This document shows, piece by piece, positions 1 through 64,000 of a stretch of DNA of 64,000 nucleotides. The notes beneath the pieces were generated by a model. It was not told the origin of the DNA. It saw only the letters and a program-made list of their open reading frames with translations, and made no database searches. A program made the position numbers and the translations under genes. The stretch's first letter is position 1, and the number at the start of each line of letters is the position of its first letter. Source of the DNA: a virus; the IMG/VR virus record IMGVR_UViG_3300044535_002275, positions 1-64,000 of that record. One strand, written 5' to 3'.

Positions 1-619
1 AAGCTGCCATGATTTCGGCTTCTACGTCGATACCATGCATGGCTTGTGCGTCTTGAGCAGCTTCAAATGTCCAGCGTGCCTGCAACTTACGTGTTTTAGC
101 TTCAACAGCTTGCTTCAGGATCTGTACAGAGATTTGACGTCCGCCGTTGCCTTCTAGTGTAGCTGTGTTGGCACCGGTGTAACCCTGTGCTGCTGTCTGT
201 GTTGTTGCTGCGTTGTCAGCACCGCGAGCGCCGGCTGAGTAAGCAGTGGCGATCTTGAATGGACTCAAGGCTTCTTCACCAGCTACAACTGAAGTTGCTG
301 CTGCTGATTGGTCTGTCATTGTGCTTGCATAACGCACACGCAGAGTGTGGATCTGACCAACTGGGCCAGTCATTGGCTGAACACCAACCAACTCGTTGGC
401 AATAACAGTTGGCATGACTCGACGGATCACAGGCAAAATCACACGGTTTAGTGTGGCGATGTTGCCGCTTACAGTCGAACCTGCACTTGCGTTTTCTTTC
501 AGGTACTTGCGGGTGTTTTCTAAGATAACGCCCATTGTGTTACGACGGCTACCTTTGAGGCCTTCCATAAGGGCTTCTTTGGTCTCGTCCCAACGGCTTT
601 CTAACAGTTCTTGTGACAT
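1..619 (-). CDS. 23: Major capsid protein, gp23-like (C-terminus cut by window edge)
   Basis: About 206 N-terminal residues are present; the gene runs off the left edge. The product forms the hexamers of the T4-type head. The family signature is the stretch GVQPMTGPVGQIHTLRVRYA, preceded by a VILPVIRRVMPTVIANEL segment, both typical of gp23. In T4 the N-terminal part is removed by the gene 21 protease during head maturation, and the adjacent protease gene here suggests the same processing. The start is fixed by a GAGGAG ribosome site just upstream. It is the last gene of a head block in the order 20, core protein, 21, 22, 23, as in T4. Confidence 0.95.
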   Translation of the reverse strand, partial: MSQELLESRWDETKEALMEGLKGSRRNTMGVILENTRKYLKENASAGSTVSGNIATLNRVILPVIRRVMPTVIANELVGVQPMTGPVGQIHTLRVRYASTMTDQSAAATSVVAGEEALSPFKIATAYSAGARGADNAATTQTAAQGYTGANTATLEGNGGRQISVQILKQAVEAKTRKLQARWTFEAAQDAQAMHGIDVEAEIMAA

Positions 620-634
620 TTAAGTCTCCTCTAA

Positions 635-1720
635 TTAAAGACCTGCCAGGCGCTTGATATCGATCACGTTGGAACGGTCTTCTTCAACTGCCTTGACGGT
701 TTTATCACCAGTTACTTCAACCACGCTTTCTGTAAGACTCTTGCGAGTTTTAGGAGCAGCGTCGTTAAGTACAGCTGGTAGATACTTTTCGAATGCGTTT
801 TTCAGACGACTGGTCTGTACGCTTTCTAACAAATTCTTCATGACTTCACGCTTCTCATCGTTGAGAGGAGCCAGCAATTCTTCCATGGCAGTTTCACGTG
901 CTGTGGATTCTTTGATCATGCGAATTTCACGCTCTTTAGTTTCGACCAGTTGCTTTGACTTCTGGACGATTCTTGTAGCTTCTTCTAGCTGACGATTCTT
1001 GTCGCTGACTAATGTCTGCAGTTTGCGGACTTCGGCATTCTCATTGAGATATGTCGAACCAAACTCTGCAGCATACGCTTCAAAAATACGACGTCCAAAA
1101 TTGTTCTCGCGAGCAACTCGGATGTCTTCGTGCAACTGTGACATTTCAGCTTTTAGATGGCTAGCAACAGCACGACTCATCTTGGCAGCAGATTCTGTTA
1201 CAAATCGAGCCTTGAGAGCTTCCAGCTTGCTACGGGCTTCGCGAACCAAACGAACTTTTGTCTCAACGACATCACGCTTGTCTTGTTGGAATTCCATAAT
1301 TTCCTGGGCTAGTGCTTCCACAACAAAACGCTCCAATTTCTGGATGCCTTCTGAGTGAACTTGACGATCTTTGCGCAGTTCGCCAATTTCTTCGGCCAAT
1401 TTAGAAACCATAAAGTCGTTGAACTTTACAGCACTTTCTTTCATTTTGCCTTGGAACTTGACACGATCTTCTGCCAGTGCTTGCTTTTCAGCAGCAACAG
1501 CTTGAATTTCTGCGGTCAGACCTTCTGTTACCATGCGATCTAGGGCTTCAACCATTACTGTCTTGTCTTGCTCGTAGCGTTGTGCATACTCTTCTCTGAG
1601 TTCTGCACGTAACTGTTCGCGAGCTTCTGTGAGTTTAGATTCCCAAGCTTCGTTGAGTTCTTGTCCCACGTCCTCGTTAATGAGTCCGCTATCTAGCAGT
1701 GGTTTAATAGCATCAAACAT
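635..1720 (-). CDS. 22: Prohead core scaffold protein, gp22-like
   Basis: A 361-residue charged, almost wholly helical protein with long Glu/Lys/Arg-rich heptad-like stretches from about residue 20 to 300. It matches the T4 scaffold that fills the prohead and is degraded by the gene 21 protease. It starts FDAIKPLLDSGLINEDV, a form I recognise from T4-type phage scaffolds, and ends in a basic tail. It is longer than T4 gp22 (about 269 residues). An AGGAG site precedes the ATG. The assignment rests on position between 21 and 23 and on composition, since scaffold sequences diverge quickly. Confidence 0.9.
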   Translation of the reverse strand: MFDAIKPLLDSGLINEDVGQELNEAWESKLTEAREQLRAELREEYAQRYEQDKTVMVEALDRMVTEGLTAEIQAVAAEKQALAEDRVKFQGKMKESAVKFNDFMVSKLAEEIGELRKDRQVHSEGIQKLERFVVEALAQEIMEFQQDKRDVVETKVRLVREARSKLEALKARFVTESAAKMSRAVASHLKAEMSQLHEDIRVARENNFGRRIFEAYAAEFGSTYLNENAEVRKLQTLVSDKNRQLEEATRIVQKSKQLVETKEREIRMIKESTARETAMEELLAPLNDEKREVMKNLLESVQTSRLKNAFEKYLPAVLNDAAPKTRKSLTESVVEVTGDKTVKAVEEDRSNVIDIKRLAGL

Positions 1721-1729
1721 CTATTTCTC

Positions 1730-2353
1730 CTAGATTTTGAGATCTTTGATGAGGCGTTTTACTTCCTCTTTCAAATATCTCTGTACCTTGTTGTCCGACC
1801 CAGCTTCGCGTGCCATTTCTAGCATGCGATGCCCGTGGCGCATATTCAACAAGCCTTCATAGATGGCTTTTGGATAGGCATTAGGCGCTGATGGTTGGGC
1901 AACCACATCCACAGTGACTATTTCAAAGTCACTGACATGTCCGTTTGCTTCGTTAACGTTACCGCTACCTCGGCTCGAAACTCCCAATTTCACACCACTT
2001 TCCAGCAGTGTGCGGACGAGATTTCCCATGGGTGTTGGCAATATTTTCATTTTACCAAAGCCGTTGGGGCCGTCCATCCACATTTCTATCATGTTGATAC
2101 AAACGCGGTCTAAGTTAATTTTTAAATCATCTGGATGATCCAGTTCCCCAAGAACTGAATTACCTGCTTTGATTTGCTCCATAAGGGTGCCAACAGCACG
2201 CTCTATTTCTGAAACAGGATACACACGCTCATTGGCGTTTTTTACTCCGCCTTGAATGCAAATCCCTTTCATATAAAGATCCTTGCCGTCGACACCTTCC
2301 ACAACCATGCGGGCAGCGTCGAACGTCAAGTTTTCTCTTAGGTAAAGAGCCAT
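1730..2353 (-). CDS. 21: Prohead core protease, gp21-like
   Basis: A 207-residue serine protease of the T4 gp21 family (peptidase S80). It cleaves scaffold, core proteins and the capsid N-terminus once the prohead is complete. Visible motifs are GELDHPDD with the likely catalytic His73, GVSSRGSG with Ser126/Ser127, and the VTVDVVAQPSAP block with Asp149 as a candidate third member. The length is close to T4 gp21 (212). It lies 10 bases upstream of the scaffold gene it digests. Which of the two serines is catalytic is inferred, not shown. Confidence 0.93.
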   Translation of the reverse strand: MALYLRENLTFDAARMVVEGVDGKDLYMKGICIQGGVKNANERVYPVSEIERAVGTLMEQIKAGNSVLGELDHPDDLKINLDRVCINMIEMWMDGPNGFGKMKILPTPMGNLVRTLLESGVKLGVSSRGSGNVNEANGHVSDFEIVTVDVVAQPSAPNAYPKAIYEGLLNMRHGHRMLEMAREAGSDNKVQRYLKEEVKRLIKDLKI

Positions 2354-2366
2354 TTACCTGGGTTCC

Positions 2367-3125
2367 TTATTGGATAACACTTTTAGTATTGACACCTGTG
2401 GCTTGGGCTAGGTGTGGTTTAGTTGCAGGTGCTTGCTTAGGGCTTGTTGTGCTGCCCATGTCTTTGACAGCAGGCGCACTGCGACCTTGTGCTGTGTCAC
2501 CGGTCATTTTGACTGGATGAGCTTGTGCACCTTTGGCACCAGCGTTAGCTGCTACTGTACTTTTTTTGTTGACTGAACCTTCTTCCGAAGTAACTGGCTT
2601 AGGAGCAGCTTTGAGATCAACGTTTTCGTACATGCCTTCGGTTTCTAACTCGTCATCAACAACTTCTTCGCTGTCCATGTCGGGTGTGTCCATCTCGTCG
2701 TCCATTTCGATGTCCATTTCGTCGTCACTTTCATCGTCGCCCATAAGGCTTTCAAATTCAGCCATGAGTTCGTCCAGCTTGTCTTCGAGATCAACAACAC
2801 GATCTTCTAATTCTTCGTCACCGCCTACGTCGTCGTGATGATCAGAATCCATGTCGTCCATGTCATCTTCACCTTCCATGGAGATACCTTCTTCTTCAGT
2901 TTCGATATCGTCGATTAGATCGTCGGCTTGATCGCCGCCCATTTCCTCGATTCCTTCTTCAACTGCTTCTTCATCCATGTGTTCGGATTCTTCAATTTCT
3001 TCATCCTGCATCATTTCTTCGTAGATAGCACGACTTTTTTCTACTACGATGTCGTGAAATAATTCACGGGCTTTGGCTTCTTCATCATTGATTACATATT
3101 CAATGAGTTGTTCAAATTTATTCAT
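2367..3125 (-). CDS. Acidic prohead core protein, gp67/gp68-like
   Basis: A 252-residue, extremely acidic protein. Residues 1-40 (NKFEQLIEYVINDEEAKA followed by RELFHDIVVEKS) match the conserved N-terminus of the prohead core protein found between genes 20 and 21 in marine T4-type phages. Residues about 45-165 are runs of Asp/Glu with Met, followed by a Ser/Thr/Ala/Pro-rich low-complexity tail. The role is presumably a minor component of the scaffold core. The start at 3125 is chosen because GGAGG lies 5-6 bases before this ATG; an upstream in-frame TTG at 3137 would place that ribosome site inside the gene. It is not certain whether this equals T4 gp67 or gp68. Confidence 0.75.
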   Translation of the reverse strand: MNKFEQLIEYVINDEEAKARELFHDIVVEKSRAIYEEMMQDEEIEESEHMDEEAVEEGIEEMGGDQADDLIDDIETEEEGISMEGEDDMDDMDSDHHDDVGGDEELEDRVVDLEDKLDELMAEFESLMGDDESDDEMDIEMDDEMDTPDMDSEEVVDDELETEGMYENVDLKAAPKPVTSEEGSVNKKSTVAANAGAKGAQAHPVKMTGDTAQGRSAPAVKDMGSTTSPKQAPATKPHLAQATGVNTKSVIQ

Positions 3126-3154
3126 GAGGACCTCCAATGTAATGGCTCTGTTAG

Positions 3155-3162
3155 ATATTTAA
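3155..3162 (-). promoter_or_regulatory. Late promoter-like motif before the core protein gene
   Basis: On the minus strand the sequence reads CTTAAATATC, which contains the TAAATA core of the T4 late promoter (TATAAATA). It lies about 30 bases before the ATG at 3125, leaving room for a short leader with the GGAGG site. Motif resemblance only. Confidence 0.35.
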
Positions 3163-3232
3163 GCCAAACGAAATAAACACAGTAGATTACCGGTGTTTTT
3201 GATAGATTTTTGACGATTTTTGTAATTTTTAC

Positions 3233-3451
3233 TTAGGCCAAGGGCTGAGCTGGTGGTGCATACTGTTGTTTGACTTTTTTTATTTTTTCTTTAAACTCAT
3301 AAGCCCGAACGTCGTTCATTTTTCTCAGCTTGTTGAGTTGACGTAAAGTCAGCTTGGTTTTTCGCAATTGTCCCAATGCAGGTTGCGAATTGTCTTGTGC
3401 CAAGTCTTGATATGCGTCTGGCGATCGTTGATAAAGCTCTGTCAGTATCAT
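3233..3451 (-). CDS. Small basic protein between portal and core protein genes
   Basis: A 72-residue basic protein lying 8 bases downstream of the portal gene and upstream of the acidic core protein. Its centre (KLTLRQLNKLRKMNDVRAYE) and the end KVKQQYAPPAQP resemble small proteins I recall from the same site in marine T4-type phages, where T4 carries the prohead core gene 67. Function is unknown; a head-assembly accessory is inferred only from position. No signal peptide or membrane segment is seen. Confidence 0.7.
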   Translation of the reverse strand: MILTELYQRSPDAYQDLAQDNSQPALGQLRKTKLTLRQLNKLRKMNDVRAYEFKEKIKKVKQQYAPPAQPLA

Positions 3452-3459
3452 AGTGATAT

Positions 3460-5286
3460 TTAGCCCGCCGGCGCAGGAACAGCTCCGCCTGGTGCTGCTC
3501 CTGCAGCTGGTTGTGATCCTGGAGCAGGACCAGCTGGAACATTAGCAAACTCATCGCCGCCTGGTTCGCCTACACCAGCCATTTCTCCGCCGGTGGCAAT
3601 GTCACCTTCAAAATCTGCCGGAGTTACACCAACACTACGCAAGTCGCCGCCTTGTGCTGTCGGCGCTTCTGGATCAGTGCGTTCTTGATGCCAGAGTTTT
3701 TCGTTTTCTTGAATTTCTTCCTCAGTCAATCCTAGATAACGTTTGAGTAAGAATCTTTTGCTCATGTATGGAACTTGTTCTAACTGCTGAAATGTACTGA
3801 CCCTAGTGGTGTCTAATTCAGCTTCTCTGTAGCTAGCAAAGTTCTGTGGTGGGTTAAACGCTATAGAGAACAGGCTAGAATCAATGTTGAAACCTCTCCA
3901 ACGCATAAACATCTTAAATTCGTCGTCAAGTTTTTCAATAATCAAACGCTGTAAACGCTCACAATACTGATTAAACCGATATTCTTGTATCAGTGCTGTT
4001 CCAACACGCCCGTCATTCATGGGACGGTCTGAATCGTCTGGTCCAGTGGGTAAGTAGCTGCTAGGCACACGTAGACCACGACACATCTTGTTGTTGAAGT
4101 ACTTTAAGTCGTCAATTTCGCCTAGATTACTGCCGCCTGGTAAAGTTTCTACGCTGCTGCCTCGTCCATCTGCTGTTTGTGGAAAGAAGTAATCTTCGTT
4201 GATGCTAAGTGGATTATAACTGCTGTCCATTATGTGTTGTCCGCCACCGTTGCCACCAGTGTTGCTGGGTATTCTGCGCTGATGAATTTCGTTTTTGACA
4301 CGTTCAACAAAGGCCATGGCCAGGTGACTGGGCATATTGCCCACGTCAATTTTAAATACCCTACGCTCAGGTGCTCGTGCTGTACGATAGATCAACACAG
4401 CATCTTCTAACAGTTCTTTTTGTTTGAACACACGAAAAATAGTTTCCAGCACACTCATGGAAAACGGCCAGTAGTAGTCTAATCCTTCGCTAAGTCCCAA
4501 ATGAACTACATGCTTGGCATCCACTACAGTTTCGTTCATTGCTGCTGAAAATCTACTGCCGCCTGAACCTTGTCCGCCTGCGCCAGCATTGGGCGCAGTG
4601 TAATTGTACGGAGCTACATAAGCACCCGACGGCGGTGTCGATTGATAATCCGTGGTGGTTTTTACTGCCACACTCAGATTTTGAAAGTTGGGATTAATGT
4701 CTCTAATCACATACTGCTCAGGACGCTTTCCTTCACTTTCGTTAACAATAACTCTAGCAACCTTGGTCATGTCGACCCAATACATTTCAAACGTTTCTGG
4801 ATCACGGACAAAGACTTGATCGCCGTACTTTAACGTATTACGAAAAATTCTAAAGATTCTTTGATCTAGTTTGTTGAGTTTACACCACTGCTGCAACTGC
4901 TTTCTTATGATGTCAATTTCATGGTCAGTGGGATCATCATTATAAACAACTTGAAAAGGAACTGTTTCTCCCTTGACTGTCTGAGTACAAAATTCTGCCA
5001 AGATGTCCAAACAGGCATTGATTTCACTGTCTGAATCCATATTTTCGTATTGGTTGTATCTCTCAATTCTATTAGGATGCCCAGAATATACTTCTGGAAG
5101 TCTACTAGCATAATTGCGATATGCAATATCGGCATGTCCACGCATGGGGTCTCTGCCGTCTTGTCGACCGTAGCCAGGCAATCCGTCTGCGCCTTTGCCG
5201 CTGAGAGGACTAAGTTCTCCGCCAACGTTGGCTACTTTAAAGTACTTGCGCCAACCTTTCTTACTGTTATTTTGCGAATCTGCCAT
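3460..5286 (-). CDS. 20: Portal vertex protein, gp20-like
   Basis: A 608-residue portal, the dodecameric ring at the head-tail vertex through which DNA is packaged. Diagnostic stretches include SDSEINACLDILAEFC, LKYGDQVFVRDPETFEMYW, ILIYRTARAPERRVFKIDVG preceded by LLEDAV, and the block DDLKYFNNKMCRGLRVPSSY. These are the regions used to recognise gp20 in marine surveys. The C-terminal 60 residues are Gly/Pro/Ala-rich and likely flexible. It is longer than T4 gp20 (524), mainly through this tail and an inserted Gly/Ser segment near residues 215-245. It heads the leftward head operon. Confidence 0.96.
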   Translation of the reverse strand: MADSQNNSKKGWRKYFKVANVGGELSPLSGKGADGLPGYGRQDGRDPMRGHADIAYRNYASRLPEVYSGHPNRIERYNQYENMDSDSEINACLDILAEFCTQTVKGETVPFQVVYNDDPTDHEIDIIRKQLQQWCKLNKLDQRIFRIFRNTLKYGDQVFVRDPETFEMYWVDMTKVARVIVNESEGKRPEQYVIRDINPNFQNLSVAVKTTTDYQSTPPSGAYVAPYNYTAPNAGAGGQGSGGSRFSAAMNETVVDAKHVVHLGLSEGLDYYWPFSMSVLETIFRVFKQKELLEDAVLIYRTARAPERRVFKIDVGNMPSHLAMAFVERVKNEIHQRRIPSNTGGNGGGQHIMDSSYNPLSINEDYFFPQTADGRGSSVETLPGGSNLGEIDDLKYFNNKMCRGLRVPSSYLPTGPDDSDRPMNDGRVGTALIQEYRFNQYCERLQRLIIEKLDDEFKMFMRWRGFNIDSSLFSIAFNPPQNFASYREAELDTTRVSTFQQLEQVPYMSKRFLLKRYLGLTEEEIQENEKLWHQERTDPEAPTAQGGDLRSVGVTPADFEGDIATGGEMAGVGEPGGDEFANVPAGPAPGSQPAAGAAPGGAVPAPAG

Positions 5287-5323
5287 GTATTAATCCGTAT
5301 ATTTCATTTGTATTACTTATTCG

Positions 5324-8300
5324 TTATGAAGTGTTGACTTGAATTAGTCTGTTGATAGCACCTGTTTGTTCGCGCTGTGCTGTAATCATTTCGCTCAATA
5401 ATGCAGGTACAGCAGGATCATTGGTGCCACCGGTACCAATCTTGCTGACTAATTGACTGGTAAGATTTTCCATTCCGCTAGTAATGGCTGTTTGAGTTGC
5501 TTCGGTTTGTGCTTGCATAGCTTGTGTGATTGCCGAAATATCGCCGCCAATAGCGCCTGGAGCTCCGCCAGCAGTGACTCCGGCCAAGGGGGTCGTTGCG
5601 CTACCCCCGAGCATGCCACCCAACATGCCCATCAATCCACCGCCACCGGCAGGCGCACCACCTCCAAGCATACCACCCAGCATGCCTATTAATCCGCCAC
5701 CGCCGGGAGTTGCTGCACCTGCTGTCATTCCAGGTATTGCTCCAGCAGCTGGCATTCCCGGTGCTGCAGCGGTCATTGTGCTGCCTTTGCCAGCTGGCAT
5801 GCCCAACATGGCCATTACATCGCCTTGCTCGCTTATAAATCTATTTTTGACACTCTTTTGCACTTCTTCGGTGCTGCCACCAAATCTAGTACCGCGTTCA
5901 GCATAAACAGCTTTAACAAGATCTTCTTGGCTCATGCCCTCTTTGAAGACTTTGTTCATAATACCTGATGCGCCGCCGCCACCGTGCTGCACAGAAGTAC
6001 TCCACATCATTTCCTGAAGGCCTTTGTTGCCTTCAATCATTTTCTTGAGTTTAGGATCTTTTAATCCAGCCATTGCAGGATCAAAGCTGCGTTTTTTAAT
6101 AAATTGATGCTCTAAGTCACCTAACTCTCCAGCAGCAGCCATTTGTTTCCAAACGTCTACAGATTTACCGCTAGTACCGCCGGTGTCAGTTTCAGCTCCG
6201 GCTTCTCTTAGCTTCTTAGCAACATCTCCACGACCCGATTGTTCTGCAAACTTTAGAAAATCTTTCATTGCACCTACTTTAGATGCAATTTGATATTTTC
6301 CGTAACTGGTGCCGCCGACTTTATCCCAGCCAACTGTTCCGCTGCCTCGGCCGCCGGTTTCATATTTTTCCGACATTTTACCAAGGCTGTCTGACATCAT
6401 TCCTATAGAAGGATATTGCGTTGCGCCTGATCGACGACCTTGCCTAGCAATATTAGGATTACCAGTAGCAGCGCCGCCAGCTGTAGTACCAAATCCCGGC
6501 ATGTTATAAAACTGACTAGGATCAACTTTAGTTCCATCTTTTAAACGCATTTCGTGATGCAGGTGTGCACCGGTACTTTTACCTGTATTGCCTACAGTTC
6601 CAATCTGTTGACCGGCCTTAATAACATCGCCAGTCTTGACCATGGTTTTATCCATGTGAGCCAGCATGTGCTTGACTCCTGTAACGGTATCAGTGACCTC
6701 AACCATGTTGCCGTAGCCGCCAGACTCTTTTTCACTTAGGACTCTAGCTACACCCGAAATAGGTGCCATGATCTTGTCGCCGATTTTTCCAGCTAAGTCG
6801 ATAGCGCCGTGTCCTTGCACTTTGCCATCCATCATGCGATTGCCAAAGCCGCTGGTCTGAACCATTTTTTCCAAGGGATTAACAATAGTACCAATCTGCT
6901 TGGCAAGAGCTGGATCTACTGGAGCGGTTGGTTCGTGCGGATGTGCATGATCATGTTCGGCTAGAGCTTCTTGAGCAACTCTCTCAGTTGTACTACCGCC
7001 CATTAAGCCAGAGCCACCAGTTATAGCTGTCAGTATCTTGTCCAAAGTAACGTTGGACTTGACCAGTTCTTCGTTGCTTTTTTCTATCAAAAAGTTAGTT
7101 TCATTGGCTGGATTAAACACCGGACCGGCATTCATGCCACCAGCTAAACTACCTAATGAGCCAGCATCTATCTTAACTGGAATTGTTTTTCCGTCGGGTA
7201 ACGGTATTACAGCTTCTGTTCCGTGCAACAATTGTATATGGCCGCTGTTAGGGCCTGTTGCAATACCCCCGGATGCAAATCCCGGAGTTAACAGATTTCT
7301 CATTAACTCTTGCTGTGTTTTGCCGGTCTCCTCATCTTTTTGTTGTCCGGCTCCGGGCAACATGTCAGTAAGGCCTTTCATTGCATTAGTGAACTTCTGT
7401 ACAGTCCAGGTAGCAGCAGGTATTATCTTTCCAAAAAAGTCAGAAACATTCTGAGATTGTTTAAGTGCTTTGCCAGCTCTGTCTGCTTCTCTTTCAAATT
7501 CTTTGTCTTGTTTGCCTGCAATGTCGGTTCTAATTTTTTCTTCAACTATTAGACCGTTCTTAAGCTTTTCGAGTGCATCAAATATTGGACCAACTCTCAT
7601 CCCTGTAAGATCTTCGGCGCCGCCAACTTGCCCTAGTGTTCCTAGTCTTTCAGTAAAACCTTTGCCTATCTGAGTCAATACCTTTTGTGCCAGTACCTGA
7701 GGATCAATGCCTTTTCCAGATTCCATAGTTTGAAAAGCCTCACCACCGGTCAATATGTTTATACCCTGTGTTCCTTTACCTCCCATGAATCCGCCGGCCT
7801 GAGCCAATATTGCTGATGCTGCATCTTTAGCACCAACGTTGCTGAGTTGTTCAGCAGTTTTTTGATATCGTGTTAATCTTTCTATTTCTTGCTGATCACC
7901 AGCTGCTTTGGCTTGTTCCAACTTAATACGGAACTGTTCCACAGCCATTGCTTGATTTTGAGCTTCTTGTTGTTCTTCTACAGTTGCGCCTGTTTGTCTA
8001 CTGACTTTGACAAGATTTGCATAGTATTCGTCGAATGTTTTAGCAGCATTTTTTTCTTGCAGTTGACGGCTTCTGCCCATGCGTGTTTCATTAAGTGCAA
8101 AATTCATTAGGGTTGCATTTTGCGCTTCGTATCCTTGTCCTAGCGCATAAAACTTATCTCTTATGCCAGATTGTTCAATGTCAGATGAAAGGCGTCCTAA
8201 TACTTTTGCTCCTTCTGTAGCCCCACCAGCAAACATAGCTAGATTTTTGCTGTTACTGGCTAGAAAAGTTGAAAATTGTTCTAGGTTTTCAGTTGAATAA

Positions 8301-9049
8301 TTAAGTTGAAAAGCTAAACTTCTTAAACCATCAAGACTGCCAACGGCACCAACACCAGCAGCTGATAACTTTTGATATGTTGCTAATTCTTTCTGCGCTT
8401 GTTTAGCTGCTGCTACTCCTAAATCTAAGAGTATTTTACCAAAAAAAACCACGCCTTTTGTAGCTGGGCCGCCTACTGCTGCTGCAAAATCCAGCACAGG
8501 TTTAGACGAACTGGCTATATTTTCTGCAAAGTCGCCAACACCGCCAGATCCTTGTCTTATTAAAGAACCTAATTTACCAAAGCTTGCTCCTAATTCTGCT
8601 GCAGACTTACTTGCTTGCCCAAGTATCGCAGAGTTTCTTGCCTGGGCGGCTGCAAATGCTTTTACTCCAGCTGCACTTTGTACACTCGGCGGCTGTCCTT
8701 TTGCTGCTGACGATTTTTTCGCTGTTGATGCTGCTGTGCGAGCTTGCTTAGTTCCGTAAACAGCAGCAGCTTTTTGAATCTGATTTGCAATTTCTCCAGC
8801 TAAAGAAGTAGCAACTTTTTTTGTGTTATCTTGCGTATTATTTGCAGAGGATGTTTTATTGATCGTCGAGGCTGATTTACCGGCATTTGTGGCTGCTTTA
8901 CCCGCGGCTGTAGCCGCTTTACCGGCTGCTTCTGCAGCAGATACTGACGCTTCTGAGGATTTTCGAACGCTGTCGGTTAACGCCGACAAAGACCGAATAA
9001 GCTCGTCGATTTTAGCATTTAGTTCATCTGAATTATTTGGATCAGCCAT
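5324..9049 (-). CDS. Large tail protein with M23 peptidase and lysozyme-like region (candidate tape measure)
   Basis: A 1241-residue protein. Residues 1-160 are Ala/Ser/Lys-rich and coiled-coil-like. Residues about 160-600 are helical and resemble tape measure proteins. Residues about 735-845 form an M23 zinc endopeptidase with HGAIDLA (near 750) and HLHHE (near 832) supplying metal ligands. Residues about 905-1060 start GTVGWDKVGGTSYGKYQI, a pattern seen in lysozyme/chitosanase-like glycan hydrolases. The end is Gly/Met/Pro-rich with a 19-residue tandem repeat. It presumably sets tail length and/or cuts peptidoglycan at entry. The gp5 protein of this phage shows no lysozyme domain, so this protein may supply the wall-cutting activity. 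The tape measure assignment is inferred from size and composition. Confidence 0.72.
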   Translation of the reverse strand: MADPNNSDELNAKIDELIRSLSALTDSVRKSSEASVSAAEAAGKAATAAGKAATNAGKSASTINKTSSANNTQDNTKKVATSLAGEIANQIQKAAAVYGTKQARTAASTAKKSSAAKGQPPSVQSAAGVKAFAAAQARNSAILGQASKSAAELGASFGKLGSLIRQGSGGVGDFAENIASSSKPVLDFAAAVGGPATKGVVFFGKILLDLGVAAAKQAQKELATYQKLSAAGVGAVGSLDGLRSLAFQLNYSTENLEQFSTFLASNSKNLAMFAGGATEGAKVLGRLSSDIEQSGIRDKFYALGQGYEAQNATLMNFALNETRMGRSRQLQEKNAAKTFDEYYANLVKVSRQTGATVEEQQEAQNQAMAVEQFRIKLEQAKAAGDQQEIERLTRYQKTAEQLSNVGAKDAASAILAQAGGFMGGKGTQGINILTGGEAFQTMESGKGIDPQVLAQKVLTQIGKGFTERLGTLGQVGGAEDLTGMRVGPIFDALEKLKNGLIVEEKIRTDIAGKQDKEFEREADRAGKALKQSQNVSDFFGKIIPAATWTVQKFTNAMKGLTDMLPGAGQQKDEETGKTQQELMRNLLTPGFASGGIATGPNSGHIQLLHGTEAVIPLPDGKTIPVKIDAGSLGSLAGGMNAGPVFNPANETNFLIEKSNEELVKSNVTLDKILTAITGGSGLMGGSTTERVAQEALAEHDHAHPHEPTAPVDPALAKQIGTIVNPLEKMVQTSGFGNRMMDGKVQGHGAIDLAGKIGDKIMAPISGVARVLSEKESGGYGNMVEVTDTVTGVKHMLAHMDKTMVKTGDVIKAGQQIGTVGNTGKSTGAHLHHEMRLKDGTKVDPSQFYNMPGFGTTAGGAATGNPNIARQGRRSGATQYPSIGMMSDSLGKMSEKYETGGRGSGTVGWDKVGGTSYGKYQIASKVGAMKDFLKFAEQSGRGDVAKKLREAGAETDTGGTSGKSVDVWKQMAAAGELGDLEHQFIKKRSFDPAMAGLKDPKLKKMIEGNKGLQEMMWSTSVQHGGGGASGIMNKVFKEGMSQEDLVKAVYAERGTRFGGSTEEVQKSVKNRFISEQGDVMAMLGMPAGKGSTMTAAAPGMPAAGAIPGMTAGAATPGGGGLIGMLGGMLGGGAPAGGGGLMGMLGGMLGGSATTPLAGVTAGGAPGAIGGDISAITQAMQAQTEATQTAITSGMENLTSQLVSKIGTGGTNDPAVPALLSEMITAQREQTGAINRLIQVNTS
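5610..5713. repeat. Tandem 57-base repeat encoding Gly-rich segment
   Basis: Two adjacent near-copies, starting near 5610 and 5667, encode GGGGLIGMLGGMLGGGAPA and GGGGLMGMLGGMLGG in the tail protein. The period is 57 bases (19 residues). It is internal to the gene and hydrophobic and flexible in character; copy number may vary between related phages. Confidence 0.75.
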
Positions 9050-9075
9050 ATATTCCGCGGTAAGTATACAGATAT

Positions 9076-9083
9076 ATTTACCT
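9076..9083 (-). promoter_or_regulatory. Late promoter-like motif for the large tail protein gene
   Basis: The minus strand reads GGTAAATATATC with the TAAATA core about 26 bases before the ATG at 9049. This is the same spacing as the candidate late promoters before genes 48 and 6. The sequence sits in the 45-base gap between divergent genes. Confidence 0.35.
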
Positions 9084-9094
9084 AAGGATTTTTC

Positions 9095-9934
9095 ATGAAT
9101 TCCAATCCACTGTCAAAGTTTTTTCGTCAACCTTCGATCTATGTTCGTTTACCCAGCGGCGGAAAAGGCTGGCGCCCTGGTTCGTTAAACTTACCGGTCA
9201 ACGGAGAAATGCCAATTTTGCCAATGACTGCCATCGACGAACTGGTTTATCGTACTCCAGATGCGCTGTTTAATGGCGAAGCTGTGACAGGTGTTATTCA
9301 AAGCTGTTGTCCTAACATTGTCGATGCTTGGGCTTGTCCTAGTATCGACTTAGATGCTCTGTTGGTTGCTATTAGAATCGCCAGTTACGGTCACAATATG
9401 GAAATCGAATCCACGTGTCCAAACTGCAGCGAAGAACATCAATTTGATTTGGATTTGCGCACTATAATTGACAATTTAAAATCCAGCAACTTTGACAAAG
9501 AGTTTGTGCAAAATGATCTGACTTTTTATTTTAGACCTTTGAACTACAGAGAAATGACTGACAACAGCTTGTTCCAATACGAACAGCAGAGAATTCTACA
9601 GTCAGTAAATGCCAACGAAAACATCCCCGAGACTGAAAAAGTCACACAGCTCAATGACATGATGAAAAAACTAGTGGGCATCACTGTCAAGGCAATTTCG
9701 CAGAGTATAGTAGAGATTAGAACTCCAAACGGTGTTGTTCAAGATCAAAATCACATCGAAGAGTTTATCAACAACTGCGACAGAAACATGTTCAATACCA
9801 TTAGAGATAAAGTAATCAAAAATCGCGAAGAAAGTGAACTGCAACCGTTGACCATTACTTGTCCGTCCTGCAGCCACCAATATCAGCAGGCATTTACCTT
9901 GGATATGTCTAATTTTTTCGTGTCCGCCTCCTGA
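9095..9934 (+). CDS. 26: Baseplate hub subunit, gp26-like
   Basis: A 279-residue protein of the T4 gp26 hub family, longer than T4's 208. The N-terminus carries the characteristic VRLPSGGKGW and LPVNGEMPILPMTAIDE stretches. Two CxxC pairs, CPNC (108-111) and CPSC (256-259), could together bind a zinc ion. AAGGA seven bases before the ATG supports the start. It begins the short rightward hub block and is followed by gene 51. In T4 it takes part in assembly of the central baseplate hub. Confidence 0.88.
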   Translation: MNSNPLSKFFRQPSIYVRLPSGGKGWRPGSLNLPVNGEMPILPMTAIDELVYRTPDALFNGEAVTGVIQSCCPNIVDAWACPSIDLDALLVAIRIASYGHNMEIESTCPNCSEEHQFDLDLRTIIDNLKSSNFDKEFVQNDLTFYFRPLNYREMTDNSLFQYEQQRILQSVNANENIPETEKVTQLNDMMKKLVGITVKAISQSIVEIRTPNGVVQDQNHIEEFINNCDRNMFNTIRDKVIKNREESELQPLTITCPSCSHQYQQAFTLDMSNFFVSAS

Positions 9935-9960
9935 TTTCAGACTCTGACCAGATCGTCAAA

Positions 9961-10149
9961 ATGATCGATCGCATGGAGCAGGAGGCTGTTTCGTTACGTG
10001 GAGAAATATTGAAATTGTGTTGGTACATGCGTGGTGGATTAACTTACAGCGAAGCCATGCATCTCAGTATCAAAGAACGTGAGCTGATTAGTCAGCTCAT
10101 TAAAGAAAATTTAGAAACAACAAAGAAAAGCGGATTACCATTTTTTTAA
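9961..10149 (+). CDS. 51: Baseplate hub assembly protein, gp51-like (short form)
   Basis: A 62-residue protein with LCWYMRGGLTYSEAMHLS and the ending LETTKKSGLPFF, both strongly conserved in the short gp51-like proteins of marine T4-type phages. T4 gp51 (about 249 residues) catalyses hub assembly and is absent from the finished particle. No ribosome site precedes the ATG. The reading frame stays open upstream to an ATT overlapping the gene 26 stop, which would add 9 residues (ISDSDQIVK), so the true start may be earlier and non-standard. Confidence 0.8.
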   Translation: MIDRMEQEAVSLRGEILKLCWYMRGGLTYSEAMHLSIKERELISQLIKENLETTKKSGLPFF

Positions 10150-10154
10150 ACATC

Positions 10155-10652
10155 ATGGACATCAATCAAGTCAAAGCAGATATAACACAGTGGGCAATGG
10201 ATTTTGTAGAAAAGTCCAATCCTTTGTTAAACGGCTGGGCACCGTGTCCTTATGCTAGAAAAGCCAGAATTGACAACAAGTTTGATATACGTGTTGGACA
10301 AATAAATCCCATATCTGATGGTGCATTTCAGCAGATGGAGCACTACGATGTAATTGCTTACGTCTACGACAGAGCTCGGTTTTCAGCAGAAGAATTTAAC
10401 GAAATGGTAGATAATCTAAATGCTTGGCATTTAAAAAATAAAGATATGTTTGCCTTAGCGGATCATCCTGCAGATATAGAAACAGTCAATGGTGTTACAA
10501 TGAATCAAGGAACTTATGCTATTTGCTTTTTACAAAGTTTAGGAAAGCTTAATTCTCATGCTCGTTTACTAGCAGAAAAAGGATTTTACAACGGATGGCC
10601 AGAGGATTATCTACAGGTACTGTTTGCTGGCCGCGAGGACCCTAGACTGTGA
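10155..10652 (+). CDS. Unknown 165-residue protein in hub block
   Basis: Not confidently recognised. The segment NGWAPCPYARKARIDNK near residues 26-42 is reminiscent of the CPFA motif of DUF1415-type proteins, but the match is short. No signal peptide or membrane helix is seen. The gene begins 5 bases after gene 51 and its stop overlaps the GTG start of the next gene (GTGA), so it is translated within the same unit. A soluble accessory role is all that can be inferred. Confidence 0.72.
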   Translation: MDINQVKADITQWAMDFVEKSNPLLNGWAPCPYARKARIDNKFDIRVGQINPISDGAFQQMEHYDVIAYVYDRARFSAEEFNEMVDNLNAWHLKNKDMFALADHPADIETVNGVTMNQGTYAICFLQSLGKLNSHARLLAEKGFYNGWPEDYLQVLFAGREDPRL

Positions 10653-11092
10653 CTTATCAATTTGCCAGAGTAGATCTTTCAAAAAACAGTTATCAGCCTG
10701 CAGTACAATGGGCTTATCTAGATACCAATGATCCTGCTATACAGGAAAGACTGTTGGAAATTTATAGAACTTACTGCATATACAAACACTTTGGATCTGT
10801 TATGCCAATGTTTGTCAGCAGATTTTTAGATCCCATGGCCGATGTCATTGGTTACTACGATCAGGATCGATTAGTGGCTTGGAGCTTGATACGTCGATTT
10901 GATGAACACAATGCCTTATGCGATCAATTTGCATGGACTTATCATAATCCTAGACAGCGTCTAGGAATTGAAACGCTAAAGACCGAGTGTGCTGTTTACA
11001 GAGAAAGAGGTTTTCGTTATCTTTACTTAGAACAAGCACATTTATACAAACAAGAAATTGAAGGATTTGAAATTTTAGGACCTATGGAATAA
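10649..11092 (+). CDS. Unknown protein with acetyltransferase-like (GNAT) pattern
   Basis: A 147-residue protein starting at GTG in a GTGA overlap with the preceding stop. The order DVIGYYDQDRLVAWSLIR (residues about 70-88), then a helix with RQRLGIETLK and RERGFRYLYLEQ, resembles the strand-helix-strand core of GNAT N-acyltransferases. The cofactor loop is not clear. The substrate is unknown; neither neighbour helps. Treat the fold as a suggestion. Confidence 0.65.
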   Translation: MTYQFARVDLSKNSYQPAVQWAYLDTNDPAIQERLLEIYRTYCIYKHFGSVMPMFVSRFLDPMADVIGYYDQDRLVAWSLIRRFDEHNALCDQFAWTYHNPRQRLGIETLKTECAVYRERGFRYLYLEQAHLYKQEIEGFEILGPME

Positions 11093-11094
11093 TT

Positions 11095-11427
11095 ATGGAC
11101 ATCTACACAATCTGGGCAAACAAAGAAGGTGACATATCAGATCTAGAATGGGTCACAGGCATGCGAGCATTCTTTGATCATCTGGTTTCAGAAGGACGTA
11201 TGGAAAGCTATAGAATCACTAGATGTAAGATGGGATTTCGCAGCATTGCCGACATGCCCGAATGGATGATACTCATGGAGTTCCGGGACATGGCACAGAT
11301 GGATAGTGCATTTAAACGTGTTGCTCCATTAGAAGGCGAACTAGAAAACAAGCACAAGAGTTTCAATCAGTTTGTTGCTGGTGACATACAACACGCTCTG
11401 TTTAGGGATTGGCCCGATCAACTCTAG
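11095..11427 (+). CDS. Small protein resembling DUF6614
   Basis: A 110-residue protein. The pattern MDIYTIWANKEGDISD, RITRCKMGF and WMILMEFRDMAQMDSAF resembles a small bacterial family I know as DUF6614, likely a ferredoxin-like alpha/beta fold. Function is unknown. It closes the rightward block and its last bases overlap, tail to tail, the end of the leftward gene at 11424. Confidence 0.68.
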   Translation: MDIYTIWANKEGDISDLEWVTGMRAFFDHLVSEGRMESYRITRCKMGFRSIADMPEWMILMEFRDMAQMDSAFKRVAPLEGELENKHKSFNQFVAGDIQHALFRDWPDQL

Positions 11428-12170
11428 GTGAATTGGGGATATCCCTTAAATTCAGAAGCCACATAGTCTGGATCGTATACTGGCAGTAGACTAAACAAAA
11501 ATGTTTCTGCCGGCACAACCTCTGCAAATAACCCACCTTTGGTAGTAAGAGCCACCACTGTTTCAACATTAAAATAATTATACGCAGTGTCGATTGTTTC
11601 TTCCCAGGCCCAAAAACTGCCAATGTTGTGTCCGTCTGGCGACAGTTGATAATTGGCATCAACGCAACCACTGAAACAAAACCAATCTCTACTCCACTGC
11701 AAGGGATGTGCTTGCACCAGAAGTCTCCACCCCTTTGGCATTTTTGCACGCCAAGGAAAACCCATTATCTTAAAGGACCATTCGTAATTTCCTGCACCAT
11801 CGTTGGCTGCCCAACAGGTACCGTGCAGCATTTCTGGATGAAGATATGCTTCAGCCCAGCCCTTGGGTTTAGTGTCCATATGGCGCCAGTTGTCTAATGA
11901 ATGTTTAATTGGCATAGTATAACCTAACTTCCTTACACCTTTAATGCCCTCACAGAATTTAACACTGCGCCAGCCGTGAGCACTCAACATGTTGACATCA
12001 TCTGACGTTTGCGTAGGCAATTGAGCATGTCTTAGATTACCAGGTAAATGACGAAACCACTCTGGTCTTGATTCTTGAAGCTGTATTGGAGCAGGACACA
12101 TTGACTCAGGAACACCATCCGGTAGTAGAGCACGTTCCCATGTGAGATATTCGTTAACAATGATTTGCAT
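11424..12170 (-). CDS. Unknown 248-residue protein resembling DUF6065
   Basis: No known activity. The arrangement of PEWFRHLPGNLRHAQ near residue 36, AHGWRSVKF near 64, FPWRAKMPKGWRLLVQAHP near 153, and a C-terminal segment ending in VVPAETFLFSLLPVYDP resembles DUF6065, a family of unknown function in bacteria and marine phages. It is rich in Trp. No signal peptide is seen. It stands alone on the minus strand between the hub block and the hairpin-rich gap. Confidence 0.72.
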   Translation of the reverse strand: MQIIVNEYLTWERALLPDGVPESMCPAPIQLQESRPEWFRHLPGNLRHAQLPTQTSDDVNMLSAHGWRSVKFCEGIKGVRKLGYTMPIKHSLDNWRHMDTKPKGWAEAYLHPEMLHGTCWAANDGAGNYEWSFKIMGFPWRAKMPKGWRLLVQAHPLQWSRDWFCFSGCVDANYQLSPDGHNIGSFWAWEETIDTAYNYFNVETVVALTTKGGLFAEVVPAETFLFSLLPVYDPDYVASEFKGYPQFT

Positions 12171-12207
12171 AGTGTTTTTACTTATAGATTATTGTACTGT
12201 ATGAGTA

Positions 12208-12226
12208 AGAACTTCTGCGAAGTTCT
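12208..12226. repeat. Perfect hairpin, 8-bp stem
   Basis: AGAACTTC, loop TGC, GAAGTTCT. It directly abuts the terminator-like hairpin to its right. Confidence 0.7.
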
Positions 12227-12259
12227 GTTGATTTCGCTACCGCTCATCAACATTTTTTT
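12226..12259 (+). terminator. Terminator-like hairpin with T7 tract
   Basis: TGTTGAT, a 13-base loop and ATCAACA form a 7-bp stem, followed at once by seven Ts on the plus strand. No plus-strand gene ends nearby, so it would stop read-through or an unannotated RNA. Confidence 0.4.
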
Positions 12260-12298
12260 AAAGCATTTAAGATATCTCATCTAGACTCAACGGCCACA

Positions 12299-12319
12299 CT
12301 TAACCCACACAGGGTTAAG
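12299..12319. repeat. Perfect hairpin, 8-bp stem
   Basis: CTTAACCC, loop ACACA, GGGTTAAG. Lies in the gene-free gap. Confidence 0.7.
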
Positions 12320-12358
12320 AAATGGTGACCTCATCTGAGCTCTTACTACCACACTAGC

Positions 12359-12392
12359 GTTAGAACTACAAGATATCAACATGATATCTAAC
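12359..12392. repeat. Nested hairpin
   Basis: The inner stem is AGATATC/GATATCT with loop AACAT. An outer GTTAG/CTAAC pair encloses it. Lies in the gene-free gap. Confidence 0.6.
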
Positions 12393-12681
12393 ACAGGCGG
12401 TTGTCCGGTACCTGCTCGTTCCGTCTTAATATACAACGGTAGTCTGCAACACACACGCTGTCGTATGTGCAAACCTGAGGTTTTTCTCCTCTCTTTTTGC
12501 CTTTTATATCTTTTTCAAACAATCAAATCGCAGGGCTTACAAAGCGATCTTCATCCTTTCGGGTAGTGATTGAGTGCTTCGTGCAGCGCGAAGACTTCCG
12601 TCCCTGTGACTCTCGTCCAGGTTTAGGGCACCCGATGTAGACTGGTGCTGGTCAATAAACTGCTGTAGCGTTGCCTGAGTA

Positions 12682-13110
12682 TTACAGTTTGTTTTTTATA
12701 TGTGATCCATGTACACGTACCTGAATATGACCGTTGTAGTAGTCATCTGATTCCAGTACTCGCCGCGCAAATTGTTCGCGGGCTTCTATGTACGAGCATT
12801 CGGATCTTGATCGACAGTAGTATAATATTTCGCGATGGAAATTGCCTGTGCCTTGCTGATTGATGTCTTCTGTGAGATTAGGAGATGATCCCCAGTATTG
12901 TTGCCAGTCTGAATCTATTTTAGTTTTAATTTTTTTACGTTTTTTGTTGCCGTTCTTTAATTTTACTACACGATAGGTGGTCTTTGCAAACTTTGCGAGC
13001 TTCTTGCCCACATACATTTTGCCATTGGCATTATTAGTAATCAGGTAAACAAACCCCACACAATCGTCGGGTAATTCATTTACAGCAGTTCCTTGATAAT
13101 ACCATGTCAT
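12682..13110 (-). CDS. GIY-YIG family nuclease, probable homing endonuclease
   Basis: A 142-residue protein. The GIY-YIG motif is seen as GFVYLI (near 19-24) and YVGKK (33-37), followed by a basic stretch and the block SDWQQYWGSSPNL and FHREILYYCRS typical of GIY-YIG proteins in T4-type phages. A conserved Glu in YIEAREQF fits the metal-binding residue. Such proteins are usually free-standing homing nucleases that nick a relative's DNA and spread by repair. The flanking hairpin-rich gap supports a mobile nature. Its target is unknown. Confidence 0.8.
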   Translation of the reverse strand: MTWYYQGTAVNELPDDCVGFVYLITNNANGKMYVGKKLAKFAKTTYRVVKLKNGNKKRKKIKTKIDSDWQQYWGSSPNLTEDINQQGTGNFHREILYYCRSRSECSYIEAREQFARRVLESDDYYNGHIQVRVHGSHIKNKL

Positions 13111-13177
13111 GGTACATACTTATCTGTTGCCTTATAATGAAATACATTTTTATAGATTCTTTCTTTTAAGTAAAAAA

Positions 13178-14056
13178 TCAATTTGTAAATTGTATATTTC
13201 TTTGCCATTGATTGGTAAAATTTGATTGATTGTTAACAGTGCTGCAAGTTTGTTTGCATACAGGGTTACATTTATCAGTATTCCAGTTGGCTTGTATTTG
13301 ATCAAAATTGTCGATTGTTTCTTTTCCAGTGCCAAGCCAACAGCAAGGATGTAGTACTCCTTGGGCACTGAGATATAAACTTTGGTCGTTGTTTCTGAAA
13401 CAATTGATTGGGCCCAAATCGGCTGCTGGTCGCGTCCAGCTCTTTGGCGGCAATAGCCAATCAACGGTAGACTGGCGCTTGCTGACTTTTGCACGAAACC
13501 AAGTAAAACCCATTTTGCGAGCCAGGCGCTCGCAGTCGTTGACCTGATGTTCGTTGTGTTTGTAAACCAACATATCCCAATGTGCTGACCCGCCGGCTTG
13601 AATAAATGCCTCTGCATTTTTCATAACCAGATCCCAGTTGACATTACGACGGTAGATATGATTGGTATCTTCTAGCCCGTCAATGCTGAACACTACATAG
13701 TCTTGCGGTTGGTTTAAAATATCTGCTAGATCTTTCCACCAACGAGTATTTTGTAAGCCACCATTGGTGTTCATCCCCAGCACAATATCGGGATTAATAC
13801 TTCTAAAATATGAAAAGATGTCAACTGATTGTCGATTAGCAGCTGGATCGCCGTAGTTACCGCACATGAACATTTTGTCTAACTGAGATATTGTCAATTC
13901 GCCAAGCAACTGCCTGATAGACTCTTCTGTTAGATAATGATGTTTATCTTTGTCAAAATTGATATCAGTTTCTCTTGCGCACAACGGGCATGCCGCCTGA
14001 CATACATCAGTAGGCTCTAAATGCAAAACTCGTACAGTATCAAGCAATGTCAACAT
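13178..14056 (-). CDS. Radical SAM protein with C-terminal cysteine (SPASM-like) cluster
   Basis: About 292 residues from the ATG at 14056, which overlaps the end of gene 46 by 17 bases; the frame is also open to a TTG at 14095. The radical SAM cluster motif is CQAACPLC (Cys 19, 23, 26 from this start). CGNYGDPA corresponds to the SAM-contacting GGEP-like region. The C-terminal part holds CF, HPCCWLGTG and CNPVCKQTC, an auxiliary Fe-S site as in SPASM enzymes that modify peptides or sugars. The substrate is unknown. It differs in layout from the five radical SAM proteins further right, whose extra cysteines are N-terminal. Confidence 0.85.
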   Translation of the reverse strand: MLTLLDTVRVLHLEPTDVCQAACPLCARETDINFDKDKHHYLTEESIRQLLGELTISQLDKMFMCGNYGDPAANRQSVDIFSYFRSINPDIVLGMNTNGGLQNTRWWKDLADILNQPQDYVVFSIDGLEDTNHIYRRNVNWDLVMKNAEAFIQAGGSAHWDMLVYKHNEHQVNDCERLARKMGFTWFRAKVSKRQSTVDWLLPPKSWTRPAADLGPINCFRNNDQSLYLSAQGVLHPCCWLGTGKETIDNFDQIQANWNTDKCNPVCKQTCSTVNNQSNFTNQWQRNIQFTN

Positions 14057-15803
14057 CGGTATTATAACTGGTAAATCCGTTCTCTTTGACAACACGTAGA
14101 ATATTTTCTACACGTCCGGCCAGCTCGTCTCTGTGACTGACCAACCAGATGCTTTTGTGTCGTTCTCGGCTCATTTGTTTCAGCAAGGCCAAGCTGTTTT
14201 CAACACCTTGTGTGTCTAGTCCGTTGTCAATCATTTCATCAATGAACAACAAGTTGATGGGCTGGTATAGGCTTTCAAACACATCTCTGAATGCCCAACT
14301 CATGCTCAAGATTAATCGATTACGCTCGCCACGGCTCAAATTGTCAAAATCCAATTCTCTGCCCAGTTCTTCGATGCTGACAGTGAGATCGTTTTGAAAC
14401 ACCACTGTATGCGGCAATCCAATGCGATCCAGGTAATGTGTGAGTCTTGAATTGAGATAGCTGAGATTTTGTTCGATAATCTTTTTGCGAATAAAACTGT
14501 CTTTGCTGGTCAACAACTTGAGCAAGAACTCTTGATGCTCTTGTAGTCTTGTCAAATCGTTCATGTGGTCGTAGCTGACTTCCTGTAAGGCCTGTTGCTG
14601 CATATCTTCGATCTGTTCAGCATAAGGATCTGAATCCTGACTTCTGGTAGCTAGTTCTTTTCTCAAGCTTTCCAAGCTGTTGCGATGGTCGAGTGCATCT
14701 TCTAATGTATCGTAAAAAACACTTGGCGCTGTACCTAGGTCACCAAGGTCATCTAACTCGTTTTCGTGTTCCATGTGTTGTGTGTTGTTGGCCAGCAATT
14801 GCAGCGCAGTTTCTTGCAACGAAGCCTGCTTGCTGCTGCGAATTTCGTCTTGTTTGTGGTCATGTATGCCTTGTCCACACGCATAGCATTGATGCGCATC
14901 TAATGCAGCAATCTCTGCTTTGAGTTTGACAACCAACTTTTCCAATTTGGCATCATCACTTTCAATACTTCTGATCCAGCGGGTATGTTCGTCGATGGAT
15001 TTTTTCTTGGCGTGAAATTGTTCCAGTTCGCGGTGCGCAGCAACTTCGGCATCAATGTCAATGTGTTCTAGACTAGAGATACCCAAGTTGAGTTTTTCAA
15101 CATCTTCGTTGCGTTTGGCAGTCCACATGCGCTGGCGCTTGTACAAGCTTTCGATCTGTTCTTCAATTCGCTTGTTGGCTTCTTGCACAGCACGTATACG
15201 AAATTCTTCTTGTTGTATTCCATCCTTGGTAGTCTTGTTCAGTTCTTTGATACGATCAGCACGTTCGCTTAACAAGGTAATGCCCAGCAGTTGCTCGATT
15301 AGAGTACGTTGTTCGTTGGCTTTCAAACTGAGAAACGGTTCAGTGTAAGTGTTGAGAGCCAAGATATGCTTGAACATGTCGTGACTGAGACCCAGGGTAT
15401 GTTCAATGGCATTTTGTGTTTCTCGACTGTCGCCTTGCGAGTCATCGACGATCTCTTGTTCTCTATGATTCACATAGAATTTTAACACATTGGGTTTACG
15501 ACCACGTTCGATTCGATATTCTTGGCCACCCACAGCAAAGTCCAGGCTGACCAGCATGTTTTTGCCGTTGGTCTTGTTAACAAGATTGTCCTTTCTGATA
15601 TTGCTTAGAGCTTGTCCATAAAGAGCATAGCTGAGTGCATTGATGATTGTGGTTTTGCCTGTGCCGTTTCTACTGCCATCACCGCCTAGGTCTAAGTTTT
15701 CTCCTAGAACCAAAGTAAGATCACGACGATCGAAGTCGAGGCCCTGCGTAGCATTGCCCACGCTCATAAAATTTCGTACTGTCAAATTCTTTATATTAAT
15801 CAT
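14040..15803 (-). CDS. 46: Recombination nuclease subunit gp46 (Rad50/SbcC-like ATPase)
   Basis: A 587-residue SMC-type ATPase, the T4 gp46 partner of gp47. Walker A is GSRNGTGKTT at residues 43-52. A long coiled coil is broken by the zinc hook CYACG near 307-311. The ABC signature region LSRGERNRLILSM lies near 488 and Walker B LLFIDEM near 515. With gp47 it resects double-strand ends for recombination-dependent replication and can degrade host DNA. It overlaps gene 47 by four bases and follows it in one leftward unit. Length is close to T4 gp46 (560). Confidence 0.96.
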   Translation of the reverse strand: MINIKNLTVRNFMSVGNATQGLDFDRRDLTLVLGENLDLGGDGSRNGTGKTTIINALSYALYGQALSNIRKDNLVNKTNGKNMLVSLDFAVGGQEYRIERGRKPNVLKFYVNHREQEIVDDSQGDSRETQNAIEHTLGLSHDMFKHILALNTYTEPFLSLKANEQRTLIEQLLGITLLSERADRIKELNKTTKDGIQQEEFRIRAVQEANKRIEEQIESLYKRQRMWTAKRNEDVEKLNLGISSLEHIDIDAEVAAHRELEQFHAKKKSIDEHTRWIRSIESDDAKLEKLVVKLKAEIAALDAHQCYACGQGIHDHKQDEIRSSKQASLQETALQLLANNTQHMEHENELDDLGDLGTAPSVFYDTLEDALDHRNSLESLRKELATRSQDSDPYAEQIEDMQQQALQEVSYDHMNDLTRLQEHQEFLLKLLTSKDSFIRKKIIEQNLSYLNSRLTHYLDRIGLPHTVVFQNDLTVSIEELGRELDFDNLSRGERNRLILSMSWAFRDVFESLYQPINLLFIDEMIDNGLDTQGVENSLALLKQMSRERHKSIWLVSHRDELAGRVENILRVVKENGFTSYNTDVDIA

Positions 15804-16816
15804 AGGTTCTGGTATATTTTCAACAGGAGTTTTGGATCGTAAAACTCGCTTTCGATGGCAGTGATTTGATCCGTTACAATCTGATCCACACTTTCAAACT
15901 TGATCTCGCCCGGGGCCATGTCGGTGTCAACCGCAGCATTTTTGTTGGGTATCAAGGCCATTTCTCTCAGTTGGTAGTCTTTGACGAATGTTTCCTTGAT
16001 AAAATTGGCTTCTTCGTAACTGATCTCAATGTCCAGCTGCACACGAACATGCATGCCAGGCGCTAATAGATTGGCTGCATTATCAATCACCTGACTCAAC
16101 CCGTAAACTCGATACAGAGGTTGTCCCGGCCAAGCATGATACACCGGCTCCGATCCCCAGTCCAGCACCATCATGCCACGTGCGTCATCGCCGGCGTCGG
16201 CAAAGTTGTGCGGAAAGCAGTTGCCGATGTAGTTGATGTTTTTCTTTTGCTGACGCAGATGAAAGTGTCCACTGAATACTGATTCAATGCCGCCGAAACT
16301 GTCTATTTTGACTTCGCCGTGATCGGGCATTTCCACCATGGCATTCATTTTAAAATGCGGTAATTCAAAATGTCCAAACACATACTTGGACGATAACTTC
16401 GGAATGCGCTTGTAATCGTCGCCCACCAACCACGGAGCAATTATGACATCGCCTTCCTGAAACCAGTCGTTGACAATTTCAATATTGGGCAAGTGTCGTG
16501 CCCATTCGGCACCGTGGATGTCGCGCCGGTCTCGGTAGTAGAGATCGTGGTTGCCAGGGATAAAATAGAATCGATCAAATGCAGCCGACAGCTTTTCTAA
16601 AGCTCGCAAGCTGAAGTTTAATGTCTGTAAATTGATACTGGCTCTATGATGATGCCAGTCGCCCAGAAACATGCCAGTTTCGCAACCGTTCGCTCGGGCA
16701 GTGGCAATAAACCAGTCGACGAATTGTTCGCAGTCTTGATTGTGCAGCAGACTGTTGCTCTTGAGACCAAAGTGTATATCGGTGCAAACTGCTGCTTTTT
16801 TAAACAGATTACTCAT
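15800..16816 (-). CDS. 47: Recombination nuclease subunit gp47 (Mre11/SbcD-like)
   Basis: A 338-residue calcineurin-type metallophosphoesterase, almost the same length as T4 gp47 (339). Metal-binding motifs are DIH (13-15), GDWHHH (52-57), GNHD (88-91), GHFELPHF and GHFHLRQ. It is the nuclease half of the gp46/gp47 end-resection complex. A sigma70-like promoter overlapping an inverted repeat lies just upstream, so the 47-46-radical SAM unit probably has its own early or middle expression. Confidence 0.96.
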   Translation of the reverse strand: MSNLFKKAAVCTDIHFGLKSNSLLHNQDCEQFVDWFIATARANGCETGMFLGDWHHHRASINLQTLNFSLRALEKLSAAFDRFYFIPGNHDLYYRDRRDIHGAEWARHLPNIEIVNDWFQEGDVIIAPWLVGDDYKRIPKLSSKYVFGHFELPHFKMNAMVEMPDHGEVKIDSFGGIESVFSGHFHLRQQKKNINYIGNCFPHNFADAGDDARGMMVLDWGSEPVYHAWPGQPLYRVYGLSQVIDNAANLLAPGMHVRVQLDIEISYEEANFIKETFVKDYQLREMALIPNKNAAVDTDMAPGEIKFESVDQIVTDQITAIESEFYDPKLLLKIYQNL

Positions 16817-16840
16817 TGTGTCCTTTAATGACAGATATCA

Positions 16841-16872
16841 GGAATTGTACAATTATAACAATTGTACATTCC
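16841..16872. repeat. Inverted repeat overlapping the gene 47 promoter
   Basis: GGAAT, a bulged T, GTACAATT, loop ATAAC, then AATTGTAC and ATTCC form a 13-bp stem. The left arm also contains the perfect palindrome AATTGTACAATT. It covers the -10 box, as an operator would, but could also act as a terminator hairpin for gene 55. Confidence 0.6.
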
Positions 16873-16881
16873 GATAGTCAA
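16852..16881 (-). promoter_or_regulatory. Sigma70-like promoter for genes 47-46
   Basis: On the minus strand TTGACT (16881-16876) is followed after 18 bases by TATAAT (16857-16852), 36 bases before the gene 47 ATG. Both boxes are near consensus, so host RNA polymerase should read it. Confidence 0.7.
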
Positions 16882-16892
16882 TCAGTTAGAGT

Positions 16893-17843
16893 CTATTGTC
16901 GAGCGTCTTCGTCAGCTTGGAAATCAGCTGGATCAAGTACAGTGACAGGTCCTGGTTGTTGATGCGGTTTTCCTGAATTCTGGCGAGTCCACGAAGGATT
17001 AAGTCCGTTCATTTCCAAAATATCGTCGCGAATGTTCTGCATTTTCTTTTCGATATTTAGGATACGAGTAAAGCTATTGGTAATAGCAGCAGTATAGTAA
17101 GCAAAAGGATTTTGGCTCTTGCTTTCGTCAAACTGCAAACCAATCTGACTTAGCTGCAGTAGAGCTTGTCCACGCATTTCTTCGTTGTAGGTGTAGCCAC
17201 GCCAGTTGCTTCTGGTAGCATAACGTTCGCACAGCTTCAAAAACATTCTAGCCAATTCAGCTGTCATGTCACCGTGATCTCTAGAATATTCGCCTGTTTC
17301 TAAGTCTCCTTTCCAGTGGCTCTTGCCCACAAGAAACGACTCCTTGTCTTCGGTTATGCGATAGTGATAAAAAGGAGGAAAGTTTACACGCACATGCGTG
17401 GGATCCAACACAATTTCATCCACAATTCCGGCCAAGGGATCTTCTACCGGATCTTCTAACTCCAGCATGTCTTTGAGTTGTTTCTTTTTACCCACCGGTT
17501 TGGGTTCTTTTTTGGGTGCCCACGGTATGTGATCCCAGCAAGTGATTCTAAACACCAGATCTGTGTTAGGTATCTTTTTGTCGTTGACAATTTCGCCTGT
17601 TTCTCTCTTGATGCGATCGGCACGATTGCGCCTGGCTTCGGCAATGGTACGTTGATTGATTTTATCCAAAGACGGTAAAATAATATCGTATTGGTGATCC
17701 AGTTTTGGATCGCGAAAAGAGCAATAAGTATTTTTGCTTAGATGAATTTGCTTTAGTAAATCTCGATTGTTGAGATAATTAACTCGTCCAGGCGCTTTTA
17801 CGGGCACTGCCTTGGGGGTTGGCGGAATTGTTGTAGACAACAT
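16893..17843 (-). CDS. 55: Late sigma factor gp55
   Basis: A 316-residue protein. The recognisable core is NWRGYTYNEEMRGQALLQLS followed by QIGLQFDESKSQNPFAYYT and NSFTRILNIEKKMQNIRDD (about residues 205-275), the conserved part of the divergent T4 late sigma gp55. It directs host RNA polymerase to late promoters with a TATAAATA-type -10 and no -35. The N-terminal 150 residues, with a Lys/Pro/Glu-rich linker, are extra relative to T4 gp55 (185). GGAG eight bases before the ATG supports the start. It lies divergent from the baseplate genes it presumably switches on. Confidence 0.93.
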   Translation of the reverse strand: MLSTTIPPTPKAVPVKAPGRVNYLNNRDLLKQIHLSKNTYCSFRDPKLDHQYDIILPSLDKINQRTIAEARRNRADRIKRETGEIVNDKKIPNTDLVFRITCWDHIPWAPKKEPKPVGKKKQLKDMLELEDPVEDPLAGIVDEIVLDPTHVRVNFPPFYHYRITEDKESFLVGKSHWKGDLETGEYSRDHGDMTAELARMFLKLCERYATRSNWRGYTYNEEMRGQALLQLSQIGLQFDESKSQNPFAYYTAAITNSFTRILNIEKKMQNIRDDILEMNGLNPSWTRQNSGKPHQQPGPVTVLDPADFQADEDARQ

Positions 17844-17864
17844 CTGTCTCCTGATAGATTACTT

Positions 17865-17892
17865 ATTATAGCACGTTGTTGTCAAAAAACAA
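17865..17892 (-). promoter_or_regulatory. Sigma70-like promoter for gene 55
   Basis: On the minus strand TTGTTT is separated by 16 bases from TATAAT, 21 bases before the gene 55 ATG. An inverted repeat (GTTGTT, 7-base loop, AACAAC; 17875-17893) sits inside the spacer and -35 and could bind a regulator. A TTGACA also occurs, but only 9 bases before the -10. Confidence 0.6.
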
Positions 17893-17927
17893 CGAATATT
17901 TTTATAAACTTAGCCGTTTTTTCCTTC

Positions 17928-17935
17928 GATAAATA
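17928..17935 (+). promoter_or_regulatory. Late promoter-like motif before gene 48
   Basis: GATAAATA lies 20 bases before the ATG at 17956, one base short of the T4 late consensus core TATAAATA. It faces away from gene 55. The same motif, in the context TCGATAAATA, occurs before gene 6. Confidence 0.55.
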
Positions 17936-17955
17936 ATGCATAGGATACTGACACT

Positions 17956-19119
17956 ATGGCCACGGCGCAACAACAGCAGAATTTTGTAGATTTTTTTTAC
18001 CAGTCTTGGAATAATAGTCCCAAGACACGCCAGGCCTATGATCGCGCAGTACGCGGCGCCCAAAATAAAACTGGTATTTCTGCTAGTGCAGTTACCGCAC
18101 TTCCGACATTTACACAATTAGTAAATGCCGGAAGTCCGTCAGTAGCAACAAATCCTCCCAATCCTCAAACACCAACAGCAACTACGCAACCGCAATTTGT
18201 TAATAATGCTGGTGGTGCTGCTACAGGTATTAGACAGGTAAATGTTGCACCAGTATCGCCTTTGGCCATTTCGTCGTTACCAACTGCACGAGCAGTACAG
18301 CAGAAAAATACTCAAGACAACGCTCGAGCACAGGCAAGATTGCAAGCACAAAAGTCTCAAGCAGCCAGCGGTGACTGGAGACTTAAACTGCGATTGGCTC
18401 CTGGTAGCGACTATCTCTATAATGCCCCAGAACCTGGCATTCTACAACCATTGCAAGTGACAGACGGGGTAATATTTCCTTATACGCCCACTATCACCAC
18501 AAATTACACAGCTCAATACAACAGCTACGATCTTACACACAGTAACTATCGCGGTTACTTTTATCAAGGAAGTCATGTAGGAGAACTAAACATACAAGGT
18601 ACATTCACTGCGCAAGACTCAAATGAAGCAGCTTATTTGTTGGCAGTAATACAGTTTTTTAAAAGCGTGACCAAAATGTTCTATGGACAGCAGGATGCCT
18701 TTAGAGGTAGCCCTCCCCCGTTGGTGTTCTTACAAGGTTATGGCGATTTTCAATTCAATCTAAACCCCTGTGTGGTACAAATGTTTGATTATAGCTTGCC
18801 AGCCGATGTAGATTACATTCGTGCTGGCGCACCTAACATTGATGGTACAAATCTACTGCAACGCCGAGACCGACAGACTACTACTGTCAGTGGCGGTAAT
18901 CCATCCAACAGCAGAATGTCTGCTGCAGGTTTGGCACCAGGCGGAGTACGTCCTCCCCCACCGCCGGTAAATTTAGGACGAGCGCAACCCACTTATGTTC
19001 CAACTAAAATGGATATAAAAATTACACTATTGCCAATGCAGACACGTTCACAAGTTAGTCGACAGTTTAGTATGGAAAATTTTGCCAATGGTTCATTGGT
19101 TCAGAGAGGTTTTTGGTAA
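17956..19119 (+). CDS. 48: Tail tube cap / baseplate protein, gp48-like
   Basis: A 387-residue protein, near T4 gp48 (364). The middle region, with GVIFPYTPTITTNYTAQYN, SNYRGYFYQGSHVGELNIQG and KMFYGQQD, follows the pattern I know from gp48 of marine T4-type phages. It joins the baseplate to the first ring of tail tube. The N-terminal 130 residues are Ala/Gln/Thr/Pro-rich and probably disordered. It opens the large rightward baseplate operon and abuts gene 53 without a gap. Confidence 0.85.
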   Translation: MATAQQQQNFVDFFYQSWNNSPKTRQAYDRAVRGAQNKTGISASAVTALPTFTQLVNAGSPSVATNPPNPQTPTATTQPQFVNNAGGAATGIRQVNVAPVSPLAISSLPTARAVQQKNTQDNARAQARLQAQKSQAASGDWRLKLRLAPGSDYLYNAPEPGILQPLQVTDGVIFPYTPTITTNYTAQYNSYDLTHSNYRGYFYQGSHVGELNIQGTFTAQDSNEAAYLLAVIQFFKSVTKMFYGQQDAFRGSPPPLVFLQGYGDFQFNLNPCVVQMFDYSLPADVDYIRAGAPNIDGTNLLQRRDRQTTTVSGGNPSNSRMSAAGLAPGGVRPPPPPVNLGRAQPTYVPTKMDIKITLLPMQTRSQVSRQFSMENFANGSLVQRGFW

Positions 19120-19419
19120 ATGGCCACTTACAACACAACTAGTCCGTATTTCTTAACAAACTACGTGCAGTTTTACTTGGATGTCATGACTGATCGTCCT
19201 CTACCCAAGGAGCAAGATGATACATTGTTTGAAATAACACAAACTTATCAATATAGACCTGATCTACTGGCCTATGACTTGTATAAAGAATCCGGTTTAT
19301 GGTGGGTATTTTATCAGCGTAATCCCAATACCTTAACTGCTCCTCCCTGGGACTTTGAAGCAGGACGTTCGATTTATCTTCCAAAAATAACAACCCTACA
19401 AACAATACTAGGATTCTAG
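19120..19419 (+). CDS. 53: Baseplate wedge protein, gp53-like
   Basis: A 99-residue protein carrying the core gp53 motif RPDLLAYDLYKESGLWWVFY, then RNPNTLTAPPWDFEAG and the end SIYLPKITTLQTILGF, a LysM-like fold in T4. It is about half the length of T4 gp53 (196), as is usual in marine relatives. It glues wedges together around the hub. It starts on the base after the gene 48 stop. Confidence 0.88.
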   Translation: MATYNTTSPYFLTNYVQFYLDVMTDRPLPKEQDDTLFEITQTYQYRPDLLAYDLYKESGLWWVFYQRNPNTLTAPPWDFEAGRSIYLPKITTLQTILGF

Positions 19420-19423
19420 CACA

Positions 19424-22201
19424 ATGGCTAATTCCCTACCAGTACCGTTTGTGCCCAATATTAACGTAGGCACCAACGCAGCAACAAGAAATCCTGCTAA
19501 TTCAGCCAAAGACGACAACACTGTTCAGTCCCAGGTATCTCGCGCGGTTCGCGACAGCAACTTAGAAAGAATCATTCCACAAGACAACATTTTATCTCAG
19601 TATGCATCTTATACCTATAACATCAGCATTTACATAATGTCTCCTGATGATTATAATCAAATAGTACGTACCAAGAAATTCAAAATTCCCGGGTCTCAAT
19701 TATTGATCAGCAGCGGCGGAGCACCTAATACTTCTCCAGATGGTACCGGTCCTGCAGGAGGAAATGTTGGAGTTACCGGAGTGACTTCGCAGACGCAGGC
19801 TGATGCTTCCGCCGGACGTAACCAATTTTTTCCATTGGATTTTTATATTAACGACGTAAAATTAACAACCATGCAACCCGGTAAAGGGACTAGAAGTCCG
19901 CATTCCAACACAACACTTAATTTTAAAATTATTGAACCCAATGGGATTACGTTTTTAGATAACTTGTATGCTGCAACACAGGCTTACATAGGAAAAAAAC
20001 AAAACTACGCTTCGCAAAATTTTTTGATGTTGATTAAATTTTACGGTTACGACGAAACTGGTAAAATGGTACTGGCACAAGGACTTGAAACCGCTGCTGG
20101 AAGCAGCGCCACGGTCGAACGGTGGATTCCTTTTCAGTTTACTGGAATAAAGTTTCGTATTGCCAATAAATTAACCGAATACGAATGTTCTGCACAGTGC
20201 GTAGCTAATACTATTGCAACCGGCCAGATGCGCGGAATTATTCCCTACAACCTGGAAGTAAATGCACCAACTTTGCGAGACGTTCTGCGCGGCGATGCCG
20301 GTTATAAAACCGAAGCTCCGGTAGCTGGCCCAGCAACACCAAAAGCACCACCCAAAGCCACAACAGCACCGCAGCCAACTATTGTGTCGGGATTGGTCCA
20401 GGCCTTAAATCAGTACCAAGAAAAATTAATAGGTGCATCTTCTGATGCTGTTGGAGAACCCCCGTTTACTGTAGCCGATGTTTACGATATTATATTTACA
20501 GATTCTGCAATCGAAAATGCTTCCCTCTTGCCGCCAGGCGGTGCTCCGCAATCTCAAGGCGCAACCTTGCAACCAACAACAGCCAATCAACAGGTTAACG
20601 GTGCAGTACAAACTGGTGCTGCTAATTCCAAGACTGTTAGTGCCACAGCTGGTACTAGTATAATTCAATTCTTAGATCAGACTATACGCAACAGCAAGTA
20701 CATATATGATCAGCAGCTAAAACTTGTCACTGTCGACGGCACCGAAGTCGAAACAGACGTAGTAGATACTGGACAAGGTATAAACTGGTATCGAATTGGC
20801 CTTAAAACAGAACCTATAAAATACGATCCCAAGCGAAGAGATTATGCTTATAAGATCACTTACATTGTGAGTCCTTATCAAGTGAACGAAGTTAAAGGTC
20901 CTTATTTTCCTACTACAAAGTTTAAAGGAACACATAAAAAATATCTGTACTGGTACACAGGTCTCAATTCTGAAGTGCTAAGTTATGAACAAGATTTTAA
21001 TTATCTTTATTACCTTGTAATTAACAGCGGCCAGTCGCTGCCGTCGTTGTCACTGGATTTTCGTGAGGACGCCAAACGTGCTTATCAAACTACCAGTAAC
21101 GAAAGCAGCCAAGGTCTGCCAGGAAAAACCAATGATGCTGGTGCCAATGCAGCAGATCAATTGTATAGCCCTAGTGACTTGGCTAGAGCCAAGTTATCAA
21201 TATTGGGTGACCCAGCATGGATACACCAAAATGAACTGTGGTTTGGTGCCACCGATGTAGCAGATGCGCAAGCTCCTTTTTTCCCCGACGGAACTATCAA
21301 TACCGAAATACAAGAACCATTGTTTGAAATAGGTTTCAACAAGCCAGTGGATTATAATTTACAATCTGGGCGCATGGAAGTCAGCAGTGCTTATCTTGGA
21401 GCCAACAGATATGTCACTGGGGATGGCGGTAACGGGCTGGCAAGTCAAAGCTACATTTATCGTGCAATCAGTGTGGTCAGTACATTTGCCAACGGTAGAT
21501 TTACACAGGATCTCGAAGGAGTACTAGTAACTTTCCCCCGCAGTGCAATCAAAGCCAACGATGATGTTGATGCACAATATGTTGAAACTGAAAAAGAAAC
21601 TGAAAGATTATTGGCAAATCTCGACAAAGCCAATGCTGCTCGAGGCCCTGCAAATATATTAACACAATCTACATCTGCACCAGGACAACCGTCATCTACT
21701 ACTACACCTCCGGCTGGACAAAATCCAGCTGCTCCGGCCCCTGTAGCTCCAGCCGGAGCTCCTACCAGCAGTGGACAGCCAGTGGGTACAGCAGCAGCCG
21801 CTAACAATACTAATGCTCAGTCTGGTGGAACTCGGGTAACGACTAACCTAACAGCACAGTTTAGCGAAGCAACATTTCGTGAACGAGATCCTGCAGGAGC
21901 CGCTGCATTCCGTCAAGCACAACAAGCCAGGGAACAAGAACTTGTTGTGTCTGAAACAGCTAAACTAACAGCACAAGCTAATCAAAATAACAATGGCTCA
22001 ATATCACCACGCCAGCGAGAGTTGATAGCACAACAAGCACTGACTACAGCTCAACAGCAAAGTCGCATTGAAACTATACAACAATTTGCTCCGCAGATTG
22101 AAGCAGCCGGCGCTGGCTCTGTTGTCAGCACTACAAGTCCAGCAGCACAACAAGGCGCCGCAGTACCTCGGGCACCACAAATTGTTAGTAGGGAACCATA
22201 A
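19424..22201 (+). CDS. Large structural protein between genes 53 and 5, probable baseplate hub component
   Basis: A 925-residue protein not identified by motif alone. Residues about 55-300 (YNISIYIMSPDDYNQIV, FPLDFYINDVKL, FLMLIKFYGYDETGKM) and about 405-560 (SIIQFLDQTIRNSKYIYD, YAYKITYIVSPYQVNEV) look like beta-rich domains separated by a Pro/Ala linker. This layout fits a hub protein such as gp27, the partner of gp5, whose gene overlaps the stop by one base. The last 165 residues are Gln/Ala/Thr/Pro-rich and low in complexity. Virion location is well supported by position; hub identity is inference. Confidence 0.68.
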   Translation: MANSLPVPFVPNINVGTNAATRNPANSAKDDNTVQSQVSRAVRDSNLERIIPQDNILSQYASYTYNISIYIMSPDDYNQIVRTKKFKIPGSQLLISSGGAPNTSPDGTGPAGGNVGVTGVTSQTQADASAGRNQFFPLDFYINDVKLTTMQPGKGTRSPHSNTTLNFKIIEPNGITFLDNLYAATQAYIGKKQNYASQNFLMLIKFYGYDETGKMVLAQGLETAAGSSATVERWIPFQFTGIKFRIANKLTEYECSAQCVANTIATGQMRGIIPYNLEVNAPTLRDVLRGDAGYKTEAPVAGPATPKAPPKATTAPQPTIVSGLVQALNQYQEKLIGASSDAVGEPPFTVADVYDIIFTDSAIENASLLPPGGAPQSQGATLQPTTANQQVNGAVQTGAANSKTVSATAGTSIIQFLDQTIRNSKYIYDQQLKLVTVDGTEVETDVVDTGQGINWYRIGLKTEPIKYDPKRRDYAYKITYIVSPYQVNEVKGPYFPTTKFKGTHKKYLYWYTGLNSEVLSYEQDFNYLYYLVINSGQSLPSLSLDFREDAKRAYQTTSNESSQGLPGKTNDAGANAADQLYSPSDLARAKLSILGDPAWIHQNELWFGATDVADAQAPFFPDGTINTEIQEPLFEIGFNKPVDYNLQSGRMEVSSAYLGANRYVTGDGGNGLASQSYIYRAISVVSTFANGRFTQDLEGVLVTFPRSAIKANDDVDAQYVETEKETERLLANLDKANAARGPANILTQSTSAPGQPSSTTTPPAGQNPAAPAPVAPAGAPTSSGQPVGTAAAANNTNAQSGGTRVTTNLTAQFSEATFRERDPAGAAAFRQAQQAREQELVVSETAKLTAQANQNNNGSISPRQRELIAQQALTTAQQQSRIETIQQFAPQIEAAGAGSVVSTTSPAAQQGAAVPRAPQIVSREP

Positions 22202-24621
22202 TGGCAAATAATATTCAACGCAGTCGAGGTCGCGGCCAAGGTTATAAATTTGACCGAGGTGGCAATCCAGCAGAATTTGGTCCGTTTGTAGGGGAAGTTA
22301 AGAATAACGTTGACAGCAATAGATCTGGTAGATTGCAGGTCTATATCGAACAGTTCGGTGGCGAAGATCCCGATAATAAGAGTCTTTGGCGCACAGTCAG
22401 TTATGTACCGCCGTTTTACGGTTCTGTCATGCAGTCGGGCACAGATACCGGGACAGGTGATTATGTCGGCAATCCACAAAGCTACGGCATGTGGTTTACT
22501 CCTCCTGACATTGGTACTTTGGTAATTTGTTTTTTTGTTGCTGGAGATCCCAACCAAGGATACTACATTGGTTGTATTCCGGATGCCAGTGTAAATCACA
22601 TGATTCCGGCTATTGGTGCCAGCAAGAATTTCGATCTCGGTGACAGCAAAGACAAAAGTTATTTTAGTAATGCCAAGCAGTTGCCGGTAACCGAAATCAA
22701 TGTGGAAAACGAAGAGATTGATAAGAATCCTAGATTCTTTGATCAGAAGAAACCGGTACACTCGTATGTGGCTGGTATCATGCTGCAACAAGGCTTGATC
22801 GACGACACTGTTCGCGGCCCAATTACCAGCAACAGTCAAAGAGAAAGCCCCAGCTCAGTGTATGGAATCAGCACGCCTGGACGCCCGGTATACCAGGCCG
22901 GATTAAATGAGAACAAAGAAAACATTGTTGACAAAACCAACAGTGATGCCAAACGTCTAGAAGATGTTAAAATCATCTCTCGTCGAGGTGGGCACAGCAT
23001 TGTCATGGACGACGGTGATCTCCAGGGCTTTGATAACTTAATTAGAATTCGTACCAGCAAAGGTCATCAGATTACCATGAGTGATGATGGCGACTGCTTT
23101 TACATTATACATGCCAACGGACAGAGTTGGATTGAACTAGGAACTGAAGGTACTGTAGATGTGTACTCTACCAATTCAGTTAACGTGAGAACCGAAGGAG
23201 AAATTAATTTACATGCCGACAAGAACATCAACATGTATGCCGGCGAAAGTATTAACATCAAGAGCAAAACAGTTAAAATCAACAGCGATAAAGACTTAGA
23301 TGTTGCTGCAACTGGACAATTAAATCTTTATGGCAAGGCCGGCGCCGGCTTATCAAGCGAAGGGTCTTTAGGACTGAAAAGTGAAGGTGGCGGCTGGGAT
23401 GGTGGCGGCTCCTTGAACTTTAAAGGTGGTACTATCGATCTCAACGGCGGAAGCGGCCCAGGAAAGGTATCTAAGCCTACACTTATTGATGATTTAGAAT
23501 TACCTGATACTATATTTCAGGATCAAGTAGGATGGAAAGTAGAAGAAGGAAAATTAACCACAATCGTAACCAGAGCACCTACTCACGAACCATATCCGTA
23601 TCATAACCGTGGAGTCGAAGCAAGAGTTTCACTTGACGAAGGCGGCAGCACTGTAGCCACGACCGCATCAGCAACACCTACCACTGCTGCATCAGTGGAA
23701 CCGCCGTCTACTTCCACAACTGCAGTAGCAAAACTAGCAACCGAACCAGTTACTGTTCCGGTTAATCCTGCTCAGGTCTTAAAAGAAACTCCTGCTGTAT
23801 CTGGGATTGGGAATTTGTCAACTAAAGAAGTTACTGGGCTGATGAGCAGCGCAGCAGCCAGTGTGGGTCAAAGTTTTAATACATTCAGTGTGGATAAAGG
23901 TATTGGAAAATTTGGGCTAGCACCCATACAATTGGAACAACTGGGATTCCTTAAACCTGGTACAGTATCCAAGTATCTTGGCAATGCCAACAGTCTTAAT
24001 GCAGTTTTGACTAGCCCTGCAGTATGGACCGGTAAGAGCAACGTTACAAATATCAACGGTATTCTTGACAATGTTAACTTACAAGGACTCATACAACAGG
24101 ATCTCATGAGACAAGGATATGTTCAATTGCAAAAAACTGGAGTACTCAAAGGACTTGAGCCAGTAAACACTGTAGCACCGTTGATTCAGTCGACGGTAAA
24201 ATTTGGTCCTGGGGCAGTAACTCAGTGGGTCGGTGGTCAAGCCAATCAACAGATTGTAAATCAAATAAATGCACTGTCAAAAAATGCTCAACAGGCTATT
24301 AGTGTGGTTACTACCAAGTTAGGACTAGGCAATTTTGGTGGAATTATTGCTGCCATTACAGGTGTTACACAAACTGTCAGCAGAAACGTAGTGAACTCTG
24401 CGGTGGTTAATGTTATTGATAATCCTAAGGTTCCTGCTCCGGAGTTTACACCCAAGGATAGAACCACAGTAATTGATATACGTGCCGAACAGCAGGACGC
24501 AAGAGTTGCTGCGTATTTACAAGCTCGCAAAGAAGGCAAGTCAGAGGCAGAAGCACAAAATATATCAGCTGCTGTTGGCAACAATGTAGGTGCTGCTGCA
24601 CTGAGTAGAGTAACAATATAA
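22201..24621 (+). CDS. 5: Baseplate central spike protein, gp5-like, without lysozyme domain
   Basis: An 806-residue protein. Residues about 25-135 form the OB-fold seen in gp5/VgrG (FVGEVKNNVDSNRSGRLQVY, TPPDIGTLVICFFVAGDPN). Residues about 255-420 carry GHSIVMDDGD and then short repeats such as INLHADKNINMYAGESINIK that make the triple-stranded beta-helix spike. The remaining 350 residues are Thr/Ala/Val-rich and unlike T4. No lysozyme catalytic block is seen between OB-fold and helix, where T4 gp5 has it. The spike punctures the outer membrane. Confidence 0.85.
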   Translation: MANNIQRSRGRGQGYKFDRGGNPAEFGPFVGEVKNNVDSNRSGRLQVYIEQFGGEDPDNKSLWRTVSYVPPFYGSVMQSGTDTGTGDYVGNPQSYGMWFTPPDIGTLVICFFVAGDPNQGYYIGCIPDASVNHMIPAIGASKNFDLGDSKDKSYFSNAKQLPVTEINVENEEIDKNPRFFDQKKPVHSYVAGIMLQQGLIDDTVRGPITSNSQRESPSSVYGISTPGRPVYQAGLNENKENIVDKTNSDAKRLEDVKIISRRGGHSIVMDDGDLQGFDNLIRIRTSKGHQITMSDDGDCFYIIHANGQSWIELGTEGTVDVYSTNSVNVRTEGEINLHADKNINMYAGESINIKSKTVKINSDKDLDVAATGQLNLYGKAGAGLSSEGSLGLKSEGGGWDGGGSLNFKGGTIDLNGGSGPGKVSKPTLIDDLELPDTIFQDQVGWKVEEGKLTTIVTRAPTHEPYPYHNRGVEARVSLDEGGSTVATTASATPTTAASVEPPSTSTTAVAKLATEPVTVPVNPAQVLKETPAVSGIGNLSTKEVTGLMSSAAASVGQSFNTFSVDKGIGKFGLAPIQLEQLGFLKPGTVSKYLGNANSLNAVLTSPAVWTGKSNVTNINGILDNVNLQGLIQQDLMRQGYVQLQKTGVLKGLEPVNTVAPLIQSTVKFGPGAVTQWVGGQANQQIVNQINALSKNAQQAISVVTTKLGLGNFGGIIAAITGVTQTVSRNVVNSAVVNVIDNPKVPAPEFTPKDRTTVIDIRAEQQDARVAAYLQARKEGKSEAEAQNISAAVGNNVGAAALSRVTI

Positions 24622-24637
24622 CAAGGTTAAATATAGC

Positions 24638-25012
24638 ATGGCTACTTTCATTGGATTCAACACAATAAATCAAAATAAAAAATTCACTCTAGTGGATTTT
24701 GAATTAGTCAAACGAGATTTTCTTAACGCACTAAACATCAGACAAGGAGAAATGCCGGGATTGCCTGGGTACGGAACTACTCTCTGGAGCTTTATTTTTG
24801 AAAATCAGAGTCCAGAAATGGAAACTGCTCTTTTAAACGAAATTCAACGGGTAGCCACACAAGATCCCAGATTATATGTAGCCAATGCCGAGGTTTATCC
24901 CCAAGACAACGGTCTACGCATAGAAATGACAATTCAAGTTGTGCCCAGCACTGAAGCACAGCGTCTTTCGTTATTTTTAGACCCTGAAACTCAAAGCGCC
25001 AACTTCATCTAA
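24638..25012 (+). CDS. 25: Baseplate wedge protein, gp25-like
   Basis: A 124-residue member of the GPW/gp25 family, near T4 gp25 (132). Diagnostic are DFELVKRDFLNALNIRQGEM and LPGYGTTLWSFIFENQSPE, with the usual EIQRV and ending beta-strands. It bridges wedge and sheath and is shared by all contractile systems. It lies between gp5 and gp6 genes, as expected. Confidence 0.95.
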   Translation: MATFIGFNTINQNKKFTLVDFELVKRDFLNALNIRQGEMPGLPGYGTTLWSFIFENQSPEMETALLNEIQRVATQDPRLYVANAEVYPQDNGLRIEMTIQVVPSTEAQRLSLFLDPETQSANFI

Positions 25013-25033
25013 AAGTACCATGATATTTCTGTC

Positions 25034-25041
25034 GATAAATA
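25034..25041 (+). promoter_or_regulatory. Late promoter-like motif before gene 6
   Basis: TCGATAAATA, with the core GATAAATA ending 18 bases before the ATG at 25060. It is nearly identical in sequence and spacing to the motif before gene 48. Confidence 0.5.
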
Positions 25042-25059
25042 CAAGAACAGCGAGACATT

Positions 25060-28000
25060 ATGGCCAAGACTACGAGACAAACAGCAATATTCGGAGTAGA
25101 AGACTGGAAGCGTCTATATCAGACCTATAGAGAGGCTGATTTCCAAAGTTACGACTTTGAAACCTTACGCAAGAGTTTTGTTGATTATCTACGTCTTTAC
25201 TATCCAGAAACTTTTAACGACTACATCGAAAGTTCTGAATTTATTGCTCTTCTGGATGTTATGGCATTTATGGGCCAGGCCTTGGCCTTCCGTAATGATC
25301 TTAATGCACGTGAAAACTTCCTAGATACCGCAGAACGCCGAGACAGTGTTGTGCGCTTAGCCAACTTGGTGAGTTATACTCCCAAACGCAATCAAGCAGC
25401 GCAAGGATTTCTTAAAGTTTTTTCAGTAACAACAACCGAAGATATCACTGACTTTAACGGTATTAACTTGTCCAATGTCACGGTCAACTGGAATGATCCC
25501 ACTAATCCCAACTGGCTCGAGCAATTTACTTACATTGTCAATGCAGCCATGGTCGACAGTCAAAAATTTGGTCGTCCTGGTAACAGTCAAGACATTTTAG
25601 GAGTAAGAACCGAAGAATATGCTTTAAATTTGGTACCAGGATTCCTGCCTATTGTGGGATATAACAGCATTGTTGATGGAGTCAGCATGCCTTTTGAAGC
25701 GGTCAGTAGCACCAGTCAGGGTCGTGATTATGTCTACGAACCGGCACCGCGCCCTAGTGGAATTTTTAATGTACTGTACCGCAATGATCAGTTGGGTTTC
25801 GGCAGCGACAACACTGGCTATTTCTTTTTATTCAAGCAAGGTATCTTGCAAAACCAGGACTTTAACTTAGCAGAAGCTATTCCAAATCGTACTGTCAACA
25901 TCAATATTGAAGGTGTTAACAACGAAGATTACTGGCTTTACAAATTAGACAATGTAGGCTCGATTGAAAGCGAATGGCTGTATCGTGAAAGCATCTATGC
26001 TGCTGCAGTTGAACAGCTATCGCCAGAGCAGAGAAAAATTTATTCAATTACTAGCCGAGCCAACGATCAAATCACATTGACATTTGGCGACGGCGTATTT
26101 GCCGAAGTACCGGTGGGAATATTTCGAAGTTATGTTCGAGCTTCTAACGGATTACAGTATATTATCAATCCTGAAGAAATGCAGAGTATTTTGATTCCAA
26201 TCAGTTACATTAGTCGTGTGGGTCGATTAGAAACTATTACTTTTAACTGCGGTATTACTAACCCTGTCAGTAATGCACAGCCTCGCGAAACAATTGAAGA
26301 AATCAAGCAACGTGCGCCTGCTCGTTACTACACACAAAATAGAATGGTCAACGGCGAAGATTACAATAATTTTCCGTTCACTCAATACAACAACATTATT
26401 AAAAGCAAAGCAGTGGCTCGCAGTGCCACAGGAACTAGTAGATACATTGATCTCAATGACGTTACTGGCAAGTATTCTTCCACTAACATTTTTAGCAGTG
26501 ACGGCGTTTTATACAGAGAAAATCTCTTGCCTAGTTTTGAATTTGACTGGGTAAATCGCAATGACATTGTTGACGTCATTACTAATTCTATTGAGCCGTT
26601 GTTGAGCAGCCGCAGTATGTTGCAGTTCTATTATGCCAATTTTAACCGTCCAAGTCTGCAGATTTTAAATTTGGCATGGCAGCAGAGTACAACACTGGTC
26701 AACGAGACCACTGGATATTTTTATAATACTCTCAATCAAGCTCCGCAGCCCATTGGCGTCTATGCCAGCAACAATGCCAAGTACATCGAGCGAGGTGCAT
26801 TAATTAAATTTGTTCCGCCAGCTGGTTACTTTTTTGACGCCAACAATCGTTTGGTGGCCGGGATTCCTGTCAGAGCCGACGAAAGACTAGAACTTTGGGC
26901 AACAGTTTCGGCAGTGGTTTTAGATGGAACTAATTTGGGTGTCGGCAATCTCGATAACGGCACCGGCCCTGTAGTGCTTAATACTTTTGTCCCCACTGGA
27001 GCCCTTGCATTGCAAGTGATACCTAAGTTTGTAGATGATTTGCCATCTACACTTGAACAAAGTATGTTACAGCAGGTTGAATTGTTTAGAGATTTCGGCC
27101 TAGGGTACGACAACAACGACAGCACGTGGTATATCATAACCAGCACTAATCTTGCCAACGATGCACCGTTTAGTCTAGCAAATGCACAAAACACTCAGGG
27201 TATTAATCTTGACGCTTCCTGGTTGATACAATTTGTCACAGACGGAGAAAGTTATACTGTGGTTTCTCGGGGTCTTGATTATATTTTTGCCAGCGTTATT
27301 GAAACTAGATTTTTCTTTGACGGGAGTGAAAAAGTTTATGACAGTCGTACTGGTAAAGTAATCAGCGACTTTGTGAGAGTATTAAAGACGAATGCTCGTC
27401 CTGACAGCAACGAACCGTTGCCGGGTGACATAACTATGGAAATTATTGCACAGCCTGTACAAAGCGACGGTTATGTTGACGATTATCAAGTGGTGGTTAG
27501 TTACAGAGATTCTGACAGTGACGGAGTTGCTGATAATCCAGATTTCTTTGACGAAATAGTTGCGCCCACAGTTAATCCTACAACAAAATATGTGTTCTTG
27601 CAATTGACAACAGATTTTGATGACACTGAAACTTATCTTCCTGTAGCAGCTGGGATAATAAATGCTTCATATCCAACTAAAGATTCTATTGAATTAGTTA
27701 AAAACGAATTTATCAACGGACAGTTGTTTTACACTTATCAGTCTCAAGAATTTTATGAGTTAGTGATATCCAATGTTAATGGATTAATACAGCGTGTGCT
27801 CAATCCAAGACTAGACTTTTTAAGTCGTGTAGGCCGACAGAGTTTATATTTTCAGTACCGACATAATAGTCCATTGACTAATGTAATTGATCCTGGCGCT
27901 ACCAATATCATTGACTTGTACATAGTTAATCAAGAATACTATACTGCCTACCAGAACTATATCAAGGACTCAACTGGTACGGTGGCAGAACCTCTGCCAC

Positions 28001-28524
28001 CGTCGATCAGTCAGCTGAGTCTGGCTTATTCGGGACTCAATGATTATAAAATGATTTCTGACAATATGGTTCTCAACAGCGTGGTGTTTAAGCCTTTGTT
28101 TGGTGCCAAGGCAGCACCAGAACTGCGTGCAACTATCAAGGTAGTGCGTGCTCCAAAAACAACCGCTAGCATCAGTGAAATCAAGAGCCAGGTAATTGCC
28201 AACATCAACGACTATTTTACTATTGATAAATGGGATTTTGGTGATAATTTCTTTTTCTCAGAGCTGGCAGCATTTTTACATGAAAGACTGGGATCTATTA
28301 TCAGCAGTGTGGTACTGGTACCTCTGAACCCTTTAAAGAGTTTTGGTGATCTTTATGAAATACGTTCTGCACCTAATGAAATTTTTGTCAGTGCAGCAAC
28401 AGTTAATGATGTTGAAGTAATCGATGCTCTTACTCAAAGTGCAATACGTAGTCAGACTCCTGTATCGGGATTATATCCAGTCAGCAGTCTTGGCAGCAGT
28501 CTTAGTCAAACAGGCGAATATTAA
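25060..28524 (+). CDS. 6: Baseplate wedge protein, gp6-like
   Basis: An 1154-residue protein. The N-terminus is clear gp6: SFVDYLRLYYPETFNDYIES, then SEFIALLDVMAFMGQALAFR and RRDSVVRLANLVSYTPKRN. Residues about 330-460 include TFGDGVFAEVPVGIFRSYVR and RYYTQNRMVNGEDYNN, typical of baseplate J-like folds. The C-terminus again carries gp6-type sequence (KSQVIANINDYFTIDKWDFG). It is much longer than T4 gp6 (660) through inserted beta-rich domains between about 560 and 1000. Dimers of gp6 form the continuous ring of the inner baseplate. Confidence 0.93.
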   Translation: MAKTTRQTAIFGVEDWKRLYQTYREADFQSYDFETLRKSFVDYLRLYYPETFNDYIESSEFIALLDVMAFMGQALAFRNDLNARENFLDTAERRDSVVRLANLVSYTPKRNQAAQGFLKVFSVTTTEDITDFNGINLSNVTVNWNDPTNPNWLEQFTYIVNAAMVDSQKFGRPGNSQDILGVRTEEYALNLVPGFLPIVGYNSIVDGVSMPFEAVSSTSQGRDYVYEPAPRPSGIFNVLYRNDQLGFGSDNTGYFFLFKQGILQNQDFNLAEAIPNRTVNINIEGVNNEDYWLYKLDNVGSIESEWLYRESIYAAAVEQLSPEQRKIYSITSRANDQITLTFGDGVFAEVPVGIFRSYVRASNGLQYIINPEEMQSILIPISYISRVGRLETITFNCGITNPVSNAQPRETIEEIKQRAPARYYTQNRMVNGEDYNNFPFTQYNNIIKSKAVARSATGTSRYIDLNDVTGKYSSTNIFSSDGVLYRENLLPSFEFDWVNRNDIVDVITNSIEPLLSSRSMLQFYYANFNRPSLQILNLAWQQSTTLVNETTGYFYNTLNQAPQPIGVYASNNAKYIERGALIKFVPPAGYFFDANNRLVAGIPVRADERLELWATVSAVVLDGTNLGVGNLDNGTGPVVLNTFVPTGALALQVIPKFVDDLPSTLEQSMLQQVELFRDFGLGYDNNDSTWYIITSTNLANDAPFSLANAQNTQGINLDASWLIQFVTDGESYTVVSRGLDYIFASVIETRFFFDGSEKVYDSRTGKVISDFVRVLKTNARPDSNEPLPGDITMEIIAQPVQSDGYVDDYQVVVSYRDSDSDGVADNPDFFDEIVAPTVNPTTKYVFLQLTTDFDDTETYLPVAAGIINASYPTKDSIELVKNEFINGQLFYTYQSQEFYELVISNVNGLIQRVLNPRLDFLSRVGRQSLYFQYRHNSPLTNVIDPGATNIIDLYIVNQEYYTAYQNYIKDSTGTVAEPLPPSISQLSLAYSGLNDYKMISDNMVLNSVVFKPLFGAKAAPELRATIKVVRAPKTTASISEIKSQVIANINDYFTIDKWDFGDNFFFSELAAFLHERLGSIISSVVLVPLNPLKSFGDLYEIRSAPNEIFVSAATVNDVEVIDALTQSAIRSQTPVSGLYPVSSLGSSLSQTGEY

Positions 28525-28526
28525 TA

Positions 28527-31500
28527 ATGGCAACACGTCGTACAGTTGATTTACTACCCGAGATTTTTAGAACTGATACCAATCGCAAGTTCTTAGGAGC
28601 AACGCTTGATCAGTTGACACAAGAACCTAACTTGATACGTACTCAAGGTTATGTGGGCCGTCGTGTTGGACCCGGTGTCAATCCTGCTGATAATTACGTA
28701 GTCGAATCTACAGCCGCCCGTACTGATTATCAGCTTGAACCCGGTGTAATTTTTCTGCAGCCAGAAACTACTCGTGCCATTGACGCAATCACTTACCCTG
28801 GCATGTTAGATGCACTGAATTTACAAGGTGCAGATACTACCAGACAAGATCGACTGTTTAAAAGTCAATACTATTCTTGGGATCCGTTTTGCGATTTAGA
28901 TAAGTTTGTAAACTACAATCAGTACTACTGGTTACCTGCCGGTCCGGATTCTGTAGATATTTTTGGAACCCCGATTGCCTTAACAGATTCATGGGAAATA
29001 ACACGCATTGACACCGGGTACACCTTCAGCGACATTGCCGGAGAAAACCCAGTCTTGACGCTAGTTCGCGGCGGCAATTACACGTTTGATGTTAATCAGC
29101 CTGGAAACAACTTCTGGATTCAAGCAGCACCAGGAATTAATGGTAAAATGCCTTATGCTAATAATATCAGCAGTAGGGATGTTTTAGGAGTGATAAACAA
29201 CGGCGAAGATCAAGGGTCTGTTCAATTTAATGTGCCGTTAAAATCTGCCCAAGATTTTTATTATTCTTTGTCCAGCATCGGCGAAGTTGATCTTGTTACA
29301 GATTTAAAATTCAATCAAATCAACAATGTTTATGTAGATCAATTTTTTGCTCAGTACCCCAATGGTATTGACGGGATTTCCGACCTCAACGGTCGAACAA
29401 TAGTTTTTACAAATACTATTGCCGATGCTGAAGCCGGTGGATGGGAAGTTACTACTCAATTTGATCCATTGGTTAGAACTGCTCCGGTTGATCAGCCTGA
29501 TCCATTGAATGGATTTCCTGGCAGTTATGATGTAGAGTTATTTGATCAAACAACCGCTATCACTAATCAGTCTCAGAGATATAGTGTGTGGCAGATACAG
29601 TATGTACTTGATAACCAAGGTAATGCTTACATGCAATTGGGTAGTATTCGATTGGTTCCTAATCTTAGCAAATTTACTGTGCTATTCGGGACCGTCAATG
29701 CCAGTACTCAATGGTACAAAAATGCTTCAGGGTTTTTTGAACAAATTCCTTTACTGACAGCAGTGCTTGATACCCTTTGGTATCAAGATGGAACCAACCC
29801 AGAAATTTTTGGTAGAATTAAATTAGTCGACGCTGGGCAAGAATTAATTATCGATGCCAATGATATTGTTGGAGCAAAAAACTACACTAGTCCAAATGGT
29901 GTAACTCTTACCAATGGATTAAAGGTGCAGTTTCGTGGCGAAGTTGCTCCGGCGCAGTTTCAAAATTTAGAATATTATGTAGAAGGTGTTGGTACTGGAC
30001 CCGGTATTGATGTTAGAGTTGGGTTCATCGACGGCGAAGCTTATTTTGGACCGTCGCACATTTATCAAGGTCGACGCATGACCGGAAATGTGCATTCTGA
30101 TTTAGTTTTCCAACAATATATCTACGACACAGTTGAAGAAAGTTTAGTTAACGTAGGATCCGGAGCACCCGAAGGAGCGCCATTGGCAACACAAGGGCAA
30201 TTAGGCGCCAATATCGGCAACGGCATAAAATTACTACCTGTCACTGAATTTGTTACTCCGGAAAAGTATACTCGCAGTGCAACCATTCCTTACGACAGTA
30301 CACCTTACGATGCCTCACCCTACGATGCCAGACTTAATGCACCGCAAAACTCAGATTATATTACTATTAATCGCGCCGGCCGAGACCTTAATGCCTGGAC
30401 ACGCAGTAACAGATGGTTCCATATTGAGGTAATCAGAGCAACAGCAGATTATAACAATCAAACCCTGGTGTTGGATAATTCTCTCAGAGCCAAGCGTCCT
30501 ATTATTGAGTTTAGAGCCGGATTGAATCTTTATAATTTTGGAACTCAAGGAAAAACTCCAGTTAACGTTGTTGATTTTACAGTTACAGATGCATTCAGCA
30601 CGATCAATGGACAGTTAGGTTACAGCACCGATGGCTATACTTTTTTACAAGGTAGTCGTGTAATTTTTGCAGCTGATACTGATCCTGCGGTTAGAAATCA
30701 AATTTGGGAAGTAACATTCATTGATCCAAACAATTCAGGTATAAAGATCATAGATCTTGTGCCTGTAGTCAACGGCCTGGCACTAAGAAATCAAACTGTG
30801 GTAGTTCTTAGCGGCAATTTACAACAGGGCAAGAGCTACTGGTTTGATGGCGCTGTATGGCAACCAGCTCAAGAAAAAACTCAGATAAATCAACCTCCAT
30901 TGTTTGATGTATTTGACAACGATGGAAACAGCTTTGGTGATTTATCAGTCTATCCCAGTTCAACGTTCAACGGAAGCCAGCTTTTTGGATATGCAATAGG
31001 CACTGGTCGTACTGACGATATACTTGGATTTCCTTTAAGATATCTAAACATCAATAACGTAGGAGATATTGTTTTTGAAAATTATCTCTACACTGATTCT
31101 TTTTTGTACGTTGAGGATAATGTCAGCGAGGAACTGGCAGTTAGCTCTGGTTTTATTCGTCAATACATTGATCGAGTAACTTTTACAGACGAAATTGGCT
31201 GGCAAACAGCCGCAGCTCCTTCACAGAGTCGACAGCTATTTAAATTTTCCTACGATGAATTGCCGCTGGAATTAGACATTGCAGTTGATACAAACACAAC
31301 ATTCACACCGTTACAGATTTTTGTTGAAGGGACTTTTATTGACCCAGAGAATTATGTATACGAAACAACTGCCACAACCACTGTTATAACACTGTTGTTG
31401 GACATACCTGTTGGCACTGTTATTGAAGTACAAGCTCTCAGCAATCAGGCTAGTACTGTGGGATTCTATCAGGTTCCTGCTAACTTAGAAAATAACCCGT

Positions 31501-34500
31501 TGAACGAAAACAGCGATTCATTTACACTAGGTACTATTCGCACTCATTACGAAAGCATTGGACAAAATTTAAGAAATATCGAAGGTCCTATCAATGGAGC
31601 CAACAACAGTCGAGATCTTGGTAACATTCTCAGATACGGCGATGTTATTATACAAAATTCTTCTCCTGTGGCGTTGACCGGTGTATTTTTACGTCAACAA
31701 CAGTTTGAATTATTTTCAGCACTGGATTTTAACAATCAAGAATATGCCAAGTTTAAAAATCTTTTGTTGGATCTTACCACACGCGGAGATTTTGAAAACT
31801 TTACTCCAACGCAGATATTGGACATTGTGTTGCAGGAAATCTCATTGGGCCGCAGTGAGTTGTCACCATTTTACTGGAGCGACATGCTGCCAGCTGGTGA
31901 AACTTTTACAGAAAATACTTACACCTATTCAGTTATTAGCACTCCGGTTTTCGACACCCTACAAACTTACGATTTTGAAAGTTCAAACTTCAAAGGTTTA
32001 TTGGTCTTCCTTAACGGCAGCTTATTAACTAAAGATTATGAATATATCGTATCAGATGATTCACCAACATTAACTATTACAGCGCCATTGGCCATTGGAG
32101 ACTCCATCAGAATTAGAGAATATCCAACAACTTACGGCAGTTATGTACCCAACACTCCTACAAAGATAGGATTGTATCCATCATTTAAACCTGCTATTTA
32201 CATAGACGAAACTTACCTGTCTCCGCGTGCAGTGATTCGAGGACACGACGGGTCTATTACCGTAGCATTTTCAGATGTAAGAGATCAGGTTCTGTTGGAA
32301 TTTGAAACTAGAATATTCAATAATTTAAAGATACAATCGACAGTGCCATTGGTTGCTGCAGATGTTACACCGGGCCAATTTAGAACAACAGATTATACAC
32401 TAACTGAAATCAACCAGATTCTGTCTACGGATTTTTTAAGTTGGATTGGATGGAACAAGCTAGATTATACATCGCAGACGTATCTGGAAAATAATCCTTT
32501 TACCTATAACTATAGTCAGAGTGCCAATGTTTTAACAAAAGCACCATCGATTGGCGCATGGAGAGGGATTTATAACTATTTTTACGATACCTATACTCCC
32601 AACACAACACCCTGGGAAATGCTAGGACTGGCAGAAGAACCCAGTTGGTGGCAGGAAGAATACGGTCCAGGTCCTTATACCAGTGGTAACACAGTTCTTT
32701 GGGACGACCTTGCTGCCGGTATCATCCGAGATCCGCAAGGAGCATATATTGATCCTCGATACGTGCGTCCAGAATTGCTGTCGGTGTTGCCGGTAGGTTC
32801 CGAAGGAGAACTGTTGAATCCGTTGGATTGTACAGTTGGTAATTTTGATGCCACCAGCTTCCGTAGAAGTTGGGTGTTTGGCGACGACGGACCAGTTGAA
32901 AATGCCTGGCGCACTTCCAGCGCATGGCCTTTTGCTGTCATGCGATTATTGGCATTAACAAATCCTGCTAAGTTTTTTAGTTTGTTTGCCGACAGAGATC
33001 GTTATGTTTACAATCCAGCAATTGAACAATTTCTCTGGGACGGAAGATACCGTCTTGATGCCAAAAAGCTGACACCTTTGTACGGTAATGGTGTCAGCAA
33101 AGCCAGTTATCTTGACTGGATTATCGATTACAATCGACAGTTAGGACTTAACAGTACTAACAAACTTACATTAACATTAAACAATATTGATGTCAGATTA
33201 TGCTGGAGAACCGGTTCGTTCACTGACAAACGCTACTTGAAAATTCTAACCGAACGTTCAGCCCCGGATAGTCAAAACACCAGTTTTGTGCTGCCAGACG
33301 AAAGTTATCAGTTATTACTGTACAAAAATCAGCCGTTTGAACGTATAATTTACAGTTCGGTGGTGGTACAAAAAACTGAATCCGGTTATGTGGTCTTGGG
33401 CTATAGCAATCAAGATCCATATTTTGAAGCATTAGTGTCTCGCCCTGGTCCCAACTCAGTTGATATTGCCGCTGGTAATGTATCAGTTAGACTGTCAACT
33501 GATTATACAGATAACACAGTGCGTATACCTTACGGATTTGAGTTTTCTAATACAACTGGTGTATGTGATTTCCTAGCCGGCTATGGACAACTGCTGGAAC
33601 AACAAGGCTTGATATTTGAAAACAGAGAAAATGGTTACACTTTAAATTGGTTGCAAATGGCCCAGGAATTTCTGTACTGGACACAGCAGGGTTGGGCAGT
33701 CGGCTCCATTATTAATTTAAATCCTGCAGCAACTAGTATATCGATTGAAAGGCCTCAAGCTGTAGTCGATAGTATTAATACCTACACCCCTGAGAATATT
33801 ATTCTGAATCAGAATCGTCAAGCCTTGCCGGTATCTGAATTAATTGTTGATAGACTGGATAACTTATTTCGTGTAACTACTACAACTTCTAATACCATCA
33901 ATTATATACAATTAAAGTTTACTGCGTTTGAACATCTAGTTGTTATTGATAACCGCAGTATATTTGCTGACTTGATTTATCAGCCAGTGACCGGTGTAAG
34001 ACAAAGTCGTGTGCTAGTGTCAGGATGGCTCAGTGGCGACTGGACCGGCAGACTTAATGCTCCTGGCTTTATTCTCAATCAAGACAACATCGTAGAATGG
34101 GTACCAAATCGAAAATATGCCAAGGGCGAAATTGTTCTGTTTAAAAATGAATATTGGGCAGCTGGTACTATTATTCAGCCCAGCCAGCAGTTTAATTACA
34201 ACGAGTGGGTCAAGAGCGATTACGCAGATATACAGAAAGGGTTGTTGCCTAATGCCGCTAATGCCAGTGATCAATTATCCACAGCTTACAGCGTGTACGA
34301 TGCTAATCTCGAAAGCGAAGTTGACTTGTTTAGTTACGGATTAATCGGATTCCGACCAAGAGAATATATGCAGGCACTGAATCTTGACGACGTTAGTCAG
34401 GTCAATCTATATCAGCAATTCTTAAAGTCCAAAGGTACACTTCAAAGTGCTGAATTATTCAGCTTGGCTGACCTTGGCAAGGAAACCGCTGAGTATAACA

Positions 34501-37500
34501 TATATGAATATTGGGCTATTCTGCGCAGCGCATACGGAGCCACAGCCAACCGTAGTTATTTTGAACTATTACTTAATCAAGCGTTATTGCCAAGCGATCC
34601 TAGTTTGGTGCAAGTAGTATTACCAGGACAAGAATCTCCAGCAGATCAGGCAATACTGCTGCAAAACGTCTGGAAGTCATCGACTAAGTTGACATCACCT
34701 AACATTCTACCTACCTCAGTTCCTGCAGAGACAGACCGTAATTTACCATCGGCTGGTTATCCCAATCTTGAGGACGTTGATATCACAGCATTTGATTTAG
34801 TTGCTGTTGAAAATAGCGATGCGTTAATAGGTGACATAGGTGTTGGTACTACTATCTGGGTAGCCAAGGTCAATAATTACGATTGGAATGTGTACAGAGC
34901 TCAATTGGTAAATGCTGGAATTACACAAGTTTCTGACAATCTTGAGGGACGAGCACTGGTTGAATTTGACTCAGTTCACGGACTGACAACCGGCGATCTA
35001 TTGGTCATCAAGTTTTTCAATGACGAGATTAACGGAATATATCGTGTTGGTGCAATTCCTAGCATAACAACATTGTTGATTGATTATGTATTCACCGGAT
35101 TACAAACTACCTTCACTGGAACTGGGATTGGATTTACTTTAGAAACTGCCAGAGTCTCCCAGGCTTCTGACATTGTTAATTTACCTTATGCCAAACAATT
35201 ACCGCCAGGCGTGCGTATATGGGTCGACAACAACGGGAACGGACGTTGGACAGTGATCGAAAAAACTGATCCATTTACCTCACCTTTTACAGTGGTCCCA
35301 GACGCTATAGTAGAAAATTCTAGATTCGGAGCTAGTGTTGCTCAAGGATTCCAAAATCTAAGTTCATTGGTAGGTGCTCCGGGATACAATCCTAGTGGTC
35401 TAGCAGCAGCCCCGGGTGCTGTTTATACCTATGTCAAAACTGATGCCAATACTTACAAACAAAATTCAATATTACAATTAGGTACAACAGGAACTGCCGG
35501 TTATGGTAATGCCATCGACATGGGAGATCAGCAATGGGCAATAATTGGAGCCAGTGACAGTTTAAGCGGTCAGGGCTATGCTTCGATAGTTTATAGAAAT
35601 CCTGCTTCTAATGTATTCCAGCAGTGGCAAATTTTGTCTATAGACTCTGGTAGTATAGTAACTGCTGCCGACGAGTTTGGCTACTCAGTAACTATGAGCC
35701 AAGACGAACGTTGGATTTATGTCGGTGCTCCAGCTGGTAATCGTGTATATGCATACGGCCGTGTAGATTATCAGACACAATCTGTAGAATATATTGCTGG
35801 TGCAAGTCAAAACTTGTACAACTATACAGATCATATTGTGATCGACATCGACGATCAAATTGTTGTTGCCAATGGAACAGTTTTATTGACATTGGGAATT
35901 GATTATCTGGTATCGGGTCAGAACATAGCATTTCCTGTGCCACCCTTGGCTGGTTCTCTTATTACAATCAGTCGTAGAAACTCTGCTAGCTTCCTAGGCG
36001 ACGGCAGCACAACATCATTTAATTTAGATATGTTGTATTCTGCTACTAATGATTATAGCGTGTCTGTTGAAGTAGATGGCATATTACAGCGTCCGGTAAC
36101 TGATTACTCAGTGGACGGATCAAAAAATCTTGTGTTTGTTGCTGCACCAGTTGATCAATCTGAAATTTTTGTCCGCGCTCAAACATATTTTACGCCTGTT
36201 GCAACTATCACAGCATCTGGTTTGTCGGCATCCGACAGATTTGGGCACAGCATCAGCACAACCACAGACGGACGTCATTTACTAGTAGGTGCTCCAGATC
36301 GTACTTACACCGATCCTGTTACAAGCGAAGTCTATGTTGAAGCTGGGGCTGTTTATGTATTCGACCGATCTGCACAAAATTTTCAAGTCACAGATGCATC
36401 TGATCAAACTTACACAACTGAGTTACCGTTGGTAACACCAACGCAAGTATTGTTAAACAATGCTGCATTAATCAACTCATCTGGATCTATCGGAGGACAA
36501 TATTCAACAGCCGGTCAGACAGTTACTGTTACAGCTAGCCTTTCTGTAGGCGATATTATTTCAGTTGAAACTAATCAGTTTAATCTTGTACAAGTAATAC
36601 GTTCAGATCAGGTTGACGCAGGATCTAAGTTTGGTTACAAGGTTGACCAATGCGTAAATGACTGTAGTTTATACGTGGGTTCTCCGTTTGCTGATTCTGT
36701 GTTGCCCGAATCAGGCAAGGTTGAATTTAATATCAATCAATCTAGATTTTACGGAACTATAACTAGTACAATTGCTAATCCAACATTAACTACGGGAGAT
36801 TTTGTACGTATTAATAACTTCTTTGTAGAAATCACCGGTACTACTATCGAACAGCTGGTTGAAGATATCAATAATGCAGCTTTGCCTAACGTGCAAGCAA
36901 GTTCTACACCAAATCTTACATTAATTGCCAATGGAACTACTAAATCTTTTGATGTTGGGTCAATTTATTCTGCTGCTGAGTCGTACACTACAGTAGTTTA
37001 TGTCAATGATGTTTTACAGACAAGCGGAGTTAACTACAACTACAGTTCTGCAACTCAACAAATTACATTTACTATAGCACCAGAATCTGGAAGCCGTATT
37101 GTGGTTGTCAGTGGTCGAATAACTGTATCAGCCAAGAATGTTCAAGCAGCACCAGCATTATCAAAATTAATAGTTAGTCCAGGAACTGGAACTGCATTTA
37201 TTGACATCGGTTGGCCGATTTATGCATGGCAACAGACTATTGTTTCTCCTGTAGAACAAGATTTTGCTCACTTCGGCGAAAGTATTTTCATCAGCGACAA
37301 CACAGTTACTTTGGTAATAGGTGCACCGAATGGAACAGCAATACAGTTCGATACATTTGATAATGATACTACAACATTTGATGCTGACAGTATCACGTTC
37401 TTTGATACAGTACCTCAGAGCGGCGTAGTGTACACATACGACTACCTGCCATCTTCGACGCAATCAGTGACTAATCCTGCACAGTTTGTTTTTGGTCAAC

Positions 37501-40500
37501 AGATTTTTGATAATAGTATTAATTCTTTAGACCAATTTGGAGCCAGCATTGATTATACCACTGGCACACTGTTGGTAGGATCACCCGGAAGCGATTTCAG
37601 CGACAGCCAAGCCAATTATGGTCGTATTGTCGAGCTAATCAATCCAGATCAGTCATCTGCTTGGGTAGTAACACGTACTCAGCAACCGGTAGTAGACATT
37701 GATTTGCTGAACACTGTCTACATGTATGACCGCGTCAGCAACAACACCAAACAATATTTTGATTACTTTGATCCATTACAAGGCCGTTTACTGGGCGCAG
37801 TTGCACAAAACATTGACTATATAGGTGCTGTCGATCCAGCAGCTTATAACGTTGGTCCTGTTGGCAACTACGGAAGTTCGTGGACACAAGAACGTGTGGG
37901 AGAAATTTGGTGGGATATATCCACTGTTCGGTTCCTTGACACCAATCAAGATGATGTAGTTTATGCCAGCCGACGCTGGGGGCAGATATTCCCCGGTAGT
38001 GTAGTTAGAGTCAGCCAGTGGATTGCCAGTTCGGTACCACCAACAGAATATACTGGCCCAGGGGTTCCTGTAAACTTGTTTAGCTACGTAATTTCAACGT
38101 CGTTAAATGAACAAGGTATTTTTGGAACCACATATTATTTCTGGGTTACCGGTATCAGTACTGTCAATCGAGCTGCCAAGAAAACACTCAGTATTGAAAC
38201 TATAACTCAATATATTAATAGTCCTAAAAGCAGCGGAATTTCTTACATTGCTCCTATCAATGCCAGTACCGTGGCAATTTATAACGGACTTTCGTATATT
38301 TCTGCTGAAGATACAGTGCTACACATCGAATACGATCAACAGATCAATGACGATGCAGTACACGTTGAGTACCAGTTGGTACCTCAAGACCGAGAAGACG
38401 GCTTTTTAAGTGATAGCCTGTATTTAAAAATGCAAGACAGTTTATGCGGAGTTGATACTCAAGGAAACTTAGTTCCAGATCCCTTTCTCAGCATCAGTGA
38501 GCAATACGGCGTCCAGGCCCGGCCGCGACAAAGCATGTTTGTTAATAGATTTGCTGCACTAAGAAATTATCTTGGTCGCTCTAATACAGTACTAAAGCAG
38601 TTTCCTATTGCCGAAACTCGTAGATTTAATCTACTCAATAGTCAAGAACCAGAACCTAGTAGTTTTTCCGGAGCTTGGGATTTCCGTGTAGCTAACTATG
38701 AAGAACTAACTTATCAAAACTTATCAGAAGTTCCGTTTGGGTACAGATACTTGGTAGCAAACGACTCCACTAATCGAGGACTTTGGACCATCTATCAAAC
38801 TGTCCCTGGCGTAATTCCGGGATCCAAGGAATTGACGTTAGTGCGTGTGCAAAACTATGATACCAAACAATTTTGGAGTTATATTGATTGGTACTTGCCT
38901 GGGTACAATCCCTTAACACGTATTTTAATCGAAGTTCCTACTTATTCTGCACTAGACACTATCTCCGTTCCTAACGGTAGCAGCGTTAAGGTAACTGCAA
39001 ATGCACAAGGTAAATTCGAGATTTATCAGTATCTCAATAACGAATGGGTTCGTGTAGCATTACAGGATGGAACAATTGAGTTTTCGTCAACATTATGGAA
39101 TTATATCGAAGGTCGATTTGGGTTCGATACTGAGGTATTTGACGCACAGTTTTTCGATCAAGAACCGGTAATTGAAACTCGTAAGATTATACAAGCTATT
39201 AATCAAGAATTGTTTATCGGAGAATTATTGATTGAAAGAAACCGATTGTTGATCCTGATGTTCAATTATATTTTGAGCGAACAGCAGGCCCCGACGTGGC
39301 TGACAAAAACCAGTTTGATCGACGTCGATCATACAATTCGCGACCTAGTCCCTTTTCAGAATTATAGAAGAGACAATCAAGATTTTGTAGTTGATTATAT
39401 TAAAGAAGTCAAACCATATCACGTACAGATTCGAGAATTCAACTTGATTTATAAAGGATTCGATCAATACAATGGTACAGTAAACGATTTTGACTTGCCG
39501 GCATTCTGGGATCCTGCACAAAACTTGTTTATTAGTCCGGTTTTAGATAATGTAGGCAATTTAAGCACCACCAGCAGTTTTGCTGCTACTGATCCAATCT
39601 GGACTACATTTCCCTGGAATCAATGGTATCAAAACTATCTGTTGAGCATTGAGTCAGTTAGTGTTGTCAACGGCGGTAGTGGATACACAGTGCCACCGGT
39701 TGTAATTGTAGTAGGCGAAGCAGAAGTAACTGCTGAAATGACAGCTAGAATAAACAGTGCTGGCAGTGTGATTTCGATAGATGTTGTCAATCCAGGATCT
39801 GGTTATAGTACCACTGCGGAAATTATTCTCGAAGGCGGTAACGGAACCGGGGCACAAGCAGTTGCAGTCATGGGCAATCCATTGGTTAGAGATATTGTCA
39901 CCACAATCAAATATGATCGTTATCAATATCAAACTGACATTGTAACATGGCAATCCGGAGTTAGTTACGACAACGGAACACTGGTTCGATTTGATAACCG
40001 AGTTTGGAGTGCTAGTTCTGATGATAGTTCGGCAGTTAGCGGCGATTCATTTGATCCACAGCAATGGACTTTAGTTCCTGCTGGTAACTTAACTGGTGTT
40101 GATCGTACTATGGGCTACTACGTGCCAACAGTCAATCAGCCAGGCCTTGATTTGGCACTGTTAATATCAGGAGTTGATTATCCAGGCGTACAAGTAGCAG
40201 GTCCAAACTTTAGTCAGAACACAGGCTTTGACGTCGGAAACTTTGATATAAATCCCTTCGACAATATTGCTTTTGGACCAGAAGGATTGCCCACTTACGA
40301 TCCAGCTATTTTGGATGCTATTTACGAAAGCGAATTCACTGATCCTTACTTAGGTATTGGACCCACTGCTATTAACATTGATGGCGGAGAATTTGTAGAC
40401 ACTTATTCTAGTCATGCACCTGAAGAATTAGTTCCGGGTGCAATATTTGATACCCTGGATATTCGTGTATTCACTACTCCTGGCTCTGATTGGGTTGGTG

Positions 40501-42458
40501 ACGGTCATGGATTCCCTACTGCTGCTTTGAGATTCACATATCTTCCAGCTACATTGTCATACAGTTTTGACGGCTTGTTGGAAAATACAGTATCCATTAG
40601 AGTATGGAATCAGACTTTGGGGTTTGAATTAAATCCTGTTACTAATTATTCTATTAATTGGAATAATCTCAGTATCTCTATTAATTCAGGTGTGTCCAAC
40701 GGACAAATTATTGTTGTAACTGCTTATGGATTGGGCGGTGGCAATCAGTTGTATAACAATTCTTACAACGGAGTTGAGGTTGGAAATTCTCTGATACTGC
40801 CAGTGGCTACCAGTTTGATTAATGAAATGGTGATATTTGTAAACGGTCAGCTGATAACAAGCTACACCTACTCTGTCTATGAAACTTATGAAACAAGAGT
40901 TGAGTTCAGTAATACATATACCGCCAGCGACTATGTGGTTGTTTCAGTGTTGGGAGTTTCGACACCGATTGCTGGACGATCATGGAGTACACCGCAGACT
41001 CAATATTTCTTATCTGCAGGAGAATTGGCCTATACTTTGTCAAATAGTTTATCTGGCACAAACCCAGCTAATCTTATTGTAGAGAAAAACGGTATCAGAG
41101 CCCGACCTGCTGAAAGTGTTGAGTATATCGATGACGGCTCTAGCCTGCAATTCTATCTACCGACCAGAGGTGGATATAGTCAAGGCTTGGTATCTGACAA
41201 CGATGTAACAGTCTATATCGATAATACTCCCTTAACATTAGGCACAGAGTTTGTAGTAGATCCGTGGGACGGTGTTACTCCGCGTACAGTTACACTAACT
41301 GCACCTCCTCCGGCTGGATCAATTGTGCTAATTTCTGTGCGAACTGCTGCTCAATATTATCTGTCAGGAAATACCTTAATTTGGAAAAATTCTGGATCAC
41401 TTATTCCAGTAGCAGGAGATATTATTTCTGTTACAACATGGAATGATACTTCAGAGCAAGGCATATTAACGCAGGTGTTTGCCGGGCCCACTTCAGAAGG
41501 CGTACAAATAACACAACCGTACGATACAACAGACTTTGACCTTGCTACAGTCACAGGTGATCCAGGATCATTTGATTATAGCGAAGGTACTATTACGCAA
41601 ACTAATTCGTTTGATACTGGTAGAGAAATATTAAATTCGTCTCGGTTAGAAGTTTCGTTAGATGGCATCTATCTATTTGAAGGTATAGGATATTCAGTCA
41701 ACGGTTCTATAGTAAACATTGCTGGCGCACCAATCAGTGCTGCTCAAATTGTTGCTATCACCAGTTTTACCCAAACTGTGGTACCTGGAGAAATTGGATT
41801 TAGAATTTTCCAAGACATGAGAGGACTGCAATCTACCTATAGAATTAATGAACTAGCCACAACAGAATTAGCACAGCCTCTTTCTGCTACTGATGAAATA
41901 ATCTATGTAGTTAATGCTGAGGCTTTGGCCGAGCCTAACTTAGAACTAGGTTTATTTGGATTAATAACAATCAATGGCGAACGTATATCATATCGTACAC
42001 GAAATTTGGCAAACAACACCTTAAGCGGATTGCGTCGAGGTACTGCCGGAACTGCTGCCGACAGTCATATTTCAGGTGCCGAGGTATACGATATCGGACG
42101 AGGAGAATTGTTGCCTAGAGAAGATCAAGATTATATACAATCACAAGATTATCTAGCCAACGGAACTACTACAGTTTTTGTAACTGATGATATTGTGTTA
42201 ACTGGGCTTACGGTGGCGCAACAAAATCGTGCTGTAGAAGTCTATGTTGGTGGATTGTTGCAATCGGGCGGATACCAGGTAACTAGTGTTGCTCCAGTTG
42301 CAGTTGCATTTAATACTGCTCCTACTGCCAACTATCAAGTAACACTATTAGTGCGCCGCGGAGTCAGTTGGTATACTCCGGGTCCAGGTACTGCTAGCGA
42401 TGGTGTTCCCTTACAAGAACAGCAGACTACAGCCGCAAGGTTTATCCGTGGTGATTAA
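28527..42458 (+). CDS. Giant baseplate/tail structural protein (4643 residues) with propeller repeats
   Basis: One uninterrupted frame of 13.9 kb starting 2 bases after gene 6, where T4 has 7 and 8. The N-terminus (RRTVDLLPEIFRTDTNRKFL, LTQEPN, then YYSWDPFCDLDKFVNYNQYY) matches large structural proteins I know from marine T4-type phages. Residues about 2265-3030 carry FG-GAP-like repeats (FGASV..VGAPG, FGYSV..VGAPA, FGHSI..VGAPD, FGYKV..VGSPF, FGASI..VGSPG), implying a beta-propeller. Residues 3580-3650 hold DFVVDYIKEVKPYHVQIREF. Near 3712, GGSGYTVPPVV and GSGYSTTAEI form a fibre-type repeat. Several DGxxxxxDYxxxG modules follow. The role is a wedge or peripheral baseplate subunit, perhaps a fusion. 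No frameshift is seen. Confidence 0.85.
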   Translation: MATRRTVDLLPEIFRTDTNRKFLGATLDQLTQEPNLIRTQGYVGRRVGPGVNPADNYVVESTAARTDYQLEPGVIFLQPETTRAIDAITYPGMLDALNLQGADTTRQDRLFKSQYYSWDPFCDLDKFVNYNQYYWLPAGPDSVDIFGTPIALTDSWEITRIDTGYTFSDIAGENPVLTLVRGGNYTFDVNQPGNNFWIQAAPGINGKMPYANNISSRDVLGVINNGEDQGSVQFNVPLKSAQDFYYSLSSIGEVDLVTDLKFNQINNVYVDQFFAQYPNGIDGISDLNGRTIVFTNTIADAEAGGWEVTTQFDPLVRTAPVDQPDPLNGFPGSYDVELFDQTTAITNQSQRYSVWQIQYVLDNQGNAYMQLGSIRLVPNLSKFTVLFGTVNASTQWYKNASGFFEQIPLLTAVLDTLWYQDGTNPEIFGRIKLVDAGQELIIDANDIVGAKNYTSPNGVTLTNGLKVQFRGEVAPAQFQNLEYYVEGVGTGPGIDVRVGFIDGEAYFGPSHIYQGRRMTGNVHSDLVFQQYIYDTVEESLVNVGSGAPEGAPLATQGQLGANIGNGIKLLPVTEFVTPEKYTRSATIPYDSTPYDASPYDARLNAPQNSDYITINRAGRDLNAWTRSNRWFHIEVIRATADYNNQTLVLDNSLRAKRPIIEFRAGLNLYNFGTQGKTPVNVVDFTVTDAFSTINGQLGYSTDGYTFLQGSRVIFAADTDPAVRNQIWEVTFIDPNNSGIKIIDLVPVVNGLALRNQTVVVLSGNLQQGKSYWFDGAVWQPAQEKTQINQPPLFDVFDNDGNSFGDLSVYPSSTFNGSQLFGYAIGTGRTDDILGFPLRYLNINNVGDIVFENYLYTDSFLYVEDNVSEELAVSSGFIRQYIDRVTFTDEIGWQTAAAPSQSRQLFKFSYDELPLELDIAVDTNTTFTPLQIFVEGTFIDPENYVYETTATTTVITLLLDIPVGTVIEVQALSNQASTVGFYQVPANLENNPLNENSDSFTLGTIRTHYESIGQNLRNIEGPINGANNSRDLGNILRYGDVIIQNSSPVALTGVFLRQQQFELFSALDFNNQEYAKFKNLLLDLTTRGDFENFTPTQILDIVLQEISLGRSELSPFYWSDMLPAGETFTENTYTYSVISTPVFDTLQTYDFESSNFKGLLVFLNGSLLTKDYEYIVSDDSPTLTITAPLAIGDSIRIREYPTTYGSYVPNTPTKIGLYPSFKPAIYIDETYLSPRAVIRGHDGSITVAFSDVRDQVLLEFETRIFNNLKIQSTVPLVAADVTPGQFRTTDYTLTEINQILSTDFLSWIGWNKLDYTSQTYLENNPFTYNYSQSANVLTKAPSIGAWRGIYNYFYDTYTPNTTPWEMLGLAEEPSWWQEEYGPGPYTSGNTVLWDDLAAGIIRDPQGAYIDPRYVRPELLSVLPVGSEGELLNPLDCTVGNFDATSFRRSWVFGDDGPVENAWRTSSAWPFAVMRLLALTNPAKFFSLFADRDRYVYNPAIEQFLWDGRYRLDAKKLTPLYGNGVSKASYLDWIIDYNRQLGLNSTNKLTLTLNNIDVRLCWRTGSFTDKRYLKILTERSAPDSQNTSFVLPDESYQLLLYKNQPFERIIYSSVVVQKTESGYVVLGYSNQDPYFEALVSRPGPNSVDIAAGNVSVRLSTDYTDNTVRIPYGFEFSNTTGVCDFLAGYGQLLEQQGLIFENRENGYTLNWLQMAQEFLYWTQQGWAVGSIINLNPAATSISIERPQAVVDSINTYTPENIILNQNRQALPVSELIVDRLDNLFRVTTTTSNTINYIQLKFTAFEHLVVIDNRSIFADLIYQPVTGVRQSRVLVSGWLSGDWTGRLNAPGFILNQDNIVEWVPNRKYAKGEIVLFKNEYWAAGTIIQPSQQFNYNEWVKSDYADIQKGLLPNAANASDQLSTAYSVYDANLESEVDLFSYGLIGFRPREYMQALNLDDVSQVNLYQQFLKSKGTLQSAELFSLADLGKETAEYNIYEYWAILRSAYGATANRSYFELLLNQALLPSDPSLVQVVLPGQESPADQAILLQNVWKSSTKLTSPNILPTSVPAETDRNLPSAGYPNLEDVDITAFDLVAVENSDALIGDIGVGTTIWVAKVNNYDWNVYRAQLVNAGITQVSDNLEGRALVEFDSVHGLTTGDLLVIKFFNDEINGIYRVGAIPSITTLLIDYVFTGLQTTFTGTGIGFTLETARVSQASDIVNLPYAKQLPPGVRIWVDNNGNGRWTVIEKTDPFTSPFTVVPDAIVENSRFGASVAQGFQNLSSLVGAPGYNPSGLAAAPGAVYTYVKTDANTYKQNSILQLGTTGTAGYGNAIDMGDQQWAIIGASDSLSGQGYASIVYRNPASNVFQQWQILSIDSGSIVTAADEFGYSVTMSQDERWIYVGAPAGNRVYAYGRVDYQTQSVEYIAGASQNLYNYTDHIVIDIDDQIVVANGTVLLTLGIDYLVSGQNIAFPVPPLAGSLITISRRNSASFLGDGSTTSFNLDMLYSATNDYSVSVEVDGILQRPVTDYSVDGSKNLVFVAAPVDQSEIFVRAQTYFTPVATITASGLSASDRFGHSISTTTDGRHLLVGAPDRTYTDPVTSEVYVEAGAVYVFDRSAQNFQVTDASDQTYTTELPLVTPTQVLLNNAALINSSGSIGGQYSTAGQTVTVTASLSVGDIISVETNQFNLVQVIRSDQVDAGSKFGYKVDQCVNDCSLYVGSPFADSVLPESGKVEFNINQSRFYGTITSTIANPTLTTGDFVRINNFFVEITGTTIEQLVEDINNAALPNVQASSTPNLTLIANGTTKSFDVGSIYSAAESYTTVVYVNDVLQTSGVNYNYSSATQQITFTIAPESGSRIVVVSGRITVSAKNVQAAPALSKLIVSPGTGTAFIDIGWPIYAWQQTIVSPVEQDFAHFGESIFISDNTVTLVIGAPNGTAIQFDTFDNDTTTFDADSITFFDTVPQSGVVYTYDYLPSSTQSVTNPAQFVFGQQIFDNSINSLDQFGASIDYTTGTLLVGSPGSDFSDSQANYGRIVELINPDQSSAWVVTRTQQPVVDIDLLNTVYMYDRVSNNTKQYFDYFDPLQGRLLGAVAQNIDYIGAVDPAAYNVGPVGNYGSSWTQERVGEIWWDISTVRFLDTNQDDVVYASRRWGQIFPGSVVRVSQWIASSVPPTEYTGPGVPVNLFSYVISTSLNEQGIFGTTYYFWVTGISTVNRAAKKTLSIETITQYINSPKSSGISYIAPINASTVAIYNGLSYISAEDTVLHIEYDQQINDDAVHVEYQLVPQDREDGFLSDSLYLKMQDSLCGVDTQGNLVPDPFLSISEQYGVQARPRQSMFVNRFAALRNYLGRSNTVLKQFPIAETRRFNLLNSQEPEPSSFSGAWDFRVANYEELTYQNLSEVPFGYRYLVANDSTNRGLWTIYQTVPGVIPGSKELTLVRVQNYDTKQFWSYIDWYLPGYNPLTRILIEVPTYSALDTISVPNGSSVKVTANAQGKFEIYQYLNNEWVRVALQDGTIEFSSTLWNYIEGRFGFDTEVFDAQFFDQEPVIETRKIIQAINQELFIGELLIERNRLLILMFNYILSEQQAPTWLTKTSLIDVDHTIRDLVPFQNYRRDNQDFVVDYIKEVKPYHVQIREFNLIYKGFDQYNGTVNDFDLPAFWDPAQNLFISPVLDNVGNLSTTSSFAATDPIWTTFPWNQWYQNYLLSIESVSVVNGGSGYTVPPVVIVVGEAEVTAEMTARINSAGSVISIDVVNPGSGYSTTAEIILEGGNGTGAQAVAVMGNPLVRDIVTTIKYDRYQYQTDIVTWQSGVSYDNGTLVRFDNRVWSASSDDSSAVSGDSFDPQQWTLVPAGNLTGVDRTMGYYVPTVNQPGLDLALLISGVDYPGVQVAGPNFSQNTGFDVGNFDINPFDNIAFGPEGLPTYDPAILDAIYESEFTDPYLGIGPTAINIDGGEFVDTYSSHAPEELVPGAIFDTLDIRVFTTPGSDWVGDGHGFPTAALRFTYLPATLSYSFDGLLENTVSIRVWNQTLGFELNPVTNYSINWNNLSISINSGVSNGQIIVVTAYGLGGGNQLYNNSYNGVEVGNSLILPVATSLINEMVIFVNGQLITSYTYSVYETYETRVEFSNTYTASDYVVVSVLGVSTPIAGRSWSTPQTQYFLSAGELAYTLSNSLSGTNPANLIVEKNGIRARPAESVEYIDDGSSLQFYLPTRGGYSQGLVSDNDVTVYIDNTPLTLGTEFVVDPWDGVTPRTVTLTAPPPAGSIVLISVRTAAQYYLSGNTLIWKNSGSLIPVAGDIISVTTWNDTSEQGILTQVFAGPTSEGVQITQPYDTTDFDLATVTGDPGSFDYSEGTITQTNSFDTGREILNSSRLEVSLDGIYLFEGIGYSVNGSIVNIAGAPISAAQIVAITSFTQTVVPGEIGFRIFQDMRGLQSTYRINELATTELAQPLSATDEIIYVVNAEALAEPNLELGLFGLITINGERISYRTRNLANNTLSGLRRGTAGTAADSHISGAEVYDIGRGELLPREDQDYIQSQDYLANGTTTVFVTDDIVLTGLTVAQQNRAVEVYVGGLLQSGGYQVTSVAPVAVAFNTAPTANYQVTLLVRRGVSWYTPGPGTASDGVPLQEQQTTAARFIRGD

Positions 42459-42462
42459 ACAG

Positions 42463-42470
42463 CATAAATA
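42463..42470 (+). promoter_or_regulatory. Late promoter-like motif after the giant gene
   Basis: CATAAATA starts 4 bases after the giant gene's stop and only 5 bases before the next ATG. If used for that small gene the message would be leaderless; it may instead serve the gene at 42625. Confidence 0.35.
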
Positions 42471-42475
42471 ATATC

Positions 42476-42628
42476 ATGAACGATAATAAAGATACTAATT
42501 CTCAGCCAGCAAAACCACAAAATTCTGTGGCCACGAAGCCCAACGAAACCGGGTCGGTGTATATTGAATCCTTTATTAAGATTCATGACCCAAATACTCA
42601 AGAAGTGTTAGTGGAGAAACGAGCATGA
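42476..42628 (+). CDS. Small 50-residue protein resembling the start of its downstream neighbour
   Basis: Encodes 50 residues: a polar Asn/Pro/Lys-rich start, then GSVYIESFIKIHDPNTQEVL. This aligns with the N-terminus of the next protein (GPVTIEGFLKIYDPNNGEIF). Its stop overlaps the next ATG (ATGA), so the two are likely translated together. It looks like a partial duplication retained as a separate peptide, or a conserved docking motif. No ribosome site is visible. Function is unknown. Confidence 0.6.
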   Translation: MNDNKDTNSQPAKPQNSVATKPNETGSVYIESFIKIHDPNTQEVLVEKRA

Positions 42629-43230
42629 TGTCTTTAGGCCCAGTGACTATAGAAGGTTTTTTAAAGATATATGACCCAAACAATGGGGAAATTTTTGTTG
42701 ACAAACACAATGCAATTCATTATGAAAATATGAGTATTGCATTGGCTCAGTCCCTGGCAAATAAAAATCTAGGCTACATCTACGCCATGGCCTTTGGCAA
42801 CGGCGGATCTAGTGTGGATCCCACTGGTGTTATTACCTATTTGCCGCCGAATGTAACAGGACAAAATGCCGATCTTTATAATCAAACTTTTATTAAAGTG
42901 GTAGATGATAATAGCCCAGCAAATACTGATCCTACACGCAACAATCTTTCTGTATTGCATACATCGGGGCGAGTTTATACTGATGTTTTAGTAACTTGTT
43001 TGTTAGATTATGGTGAACCCACTGGTCAACAGGCATTTGATAACAGCACCAATTTTAATGGTGAATATGTATTTGATGAACTGGGATTAAAAGCCTGGGA
43101 AGGGACTTCAAGTGAGTTGATGTTGATTACTCATGTTATTTTTCACCCGGTACAAAAGAGCCTTAATCGTCAAATACAGATCGACTATACTGTGCGTATA
43201 CAAACACTTACTAACCTAAGTGCGACATAA
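42625..43230 (+). CDS. Structural protein of unknown role, 201 residues
   Basis: Residues 1-70 (GPVTIEGFLKIYDPNNGEIF, ALAQSLANKNLGYIYAMAFG, NGGSSVDPTG) and the ending FHPVQKSLNRQIQIDYTVRI are of a type I recall beside baseplate and fibre genes in marine T4-type phages. The composition is beta-rich, without signal or membrane segment. Position between the giant protein and the fibre genes suggests a baseplate or fibre-attachment subunit. The start could be either of two adjacent ATGs. Confidence 0.72.
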   Translation: MMSLGPVTIEGFLKIYDPNNGEIFVDKHNAIHYENMSIALAQSLANKNLGYIYAMAFGNGGSSVDPTGVITYLPPNVTGQNADLYNQTFIKVVDDNSPANTDPTRNNLSVLHTSGRVYTDVLVTCLLDYGEPTGQQAFDNSTNFNGEYVFDELGLKAWEGTSSELMLITHVIFHPVQKSLNRQIQIDYTVRIQTLTNLSAT

Positions 43231-43233
43231 ATA
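43226..43233 (+). promoter_or_regulatory. Late promoter-like motif overlapping a stop codon
   Basis: CATAAATA overlaps the TAA stop of the preceding gene, 25 bases upstream of a second copy at 43251. Part of it is fixed by the stop codon, so it may be chance. Confidence 0.3.
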
Positions 43234-43250
43234 TGCGTATAGAAACCTAC

Positions 43251-43258
43251 CATAAATA
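43251..43258 (+). promoter_or_regulatory. Late promoter-like motif before the fibre gene
   Basis: CATAAATA ends 22 bases before the ATG at 43281, with GGACGGAG as ribosome site between them. Spacing matches the motifs before genes 48 and 6. Confidence 0.5.
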
Positions 43259-43280
43259 CTGACAGGACGGAGTAAAGAAA

Positions 43281-44642
43281 ATGGCATATACAATTAATTT
43301 AACTGATGGCACCATATTTGCTACTATTGCAGATGGTACTATCAACACCAGCTCAAGTATGATTTTAGTTGGTAAAAACTACGCTGGCTACGGTGAATTC
43401 CTAGATGAAAACTTCATTCATCTTTTGGAAAATGGATCCAACTCCGTTCCTCCAGGTGCTCCGTTAACTGGACAACTTTGGTGGGACAAAGCCAATAGTC
43501 TGATGAAAGTCTACACTGGTACAACATTTAAAACTATCAGTGCAGCTACTGCCAGTGCTACAGCGCCAACCAACAACGTCACCGGTGATATTTGGTGGGA
43601 TACTACCAATCAGCAGATGAAAGTCTGGAACGGTACTAGTTTTACTCTTGTAGGTCCTGCCAGCAGTGCTGGACAAGGAACTTCAGGTGCTATCGTAGAC
43701 ACAGTGACAGACAACGTTGCAGTTGATCATGTTGTTATCAAAATGTTTGTAAACGACGTAATTGTTGCAATCATTTCAAAAGATGCTACATTCACTCCTC
43801 AAGTTGCGCTGTCGGGCTTTGCAACCATTGGGCCCGGTATGCAACTCAGTACAACTGTCAGCAATAACTTATTCCGTGGTACTGCATCTAATTCCAGTTT
43901 GTTAGACGGAGTTGCAAGAACTGCATTTTTAAGATCTGATACCAATTCTACTACCACTGGTACTCTTGGTGTACTTAACGATACCGGTTTGACTGTAGGT
44001 GCTGACCAAGATGCTAAGATTTCTGTTTCCACAGTTACTTCTGCTGTCAACATTCAGAATCAAACACAAGATGCTAACATTGCTATTCAGGTCAATGACG
44101 GCGGTTCTACCACAACAGCATTATTAGTTAACGGTGCTACTAGCCAAGTAGGCGTATTAGGCATTACTAATCTTAACGCCAGCGGCGTAGGTAACATCGG
44201 CGCAGCAGGTGCAGCATTTAACACAGTGTTTGCTACTGCTACCACAGCTCTTTATGCTGACGTGGCAGAAAGATTTGCAGCCGACGAAGAGTATATGCCT
44301 GGAACCGTGGTTGAAATTGGTGGAGAAGCAGAAATCACCAAAGCGGTCAATGAACTGAGCGAAAATGTATTCGGGGTCATAAGTACTAGAGCTGCATATC
44401 TCATGAACTCGGGTGCAGGAACAGATTCAACTCATCCTCCTATCGCAATGACAGGTCGCGTTCCAGTAAGAGTATCGGGTATAATTCGTAAAGGTGATCG
44501 ATTAGTTGCAGCTGGTAACGGTCTGGCAAGGTCTGCTCGTGCTAACGAAGCAACTGCGTTCAACGTAATTGGTCGTGCATTAGAAAATAAGACAACCGAC
44601 GACGAGGGCGTAATCGAAGCCATAGTTACAATTAATAATTAA
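43281..44642 (+). CDS. Tail fibre-like protein with intramolecular-chaperone-like C-terminus
   Basis: A 453-residue protein. Two copies of a GQLWWDKANSLMKVYTGTTF / GDIWWDTTNQQMKVWNGTSF unit near residues 65 and 105 are typical of phage fibres. The C-terminal 130 residues (ADVAERFAADEEYMPGTVVE, FGVISTRAAYLMNS, GRVPVRVSGIIRKGDRLV) are the conserved end found in many fibre proteins and resemble the self-cleaving Peptidase_G2-type chaperone domain. Whether cleavage occurs here is not shown. It probably contributes to host recognition. Confidence 0.8.
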   Translation: MAYTINLTDGTIFATIADGTINTSSSMILVGKNYAGYGEFLDENFIHLLENGSNSVPPGAPLTGQLWWDKANSLMKVYTGTTFKTISAATASATAPTNNVTGDIWWDTTNQQMKVWNGTSFTLVGPASSAGQGTSGAIVDTVTDNVAVDHVVIKMFVNDVIVAIISKDATFTPQVALSGFATIGPGMQLSTTVSNNLFRGTASNSSLLDGVARTAFLRSDTNSTTTGTLGVLNDTGLTVGADQDAKISVSTVTSAVNIQNQTQDANIAIQVNDGGSTTTALLVNGATSQVGVLGITNLNASGVGNIGAAGAAFNTVFATATTALYADVAERFAADEEYMPGTVVEIGGEAEITKAVNELSENVFGVISTRAAYLMNSGAGTDSTHPPIAMTGRVPVRVSGIIRKGDRLVAAGNGLARSARANEATAFNVIGRALENKTTDDEGVIEAIVTINN

Positions 44643-44653
44643 CGGAACAAAAC

Positions 44654-45637
44654 ATGACTTATTCATTAGGTGGATTAATCCAAGCAGCAGATTACAATGG
44701 ATTTGTGGCCAATACTGTTGGCGCTAACGTTAACGGTATATGGGGCGCAGGATCAACCGACAGTGGTTACGGACAATCTGCATTGTCTACTGTGTCTGCA
44801 GCAGGAACTATTACAGCGACTCAGTGGGCATCGTTGGTTAATACTATAAGTTCTATGGCTAGTCATCAAGGCACTACTATTACTGCAAGATCGGCACCAG
44901 TTGCTGGTAACACAATTACTATTTTGAGCAACCTCAACACCGATCTTACTAATCTCACTACTAATCGTGGTAACGCTGCAGCATCTGGATCACAGTTTAC
45001 TGGATGGACAGGTACTGCTAGCAAAACCACAGGAACTGGATCTGGTACTACTGCTTGGACAATTACTTTTACTCATACAATTACCTGGGCAAGTGCAGCA
45101 GCAGCAAGATATTTTTTCAACGCCGGCGGCAGAATCAAATGGGAAACAAGTAAAACTGCAGATGCAACAGAAGCTGATACTGAGTGGAACGATTTGGCCA
45201 ATACCTTAGTAGGTGATATTTTTATCACCGGAGGAACAGGATCCCAGACCATTGCCGGAACATCGTACACAGGAACCACAAAAATAGGTGGAACAGGATC
45301 TCCTAACATTCTGTTGACTACAACTGGTTGGTACGATCTTACAACGTCGGATACCAACATTTACAGACAGTTTGCTGATACAGCACCTTACACTGGACAG
45401 TATATCAACATTGCGGCCAAAACAGCTGGGTCAGGAACACAATTGGTACTTACTACAACCTGGGTTGATCCCGGTGGATCAGGCGCAGGATCAACTGACG
45501 CTATTTCTGGTGGCACTGCTACTACCGGTATCTCGTTTGGTACAGCGCCAGCTACAGTGGTAACTTATTTCCCTCCTTCGGCTACTTATCTCAGCAACAC
45601 CTGGGGTACACCTACTGTTGCCGCTACAACTGCTTAA
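44654..45637 (+). CDS. Putative fibre or virion surface protein, 327 residues
   Basis: A Gly/Thr/Ser/Ala-rich beta protein. The N-terminus (ADYNGFVANTVGANVNGIWG, GYGQSALSTV, ATQWASLVNTISSMASHQGT) belongs to a type common in marine phages and usually found near fibre genes; I cannot name a function. A GGA ribosome site precedes the ATG. It is the last gene before a strong terminator and so closes the virion module. A fibre or adhesin subunit is the likeliest role. Confidence 0.72.
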   Translation: MTYSLGGLIQAADYNGFVANTVGANVNGIWGAGSTDSGYGQSALSTVSAAGTITATQWASLVNTISSMASHQGTTITARSAPVAGNTITILSNLNTDLTNLTTNRGNAAASGSQFTGWTGTASKTTGTGSGTTAWTITFTHTITWASAAAARYFFNAGGRIKWETSKTADATEADTEWNDLANTLVGDIFITGGTGSQTIAGTSYTGTTKIGGTGSPNILLTTTGWYDLTTSDTNIYRQFADTAPYTGQYINIAAKTAGSGTQLVLTTTWVDPGGSGAGSTDAISGGTATTGISFGTAPATVVTYFPPSATYLSNTWGTPTVAATTA

Positions 45638-45658
45638 TTAATAAATCAAGCAATTTTG

Positions 45659-45692
45659 GTAAAGGACTTTCGATAAGTCCTTTACTTTTATC
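45659..45692 (+). terminator. Strong rho-independent terminator closing the virion operon
   Basis: GTAAAGGACTT, loop TCGAT, AAGTCCTTTAC form a perfect 11-bp stem, followed by TTTTATCT. It lies 22 bases after the last virion gene. Confidence 0.88.
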
Positions 45693-45709
45693 TACATTTA
45701 CTGTATAAT
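45681..45709 (+). promoter_or_regulatory. Sigma70-like promoter for the accessory gene run
   Basis: TTTACT (45681-45686) and TATAAT (45704-45709) are separated by 17 bases. The -35 box overlaps the terminator stem. The expected start of the RNA falls at or beside the ATG at 45716, giving a leaderless or almost leaderless message. Confidence 0.6.
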
Positions 45710-45715
45710 CAAAAG

Positions 45716-46024
45716 ATGGATAATAATGACCTTGTTAAACAGGCTCGTAGCCGTTTTGATCATGCAGCGGCCAAGCGAGTTCTTAAAGAAAAATACGAAG
45801 CCAAAATGTTGTTTGCTTACAACGGTGGCATGTGGAGAGCTGGTCCCGAACTGAACACAATGATTTTTACCTGCGGGCGTGTGGGAGAAATTGTTTTACC
45901 AGATTTGTACGAAACTCCAATCAAAGTTGATTCCGCTGAATTAATGAAGCTGAGCCAGGAACGCTGGAATGAACAAATGAATGCCTGGTTGATCGAACAC
46001 GAAGAATTATCTCGACTACGATGA
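45716..46024 (+). CDS. Unknown 102-residue protein, first gene of the accessory run
   Basis: No recognised domain. The middle (MLFAYNGGMWRAGPELNTMI, then GEIVLPDLYETPIKV) looks like a small beta-rich fold, followed by a helical Trp/Glu-rich C-terminus. No ribosome site precedes the ATG, which sits 6 bases after a TATAAT box. The stop overlaps the next start by four bases. Similar small proteins occur in marine T4-type phages, to my recollection without known function. Confidence 0.72.
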   Translation: MDNNDLVKQARSRFDHAAAKRVLKEKYEAKMLFAYNGGMWRAGPELNTMIFTCGRVGEIVLPDLYETPIKVDSAELMKLSQERWNEQMNAWLIEHEELSRLR

Positions 46025-46824
46025 TGCGCGGCGTAGTCATATTTGCTTACAACAGTGGTGACATTGATTATCAAGCAATGGCTGCTTGGAGTGCTGGCCG
46101 CATCGCTAAACATTTAGGATTACCAACTACACTAATAACTGATATTGCTCCAACCAATTCGACTGTATTCGAAGATGTTGTTGTAACTACTGCTGAGTCG
46201 GGCGGTACCAGATACTTTGCCGATATCGGCAACAACGTAACTTGGTTCAATGGCAATCGGATGGACGTGTATAATCTGAGTCCTTATGATGAAACACTAG
46301 TGTTAGATGCGGACTATGTTGTTTGTAGTGATCAGTTAAATTTATTGTTTGATTCACCGCAAGATTTTTTAGCACCGATTACAGCATATGATATCACTGG
46401 TACACGTACATTTGATGATCTTAATTTTTTTGGCAATGTGCGTATGCCCATGGCCTGGGCCACTGTTATGAAATTTCGTCGATCCCTGTTGAGTAAAAGT
46501 GTGTTTGACATGATGTCAATGATTCGAGATCACTGGCAACACTATCGAAATTTATATGGAATTGCTAGAGCTACTTATCGCAACGACCATGCATTGAGCA
46601 TAGCCCTAAACACTCTTCACGGACATCAAGGTTGCTGGCCTAGCATTCCATGGCAATTGGCCAGTCTAGTACCAGAACATCGATTAACTCAATTAGATGA
46701 TGATAAGTTTCAGATCACATACAGTACTAGCGACAACAAACAGCGTTATATTATAATTGCTGGTCAAGATTTCCACGCCATGGGTAAACAACACTTGGGA
46801 GACATCATTGCCGGTACTAGCTGA
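46021..46824 (+). CDS. Putative glycosyltransferase (GT-A fold, DxD)
   Basis: A 267-residue protein. The N-terminal strand GVVIFAYNSGDIDY, a helix, then KHLGLPTTLITD and the DxD-bearing DETLVLDADYVVC (Asp96, Asp98) follow the layout of GT-A nucleotide-sugar transferases. A Trp/His-rich C-terminal region may bind the acceptor. The sugar and acceptor are unknown. Its stop overlaps the next gene by 17 bases. The fold call rests on pattern, not on a close family match. Confidence 0.7.
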   Translation: MMRGVVIFAYNSGDIDYQAMAAWSAGRIAKHLGLPTTLITDIAPTNSTVFEDVVVTTAESGGTRYFADIGNNVTWFNGNRMDVYNLSPYDETLVLDADYVVCSDQLNLLFDSPQDFLAPITAYDITGTRTFDDLNFFGNVRMPMAWATVMKFRRSLLSKSVFDMMSMIRDHWQHYRNLYGIARATYRNDHALSIALNTLHGHQGCWPSIPWQLASLVPEHRLTQLDDDKFQITYSTSDNKQRYIIIAGQDFHAMGKQHLGDIIAGTS

Positions 46825-47614
46825 ACGAGGATATTTGATTCCTGCTATCAATACCGAGGATGTTGATTACATTGCCTGCGCAGAACAATTGGCGCAGAGT
46901 ATTAGATCTTGGCATCCAGAAGCCCGCATTTGTTTAATGACAGCTGAAACTTATCAATCCAGACAATGCGGATTGTTTGATTGGGCAGTTACTTTGCCTT
47001 ACGGCGACCAATCTACAAATAAAAAATGGAAATTAAGCAATGATTGGCAAGCAGGGTTCTGCTCGCCATTTCGCCAGACCATTAAACTTGAAGCTGACAT
47101 GCTGATTACTAGTCCTATTGATCATTGGTGGACTATGCTAGAACATCGAGACATAGTGATCTCAACAGGTGCTAGAGATTATTATGATCAGCTAGTCACT
47201 AACAGATACTATCGTGAAACATTTGATACCAACGATTTACCTGATGTATACAATGCTGTAACTTACTGGAGGCTTAGTCAAACTGCTGTAGAATTCTGGA
47301 GATTAGTTCGTGCTATATTTAAAAATTGGGAAGAATTCAAGACTTTATTAAAGTTCCCCGACGATGATCCAACAACTGACGTGGTATACGCTATGGCAGC
47401 AAAAATTATAGGCTCAGAATTAATTACCATGCCATTTGCTAGTTATCCTCGCATTGTTCACATGAAGCGCAGATTAATTGGCACACGTACAGATAATTGG
47501 ACACAAGAGCTGACTTGGGAAATTGATCAAGGACGATTAAAAATCAACACTGTTGCTCAACACGGCGCATTTCATTATCTTGTTAAAACCTGGAGACCCA
47601 ATGAACAACAATGA
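46808..47614 (+). CDS. Putative glycosyltransferase, TTG start
   Basis: About 268 residues. I place the start at the TTG at 46808, because GGGAG lies 6 bases before it and the overlap with the previous gene is then 17 bases, as at five other junctions here; the frame is open to 46757. The order DYIACAEQLAQSIRSWHPEA, ICLMTAETY, then FRQTIKLEADMLI (with EAD as DxD-like motif) and a following DVYNAVTYWR fits a GT-A transferase related in layout to the preceding gene. The specificity is unknown. Confidence 0.68.
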   Translation: MPVLAERGYLIPAINTEDVDYIACAEQLAQSIRSWHPEARICLMTAETYQSRQCGLFDWAVTLPYGDQSTNKKWKLSNDWQAGFCSPFRQTIKLEADMLITSPIDHWWTMLEHRDIVISTGARDYYDQLVTNRYYRETFDTNDLPDVYNAVTYWRLSQTAVEFWRLVRAIFKNWEEFKTLLKFPDDDPTTDVVYAMAAKIIGSELITMPFASYPRIVHMKRRLIGTRTDNWTQELTWEIDQGRLKINTVAQHGAFHYLVKTWRPNEQQ

Positions 47615-47945
47615 AATTTTTGAGGAATTTTGGGCGAATTATTCATGGCCAGAATCTGTGCCTGTGTTTTATCGTTTGTACTATAATGAATTGGGAGAAC
47701 CAGTAGTTTATAGCATGGAAGACCGACCTGGTAAGTATATTGAAATCACCGCCGAACAATTTGCCGCCAGTGACCCGCATGTGCGTGTTCGAAACGGCAA
47801 ACTCATTCAATTGCAATTTGCAAGAACAACTAAACTGGTACCTTCTGACACAGGTACTCCTTGCGATCCCGCTAACATAGCGATAGTAGTTGACGAAAAC
47901 CAAATTTTTCAAAGATGGAAATTAACTCATTATGAAAACAGTTGA
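47601..47945 (+). CDS. Unknown 114-residue protein
   Basis: Starts at the ATG at 47601, which has GGAG 6 bases upstream; an earlier in-frame codon is less likely. The N-terminus FEEFWANYSWPESVPVFYRL and the segment PGKYIEITAEQFAASDPHVR are of a small type I recall from marine phages beside glycosyltransferase-like genes. No catalytic motif is seen. It overlaps its neighbours on both sides by 14 bases. Probably a small partner in the same pathway. Confidence 0.68.
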   Translation: MNNNEIFEEFWANYSWPESVPVFYRLYYNELGEPVVYSMEDRPGKYIEITAEQFAASDPHVRVRNGKLIQLQFARTTKLVPSDTGTPCDPANIAIVVDENQIFQRWKLTHYENS

Positions 47946-48858
47946 CATAGCAGACTTGGATGTAATTTATCTCAGTTATGATGAACCGCAGAAAGAAGAA
48001 TTTTGGGTAAAAATAAAAAATCAAATCCCATGGGCGCAACGTGTAGACGGGGTTAAAGGGTCCGATGCGGCACACAAAGCCGCCGCTGAAGTCAGCACAA
48101 CTGACCGCTTTGTTCTCATCGACGGCGACAACATGCCAGACTGGGAATTTTTTAATTTAACCTTGTCATACCCTACAGCAGAATACGAAAAGGCAGTGTA
48201 CCGCTGGCGTGCTCGCAACCACATCAACGGTCTCATGTACGGCAACGGTGGCATTAGTTCTTGGACTCGAGACTTTGTGCTCAACATGAAAACTCACGAG
48301 AACACCGACGGCCGTGATGAAACTGTAGTTGAATTTTGTTTTGATCCTGCATATTGGCCCATGCACGACTGCTACTCAACCACACATCCCAACGGCAGTC
48401 CCAAGCATGCTTGGCGTGCAGGGTTTAGAGAAGGTGTTAAAATGTGTCTTGACAAGGGTCGTCGCCCAACTCTGTCTGAGTTCAAAGCCCGAGTGCATCG
48501 TCGCAATCTTGATCATCTAACTGTTTGGCATAATGTAGGAGTAGATGTCCAGCAAGGGGGCTGGGCCATTGCGGGTGCTAGGATGGGTACTTATAAGACC
48601 ATGTTAAGTGATTGGGATTACAGGGAAGTGCAGTGGTTTGATGCCTTAGAAGCTTTATGGGAAGATACCAAGGGCAGAGATCCATTTGACATCATTATGG
48701 CATACCAGGATCCATTACGTACCCAATTAGATCTTCCTATGTGTATTCACGGTCCTGAAATAAGCAAATTTTTTAAGCATCATTATCGCAGCAACTGGCA
48801 CAATCAGGGTGTCATGGTCAGAGAAATTGATGTGATTCGGAGACAAGAAGGATGGTAA
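47932..48858 (+). CDS. Putative glycosyltransferase-like protein with IDGDN motif
   Basis: A 308-residue protein. Residues 10-67 run VIYLSYDEPQKEEFW, PWAQRVDGVKGSDAAHKAAA, then FVLIDGDNMPD (Asp64, Asp66), the arrangement of a GT-A domain with a DxD site, recurrent in marine phages. The C-terminal half has GLMYGNGGISSWTRDFV and a His-rich region. The first strand and the S-T-x-R/F-W/F-x-V-D pattern also recur at the start of the repeat protein at 62454, suggesting related modules. The acceptor is unknown. Confidence 0.68.
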   Translation: MKTVDIADLDVIYLSYDEPQKEEFWVKIKNQIPWAQRVDGVKGSDAAHKAAAEVSTTDRFVLIDGDNMPDWEFFNLTLSYPTAEYEKAVYRWRARNHINGLMYGNGGISSWTRDFVLNMKTHENTDGRDETVVEFCFDPAYWPMHDCYSTTHPNGSPKHAWRAGFREGVKMCLDKGRRPTLSEFKARVHRRNLDHLTVWHNVGVDVQQGGWAIAGARMGTYKTMLSDWDYREVQWFDALEALWEDTKGRDPFDIIMAYQDPLRTQLDLPMCIHGPEISKFFKHHYRSNWHNQGVMVREIDVIRRQEGW

Positions 48859-50255
48859 ACAACAAAGGCGACGAATCAATTGACAACAAGAGTCGATTCA
48901 TGAGCTCAGCTGAGCAAATGAAGCAAGATTTAGGTCCTGCATTATGTTTAGCCAAATGGAAACAAGTCAGTTTGCACTTGCCTACAGGACTCAATAACTC
49001 GTGTTATCATCCGCCTTTGCATGCAATTGATGCCACACTATTGGCTGACAATCCTGGTGCATTACATAACACGCCATTCAAGAAAGAACAGCGTAAAATC
49101 ATGTTACGTCAAGAAAAGCCCGCGGAGTGTAGCTACTGTTGGAACATCGAAGCACACGACCAACTAAGTGATCGTCACTATCGATCTGGCGAGCCCTGGG
49201 CAGCTGATGCATTGAATTTTGTTAAAAACTCAACCGGAGATGAAGATGTCGTTCCTAGTTATGTGGAGGTTAATTTTAACCACGCTTGTAATCTTGCTTG
49301 TAGCTATTGCAGTCCTCAATTTAGTTCCACATGGGAGCAAGAAATTAACCGCATGGGCGGATACCCTACAAGTCGTATTCACAACGATCCTAGTCACTTC
49401 ACTGGCCGTAACCGGCCTATTCCTGCTAGGGACAGCAATCCTTATGTAGAAGCATTTTGGCGATGGTGGCCAACATTGTATCCACAACTGAAACATTTTC
49501 GTATGACCGGCGGCGAGCCGCTTATGGACAAAAACACCTATCGGGTATTTGACTATGTGCTGGCCTTGCCCAATCCTGATCTGCATTTGAATGTGACCAG
49601 CAACTTTAGTGTAGACACTGGCTTGTTCGAAAAGTACATTGGTTATGTAAAACAATTGTGCAACACACAAATCGAACACTTCATGCAGTATGTCAGTCTT
49701 GATTCAGGCATAGCTCGACACGCCGAATATATCAGACACGGTATGAACCACGATCGAGTAATGTCGTATTCACATCATTTTCTAGCCGAAATTCCTTATC
49801 GCAACAGTCTCACATTTATCATCACAATGAATAATCTCGGTGTGTTGGGTTTACGGAAACTTTTGCAAGACATATTGGACATGCGACAATCCTACAGCAC
49901 AACATATCAACGTGTATGGTTTGATACACCGTTGCTGCGACAACCAGCCTGGCAAAGCCTGCAAATTTTGCCACCATCGTACGCTGATATCTTAGATCGC
50001 ACAGCTGACTGGATGGAATCAAATCTAGAAACTGCCGAAGATCCTTTTCATGGCTTCAAAGATTACGAAGTTCAACGGCTACGTAGAGACATTGCCTGGA
50101 TGCGAGAAGGGACTGAAAAGACGGACGAGAAGAAAGCTGATTTTTACAGATTTTTCAACGAACACGACCGTCGGCGCGGCACTGATTTTTTGCGATCATT
50201 TCCTGAAATGACCAATTGGTGGAAGGAGTGCGAAGCGCATGCTAGAAAATCGTAA
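48852..50255 (+). CDS. Radical SAM protein with N-terminal cysteine (twitch-type) domain, subtype 1
   Basis: A 467-residue protein. The N-terminal domain has Cys32, Cys51 (NNSCYHPPLH) and CSYC (93-96), the layout of an auxiliary Fe-S (twitch/SPASM-type) domain placed before the catalytic domain. The radical SAM motif is CNLACSYC (146, 150, 153) and MTGGEPLM at 218-225 contacts SAM. I know such proteins as N-terminal twitch radical SAM proteins; substrates are unknown. Its HHPP/ALHNTP segment is shared with the protein at 51368. An alternative start is Met17. It sits among glycosyltransferase-like genes. Confidence 0.88.
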   Translation: MVNNKGDESIDNKSRFMSSAEQMKQDLGPALCLAKWKQVSLHLPTGLNNSCYHPPLHAIDATLLADNPGALHNTPFKKEQRKIMLRQEKPAECSYCWNIEAHDQLSDRHYRSGEPWAADALNFVKNSTGDEDVVPSYVEVNFNHACNLACSYCSPQFSSTWEQEINRMGGYPTSRIHNDPSHFTGRNRPIPARDSNPYVEAFWRWWPTLYPQLKHFRMTGGEPLMDKNTYRVFDYVLALPNPDLHLNVTSNFSVDTGLFEKYIGYVKQLCNTQIEHFMQYVSLDSGIARHAEYIRHGMNHDRVMSYSHHFLAEIPYRNSLTFIITMNNLGVLGLRKLLQDILDMRQSYSTTYQRVWFDTPLLRQPAWQSLQILPPSYADILDRTADWMESNLETAEDPFHGFKDYEVQRLRRDIAWMREGTEKTDEKKADFYRFFNEHDRRRGTDFLRSFPEMTNWWKECEAHARKS

Positions 50256-51375
50256 CCTGGTCGTTGATACTTTTAGCGAAGTATACAATTTAATGAAACC
50301 ATGGATGACGCATGATTTTTGGGATTTTGCAAATCACGAAATTATTGGCAATTCCGTTTATATCATTAGCAGAAAACAATTTTTTGAATATCCGGAAAAA
50401 ATTCGAACTCTATTAGAGCGCGACGATCTTATTGTATTTTTTGATAATGCAGCAGAAGGATCTTGGACATTGATCAGTCAGCTACAAGCATTAGGGCTTA
50501 AAGAGTTAGCACTAAACAAAAAATTATTCTTAATCGGCGGCGGAGATATTGAGTCATCGTATGTGCATGTGCAATTTGAGCATTTTTTATCTAGTATTTT
50601 ACGCTACGAAGAAAATAGTCAAGCAACCAAACATATTGATAATATTTTTAAAAAAACTGACAAACCTTACAAATTTTTATTTCTAAACGGTCGAGCAAGA
50701 CCACATCGAAAATATCTCTTCGAACGATTCAAAGAAGAAGAATTATTAGATTGTGCAATTTGGACAATGCTAGACAGTCGTCCCAGTATTAGTCGCTCTT
50801 TTAAATTAGAAAAAGATGGCATTAATTTAATGGCCACAGTTTCTCCTCTAAAATGGTTACCTGAAGAATACGAATATCAAACATATAGAGGAAATGAAAT
50901 AGTGCCGGGTCCTCCTGAGCGTACATTTATCAAACACGAATTGTTTAAAAACGAATGGGGCGAAATCTATCTAGAACCAGCTCCTTACATCGACACTTAC
51001 TTTAGTTTAGTTACAGAAACAGTGTTTGAGTATCCGTACAGTTTTAGGACAGAAAAAATAGCTAAACCATTGGCAATAGGACATCCTTTTATTGTTGCTG
51101 CCAACACAGGATTTTATCGAGACCTGCGTAATTTGGGGTTCCGAACATTCGATAATGTCATTGACGAAAGTTTTGATACTATTGAAAATCACCAAGACCG
51201 AATGAATCGAATCTTTGAAATTGTTAAAGATCTGTGCCGACAAGATTTGCAATCTTTCCTAGCAGAGTGTTTTAATATTTGTAAATACAATCAACAGCAT
51301 CTAATTGAACTAATCCCGCAACTTCAGCAGCAATTCCCAGAAAAATTTTTTAAGACGATAAACCAACATGGATGA
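50239..51375 (+). CDS. Putative glycosyltransferase, TEKTFK-type family member 1
   Basis: A 378-residue protein. The C-terminal third (FRTEKIAKPLAIGHPFIVAA, NTGFYRDLRNLGFRTFDNVI, DESFD) matches the pattern of two minus-strand proteins at 60190 and 61364. This pattern recalls the nucleotide-binding half of GT-B/fucosyltransferase-like enzymes. A central FLFLNGRARPHRKYLFERF supports a phosphate-binding loop. AAGGAG lies about 10 bases before the ATG and the gene overlaps its upstream neighbour by 17 bases. It separates two similar radical SAM genes. The activity is inferred. Confidence 0.68.
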   Translation: MLENRNLVVDTFSEVYNLMKPWMTHDFWDFANHEIIGNSVYIISRKQFFEYPEKIRTLLERDDLIVFFDNAAEGSWTLISQLQALGLKELALNKKLFLIGGGDIESSYVHVQFEHFLSSILRYEENSQATKHIDNIFKKTDKPYKFLFLNGRARPHRKYLFERFKEEELLDCAIWTMLDSRPSISRSFKLEKDGINLMATVSPLKWLPEEYEYQTYRGNEIVPGPPERTFIKHELFKNEWGEIYLEPAPYIDTYFSLVTETVFEYPYSFRTEKIAKPLAIGHPFIVAANTGFYRDLRNLGFRTFDNVIDESFDTIENHQDRMNRIFEIVKDLCRQDLQSFLAECFNICKYNQQHLIELIPQLQQQFPEKFFKTINQHG

Positions 51376-52696
51376 TTTAACATTCCGCAAGCAAGTACTT
51401 GATCCGCTAAGTTCTAGTTTTTGTGGAGCCAAGTGGTACAATGCTACAATCTGGCTAGGATCCGGCATGACCACTAGTTGTCACCATCCGCCGGCGCATA
51501 AAGTCGGTGTGGAAGCAGTGACAGCCAATCCCCGGGCTCTGCACAACACTCCTGAGAAAAAAAGAGATCGGGCGCAGATGATTGCGGGAGAACGTCCGCC
51601 TGGCTGCGAATACTGTTGGAAGATTGAAGACATCGGACGTGACAACATCAGCGACCGTGTTTATAAAAGCAAAATATATCCCATAGCAGAATTAAAAGCT
51701 GCTGCAGCAATGCCAGTGGATCAAGATGTCAATCTTAAAACGCTGGAAATTGCGTTTGATCGCACTTGTCAGTTTGCTTGTAGTTACTGTAATCCTGCAT
51801 TCAGCAGCACCTGGGTCAATGATATCAAAAAGCACGGAGCATACATCAATTTGGTAAGCGACGGTCGCAATCACTTTACTCACACGCACGAGTCTGCACA
51901 GTTATATCGATTTGGCGAAACAAATCCTTATGTGGAAGCATTTTTTCGTTGGTGGGAAACTGACTTACATCGTACACTAGACGAGTTACGAATTACCGGC
52001 GGCGAGCCGTTGATGTCAGGATATACCTGGCGTCTAATTGATTGGTTCAAAGACAATCGCGGAGCAAGTGCAACCCGATTGGCCATCAATAGTAACCTAG
52101 GTGTTGATATTGACCTGGATAGATTTATCAACAGTGTCGACGGACTAGCAGTAGATGTGTACACCAGCAACGAGTGTTACGGCAACCATGCAGAATATAT
52201 AAGAGACGGTCTTGATTACCCTGCCTGGTGCGACAATGTAATCAAGTTGTTAGAAAGTTCTGTTCGAGCAGTGCATGTCATGTGCACCATCAATGCTTTG
52301 TGCTTGGAAACCTTACCAGAGTTTTTATCATCTCTGGTAGCATTAAAAAATATCTATGGACGTGAACGAGTTAATTTTACCTTAAATATTTTACGATTTC
52401 CTAGCTTCCAGAGTCCCCTAATTTTGCCCGACGAAATCAAAACACGTTACCGTAAAAACCTAGAAGCATGGCTAGATTACAATGCAGACAATCCTGTCAT
52501 GCAGGAACACGAACTAAATCATTTGCAGCGTTTAATTGACTACTTAGACACAGTCAAAACACCACACAGAGAAACGTTTGATATGCCTAAGCTATTGAAT
52601 GATTTCAAACAATTTTATGCACAATACGATCAGCGTAGAAACAAAGACTTTACAACGACGTTCCCTAAACTAAAAGAATGGTACAATTCACTATGA
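51368..52696 (+). CDS. Radical SAM protein with N-terminal cysteine domain, subtype 1
   Basis: A 442-residue paralogue of the protein at 48852. N-terminal cysteines are Cys19, Cys38 (TTSCHHPPAHK) and CEYC (80-83). The radical SAM motif is CQFACSYC (134, 138, 141) and ITGGEPLM lies at 209-216. Both proteins share RALHNTP-type and NPYVEAFFRWW-type segments, so they arose by duplication and may act on related positions of one substrate. The overlap with the upstream gene is 8 bases. The substrate is unknown. Confidence 0.88.
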   Translation: MDDLTFRKQVLDPLSSSFCGAKWYNATIWLGSGMTTSCHHPPAHKVGVEAVTANPRALHNTPEKKRDRAQMIAGERPPGCEYCWKIEDIGRDNISDRVYKSKIYPIAELKAAAAMPVDQDVNLKTLEIAFDRTCQFACSYCNPAFSSTWVNDIKKHGAYINLVSDGRNHFTHTHESAQLYRFGETNPYVEAFFRWWETDLHRTLDELRITGGEPLMSGYTWRLIDWFKDNRGASATRLAINSNLGVDIDLDRFINSVDGLAVDVYTSNECYGNHAEYIRDGLDYPAWCDNVIKLLESSVRAVHVMCTINALCLETLPEFLSSLVALKNIYGRERVNFTLNILRFPSFQSPLILPDEIKTRYRKNLEAWLDYNADNPVMQEHELNHLQRLIDYLDTVKTPHRETFDMPKLLNDFKQFYAQYDQRRNKDFTTTFPKLKEWYNSL

Positions 52697-54015
52697 GCAA
52701 ACTTAGTAATTACAACTGGAAGGATCGCATACCTAATTATATAAAAATTGATTCACTAAATGAAGATCAACGACACAAATTAATCGATAGCGACACATTC
52801 TGCATGCTTCCGTGGATACATTTACATGCATGGCCGGATGGGCGTGCTTATCCTTGCTGTCTGGGCCAGGCTAAACATCCAGTAGGAAATTTCAAAGAAA
52901 AAAGCATGAGAGAGATATGGAACGACGAACCCATGAAAGAAATGCGTCGCAACATGCTAGCAGATAAGCCTTGCAAACAATGCGGAGATTGTTATGAGCA
53001 AGAAGCTGCTGGATTTTCGAGTATGAGAAATAACAGTAATAAAAGCTTTGGACACTACATTGACGAAATCGATCAGACATTACCAGACGGCAGTTTACCT
53101 GATATGAAATTGCACTATTGGGACGTGAGATTCAGCAACATTTGCAATCTTAAGTGTCGCAGTTGTGGTAGTATTTTTAGCAGCAGATGGTATGATGATG
53201 ATGTTAAACTTTGGGGCAAGCCTTTGCGTCCGCGAGTACAATTTGCAGGGCGGCACGAAGAAGATGTTTGGGAACAAATGCAAGAGCACATTCCGCACTT
53301 AGAACAAATTTATTTTGCTGGTGGCGAACCGTTGATAATGGAAGAACATAATCGCATACTTAAACTGCTGATCGAAAAAGGCAACACACGAGTAAGATTA
53401 ATCTATAACACAAATCTTACAGAATTGAAATTCAAAAAAGAAAGCGTTTTAGAACTATGGAAACATTTTCCTTCGGTATGTGTAGCTGCTAGTCTTGATG
53501 ATATGGGCGATCGAGCTGCTGTAATCAGATCTGGTACCGACTGGACACAGGTAGAACAAAACATACGTGATCTCAAAAGAGAATGTCCACATATCGATTT
53601 TATGATTAGTCCTACATTGAGTATGATGAACATATGGAATTTTGTCAACTTTCATCGATATATGATCGAAGGAGGGTTTATTGAACCCAAGGATTTTAAT
53701 CTAAATATTCTTCAAGGTCCCGATGACTACAGAATCGACGTATTGCCAATGGAGATAAAATTACAATTTAAGCAACAGTTTGAAGAACATATTGAATGGT
53801 TACGTCCTCAAGATCCTATAGAACGTGCAGTAGGCGGATTCGAAGGCGCAATAAAATTTATGATGGCTACTGACAACACACACCTGTTGCCTAAATTCTG
53901 GAAAACAGTTAATGACCTTGACTGGAGTCGCAGCGAAAGTTTGTTGTCGGTTGTACCAGAATTATCTGCTATAATTGAACATAGACCGATCGATACAAGG
54001 GTTCCGATAAAATGA
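52693..54015 (+). CDS. Radical SAM protein with N-terminal cysteine domain, subtype 2
   Basis: A 440-residue protein from the ATG at 52693 (ATGA overlap with the previous stop; an in-frame ATG also lies 15 bases earlier). The N-terminal cluster is FCMLPW (Cys37), AYPCC (55, 56) and CKQCGDC (94, 97, 100). The radical SAM motif is CNLKCRSC (151, 155, 158), with FAGGEPLI at 208-215. The layout FCxxPW...CC is shared with the next two proteins and differs from the 48852/51368 pair. Likely an Fe-S enzyme working on a product of the same pathway. Confidence 0.88.
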   Translation: MSKLSNYNWKDRIPNYIKIDSLNEDQRHKLIDSDTFCMLPWIHLHAWPDGRAYPCCLGQAKHPVGNFKEKSMREIWNDEPMKEMRRNMLADKPCKQCGDCYEQEAAGFSSMRNNSNKSFGHYIDEIDQTLPDGSLPDMKLHYWDVRFSNICNLKCRSCGSIFSSRWYDDDVKLWGKPLRPRVQFAGRHEEDVWEQMQEHIPHLEQIYFAGGEPLIMEEHNRILKLLIEKGNTRVRLIYNTNLTELKFKKESVLELWKHFPSVCVAASLDDMGDRAAVIRSGTDWTQVEQNIRDLKRECPHIDFMISPTLSMMNIWNFVNFHRYMIEGGFIEPKDFNLNILQGPDDYRIDVLPMEIKLQFKQQFEEHIEWLRPQDPIERAVGGFEGAIKFMMATDNTHLLPKFWKTVNDLDWSRSESLLSVVPELSAIIEHRPIDTRVPIK

Positions 54016-55223
54016 AATTACCTACAGATAAATTCTGCGTACTACCATGGATCAGCTTAGAAGCCAGTCCGATAGGTACAGTGCGTCCTTGCTGTTTAGC
54101 CGACGACGAAATCGTTGACAATGCCGGTAACAAATTTGAATTGGCCACAGCTAATTTTATAGATATACAGAACAGTAATCACATGCGTCAATTGCGGGAA
54201 CAATTTTTAGACGGACAAAAACCACAAACTTGTCGCAAGTGTTGGAATGAAGAACGATCAGGTCGTACTAGTAAACGTATGCATACACTGGATAGACTTA
54301 AACACATGTTGCCAGACCAGGATTGGACAACTGATGCCAAGTCGCTTATGTTTTTAGATTTAAAATTGGGTAACATTTGCAATTTAAAATGTCGTATCTG
54401 CGGTTCTTGGAGTAGTAGTCAATTTGCTGCTGAAGAACTAGGTCACATGAATCCAGCAGAAGATAAAAAGAAAACATTTGCTTATCAAATGCTAAAGGCA
54501 GGAGCATGGCCTAGAGAAAATCAACAGTTTTGGAATCAACTGGATTCTGTTGTTGACCAGATTCGATATATTGAATTCACTGGCGGCGAGCCATTTATGA
54601 TACAAGAACATTTTCAGTTACTGGAACGTTTAGTTGATCGCGGCATCGCTGGACAAGTTGAAATTCACTACAACACCAACGGCACACAGTTCCCAGAACA
54701 AGCTGAAAACATTTGGCAGCATTTTAAAACAGTAGAAATCGCTTTCAGCATCGACGATCTAGGCGATAGATTTGAATATCAACGAACCAATGCTGTATGG
54801 TCGGAAGTTGAGCACAACATTGCTAAATTCGATGCTATGCGTTTCCGTAATTCCAACATACAGTTACAGGCATGCATCACAGTCAATATATTCAACATTT
54901 ATTATATTGCCGAAGTAGCCAAGTGGGCTGCAAAACAAAATTTTAATTTCGTTTACTGGAACATGATGCATGACGCTTGGTATTTTAGCATTGCTACCTT
55001 GCCCGAATCGGCAAAATCTGCTATTACTCAACATCTCAGTCAACAAGATGTTCCAATACAATACCGAGCAGAATTTGAGAGAATTTGCGATTTTATGAAT
55101 CGAGGAGCTTCAACCGACGGATCAATACTACGAATGAAGATACGTGATCTAGATCATAAACGTAATCAAGATCTAAGACAAGTAGCAGCTGAATTTGCTG
55201 AGTTAATTGATTACAAATTATAA
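54012..55223 (+). CDS. Radical SAM protein with N-terminal cysteine domain, subtype 2
   Basis: A 403-residue protein. The N-terminal cysteines are FCVLPW (Cys9), RPCC (27, 28) and CRKC (74-77). The radical SAM motif is CNLKCRIC (123, 127, 130), with FTGGEPFM at 189-196. NTNGTQFPEQ and FSIDDLGDRFEYQRTNAVW follow the usual beta/alpha order of the barrel. It overlaps the preceding gene by four bases and is followed after three bases by the next radical SAM gene, forming a three-gene block of close relatives. Confidence 0.88.
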   Translation: MKLPTDKFCVLPWISLEASPIGTVRPCCLADDEIVDNAGNKFELATANFIDIQNSNHMRQLREQFLDGQKPQTCRKCWNEERSGRTSKRMHTLDRLKHMLPDQDWTTDAKSLMFLDLKLGNICNLKCRICGSWSSSQFAAEELGHMNPAEDKKKTFAYQMLKAGAWPRENQQFWNQLDSVVDQIRYIEFTGGEPFMIQEHFQLLERLVDRGIAGQVEIHYNTNGTQFPEQAENIWQHFKTVEIAFSIDDLGDRFEYQRTNAVWSEVEHNIAKFDAMRFRNSNIQLQACITVNIFNIYYIAEVAKWAAKQNFNFVYWNMMHDAWYFSIATLPESAKSAITQHLSQQDVPIQYRAEFERICDFMNRGASTDGSILRMKIRDLDHKRNQDLRQVAAEFAELIDYKL

Positions 55224-55226
55224 TAC

Positions 55227-56525
55227 ATGCAAAAACCAGAAACACTATGTATGGCACCGTGGACTCATACGTATCTAAGTCCGCAAACCGAAAGACGTAT
55301 GTGCTGTGCCAGCAGAGAGCCTGCTCAAAATTTTCAACAGTACATTGATACAAGTGCAGGAACTGGACGTTATATTCCAATCACACTCGATCAGCACTGG
55401 AATAGCGAACACATGAAAAGTGTTCGTCGTAGAATGATGGCCGGAGAAATCTTGCCCGAGTGCGAAGTTTGTAACGATAAGCTGTTAAATACAGATGTCT
55501 ATAGAACTTATTTTTGGCATTTGTTTAAACACAAGTATCAAGACATATGGACTTCAACTGACGACACTGGTGCAACTACAATGAAACCAGTTAGTTGGGA
55601 CTATCGTTTTAGTAATTTATGCAATTTTAAATGTAGGACTTGTGGAGACATGTTGTCCAGTGCATGGGAAAGCGAGCAACGGCAAAATAATATGATCGAC
55701 TGGTCGAATCCTAAAAATAACTGGATGCTACCGGAAGTTAAACAAGAAATTACTGCTTTTCAAGATAGACAAATAGAAGCCGAATTTGCGCAAGCAGTGG
55801 CAGAACATAGAGTAGAAGAAGTTTATTGGGTCGGTGGAGAACCGCTCATGTACGAACAGCATTGGCGATACATGCGTCAGATTGTCGATCAAGGCGACGG
55901 AGGACTTGTTTATGCTAGGTATAATACTAATCTTAGCCGCGTACAGTATCGCGGTATTGATCTTTACAGCGACATACTTGATCGTATACGTGATTGGCAA
56001 ATCTGTGCCAGTATCGACGGTACAGGAGCCGTCGGAGAATACATTCGTACCGGATTATCATGGCCTGTATTTTTAGAAAATTTCAAACGAGGTGTTGATC
56101 ACATGCGTCATCCTCGTCAGATGAGATTAGATTTTACATTAACATTACCTGGATTATTTGAAGTATCTAATATGCAATCAGCTGCTGATCAATTGGGAGT
56201 AGGTATTTTGGCCAAGGTTATATTCAGCTTTAGTCCAGACATTATCATGAGTCCACTGGCATTACCTCGACACATATTAGATAGAAAAATCAATCAGCTG
56301 GTAAAACAATTGCCCGCAGGTGCCTTGCAAGATTTATTGTTACAGCTTAAATCCAGACCTACGTTCCAGGAACAGTGGCCCGATCAATGGCGCGATGGAT
56401 TGGTCAAAGGCAAACAAAGAGTATTAAAACTAGAACACATTAGAAAGGATCGTTATACGTTAGGAGATATTCTAAGTGAAGATTCCGAAATAAAACAATG
56501 GTGGGACGATGTCAAAACAAATTAA
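55227..56525 (+). CDS. Radical SAM protein with N-terminal cysteine domain, subtype 2
   Basis: A 432-residue protein. The N-terminal cysteines are LCMAPW (Cys8), RMCC (26, 27) and CEVC (79-82). The radical SAM motif is CNFKCRTC (132, 136, 139), with WVGGEPLM at 201-208. The sequence is the most divergent of the subtype 2 trio, with ASIDGTGAVGEYIRTGL later in the barrel. The stop overlaps the next gene by 17 bases. No substrate can be inferred beyond the pathway context. Confidence 0.88.
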   Translation: MQKPETLCMAPWTHTYLSPQTERRMCCASREPAQNFQQYIDTSAGTGRYIPITLDQHWNSEHMKSVRRRMMAGEILPECEVCNDKLLNTDVYRTYFWHLFKHKYQDIWTSTDDTGATTMKPVSWDYRFSNLCNFKCRTCGDMLSSAWESEQRQNNMIDWSNPKNNWMLPEVKQEITAFQDRQIEAEFAQAVAEHRVEEVYWVGGEPLMYEQHWRYMRQIVDQGDGGLVYARYNTNLSRVQYRGIDLYSDILDRIRDWQICASIDGTGAVGEYIRTGLSWPVFLENFKRGVDHMRHPRQMRLDFTLTLPGLFEVSNMQSAADQLGVGILAKVIFSFSPDIIMSPLALPRHILDRKINQLVKQLPAGALQDLLLQLKSRPTFQEQWPDQWRDGLVKGKQRVLKLEHIRKDRYTLGDILSEDSEIKQWWDDVKTN

Positions 56526-57600
56526 AATGACGCTTGGGAATTATTTAACCGGAGATAAATTACCAGTTTATATCGATGTTTACCAAAATTCACTGAGTGA
56601 AAAATGGATGGCTTCGTTAAATCAATTATTGAAAAATAATTATCATCTTGAAAAAAATTATTGTTTTTTTGGATTTGTCGACAACGAACGTGACGGACCC
56701 TATATACTAGAACAGATTAATAAATCAATAGCAGCTATTAATGCGTCTAATTTAGACTACCACATTGACGATTATTTTTCTATGTCGAACACTATAGCAC
56801 CTGGTGAAATAGGTGATGGCAAACCAGGAAGAAAAATTATTCGTGACAAGTTTAACTGGCTGCATAGATATTTTGAAGATCTTCAAGGAGTAAGTGGTAA
56901 CTTATCGCCGCACTATATCAAAGCCGATGCAACAACACGATGGCATATTAGACAATTGAACTTGCTGTGCCACGAGTTTGAATCCTGGGCACTGAGCTAT
57001 CGAAAAGTTGCACACGCACCTGAATGGCAACGCATGAGTCAGTTGATGTGTTGGTTACATGCTCCGAGATTTGTGTTAGATAACGAAGATTATGACTTGT
57101 TTGGGATTGAAACAATCAATAGATCATTGGGTGGTGTATACATAGGAGTAAACAAAGCTGTAGGTAAACATCACTGGGAAGTATTTTGTGACGAAGGTAG
57201 AGATTCCAGATTAGAAGAATTAGTAACTACATCATTGAGACCTCAAACTGAAGCTGCTGGAGATTTTGATATCGAATGGTCCAACGATCCTGGAAAATAC
57301 CACTGGCAACAAAAAATGCTAGGAGATTTTAGAACATGGTTAGTCAACAACGGATTTGATCCAGACGACAAAATGCTAACGATCGGGCACCCGAAAATTG
57401 CACAAGTTAATTTGCAAAAATCTTTCGGCACAGAAAATTATCAACACATTTGGAATACGCTCTATAAATATCTCGACGTGTACAGCATCGAAACCGATTC
57501 GGAATCTGCAATGTATGATTATCATTGGTCAGATTCTGATTTTGTTGAACGGCAAATAGAAATAATATTCAAAGGAAAAGCAAATGAATTGGCTGCGTAA
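56509..57600 (+). CDS. Unknown 363-residue protein within the radical SAM cluster
   Basis: No family recognised with confidence. It is a soluble protein rich in Trp, Tyr and His, with the segments GKPGRKIIRDKFNWLHRYFE, SPHYIKADATTRWHIRQLNL and a C-terminal MLTIGHPKIAQVNL. I see no metal or nucleotide motif that I would defend. The gene starts at ATG with GGTGGGA upstream and overlaps both neighbours by 17 bases. It may be an oxygenase or scaffold, but nothing in the sequence decides this. Confidence 0.75.
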   Translation: MSKQIKMTLGNYLTGDKLPVYIDVYQNSLSEKWMASLNQLLKNNYHLEKNYCFFGFVDNERDGPYILEQINKSIAAINASNLDYHIDDYFSMSNTIAPGEIGDGKPGRKIIRDKFNWLHRYFEDLQGVSGNLSPHYIKADATTRWHIRQLNLLCHEFESWALSYRKVAHAPEWQRMSQLMCWLHAPRFVLDNEDYDLFGIETINRSLGGVYIGVNKAVGKHHWEVFCDEGRDSRLEELVTTSLRPQTEAAGDFDIEWSNDPGKYHWQQKMLGDFRTWLVNNGFDPDDKMLTIGHPKIAQVNLQKSFGTENYQHIWNTLYKYLDVYSIETDSESAMYDYHWSDSDFVERQIEIIFKGKANELAA

Positions 57601-57685
57601 AATCATTGACAAAATTAAATTAGAAATTCGATATAGAAAGAAACTCAAAGAACTACGCAAAAGAGATCCGTTTATCTACAAATGA
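57584..57685 (+). CDS. 33-residue basic peptide
   Basis: Encodes MNWLRKIIDKIKLEIRYRK and then KLKELRKRDPFIYK, 33 residues in all, with strongly basic amphipathic character. AAGGA lies 8 bases before the ATG; it overlaps the previous gene by 17 bases and the next ATG by four, so translation is well supported. I recall similar short proteins with the ending RDPFIYK in marine phages. It could be a small regulator, a membrane-surface peptide or a substrate of the radical SAM enzymes; none is shown. Confidence 0.72.
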   Translation: MNWLRKIIDKIKLEIRYRKKLKELRKRDPFIYK

Positions 57686-59169
57686 AACATATCTTAGGAA
57701 TCAGTGCTGGATTTCATGATGCTGCTGCTACTGTAGTTCGCAAAGACGGAGAAATAGTATTTGCCGGACACAGTGAACGATACAGCAAGAAAAAGAATGA
57801 TGCCGATATTTCGTTAGAATTATTAAACGAAATTGACATGTCTTCTATTGATACTATTGCTTATTACGAACGTCCTGCAATGAAGCAACTGCGTCAACTC
57901 TACAGCGGTCAAGGCATTGAGTGGAATAAATTAACAGCTCGGCAAGTTCTTGAGAAGCAGCTGGGCTTTAATAGAATCAATGGTCGTCAATTACAAACTT
58001 ACAATCATCATTTAAGTCATGCAGCAGCAGGATTTCAAACCAGTCCCTTTGATCGTGCTACCGTAGTAGTTATTGATGCAATCGGTGAATGGGACACAAT
58101 TAGTATATGGGCAGCAGATTATAGTCGGATGGGTCAAGCAGTTTATAGAAAACTTTGGGGACAGCGTTATCCCCACTCAATAGGACTTTTTTATAGTGCA
58201 ATTACTCAGCGAGTCGGACTACATCCATTGGACGAAGAATACATAACCATGGGTATGGCAGCATGGGGGAAATCGACACATTCTCTAGCCATGCTCGATG
58301 ATTTATTACAAGATCAATCAGCTATTCGATTCAAAGATAATTTACATACCGGAATTGATCAATCTTGGATGTCTTCTGTAAAGAACGAAGACATTGCGGC
58401 TAGTGCTCAAGAACTTGCCGAACAACTGATTTACAATGTAATGCAACGAGCTGCTGAGTTTAATTGGAGCGATAATTTAGTTTACATGGGTGGAGTGGCT
58501 TTAAATTGCTTGGCCAATAGAAATCTTGGAAATTATTTTGATAAAATTTGGATTATGCCTTGCCCTGGTGATGCTGGTAGTAGCCTCGGTGCCGCTGCCC
58601 TGGCTCATGGTCGTCGCCTTAATTGGCAACATCCCTACCTGGGTCATGTTATACCTGGCGCATACCCTGTTGCTACTGCTGTTGATTGTTTGCTTGCTGA
58701 TCGCATCGTGGGAGTAGCCAGTGGCGCAGCGGAATTTGGACCACGAGCACTGGGCAACAGAAGTTTGTTGGCCGATCCACGCGGCCCTGATATCAAGGAA
58801 CAAGTAAATGAAATCAAACGTAGACAACAATTTAGACCTTTTGCCCCTGTCATCTTGGAAGAATATGCTGATCAATACTTTGATCTTCCTTGCGGTTTCG
58901 ATAGTAGTCCTTATATGCAATCTGTCGCCCGCTGTCTGGCTCCTGACTTATATCCTGCTATTGTTCACGTGGATGGCACTAGTAGAGTTCAAACAGTGGC
59001 TCCGGACTCGAGCTCAGGAATCAGACAACTGTTAGAAGCCTGGCATGCACGCACCGGATGTCCTATGTTGTTAAATACCAGCTTAAACATCAGAGGTGAA
59101 CCCATGGTCAACAATAGAGCTGACGCTGATAGATTTGAAAAATTATATGGAGTAAAAGTAGTTTCGTAA
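57682..59169 (+). CDS. Carbamoyltransferase (NodU/TobZ/CmcH family)
   Basis: A 495-residue enzyme that transfers a carbamoyl group, usually made from carbamoyl phosphate and ATP, to a hydroxyl of a sugar or related molecule. The N-terminal half opens ILGISAGFHDAAATVV and carries the metal site YNHHLSHAAAG (His109, His110, His113) with Asp132. The second half has MGGVALNCLANRNL, EFGPRALGNRSLLADPR and LLNTSLNIRGEP. The family is commonly near 560-600 residues, so this is a short version. It is the last gene of the rightward run. The acceptor here is presumably a product of the neighbouring transferases. Confidence 0.93.
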   Translation: MKHILGISAGFHDAAATVVRKDGEIVFAGHSERYSKKKNDADISLELLNEIDMSSIDTIAYYERPAMKQLRQLYSGQGIEWNKLTARQVLEKQLGFNRINGRQLQTYNHHLSHAAAGFQTSPFDRATVVVIDAIGEWDTISIWAADYSRMGQAVYRKLWGQRYPHSIGLFYSAITQRVGLHPLDEEYITMGMAAWGKSTHSLAMLDDLLQDQSAIRFKDNLHTGIDQSWMSSVKNEDIAASAQELAEQLIYNVMQRAAEFNWSDNLVYMGGVALNCLANRNLGNYFDKIWIMPCPGDAGSSLGAAALAHGRRLNWQHPYLGHVIPGAYPVATAVDCLLADRIVGVASGAAEFGPRALGNRSLLADPRGPDIKEQVNEIKRRQQFRPFAPVILEEYADQYFDLPCGFDSSPYMQSVARCLAPDLYPAIVHVDGTSRVQTVAPDSSSGIRQLLEAWHARTGCPMLLNTSLNIRGEPMVNNRADADRFEKLYGVKVVS

Positions 59170-59186
59170 CGTATCAAAGATACGTT
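59168..59186. terminator. Hairpin at the junction of convergent genes
   Basis: AACGTATC, loop AAA, GATACGTT form an 8-bp stem covering the stop codons of both convergent genes, followed by only a weak T tract on each strand. Possible two-way terminator. Confidence 0.5.
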
Positions 59187-60193
59187 TCTAAACCACCGCG
59201 TCGACGCAAGTCCTGAGTACAGCAACTAATACCACCATCCCAGAAGTAACTGTGTCGCAATTCGCTAATGATCGGTTCAATTTTGTGTTTGCGACAAAAA
59301 TCAAAAACTTGCTTGTTGTAAGCACTAAAGATAACATGTTGTTCATCTAATACCAAGCAGTTGACGTCGAACACAGTTTCGGCAACAAACCCCGTCCAAT
59401 TAGTAAGATATGTGTTTACGTAATTAGTAAACTCTGGAGTAGGAGTTTGTCCTTGAATGTACCATGCTCCAGGACTTTGTTCATATTTAAATTTACCAAT
59501 TTCCATAGCAGCCCAGATACTACTGTCCCAAATTTTACACACATCCCAACCAGGAAAATCTCTTGCTAGATTCAGATTAACATCGTGCTTGCTAGATAAA
59601 ATAACCCCAGGTTTAAGTATAGCAAATACAGCATCACCGTGACCGTCGGTTACTGCTTCGTGAATTCTATATTCTGGCCCTAGTACATTTTCAACAATCC
59701 ATTGAGTTTGATCTGGACGAAGAAAATCGCTATTGTCAAAAAAAACGTCTCGCCCTACACGTACAATACAACTAGCACTGGCGCCGTTTAATATACAATC
59801 CTGATCCCATGCACTTTTATGTGGATTAATTACTTGATCTGTATATTGCCCGCAAATCTCGTCTAGCTCGTGCATAGCTAATACACGTAACAATTTGTCT
59901 CCGAGAGTAATTTGCCAGTCTCTGGGAGTCAGTGGAGGTAGCGGAGCACCACCGCCTTCGGTTTGAAACCAAACAAACTGATCTTTAGGTGGTAAATCCG
60001 GCCGCAGTACACGAGCACCGTATTGTTCGATTGTTCGTTGAAGATTGTTGAGATCTTCTTCAGTTTCGGCTAGTATTTGCTGCAACTGATTGCGGACTTG
60101 AGGATTTTCAATAAAATCAAAATAATCCGGACTGTAGGCACGCCCTACAATAACTTCTTCAAGAGGTTGCCAACTGGTATAAGAATTGATCAT
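59174..60193 (-). CDS. Amidinotransferase (glycine/inosamine amidinotransferase family)
   Basis: A 339-residue pentein-fold enzyme that moves an amidino group from arginine to an amine. The family opening SWQPLEEVIVGRA is at 7-19, the His/Asp pair in VTDGHGDAVF at 181-190 (Asp183, His185), and the nucleophile in DGGISCCTQDLRRRG (Cys324 by alignment with the usual GGFHC). Family members make creatine precursors, streptomycin-type guanidino groups and toxins. Together with the carbamoyltransferase, a guanidinylated and carbamoylated sugar is an obvious idea, but the acceptor is unknown. It overlaps the upstream gene by four bases. Confidence 0.92.
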   Translation of the reverse strand: MINSYTSWQPLEEVIVGRAYSPDYFDFIENPQVRNQLQQILAETEEDLNNLQRTIEQYGARVLRPDLPPKDQFVWFQTEGGGAPLPPLTPRDWQITLGDKLLRVLAMHELDEICGQYTDQVINPHKSAWDQDCILNGASASCIVRVGRDVFFDNSDFLRPDQTQWIVENVLGPEYRIHEAVTDGHGDAVFAILKPGVILSSKHDVNLNLARDFPGWDVCKIWDSSIWAAMEIGKFKYEQSPGAWYIQGQTPTPEFTNYVNTYLTNWTGFVAETVFDVNCLVLDEQHVIFSAYNKQVFDFCRKHKIEPIISELRHSYFWDGGISCCTQDLRRRGGLETYL

Positions 60194-61380
60194 GTGTATT
60201 GTAATTTATTAAGTAAGGTATTTAAGCGATCAAATTTACGTTGATTAAATAATTTTTGATTGTGTTCTATGTCATCTCTACAAGAATCAAACCATTTGTG
60301 CATGTCTTGTTGTTGCAGTTTAGCAATAGAATCTCGACACTTAATCCATCTTTGGGTGTTATCAGATACAGTATCGTAATTGTTGTCTATGGCATGATCA
60401 AATGTTCGATATCCTAATTCTCTTAGTGCTTGTAAACTACCTGCACAACCTACAATAACAAAAGGATGCCCGTGTTTGATTGCCTTAAAGGTTTTTTCTG
60501 TTAGAAAAGCACCCCTGGAACTGTCGGCATCGTAATGAGTTTCTAATACTATACTGCAATAAGAGTCAGTGTAGTGATCGTAAACTGTGTTGTGATGATC
60601 GTTGTGTTGATCTATACTCAACGAGTCGCAAGAATACGGGCAATTGGACAAAAACTTGTAAAGATTATCTCTAATATTTAATGTATCAATTTCAATGGGA
60701 CAGTCAGATTCAGATTCCCCAGTTCCGAGCTCTGTTGAATAACTCCAAAAACTCTGATTTAGTAAATTTTGATTCTGCAGGTCTGTCATTACAACAGCTC
60801 GCCACCATTTATGCGTTCTTGATAACACAGTGAATTGCTGATTTCTTGAACGCTGATGTATTTCTGCTGCTGTCGAACTTTGATTTCTTTGCCAGTACAA
60901 CAGTTCGTGATCAGGAAACCAGGCAAATCCTTTCAACGACGCCGCTGCAGTATTGCCACTAACAAAGCGATAACAATTGCTGGATAATTTGTGTTGTTGA
61001 CACAACTGATCCAGTCTTTGTTTTATATCAGCAGGGCTATCGCCTTCGTGATAATAAAATAAAACTGTTAATTTTTCTGCCCGAAGTGATTCTGATACTT
61101 CAGCAGGCATAAGAGCAAAGTAATCAATTGCGAAATCAAAAAATCCCAGGCCTATGCAATAAAACGAATCAGGCGGCCATGATTCTTTGACCCAGTGAAA
61201 CTCGTATGGATAATTGTGTGTACGGCAGTGCTCAAACAACTCAACTGGAACAGTGTGTGGCCAGTGCTGACCAAATTCCCGCCAGGCAGCAGTATATGGT
61301 CTGGCTTGCCATGTAGTCAATGCAGGGTATGCTTTATTTCGAACAATCCGATCAACTACAAAATTAAATTTTGAACTCAT
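60190..61380 (-). CDS. Putative glycosyltransferase, TEKTFK-type family member 2
   Basis: A 396-residue protein. The C-terminal part, FLTEKTFKAIKHGHPFVIVG, GSLQALRELGYRTFDHAID and NNYDTVSD, aligns with the products at 61364 and 50239. This resembles the donor-binding side of GT-B or fucosyltransferase-type enzymes. The N-terminal half is unrelated to known domains, with many Trp, Tyr and His. It overlaps its upstream neighbour by 17 bases and its downstream one by four. The activity is inferred from pattern only. Confidence 0.68.
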   Translation of the reverse strand: MSSKFNFVVDRIVRNKAYPALTTWQARPYTAAWREFGQHWPHTVPVELFEHCRTHNYPYEFHWVKESWPPDSFYCIGLGFFDFAIDYFALMPAEVSESLRAEKLTVLFYYHEGDSPADIKQRLDQLCQQHKLSSNCYRFVSGNTAAASLKGFAWFPDHELLYWQRNQSSTAAEIHQRSRNQQFTVLSRTHKWWRAVVMTDLQNQNLLNQSFWSYSTELGTGESESDCPIEIDTLNIRDNLYKFLSNCPYSCDSLSIDQHNDHHNTVYDHYTDSYCSIVLETHYDADSSRGAFLTEKTFKAIKHGHPFVIVGCAGSLQALRELGYRTFDHAIDNNYDTVSDNTQRWIKCRDSIAKLQQQDMHKWFDSCRDDIEHNQKLFNQRKFDRLNTLLNKLQYT

Positions 61381-62455
61381 TTAACATTCCAGTTAATTCA
61401 GTCCACAAAACTTCTGTTAGCCCACCATTATAAAAATGATTGTAGTTGTGTTCTACAATTGGCAAGCATGCACGATGTATAGCTTGTCTTTCTTTAACAG
61501 ATAACGAATCCAATTGTTTAAGTAATGTAGTTACACGCTCGATGCGTTGAAAATCATCAATTTCTTCATCGTAGCTTTCGTCGAATATGCTCGAGAAAGT
61601 CTTGAATCCATAACCTCGTAGATAATCAAGACTACCAGCAGGAGCTACTAGTACAAATGGCATTTCTAATGCAATGGCTTTAAATGTTTTTTCGGTGATG
61701 TGTAGTCTACGTCCAAAGTATACAGTTTCGGTCGGAACATAAACTAGACTATCGGCAGCTTCGTTAAAGTTAGTAAGCCAACAAGAAGTCATGTGCTGTT
61801 GTTCCTCTCCTGGAAATAACTTAGGCAATGATGCTTGATTTAATACTTGTTCAATGTCGTTATATGTGTTACAATATTTTTGTGCTATAACACTAATATC
61901 TATATTTTCATAACTACAAACTCTCGGAGCAGAAATCCAATTATGATCCAGCTTATTCTTAAACACATTATACAAAAACAAAACTCTATGGTCACGTTTA
62001 CCAGCAACTATTCTATTTGGGCTCATAAATGTGCGAGTGGGGGCACGGTCTCTGGCTCTTGGTATTAAAAAAGTTTTATCGTAACCACGAAACCAGTCCT
62101 GACAAGCCCAACCATGATAAAAGTAATAATGCGGCTGCCATCCATACTGTTTGATCAATTGTTCAACCGGTTCACCGATTTCGCTAACAACTACATGTCC
62201 TTGAGGCTTGGCCCAGATGTCTTTGTTTCTTCTGATTACATCATCAAATAAAGGTTTATGCAAATCCAAATGAATAGGTTCTTGGTCGTGAAAAAATACA
62301 TAATCGGTTTCTATGACATTGTCCTGCCCTAGGTTAAATAGACTGTCAGGATCACTGCGTCCTGGCGGATCACAAAAGAAAACTCTAGTTCCGTCTTTGT
62401 TTTGATTAATCCAAGGCCAGAACGTGTTGTTGTAAATTTCATCTATTCTAATCAT
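61364..62455 (-). CDS. Putative glycosyltransferase, TEKTFK-type family member 3
   Basis: A 363-residue protein. HITEKTFKAIALEMPFVLVA, PAGSLDYLRGYGFKTFSSIF and DESYDEEIDD place it in the same family as the 50239 and 60190 products. The N-terminal half holds YVFFHDQEPIHLD and YFYHGWACQDWFRGYDKTF, of the type seen in marine phage proteins of unknown function. Its ATG shares bases with the ATG of the divergent gene at 62454, so no promoter can fit between them. No ribosome site is visible. Confidence 0.68.
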   Translation of the reverse strand: MIRIDEIYNNTFWPWINQNKDGTRVFFCDPPGRSDPDSLFNLGQDNVIETDYVFFHDQEPIHLDLHKPLFDDVIRRNKDIWAKPQGHVVVSEIGEPVEQLIKQYGWQPHYYFYHGWACQDWFRGYDKTFLIPRARDRAPTRTFMSPNRIVAGKRDHRVLFLYNVFKNKLDHNWISAPRVCSYENIDISVIAQKYCNTYNDIEQVLNQASLPKLFPGEEQQHMTSCWLTNFNEAADSLVYVPTETVYFGRRLHITEKTFKAIALEMPFVLVAPAGSLDYLRGYGFKTFSSIFDESYDEEIDDFQRIERVTTLLKQLDSLSVKERQAIHRACLPIVEHNYNHFYNGGLTEVLWTELTGMLNEFKI

Positions 62456-64000
62456 GTTTGATATTTTCTATCTAGGTAAAAAGCCCAATTTGTTTGCTCA
62501 CGAAAGAGCAGTGGATAATATTGAACAAGCACAACAGCTAAGTCGCACAAGATATTTTTGGATTGTCGATTACTTATCGGATTATACAGGGTGGGATTGG
62601 CTTTGGGAACCTGTGCCGTGGCAATCCCATCAGAGACATGCATGGCCCAGTCAACACCAGCTAGATTCTGGCACTTACCTTGTACCAAAATTAGGTTACG
62701 CAGAAACAAATTATCATACAGATCAAACTATAATACGTTTGCCGTCTTACGATAATTGGGAAATTCTAGAAAAAATAGATGACTTACAATGGGATTGGTC
62801 GTGGCATCCTAATGCGTCGGACCCTGCATACATTTACGATTTTGGTAATCAATGGAATCCTCCCGAATATAAAGCTAGTGTTCGATATCATGTTTCTGAA
62901 GCCACGGAAACAAAATACATAAGTCATATAAGAACAGTTCGTCTTCCGCAACCTGGTTTATTTAGGCACAATCTGGCTGTGAGTTCTTTTGATTATAGTT
63001 GGGAACCAAACCCGTTTGATCCGCCAATGACTTATGTTTTCGGAAATCAATGGAATCCGGCTGTATTGGAACCAACAGTGATCTACGATACACCCACAGC
63101 AACGGAAATCAAATATATAGATGATATCAGTGCTGTGGTAGCCAAGGATATGTCTCATTGGCAGATATTAGACGATATTATTGATTTTGATTACAGTTGG
63201 CGACCGAATCCCACTGATCCTCCGTACATCTATATATTTGGTAATCAATGGTTAAGTCCGGAGCAACGCCCTGCACTAAAATACGTAGTACCTGGTGCAA
63301 CTGATATCAAGTACATGGATGAACCCAAGGCAGTTCGAGTTGCAGATCCAGATAAATTTGAAACACTGCATGAATGTGATTTTGATTACTCTTGGGAACC
63401 AGATCCTGGATCACCGCCTTACGATTATGTATTTGGTAATCAGTGGTGGCCAGCCGAAATTATGCCTACTGTTAGATATAACATGCTGGGCGCAACTGAT
63501 ATCAAGTACATAGATCAACCTATGGCTCGTTTGCCCGAAAGGCACGATAACCATTGGGAAACTGTAATTGATTGCGAATGGGATTATAGTTGGATTCCAG
63601 ATCCTGGAGATCCGCCGTACATTTACGTATTCGGCAATCAGTGGTATTCAGCAGAAGTAATGCCCACAGTGAAATATCATGTTGCAGGAGCAACACAAGA
63701 AAAATATTTAGATTATCCTGCAGCAAAATTGTTACCATCAATTGAGTATTGGTCTATTCCTGAGGAAGTCGACCGTGTCAATATTGATTTCAGCTGGGTG
63801 CCGCACCCCAACGACGACCCTTATATACACCATTTCGGTAGCGAGTATCAAGTTAGTGTTGGTTTAACATACACTGTACCGGGTGCAACTGAATTGAAAT
63901 TCGAAGGAGAAATTCCTTTACTGTCAAAAGAGAAAAAAGCAATTGATGTAGTAGATATGTTTTTTATCGACCGAAGCAACGCTATGAGCAATACTAGATT
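62454..64000 (+). CDS. Repeat-containing protein, probably fused to a glycosyltransferase-like domain (cut by window edge)
   Basis: About 515 residues are present with no stop before the right edge. The start MFDIFYLGKKPNLF, then SRTRYFWIVDYLSD, resembles the first strands of the IDGDN protein at 47932. Six repeats of about 65 residues follow, each with a form of DFDYSWxPDPxxPPYIYxFG, NQW, a GATDIKYI-type segment and a variable linker. The last visible part, AIDVVDMFFIDRSNAMS, looks like the beginning of another such domain. Repeats of this kind are known to me from marine phage proteins only as sequences of unknown role. The gene diverges from 61364 with overlapping starts. Confidence 0.78.
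   Translation, partial: MFDIFYLGKKPNLFAHERAVDNIEQAQQLSRTRYFWIVDYLSDYTGWDWLWEPVPWQSHQRHAWPSQHQLDSGTYLVPKLGYAETNYHTDQTIIRLPSYDNWEILEKIDDLQWDWSWHPNASDPAYIYDFGNQWNPPEYKASVRYHVSEATETKYISHIRTVRLPQPGLFRHNLAVSSFDYSWEPNPFDPPMTYVFGNQWNPAVLEPTVIYDTPTATEIKYIDDISAVVAKDMSHWQILDDIIDFDYSWRPNPTDPPYIYIFGNQWLSPEQRPALKYVVPGATDIKYMDEPKAVRVADPDKFETLHECDFDYSWEPDPGSPPYDYVFGNQWWPAEIMPTVRYNMLGATDIKYIDQPMARLPERHDNHWETVIDCEWDYSWIPDPGDPPYIYVFGNQWYSAEVMPTVKYHVAGATQEKYLDYPAAKLLPSIEYWSIPEEVDRVNIDFSWVPHPNDDPYIHHFGSEYQVSVGLTYTVPGATELKFEGEIPLLSKEKKAIDVVDMFFIDRSNAMSNTR
62581..62609 (-). promoter_or_regulatory. Candidate sigma70-like promoter for the minus-strand trio
   Basis: On the minus strand TTCCCA is followed after 17 bases by TATAAT, about 125 bases before the ATG at 62455 and inside the divergent gene. 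The -35 box is weak (four of six). Confidence 0.35.
62790..63900. repeat. Six tandem repeats of about 195-210 bases (65 residues) in coding sequence
   Basis: Repeat starts, taken at the (D/E)(F/W)DYSW motif, lie near 62790, 62989, 63187, 63382, 63577 and 63787. The inner four are closest, with FGNQW conserved; the sixth is degenerate (FGSEY). DNA identity between units is modest, so the duplications are old. Confidence 0.82.

Follow-up and report, generated by a model that had tools for sequence, protein, structure and literature searches.

A giant protein at the baseplate-wedge position of a T4-type phage carries a predicted seven-bladed, integrin-type propeller as a clean insertion in its scaffold

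The window analysed here is a stretch of 64,000 nucleotides (64 kb) of viral DNA, part of a 159,510-bp IMG/VR virus record (IMGVR_UViG_3300044535_002275). It contains a gene for a giant protein that belongs to a family of phage virion proteins, lies directly after a gp6-like baseplate gene and carries, in its middle, a predicted propeller of seven blades that is cleanly inserted into a conserved scaffold. The explanation that we favour, and consider probable, is that the giant is a peripheral baseplate wedge scaffold of a T4-superfamily phage related to RaK2 and PA5oct, with the propeller acting as a docking or adhesion platform at the rim. In the usual picture, the baseplate wedge is a conserved machine and the fibres are the variable part. 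The giant at the wedge position departs from this picture, as it is itself modular, with lineage-specific beta modules in the loops of its scaffold. Its parts, in window coordinates, are as follows.

28527 to 42458, plus strand: giant baseplate-wedge-position virion protein, ATG start, 4643 aa, 511.9 kDa (computed)
28527 to 29006, plus strand: scaffold part 1, residues 1-160, conserved in PA5oct, RaK2, 121Q, CBB, Atu_ph07 and SCTP-2
29004 to 30356, plus strand: lineage-specific insert, residues ~160-610, essentially absent in RaK2-like phages
30324 to 34976, plus strand: scaffold part 2, residues ~600-2150, the part with the highest conservation
Within 30324 to 34976, plus strand: two T7-fibre-N-like modules, residues 894-970 and 1126-1198
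34359 to 34562, plus strand: motif FYxxhIxxKG[T/S]...E.[WF]A near residue 1968, with family-wide conservation
35265 to 37649, plus strand: integrin-type seven-bladed propeller module (predicted), residues 2247-3041 (795 residues)
37659 to 39506, plus strand: scaffold part 3, residues ~3045-3660, shared by every jumbo-phage homologue
39633 to 39896, plus strand: GG.GY repeat module, residues 3703-3790 (phrog_460, phrog_1922)
40524 to 42455, plus strand: variable C-terminal tail, residues 4000-4643, with five T7-fibre-N-like modules

The conserved scaffold matches the profile of PHROG 10938, 'virion structural protein', with 1051.9 bits, and the window protein is the large, propeller-carrying form of this RaK2/PA5oct/CBB-type giant. 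A tblastn search found the family in 86 phage records, every one at <60% identity, including PA5oct-like, RaK2/121Q/CBB-like, SCTP-2, Atu_ph07 and Phosso records. From IMG/VR, 177 loci were fetched, of which 128 contained an ORF with both ends closed (median ~4728 aa, longest 5337 aa); without duplicates and one short ORF, these represent 106 distinct full-length giants. The homologues from cultured phages (PA5oct gp355, RaK2 gp465, 121Q gp582, CBB_236, SCTP-2 gp140 and Atu_ph07 gp180) have 3323-4449 aa and a scaffold that is homologous over residues 1-140, 610-2136 and 3030-3660, mostly with 23-47% identity. For CBB_236, one of these direct homologues, mass spectrometry of virions identified 21 peptides (7.72% coverage; PMC5259590), and PA5oct gp355 carries the annotation 'ESI-MS/MS'. 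The PHROG match and the presence of homologues in virions support an earlier sequence-only reading, in which the gene was called structural. In most of the records examined here, giants of this class (3,300-6,000 aa) bear no label beyond 'virion structural protein' or 'hypothetical protein', and a domain map is now available for them.

Local and family alignments define a scaffold of ~2,400 residues that is common to jumbo phages (about 1-160, 600-2150 and 3045-3660); residues 160-610 and 2150-3030 are largely lineage-specific. The first of these inserts is missing from the RaK2-like giants, with a spacer of 465 aa in the window versus 11-12 aa in RaK2, 121Q and CBB. The giants of loci L012, L014, L015, L018, L021 and L022 have an extra segment of 109-110 aa before window residue 192, which looks like a duplicate of the RGG.YTF.V...FWIQ module next to it. 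Eleven modules resembling the N-terminal domain of the T7 tail fibre were detected by iterative search, two in the scaffold, four within the propeller and five in the C-terminal tail. The corresponding Pfam model, PF03906, scored above its cut-off of 25.2 bits on an 856-aa propeller fragment (32.1 bits) and below it on the whole protein (23.2 bits). The GG.GY repeat module is also found in Syn9 gp101 and gp103 and in many phage structural proteins. From residue ~3660 to the C-terminus, relatives vary between 466 and 1575 aa. A CBM5/12-like segment at residues 3807-3828 was below the Pfam cut-off and is not claimed.

The sequence-only reading had also placed a beta-propeller in the middle of the protein, with at least five FG-GAP-like repeats between residues of about 2265 and 3030. 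The propeller is borne out by Pfam, AlphaFold, Foldseek and a blade HMM, and the range was right; the number of repeats has to be raised to seven. The blades, located from aligned orthologues and the blade HMM, and the modules between them are as follows.

35289 to 35456, plus strand: blade 1, residues 2255-2310
35466 to 35621, plus strand: blade 2, residues 2314-2365
35658 to 35786, plus strand: blade 3, residues 2378-2420
35745 to 36182, plus strand: two T7-fibre-N-like beta modules between blades 3 and 4, residues 2407-2482 and 2483-2552 (PF03906)
36204 to 36386, plus strand: blade 4, residues 2560-2620
36339 to 36572, plus strand: T7-fibre-N-like module between blades 4 and 5, residues 2605-2682 (iterative search)
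36597 to 36746, plus strand: blade 5, residues 2691-2740
36819 to 37109, plus strand: T7-fibre-N-like module between blades 5 and 6, residues 2765-2861 (iterative search)
37236 to 37463, plus strand: blade 6, residues 2904-2979
37500 to 37658, plus strand: blade 7, residues 2992-3044

The Pfam family FG-GAP_2 was matched by the whole protein (E=7e-11) and by the fragment (2.9e-16), and FG-GAP scored 59.8 bits on the propeller fragment against a cut-off of 23. Seven blades were counted in 95 of the 106 distinct giants; of the others, 7 have six blades, 2 have eight, one has five and one, from locus L102, has none. The blade HMM behind these counts was trained on the same giant family, and the predicted structure agrees with a count of seven. 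No match was obtained with this HMM on 200 shuffles of the propeller region. An AlphaFold model of residues 2195-3045 (pLDDT 82, pTM 0.83) predicts that the seven blades form one closed propeller. A Foldseek search of the PDB with this model returned integrin alpha heads on top (E 8e-10, target TM-score 0.59-0.60), with an alignment of ~855 columns for the 851-residue model, and the sequence profile of the propeller alone led weakly to integrin alpha-4 and alpha-IIb (E 0.0045-0.06). The integrin alpha-subunit propeller likewise has seven FG-GAP blades and the same predicted fold, but identity is ~10%, the window propeller has beta modules between blades 3/4, 4/5 and 5/6, and the DxDxDG calcium loops of integrins are absent from its blades, the only similar sequence being DNNGNG at 2234, outside the propeller. 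The sequence-only reading had linked the motif to propellers that bind ligands or metal; its hint at metal binding was overstated.

Among predicted viral proteins, the best Foldseek match (E 1e-30) was to an uncharacterised protein from an uncultured Caudovirales phage; next came many proteins of giant viruses, several of them with an FG-GAP annotation. Two free-standing proteins, BFVD A0A2L0UZX4 (Atu_ph07 'hemagglutinin', 393 aa) and H6WG31 (S-TIM5), have a predicted fold that matches the propeller; Atu_ph07 has this propeller-like fold in A0A2L0UZX4 and lacks the propeller in its giant. A tblastn search for the propeller in 50,697 phage records gave no match, and none of the 61 matches from a pattern scan across GTDB genomes was confirmed. 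These two results bound sequence similarity only, because other viral FG-GAP propellers do emerge when folds are compared. An incomplete coverage of the literature yielded no description of an FG-GAP or beta-propeller wedge protein in phages.

The clearest evidence that the propeller is an insertion comes from L102 (IMGVR 3300023176_005127), where an orthologue of 3767 aa (ORF start 6677) is without exactly the propeller. This protein aligns with window residues 563-2246 and then from 3042, ungapped in its own numbering (2158/2159), and this gapless junction shows that the propeller is a clean plug-in of 795 residues. A junction search returned 7 loci, one of them the contig of L102 itself, and no close second case. 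The blade HMM detected no blade in the giants of RaK2, 121Q, CBB, PA5oct, SCTP-2 and Atu_ph07, all of which lack the propeller. The spacer between the flanking scaffold blocks is 1005 aa in the window, 207-213 aa in RaK2, CBB and 121Q, 319 aa in PA5oct, 501 aa in SCTP-2 and 1528 aa in Atu_ph07, where it consists of other sequence. Residues 1640-3180 of Atu_ph07 gp180 (L004:16789-21411) show a weak match to domain I of the tail-sheath protein gp18 (E 0.0013). As the chain ends of a closed propeller adjoin, such a module could presumably be inserted or lost without harming the scaffold.

Comparison of 47 sequences (1081 pairs) showed that the blades change 1.38x and the inter-blade modules 1.62x as fast as the scaffold, with the inter-blade modules varying most (mean identity 0.38). 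Divergence of the blades tracks that of the scaffold (Spearman 0.85), which indicates that the propeller is old in this branch and mostly vertically inherited, rather than being a frequently swapped receptor tip. More than 100 distinct environmental phages have stably retained it in the same loop, and the natural pairs with and without it (L102, the cultured jumbo homologues) provide a means of testing the role of an accessory wedge domain.

The position of the giant is defined by its neighbours in the window.

8 to 460, minus strand: gp23-like major capsid gene, truncated by the record start
22201 to 24621, plus strand: baseplate hub / tail lysozyme (gp5-like)
24638 to 25012, plus strand: gp25-like wedge subunit
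25060 to 28524, plus strand: gp6-like baseplate wedge subunit, directly upstream of the giant
42625 to 43230, plus strand: conserved 201-aa partner gene (PA5oct gp357, Atu gp177, SCTP-2 139)
43281 to 44642, plus strand: fibre-like protein with an N-terminus common to PA5oct gp358

Of the 96 ORFs taken from the position immediately before a giant (IMG/VR, window included), 93 are gp6 homologues; on the other side, the 201-aa gene comes next in 115 of the 116 loci that extend far enough. PA5oct, RaK2, 121Q, CBB and Atu_ph07 all have the order gp25, gp6, giant; the neighbours of SCTP-2 gp140 carry no annotation. The gene upstream of the SCTP-2 giant, gp141 (L005:24272-33562), encodes ~3096 aa, as compared with ~1150-1320 aa for gp6 elsewhere. 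PA5oct gp358 carries a gp10-like segment. The order hub, gp25, gp6, giant matches gp5, gp6, gp7 of T4, in which gp7 (1032 aa) likewise lies directly downstream of gp6, at the wedge position. Homology is a different matter. When the whole giant and each of its regions were compared, profile against profile, with the gp6, gp7 and gp8 families, no probability exceeded 5%; against gp7, each region gave <1%, and a search of the incomplete 159.5-kb record with T4 gp7, gp8 and gp10 found no match. The suggestion that the giant replaces T4 genes 7 and 8 thus stands by position only; with no gp7 or gp8 profile match, replacement is as much as can be claimed. The whole giant had no match in the PDB by phmmer, and the scaffold-region profiles had at most one weak match each. 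An AlphaFold model of half the scaffold (121Q-like residues 1-1200) was mediocre (pLDDT 62, pTM 0.53) and found no PDB match; it is too weak a model to judge by fold either a wedge function or a gp7-like core bundle with two gp6 copies.

It is conceivable, although we lean against it, that the giant is a genuine orthologue of gp7 which domain insertions have enlarged, and that its KGT...E.WA segment is what remains of the gp7 core. This alternative concerns descent and not role, and is compatible with a wedge scaffold. Its attractions are the position directly after gp6 and the motif around residue 1968, whose FY..hI..KGT resembles, by eye only, FYSTKG of T4 gp7 and FYSTKGT of Syn9 gp101. The latter (L240:763-18993) is a protein of 6076 aa, likewise a giant directly after gp6, and contains a gp7-like segment that matches gp7 over 30 columns around FYSTKG with 78% probability. 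Syn9 gp101 has accessory modules in common with the window giant (T7-fibre-N-like, GG.GY), but its scaffold is not detectably related, and it has LamG and YHYH domains in place of the FG-GAP propeller. Against orthology, no region of the giant reaches 1% with the gp7 profile, PF09684 and PF23786 give no match, and the best gp7-motif match lies near KGT in only 29 of 69 sequences. The likeness to a gp7/P2-gpI-like KGT motif was without statistical support and was set aside. A 100% profile match between residues 1200-2150 of the giant and its own gp6, which would have implied a gp6 paralogue within the giant, was also rejected, as it fell to 0.3% after removal of three non-gp6 sequences from the 96. 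One of these, L126, very probably derives from the giant, because its ORF lacks an ATG near its start and had been trimmed to the first ATG.

On the wedge-scaffold explanation, the giant would occupy the place of gp7 as the outer wedge next to gp6, its scaffold presumably packing against gp6 six times around the hub; both location and copy number are inferred here from synteny. Accessory beta modules would have been plugged into loops of the scaffold in this lineage, the main one being the closed propeller, with four T7-fibre-N-like modules emerging between blades 3/4, 4/5 and 5/6. The propeller may form a multivalent platform at the baseplate rim, to which accessory fibres or proteins dock and which makes contact with the cell surface during adsorption. 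The N-terminal domain of the T7 fibre fastens the fibre to the tail, hence the fibre-N-like modules favour docking, which we regard as a most likely role of the propeller in preference to primary receptor recognition. Contact with the surface is favoured by propellers in host recognition, namely those of phi11 gp45 (five blades, a modelled GlcNAc pocket), PRD1 P2 and phiKZ gp131C (peripheral on the baseplate, seven blades), all three discussed as parts of host-recognition devices (PMC4901313). Those of phiKZ gp131C and phi11 gp45 are also on phage baseplates but are, by description, domains of receptor-binding or peripheral baseplate proteins and not insertions in a wedge scaffold (PMC4901313).

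The same three propellers would also fit a receptor-binding head, with blade loops that bind host glycans or proteins and set the host range, a reading that we consider unlikely but not negligible. Integrin heads bind ligands on the top face of the propeller, and the blades evolve faster than the scaffold, as such a head might. However, their divergence follows the scaffold with no obvious swaps, the C-terminal tail is more variable in length than the propeller, and the calcium loops are missing. It is less likely still that the propeller is architectural filler, which enlarges the rim or braces neighbouring wedges and has no partner outside the baseplate. Vertical inheritance and the conservation of blade number and insertion point would agree with filler, but L102 and the cultured RaK2-like phages manage without it, and inter-blade modules that vary more than any other part would be odd in a packed interface. 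More speculatively, an integrin-like adhesion head may have been built into the wedge itself in a large T4-superfamily branch without cultured members; if so, reversible adhesion or the trigger for contraction would be sensed via the wedge scaffold and not via separable fibres. Finally, an artefact of assembly or annotation, in which separate genes are merged or a frameshift is hidden, is refuted for practical purposes, as 106 distinct ORFs, all closed, have a similar length and an independent contig (L009, IMGVR 3300042391_001453) has the same 4643-aa ORF with 99.98% identity.

The frame from 28527 to 42458 contains no internal stop, whereas the other two forward frames contain 266 and 403. 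The unbroken 13.9 kb, 4643 codons and product of ~500 kDa reported from the sequence are, therefore, intact, and no evidence for merged genes or a hidden frameshift was found. The protein is also large, as was claimed, but not of record size for T4-type phages: the Syn9 protein at the same locus and environmental relatives of up to 5337 aa are longer, and the Atu_ph07 homologue is comparable (4449 aa). The record contains further T4-type genes for gp23, portal, head protease, a gp55-like sigma factor, SbcC/SbcD-like proteins (gp46/47), and the tail lysozyme/hub, gp25-like and gp6-like proteins; as the start of the record cuts the gp23-like gene, the record is incomplete. A radical-SAM-like protein is encoded at 48852-50255 of the window, in the operon that follows the baseplate genes, and three radical SAM genes also lie downstream of the Atu_ph07 giant. 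On the minus strand, 5324-9049 encodes 1241 aa, of which residues ~710-860 match tape-measure, endolysin and metallo-endopeptidase PHROGs; the product is probably a tape-measure or tail protein that includes a peptidase domain.

Follow-up and report, generated by a model that had tools for sequence, protein, structure and literature searches.

A conserved cassette of five N-terminal twitch radical SAM paralogues in uncultured T4-like phages

Radical SAM genes have been described in several groups of T4-like phages. The Campylobacter phages CP220 and CPt10 carry five of them with an amidinotransferase in one cluster, reported in 2010; the clusters of the two phages show little sequence relationship and the module has been called interchangeable, and the word 'carbamoyl' is absent from the available text of that paper (PMC2853527). 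The T4-like genome TARA_ERS488813_N000010 (183 kb, 12 radical SAM genes; 2017) can be likened to these by description, and the available part of its source presents it within a count of Fe-S genes, giving neither a cassette order nor a substrate (PMC5332604). In the host-recognition clusters of pelagimyophages, described in 2020, radical SAM genes lie in the region of tail fibres and glycosyltransferases; in the available account they appear as cassettes that differ between two genomes, with no five-paralogue set (PMC7029224). On the enzyme side, the aminoglycoside pathway enzymes BtrN, NeoN and HygY are radical SAM proteins of the twitch type. In NeoN, Cys249 is the hydrogen donor (PMC10991966). 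The open-licence literature that we searched contains no description of a five-paralogue set with N-terminal twitch domains.

We analysed a window of 64,000 nucleotides, positions 1 to 64,000 of the IMG/VR virus record IMGVR_UViG_3300044535_002275. Five predicted radical SAM proteins are encoded on its plus strand: A (48852-50255), B (51368-52696), C (52678-54015), D (54012-55223) and E (55227-56525), the genes of the run overlapping or abutting from 48852 to 56525. All five exceed the curated 170-bit cut-off of NCBIfam NF033640 (N_Twi_rSAM, "twitch domain-containing radical SAM protein"), scoring 291.9, 291.3, 417.4, 338.5 and 279.4 bits respectively (range 279-417), and each contains CxxxCxxC and GGEP motifs. 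Two further matches to NF033640 in the record, at 13595-13948 and G139728-140204, both on the minus strand, fall below the cut-off. Pfam evidence taken alone is weaker than NF033640 for these predicted assignments: Radical_SAM (PF04055) passes its cut-off in C and D only, and SPASM (PF13186) passes in C and D only, scores below cut-off in E and is unlisted for A and B.

In every one of the five proteins, four auxiliary cysteines precede CxxxCxxC, and these seven cysteines are invariant within every set of orthologues (alignments of 61, 61, 62, 53 and 52 members for A to E). The same alignments contain no conserved cysteine cluster after CxxxCxxC; a lone late Cys460 occurs in 57 of the 61 orthologues of A, while D has an additional Cys288 in 53/53 and E an additional Cys260 in 52/52. 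The SPASM/twitch auxiliary domain is usually C-terminal in this family, whereas in A to E it lies before CxxxCxxC. Unlike A to E, none of the five CP220 proteins exceeds the N-twitch cut-off, and their extra cysteines come after CxxxCxxC rather than before it. The initial annotation of this DNA had described five CxxxCxxC radical SAM proteins in one run, interrupted by a single putative glycosyltransferase and with their auxiliary cysteines ahead of the catalytic domain, and these observations are confirmed. It had also stated that it knew of no substrate assigned to the architecture. We likewise found none in the literature and databases searched, but the architecture itself already has a name, since A to E are all members of NF033640 (a subfamily title that specifies no function), and runs in T4-like phages have been in print since 2010 (PMC2853527, PMC5332604). 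The kind is therefore already known, with its function unassigned; what is new is the fixed set of five N-twitch paralogues.

C, the member of the set that was modelled, is predicted to fold as a radical SAM barrel (pLDDT 91.9), and the lack of a barrel that would have told against the initial annotation was not seen in this model. BlsE is the top-ranked barrel match of the model, tied with others (residues 143-404; Z 12.6, rmsd 3.8 over 222); the peptide-modifying enzymes CteB (Z 12.4), anSME (12.3) and SkfB (12.0) follow closely, and DesII and MoaA are within 1 Z of these three. Positions 27-99 of the C family profile match residues 183-258 of BtrN (E 5.3e-4), a stretch that lies late in the 270-residue chain of that enzyme and at the N-terminus here, so the N-terminal domain appears to be related to the auxiliary region of BtrN. 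BtrN and BlsE both act on sugar-like antibiotic precursors. The proposal that these proteins carry an auxiliary cluster stands as far as its invariant cysteines and this profile match go, and from the two together we infer the cluster itself in A to E. The invariant extra cysteines of D and E correspond in an alignment to residues S311 and A270 of C, in positions on strands or immediately beside them, the correspondence being one of sequence to the strands of C without coordinates. A PDB search with E alone returned no match.

Among uncultured T4-like phages the run recurs as a conserved cassette. All five radical SAM groups occur in 49 of 81 loci (the window and 80 relatives), 43 of the 49 having the order A-B-C-D-E, with the reservation that the locus counts given here are not independent because our three viral scans, each represented by its best 80 matches, sample related viruses and share some contigs. 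Of the best 80 loci seeded with H1, a gene upstream of the run, 69 extend 3 kb or more downstream and 67 of these have A there; 76 extend 4 kb or more upstream, and all 76 have two further genes, G1 and G2, on that side. Of the best 80 seeded with the amidinotransferase, 74 extend 4 kb or more downstream, and every one of the 74 has a carbamoyltransferase and an N-twitch gene. The HMMs for these H1- and amidinotransferase-seeded counts were built from the first scan and A10. Across IMG/VR, at least 592 stretches encode relatives of the five radical SAM proteins. The genes are thus linked, and the scattering among relatives that would have told against the initial annotation was not observed. 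The range it gave, 48852-56525, proved too short, the linked set spanning at least 46021-62455, and it had overlooked the genes found here alongside the run that tell most about function: those for the carbamoyltransferase and the amidinotransferase, and the further glycosyltransferase-like ones. Its suggestion of a multi-step modification is well supported, because the genes overlap or nearly abut, the paralogues are distinct and their order is kept in 43/49 loci; its interpretation as a whole is partly supported. Our findings demonstrate gene content, linkage, two folds and a set of conserved residues.

The interrupting gene between A and B (50239-51375, plus strand) encodes a protein whose model (pLDDT 95.0, pTM 0.91) can be assigned a GT-B glycosyltransferase fold with confidence. 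All 50 VIA matches listed for it are glycosyltransferases (Z 10.6-12.7), the best being T4 beta-glucosyltransferase at Z 12.7, tied with many other GT-B enzymes; Foldseek alone gave a best E of 1.2e-3. No Pfam family exceeded its cut-off in this protein, and Pfam found no glycosyltransferase family in 53 members of its family. Two homologues lie on the minus strand, N2 (60190-61380; HMM cross-match E 1e-26) and N3 (61364-62455; 7e-15). Upstream of the run on the plus strand are G1 (46021-46824), tentatively a GT-A-like glycosyltransferase of the glycogenin/GT8 kind (profile A5 against glycogenin-1, a sub-threshold E of 0.094), its paralogue G2 (46757-47614; HMM cross-match with G1 E 1.8e-14), and H1 (47932-48858), a highly conserved protein with a mean column identity of 74% over 24 sequences. 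The TTG start listed for G2 gives a 68-bp overlap and may be too early. H1 has an invariant DGDN motif, which we take to be a possible GT-A sign, and it is possibly a GT-A glycosyltransferase; it had no convincing Pfam or PDB match. The GT-A assignments of G1, G2 and H1 are tentative because Pfam finds no glycosyltransferase family in 69 members of these families.

Downstream of the run, the gene at 57682-59169 (plus strand) encodes a predicted O-carbamoyltransferase of the NodU/TobZ/GdmN type. Both its Carbam_trans N and C domains exceed the Pfam cut-off (Carbam_trans_C 3.2e-50), and its profile matches decarbamoylnovobiocin carbamoyltransferase (2.5e-64), GdmN (2.2e-58) and TobZ (6.2e-41). 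N1 (59174-60193, minus strand) is a predicted amidinotransferase by phmmer (AGAT 4.3e-15; inosamine-phosphate amidinotransferase 2.5e-11) and by profile (HsvA 8.3e-25), and D149, H185, D187 and C324, in conserved GRD, HxD and C motifs, are invariant in 9/9 sequences; Pfam PF02274 (amidinotransferase) had no match in the record. The CP220 amidinotransferase is related to N1 (E 5e-14), and the annotation of that phage includes two genes of sugar-transferase fold, one of them weak. Among the best 80 loci of the first scan, 36 contain the carbamoyltransferase followed by 2.5 kb or more of sequence, and N1 is present in only 18 of these. In AG-345-D19 a truncated N-twitch gene scoring 84 bits shares a stretch of 8 kb with genes for an amidinotransferase and a carbamoyltransferase, and in HTVC008M the carbamoyltransferase occurs together with a UDP-glucose dehydrogenase and a glycosyltransferase.

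Y (56509-57600, plus strand), another conserved protein of the cassette, reaches 80 bits in 43 of the 81 loci; it had no NCBIfam, Pfam or PHROG match and nothing convincing in the PDB. Upstream on the plus strand are t1 (43281-44642), a tail or virion structural gene (phrog_14394, virion structural protein, E 1.9e-9) that precedes the cassette in many relatives, and t2 (44654-45637), conserved between t1 and G1, which had no PHROG match and by position may possibly be structural too. Two small conserved proteins are also encoded on the plus strand: s1 (45716-46024; 102 aa, unmatched among 50,697 phage records) and s2 (47553-47945; likewise unmatched in phage records). A DegT-type aminotransferase is encoded just outside the window at G65669-66694 of the record; DegT was matched in 9 of 80 loci, whose flanks extend up to 10 kb. 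The record contains two DegT-family places and an epimerase, matches to the QueD family and, weakly, to a QueE-like protein lie elsewhere in it, and Glf-like and KdsA-like ORFs were noted by eye. Only two ORFs of the record have three or more hydrophobic segments, one TctA-like by eye (10 segments) and one with 4; the nine cassette proteins outside the radical SAM set that were scanned have no such segment, and a crude hydrophobic-segment scan of the record found no flippase-like membrane protein. A phage-encoded Fe-S supply was rejected on the lack of PF01521 and PF00111 matches, which is weak evidence if the record is incomplete.

The five types are not confined to phages. A Bacteriovoracaceae contig, L118, has all five groups (best matches for A to E of 669, 680, 514, 367 and 556 bits), and no partner gene was picked up on that stretch by the remaining cassette HMMs. 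The five types can therefore exist without tail genes, H1, G1 or G2, and a role restricted to the virion is weakened. Six of the 78 loci in our bacterial collection (L094-L098 and L149) look phage-like and were treated apart: other cassette genes are present in five of the six, and L098 has no more than three similar radical SAM genes. Of 59 carbamoyltransferases in 43 bacterial genomes, 14 have an N-twitch gene at a distance of about 15 kb or less, against a rough expectation of about 5.8, the 14 being picked by eye among the matches listed; the comparison covered 44 of the 78 loci, the others being mostly on short contigs. Among 118 same-strand neighbours with gaps of at most 120 bp, the best 25 of 103 Pfam families included Radical_SAM (18), GDSL (7), Por_Secre_tail (6), GT2 (5), B12-binding (5), PhyH (3) and carbamoyltransferase (2). 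These mixed operon partners are suggestive of surface loci and not decisive.

Pairwise identity among A to E is 15-35%, and this, with the grouping in a tree, led us to reject a recent tandem duplication. The tree comprised 160 sequences from a chosen subset (the window, Vibrio phage K566, 20 viral loci and 40 randomly drawn bacterial proteins). By HMM, K566, a cultured phage, has four N-twitch-like ORFs that score 74-120 bits. Three of the types, A, D and E, form single groups (support 0.856, 0.909 and 1.0), B forms one group that also takes in a single bacterial sequence (0.998), and C fails to form one group (26 extras, support 0.142). Each sequence was labelled by its best HMM match, so that the grouping depends in part on the labels.

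These observations suggest that the cassette makes a glycan in the host cytoplasm during infection and decorates it by aminoglycoside-like chemistry, the likeliest acceptor being a tail-fibre protein, a reading to which we assign a probability of roughly one half. The GT-B enzymes (50239, N2 and N3), probably G1 and G2 and possibly H1 would assemble or attach the sugars, and the five N-twitch enzymes would each act on a different sugar carbon, cleaving SAM and abstracting a hydrogen atom. The auxiliary four-cysteine cluster might then take up the second electron in a BtrN-like dehydrogenation of an alcohol to a ketone, or might sit beside a thiol hydrogen donor in an epimerisation of the NeoN/HygY kind; D and E would be the likeliest epimerases because of their invariant Cys288 and Cys260 and the alignment of these to strands of C. 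The DegT-type enzyme could transaminate a ketone, N1 could amidinate the resulting amine, and the 57682 product could carbamoylate hydroxyls, much as aminoglycosides and aminocyclitols are built. The sugar substrate, the reaction of each enzyme and the order of steps we infer, as we do the acceptor; in the phage a tail-fibre protein encoded next door is a possible one. The glycan reading draws on the cassette linkage, the GT-B fold, the amidinotransferase, a carbamoyltransferase of the TobZ/GdmN kind, the BtrN-related domain and the top-ranked, though tied, barrel match to BlsE, on the gene associations in AG-345-D19, CP220 and HTVC008M and the bacterial proximity of carbamoyltransferase and N-twitch genes, and on the scarcity of hydrophobic-segment ORFs. 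Against it stand the tentative status of H1, G1 and G2, the L118 contig, the patchy occurrence of N1 and DegT, the tie of CteB, SkfB and anSME with BlsE, and the mixed bacterial operon partners.

The same chemistry could instead be directed at a host surface polysaccharide (LPS or capsule), blocking superinfection or re-adsorption, which we regard as possible at longer odds. The pelagimyophage authors read phage glycosyltransferases in this way, in the available part of their account (PMC7029224), and the L118 contig, which has the five types apart from tail genes, and the extra sugar genes of the record are in keeping with it; the cassette nevertheless adjoins tail genes, and the only multi-segment membrane ORFs are the TctA-like one and the one with 4 segments, nothing flippase-like among them. 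It seems to us unlikely that the five enzymes behave like RiPP maturases, altering amino-acid side chains in a virion protein or a small cassette peptide, with the glycosyltransferases acting separately. The peptide-modifying neighbours of C point that way, and s1 and s2 are candidate precursor peptides by position only, but BlsE, DesII and MoaA are tied with the peptide enzymes and s1 and s2 reach 80 bits in just 26 of 81 loci each, counts depressed by short contigs. The pairing of a carbamoyltransferase with an amidinotransferase is, to our knowledge, atypical of RiPP loci. Hypermodification of phage DNA, with the carbamoyltransferase acting on 5-hydroxymethylcytosine like the MetaGPA enzyme of the same superfamily from metaviromes (PMC8670742), is highly improbable and was rejected despite the tied T4 beta-glucosyltransferase match and the QueD and QueE-like matches, since no thymidylate-synthase-family gene (PF00303) was matched in the record (weak evidence if this is a fragment), carbamoyltransferases of unmodified contigs are flanked by, for example, glycosyltransferases in the available part of that study, and the cassette adjoins tail genes.

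If sugars on the fibre are indeed the product, the cassette would represent a virion glycan chemistry that has had no earlier description. In its most specific form, which we advance as a doubtful proposition, an old and fixed pathway of five N-twitch dehydrogenases and epimerases would place a guanidino-bearing, carbamoylated and epimerised aminoglycoside-like sugar on the fibres of T4-like phages. The composition of the cassette turns the puzzle of radical SAM runs in these phages into specific tests: whether each paralogue is a dehydrogenase or an epimerase, whether a glycan bears guanidino and carbamoyl groups, and whether that glycan is located on the fibre. Should the reading be right, it would join sugar-radical chemistry to phage virion biology through a permuted family of twitch enzymes.

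The run of five radical SAM genes is real and conserved, its architecture has already been named and there are precedents for its kind. The initial annotation had read five such ORFs in one run, and all five proteins, A (48852-50255), B (51368-52696), C (52678-54015), D (54012-55223) and E (55227-56525), each on the plus strand, pass the 170-bit cut-off of NCBIfam NF033640, a twitch domain-containing radical SAM family with its cysteine cluster before the barrel motif (here N-twitch). It had also placed the auxiliary cysteines ahead of the catalytic motif, and this was borne out in every ortholog set (A, 61; B, 61; C, 62; D, 53; E, 52 sequences): seven cysteines are invariant, four before CxxxCxxC and three within it. 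Because membership of a set required at least 40% identity and at least 75% coverage, this invariance is conservation within groups; the five proteins themselves share 15-35% pairwise identity (A-B, 34.8%; C-D, 31.6%). In the AlphaFold model of C (pLDDT 91.9, pTM 0.89) the barrel matches BlsE (Z 12.6, rmsd 3.8 over 222), tied with CteB (12.4), anSME (12.3), SkfB (12.0), DesII and MoaA (both 11.9). Positions 27-99 of a profile of C homologues match BtrN 183-258 (E 5.3e-4), which supports a putative twitch-like domain ahead of the barrel. A PDB search with E alone gave no match.

The linkage of the genes, on which the first reading depended, holds in related viruses. At least 592 of 600 IMG/VR stretches encode relatives, and the best 80 with the window made 81 loci, carrying five radical SAM copies in 28 cases, six in 27, four in 12, two in 8, three in 3, seven in 2 and eight in 1; the low counts are partly truncation, because contigs end within some loci. 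All five groups (at least 250 bits) occur in 49 of the 81, one strand each time, in the order A-B-C-D-E in 43, A-B-C-E-D in 5 and A-B-D-E-C in 1. Further scans, seeded with the cassette protein H1 (47932-48858, plus strand) and with the amidinotransferase (59174-60193, minus strand) and keeping the best 80 of each, agree with the first. With H1, gene A was present in 67/69 loci having 3 kb downstream, and the mutually homologous G1 (46021-46824) and G2 (46757-47614), both on the plus strand, in 76/76 having 4 kb upstream. With the amidinotransferase, a carbamoyltransferase and an N-twitch gene were present in 74/74 loci having 4 kb downstream; of the first 80 loci, 36 have the carbamoyltransferase with a further 2.5 kb of sequence after it, and the amidinotransferase was found in 18 of these. 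Because the viruses are relatives of one another and some contigs recur between scans (IMGVR_UViG_3300023174_005338 is in all three), these counts document stable synteny rather than independent origins.

The window covers the opening 64 kb of an IMG/VR virus record of 159,510 bases and has T4-like genes for portal, head protease, baseplate and late sigma factor; the portal's best matches in phage records, none reaching 60% identity, are Sinorhizobium phage Phosso and PA5oct-like Pseudomonas phages. From G1 through Y (56509-57600, plus strand) adjacent ORFs overlap or lie at most 3 bases apart, and an 81-base gap then precedes the O-carbamoyltransferase (57682-59169, plus strand). Elsewhere, a 4643-aa ORF (28527-42458) with only 7 cysteines strongly matches virion structural family phrog_10938, and a large ORF at record G63027-65675 (L008 28-2676), continuing the window's 62454 ORF, matches the H1 family (E 1.9e-24). 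By eye, TctA/TctC-like transporter genes lie at G74058-76280 (L008), and G82420-91145 (L009) holds porin- and PstS-like ORFs and a curli-like operon with CsgG- and CsgF-like ORFs; an ORF with curlin-like repeats is at G87436-88047 (minus strand, L009). Curli genes without CsgA/CsgB are reported in pelagimyophages in an excerpt of PMC7029224. The transporter genes and porin-like ORF may point to a betaproteobacterial host. A PTPS (QueD) match (G122887-123363, E 4.4e-15) and a weak, partial QueE-like match (G117266-117367, 29.9 bits against a cut-off of 300) suggest a possible 7-deazaguanine pathway. A second small cluster (G137332-141314, L011) contains a radical SAM gene (G139359-140216) that falls short of the N-twitch cut-off, an amidinotransferase like that of the cassette and two weak GT-B/N2/N3 family relatives.

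A search of 50,697 phage records gave three matches to C (Vibrio K566, K567 and AG-345-D19) and none to B, H1, G1, the small proteins s1 and s2 or ORF 50239-51375. K566 has four N-twitch-like ORFs (74-120 bits); AG-345-D19 derives from one amplified cell and, inside 8 kb, combines an amidinotransferase and a carbamoyltransferase with a truncated N-twitch gene. All 43 bacterial genomes searched exceed the N-twitch cut-off, as expected from their selection through 44 chosen loci. In these genomes, 14 of 59 carbamoyltransferases were seen by eye, among the matches listed, to have an N-twitch gene no more than about 15 kb away, where a rough expectation is 5.8 (standard deviation 2.2). An Elusimicrobia genome (G034, containing L161) has at least 33 N-twitch matches, with scores for 33 of 114 candidates, and many of them lie in long open frames; TPR-like repeats were seen by eye at L123.

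The model of 50239-51375 has a GT-B fold (pLDDT 95.0), its best match, T4 beta-glucosyltransferase (Z 12.7), tying with fucosyltransferases and others; N2 and N3, beside the amidinotransferase, are its homologues. The amidinotransferase, as sole query, matched AGAT (4.3e-15) and the inosamine-phosphate type (2.5e-11), and was missed by the Pfam ADI family. A DegT-family aminotransferase and an NAD-dependent epimerase lie directly beyond the window. H1 (Pfam and PDB searches) and the conserved Y (mean column identity 66%; PDB search included) fell in no recognised family. In aminoglycoside pathways BtrN, StrS-type aminotransferases, StrB1 and TobZ modify sugars or cyclitols, and the cassette would similarly combine their dehydrogenation, transamination, amidination and carbamoylation. 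In NeoN the hydrogen donor for epimerisation is Cys249 (excerpt of PMC10991966), and a title cited there gives the twitch epimerase HygY a latent dehydrogenase activity upon one-cysteine mutation. Since Cys288 is invariant in D (53/53), aligning with S311 of C next to strand 307-310 of its model, and Cys260 in E (52/52), aligning with A270 inside strand 267-271, we predict that D and E are epimerases and that A, B and C include dehydrogenases; often-conserved cysteines in B (C312, 59/61), C (C303, 52/62) and A (C270, 54/61) count against this split. That the cassette decorates a glycan is the best reading, at marginally better than even odds (about 0.52).

Campylobacter phages CP220 and CPt10 each have one cluster that joins a putative glycine amidinotransferase to five radical SAM genes (part of PMC2853527), to which the CP220 annotation adds two sugar-transferase-fold genes; unlike the window's five, the CP220 proteins are not N-twitch type. 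Such a phage, linking radical SAM genes of another kind to an amidinotransferase and sugar transferases, is the best independent support for shared chemistry. Partial texts also describe a T4-like virus with 12 radical SAM genes (PMC5332604), radical SAM cassettes in a host-recognition cluster (PMC7029224) and another Campylobacter phage with five radical SAM proteins (PMC12398825). No account of a fixed set of five N-twitch members accompanied by carbamoyl- and amidinotransferases was found in the literature searched.

The proposed mechanism is weakest at the acceptor. Eight N-twitch genes lie at 6136-18132 of a Bacteriovoracaceae contig (L118); their best group matches span all five types (top scores A 669, B 680, C 514, D 367, E 556 bits), and no other cassette gene was found beside them; an ORF nearby resembles Obg GTPase by eye. 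The five-type set thus also occurs outside phages, and it may act on something other than a virion part. The acceptor may lie on the host surface. Tail genes adjoin the cassette and a crude scan found no flippase-like ORFs in the record, both of which fit a virion protein as the glycosylated target.
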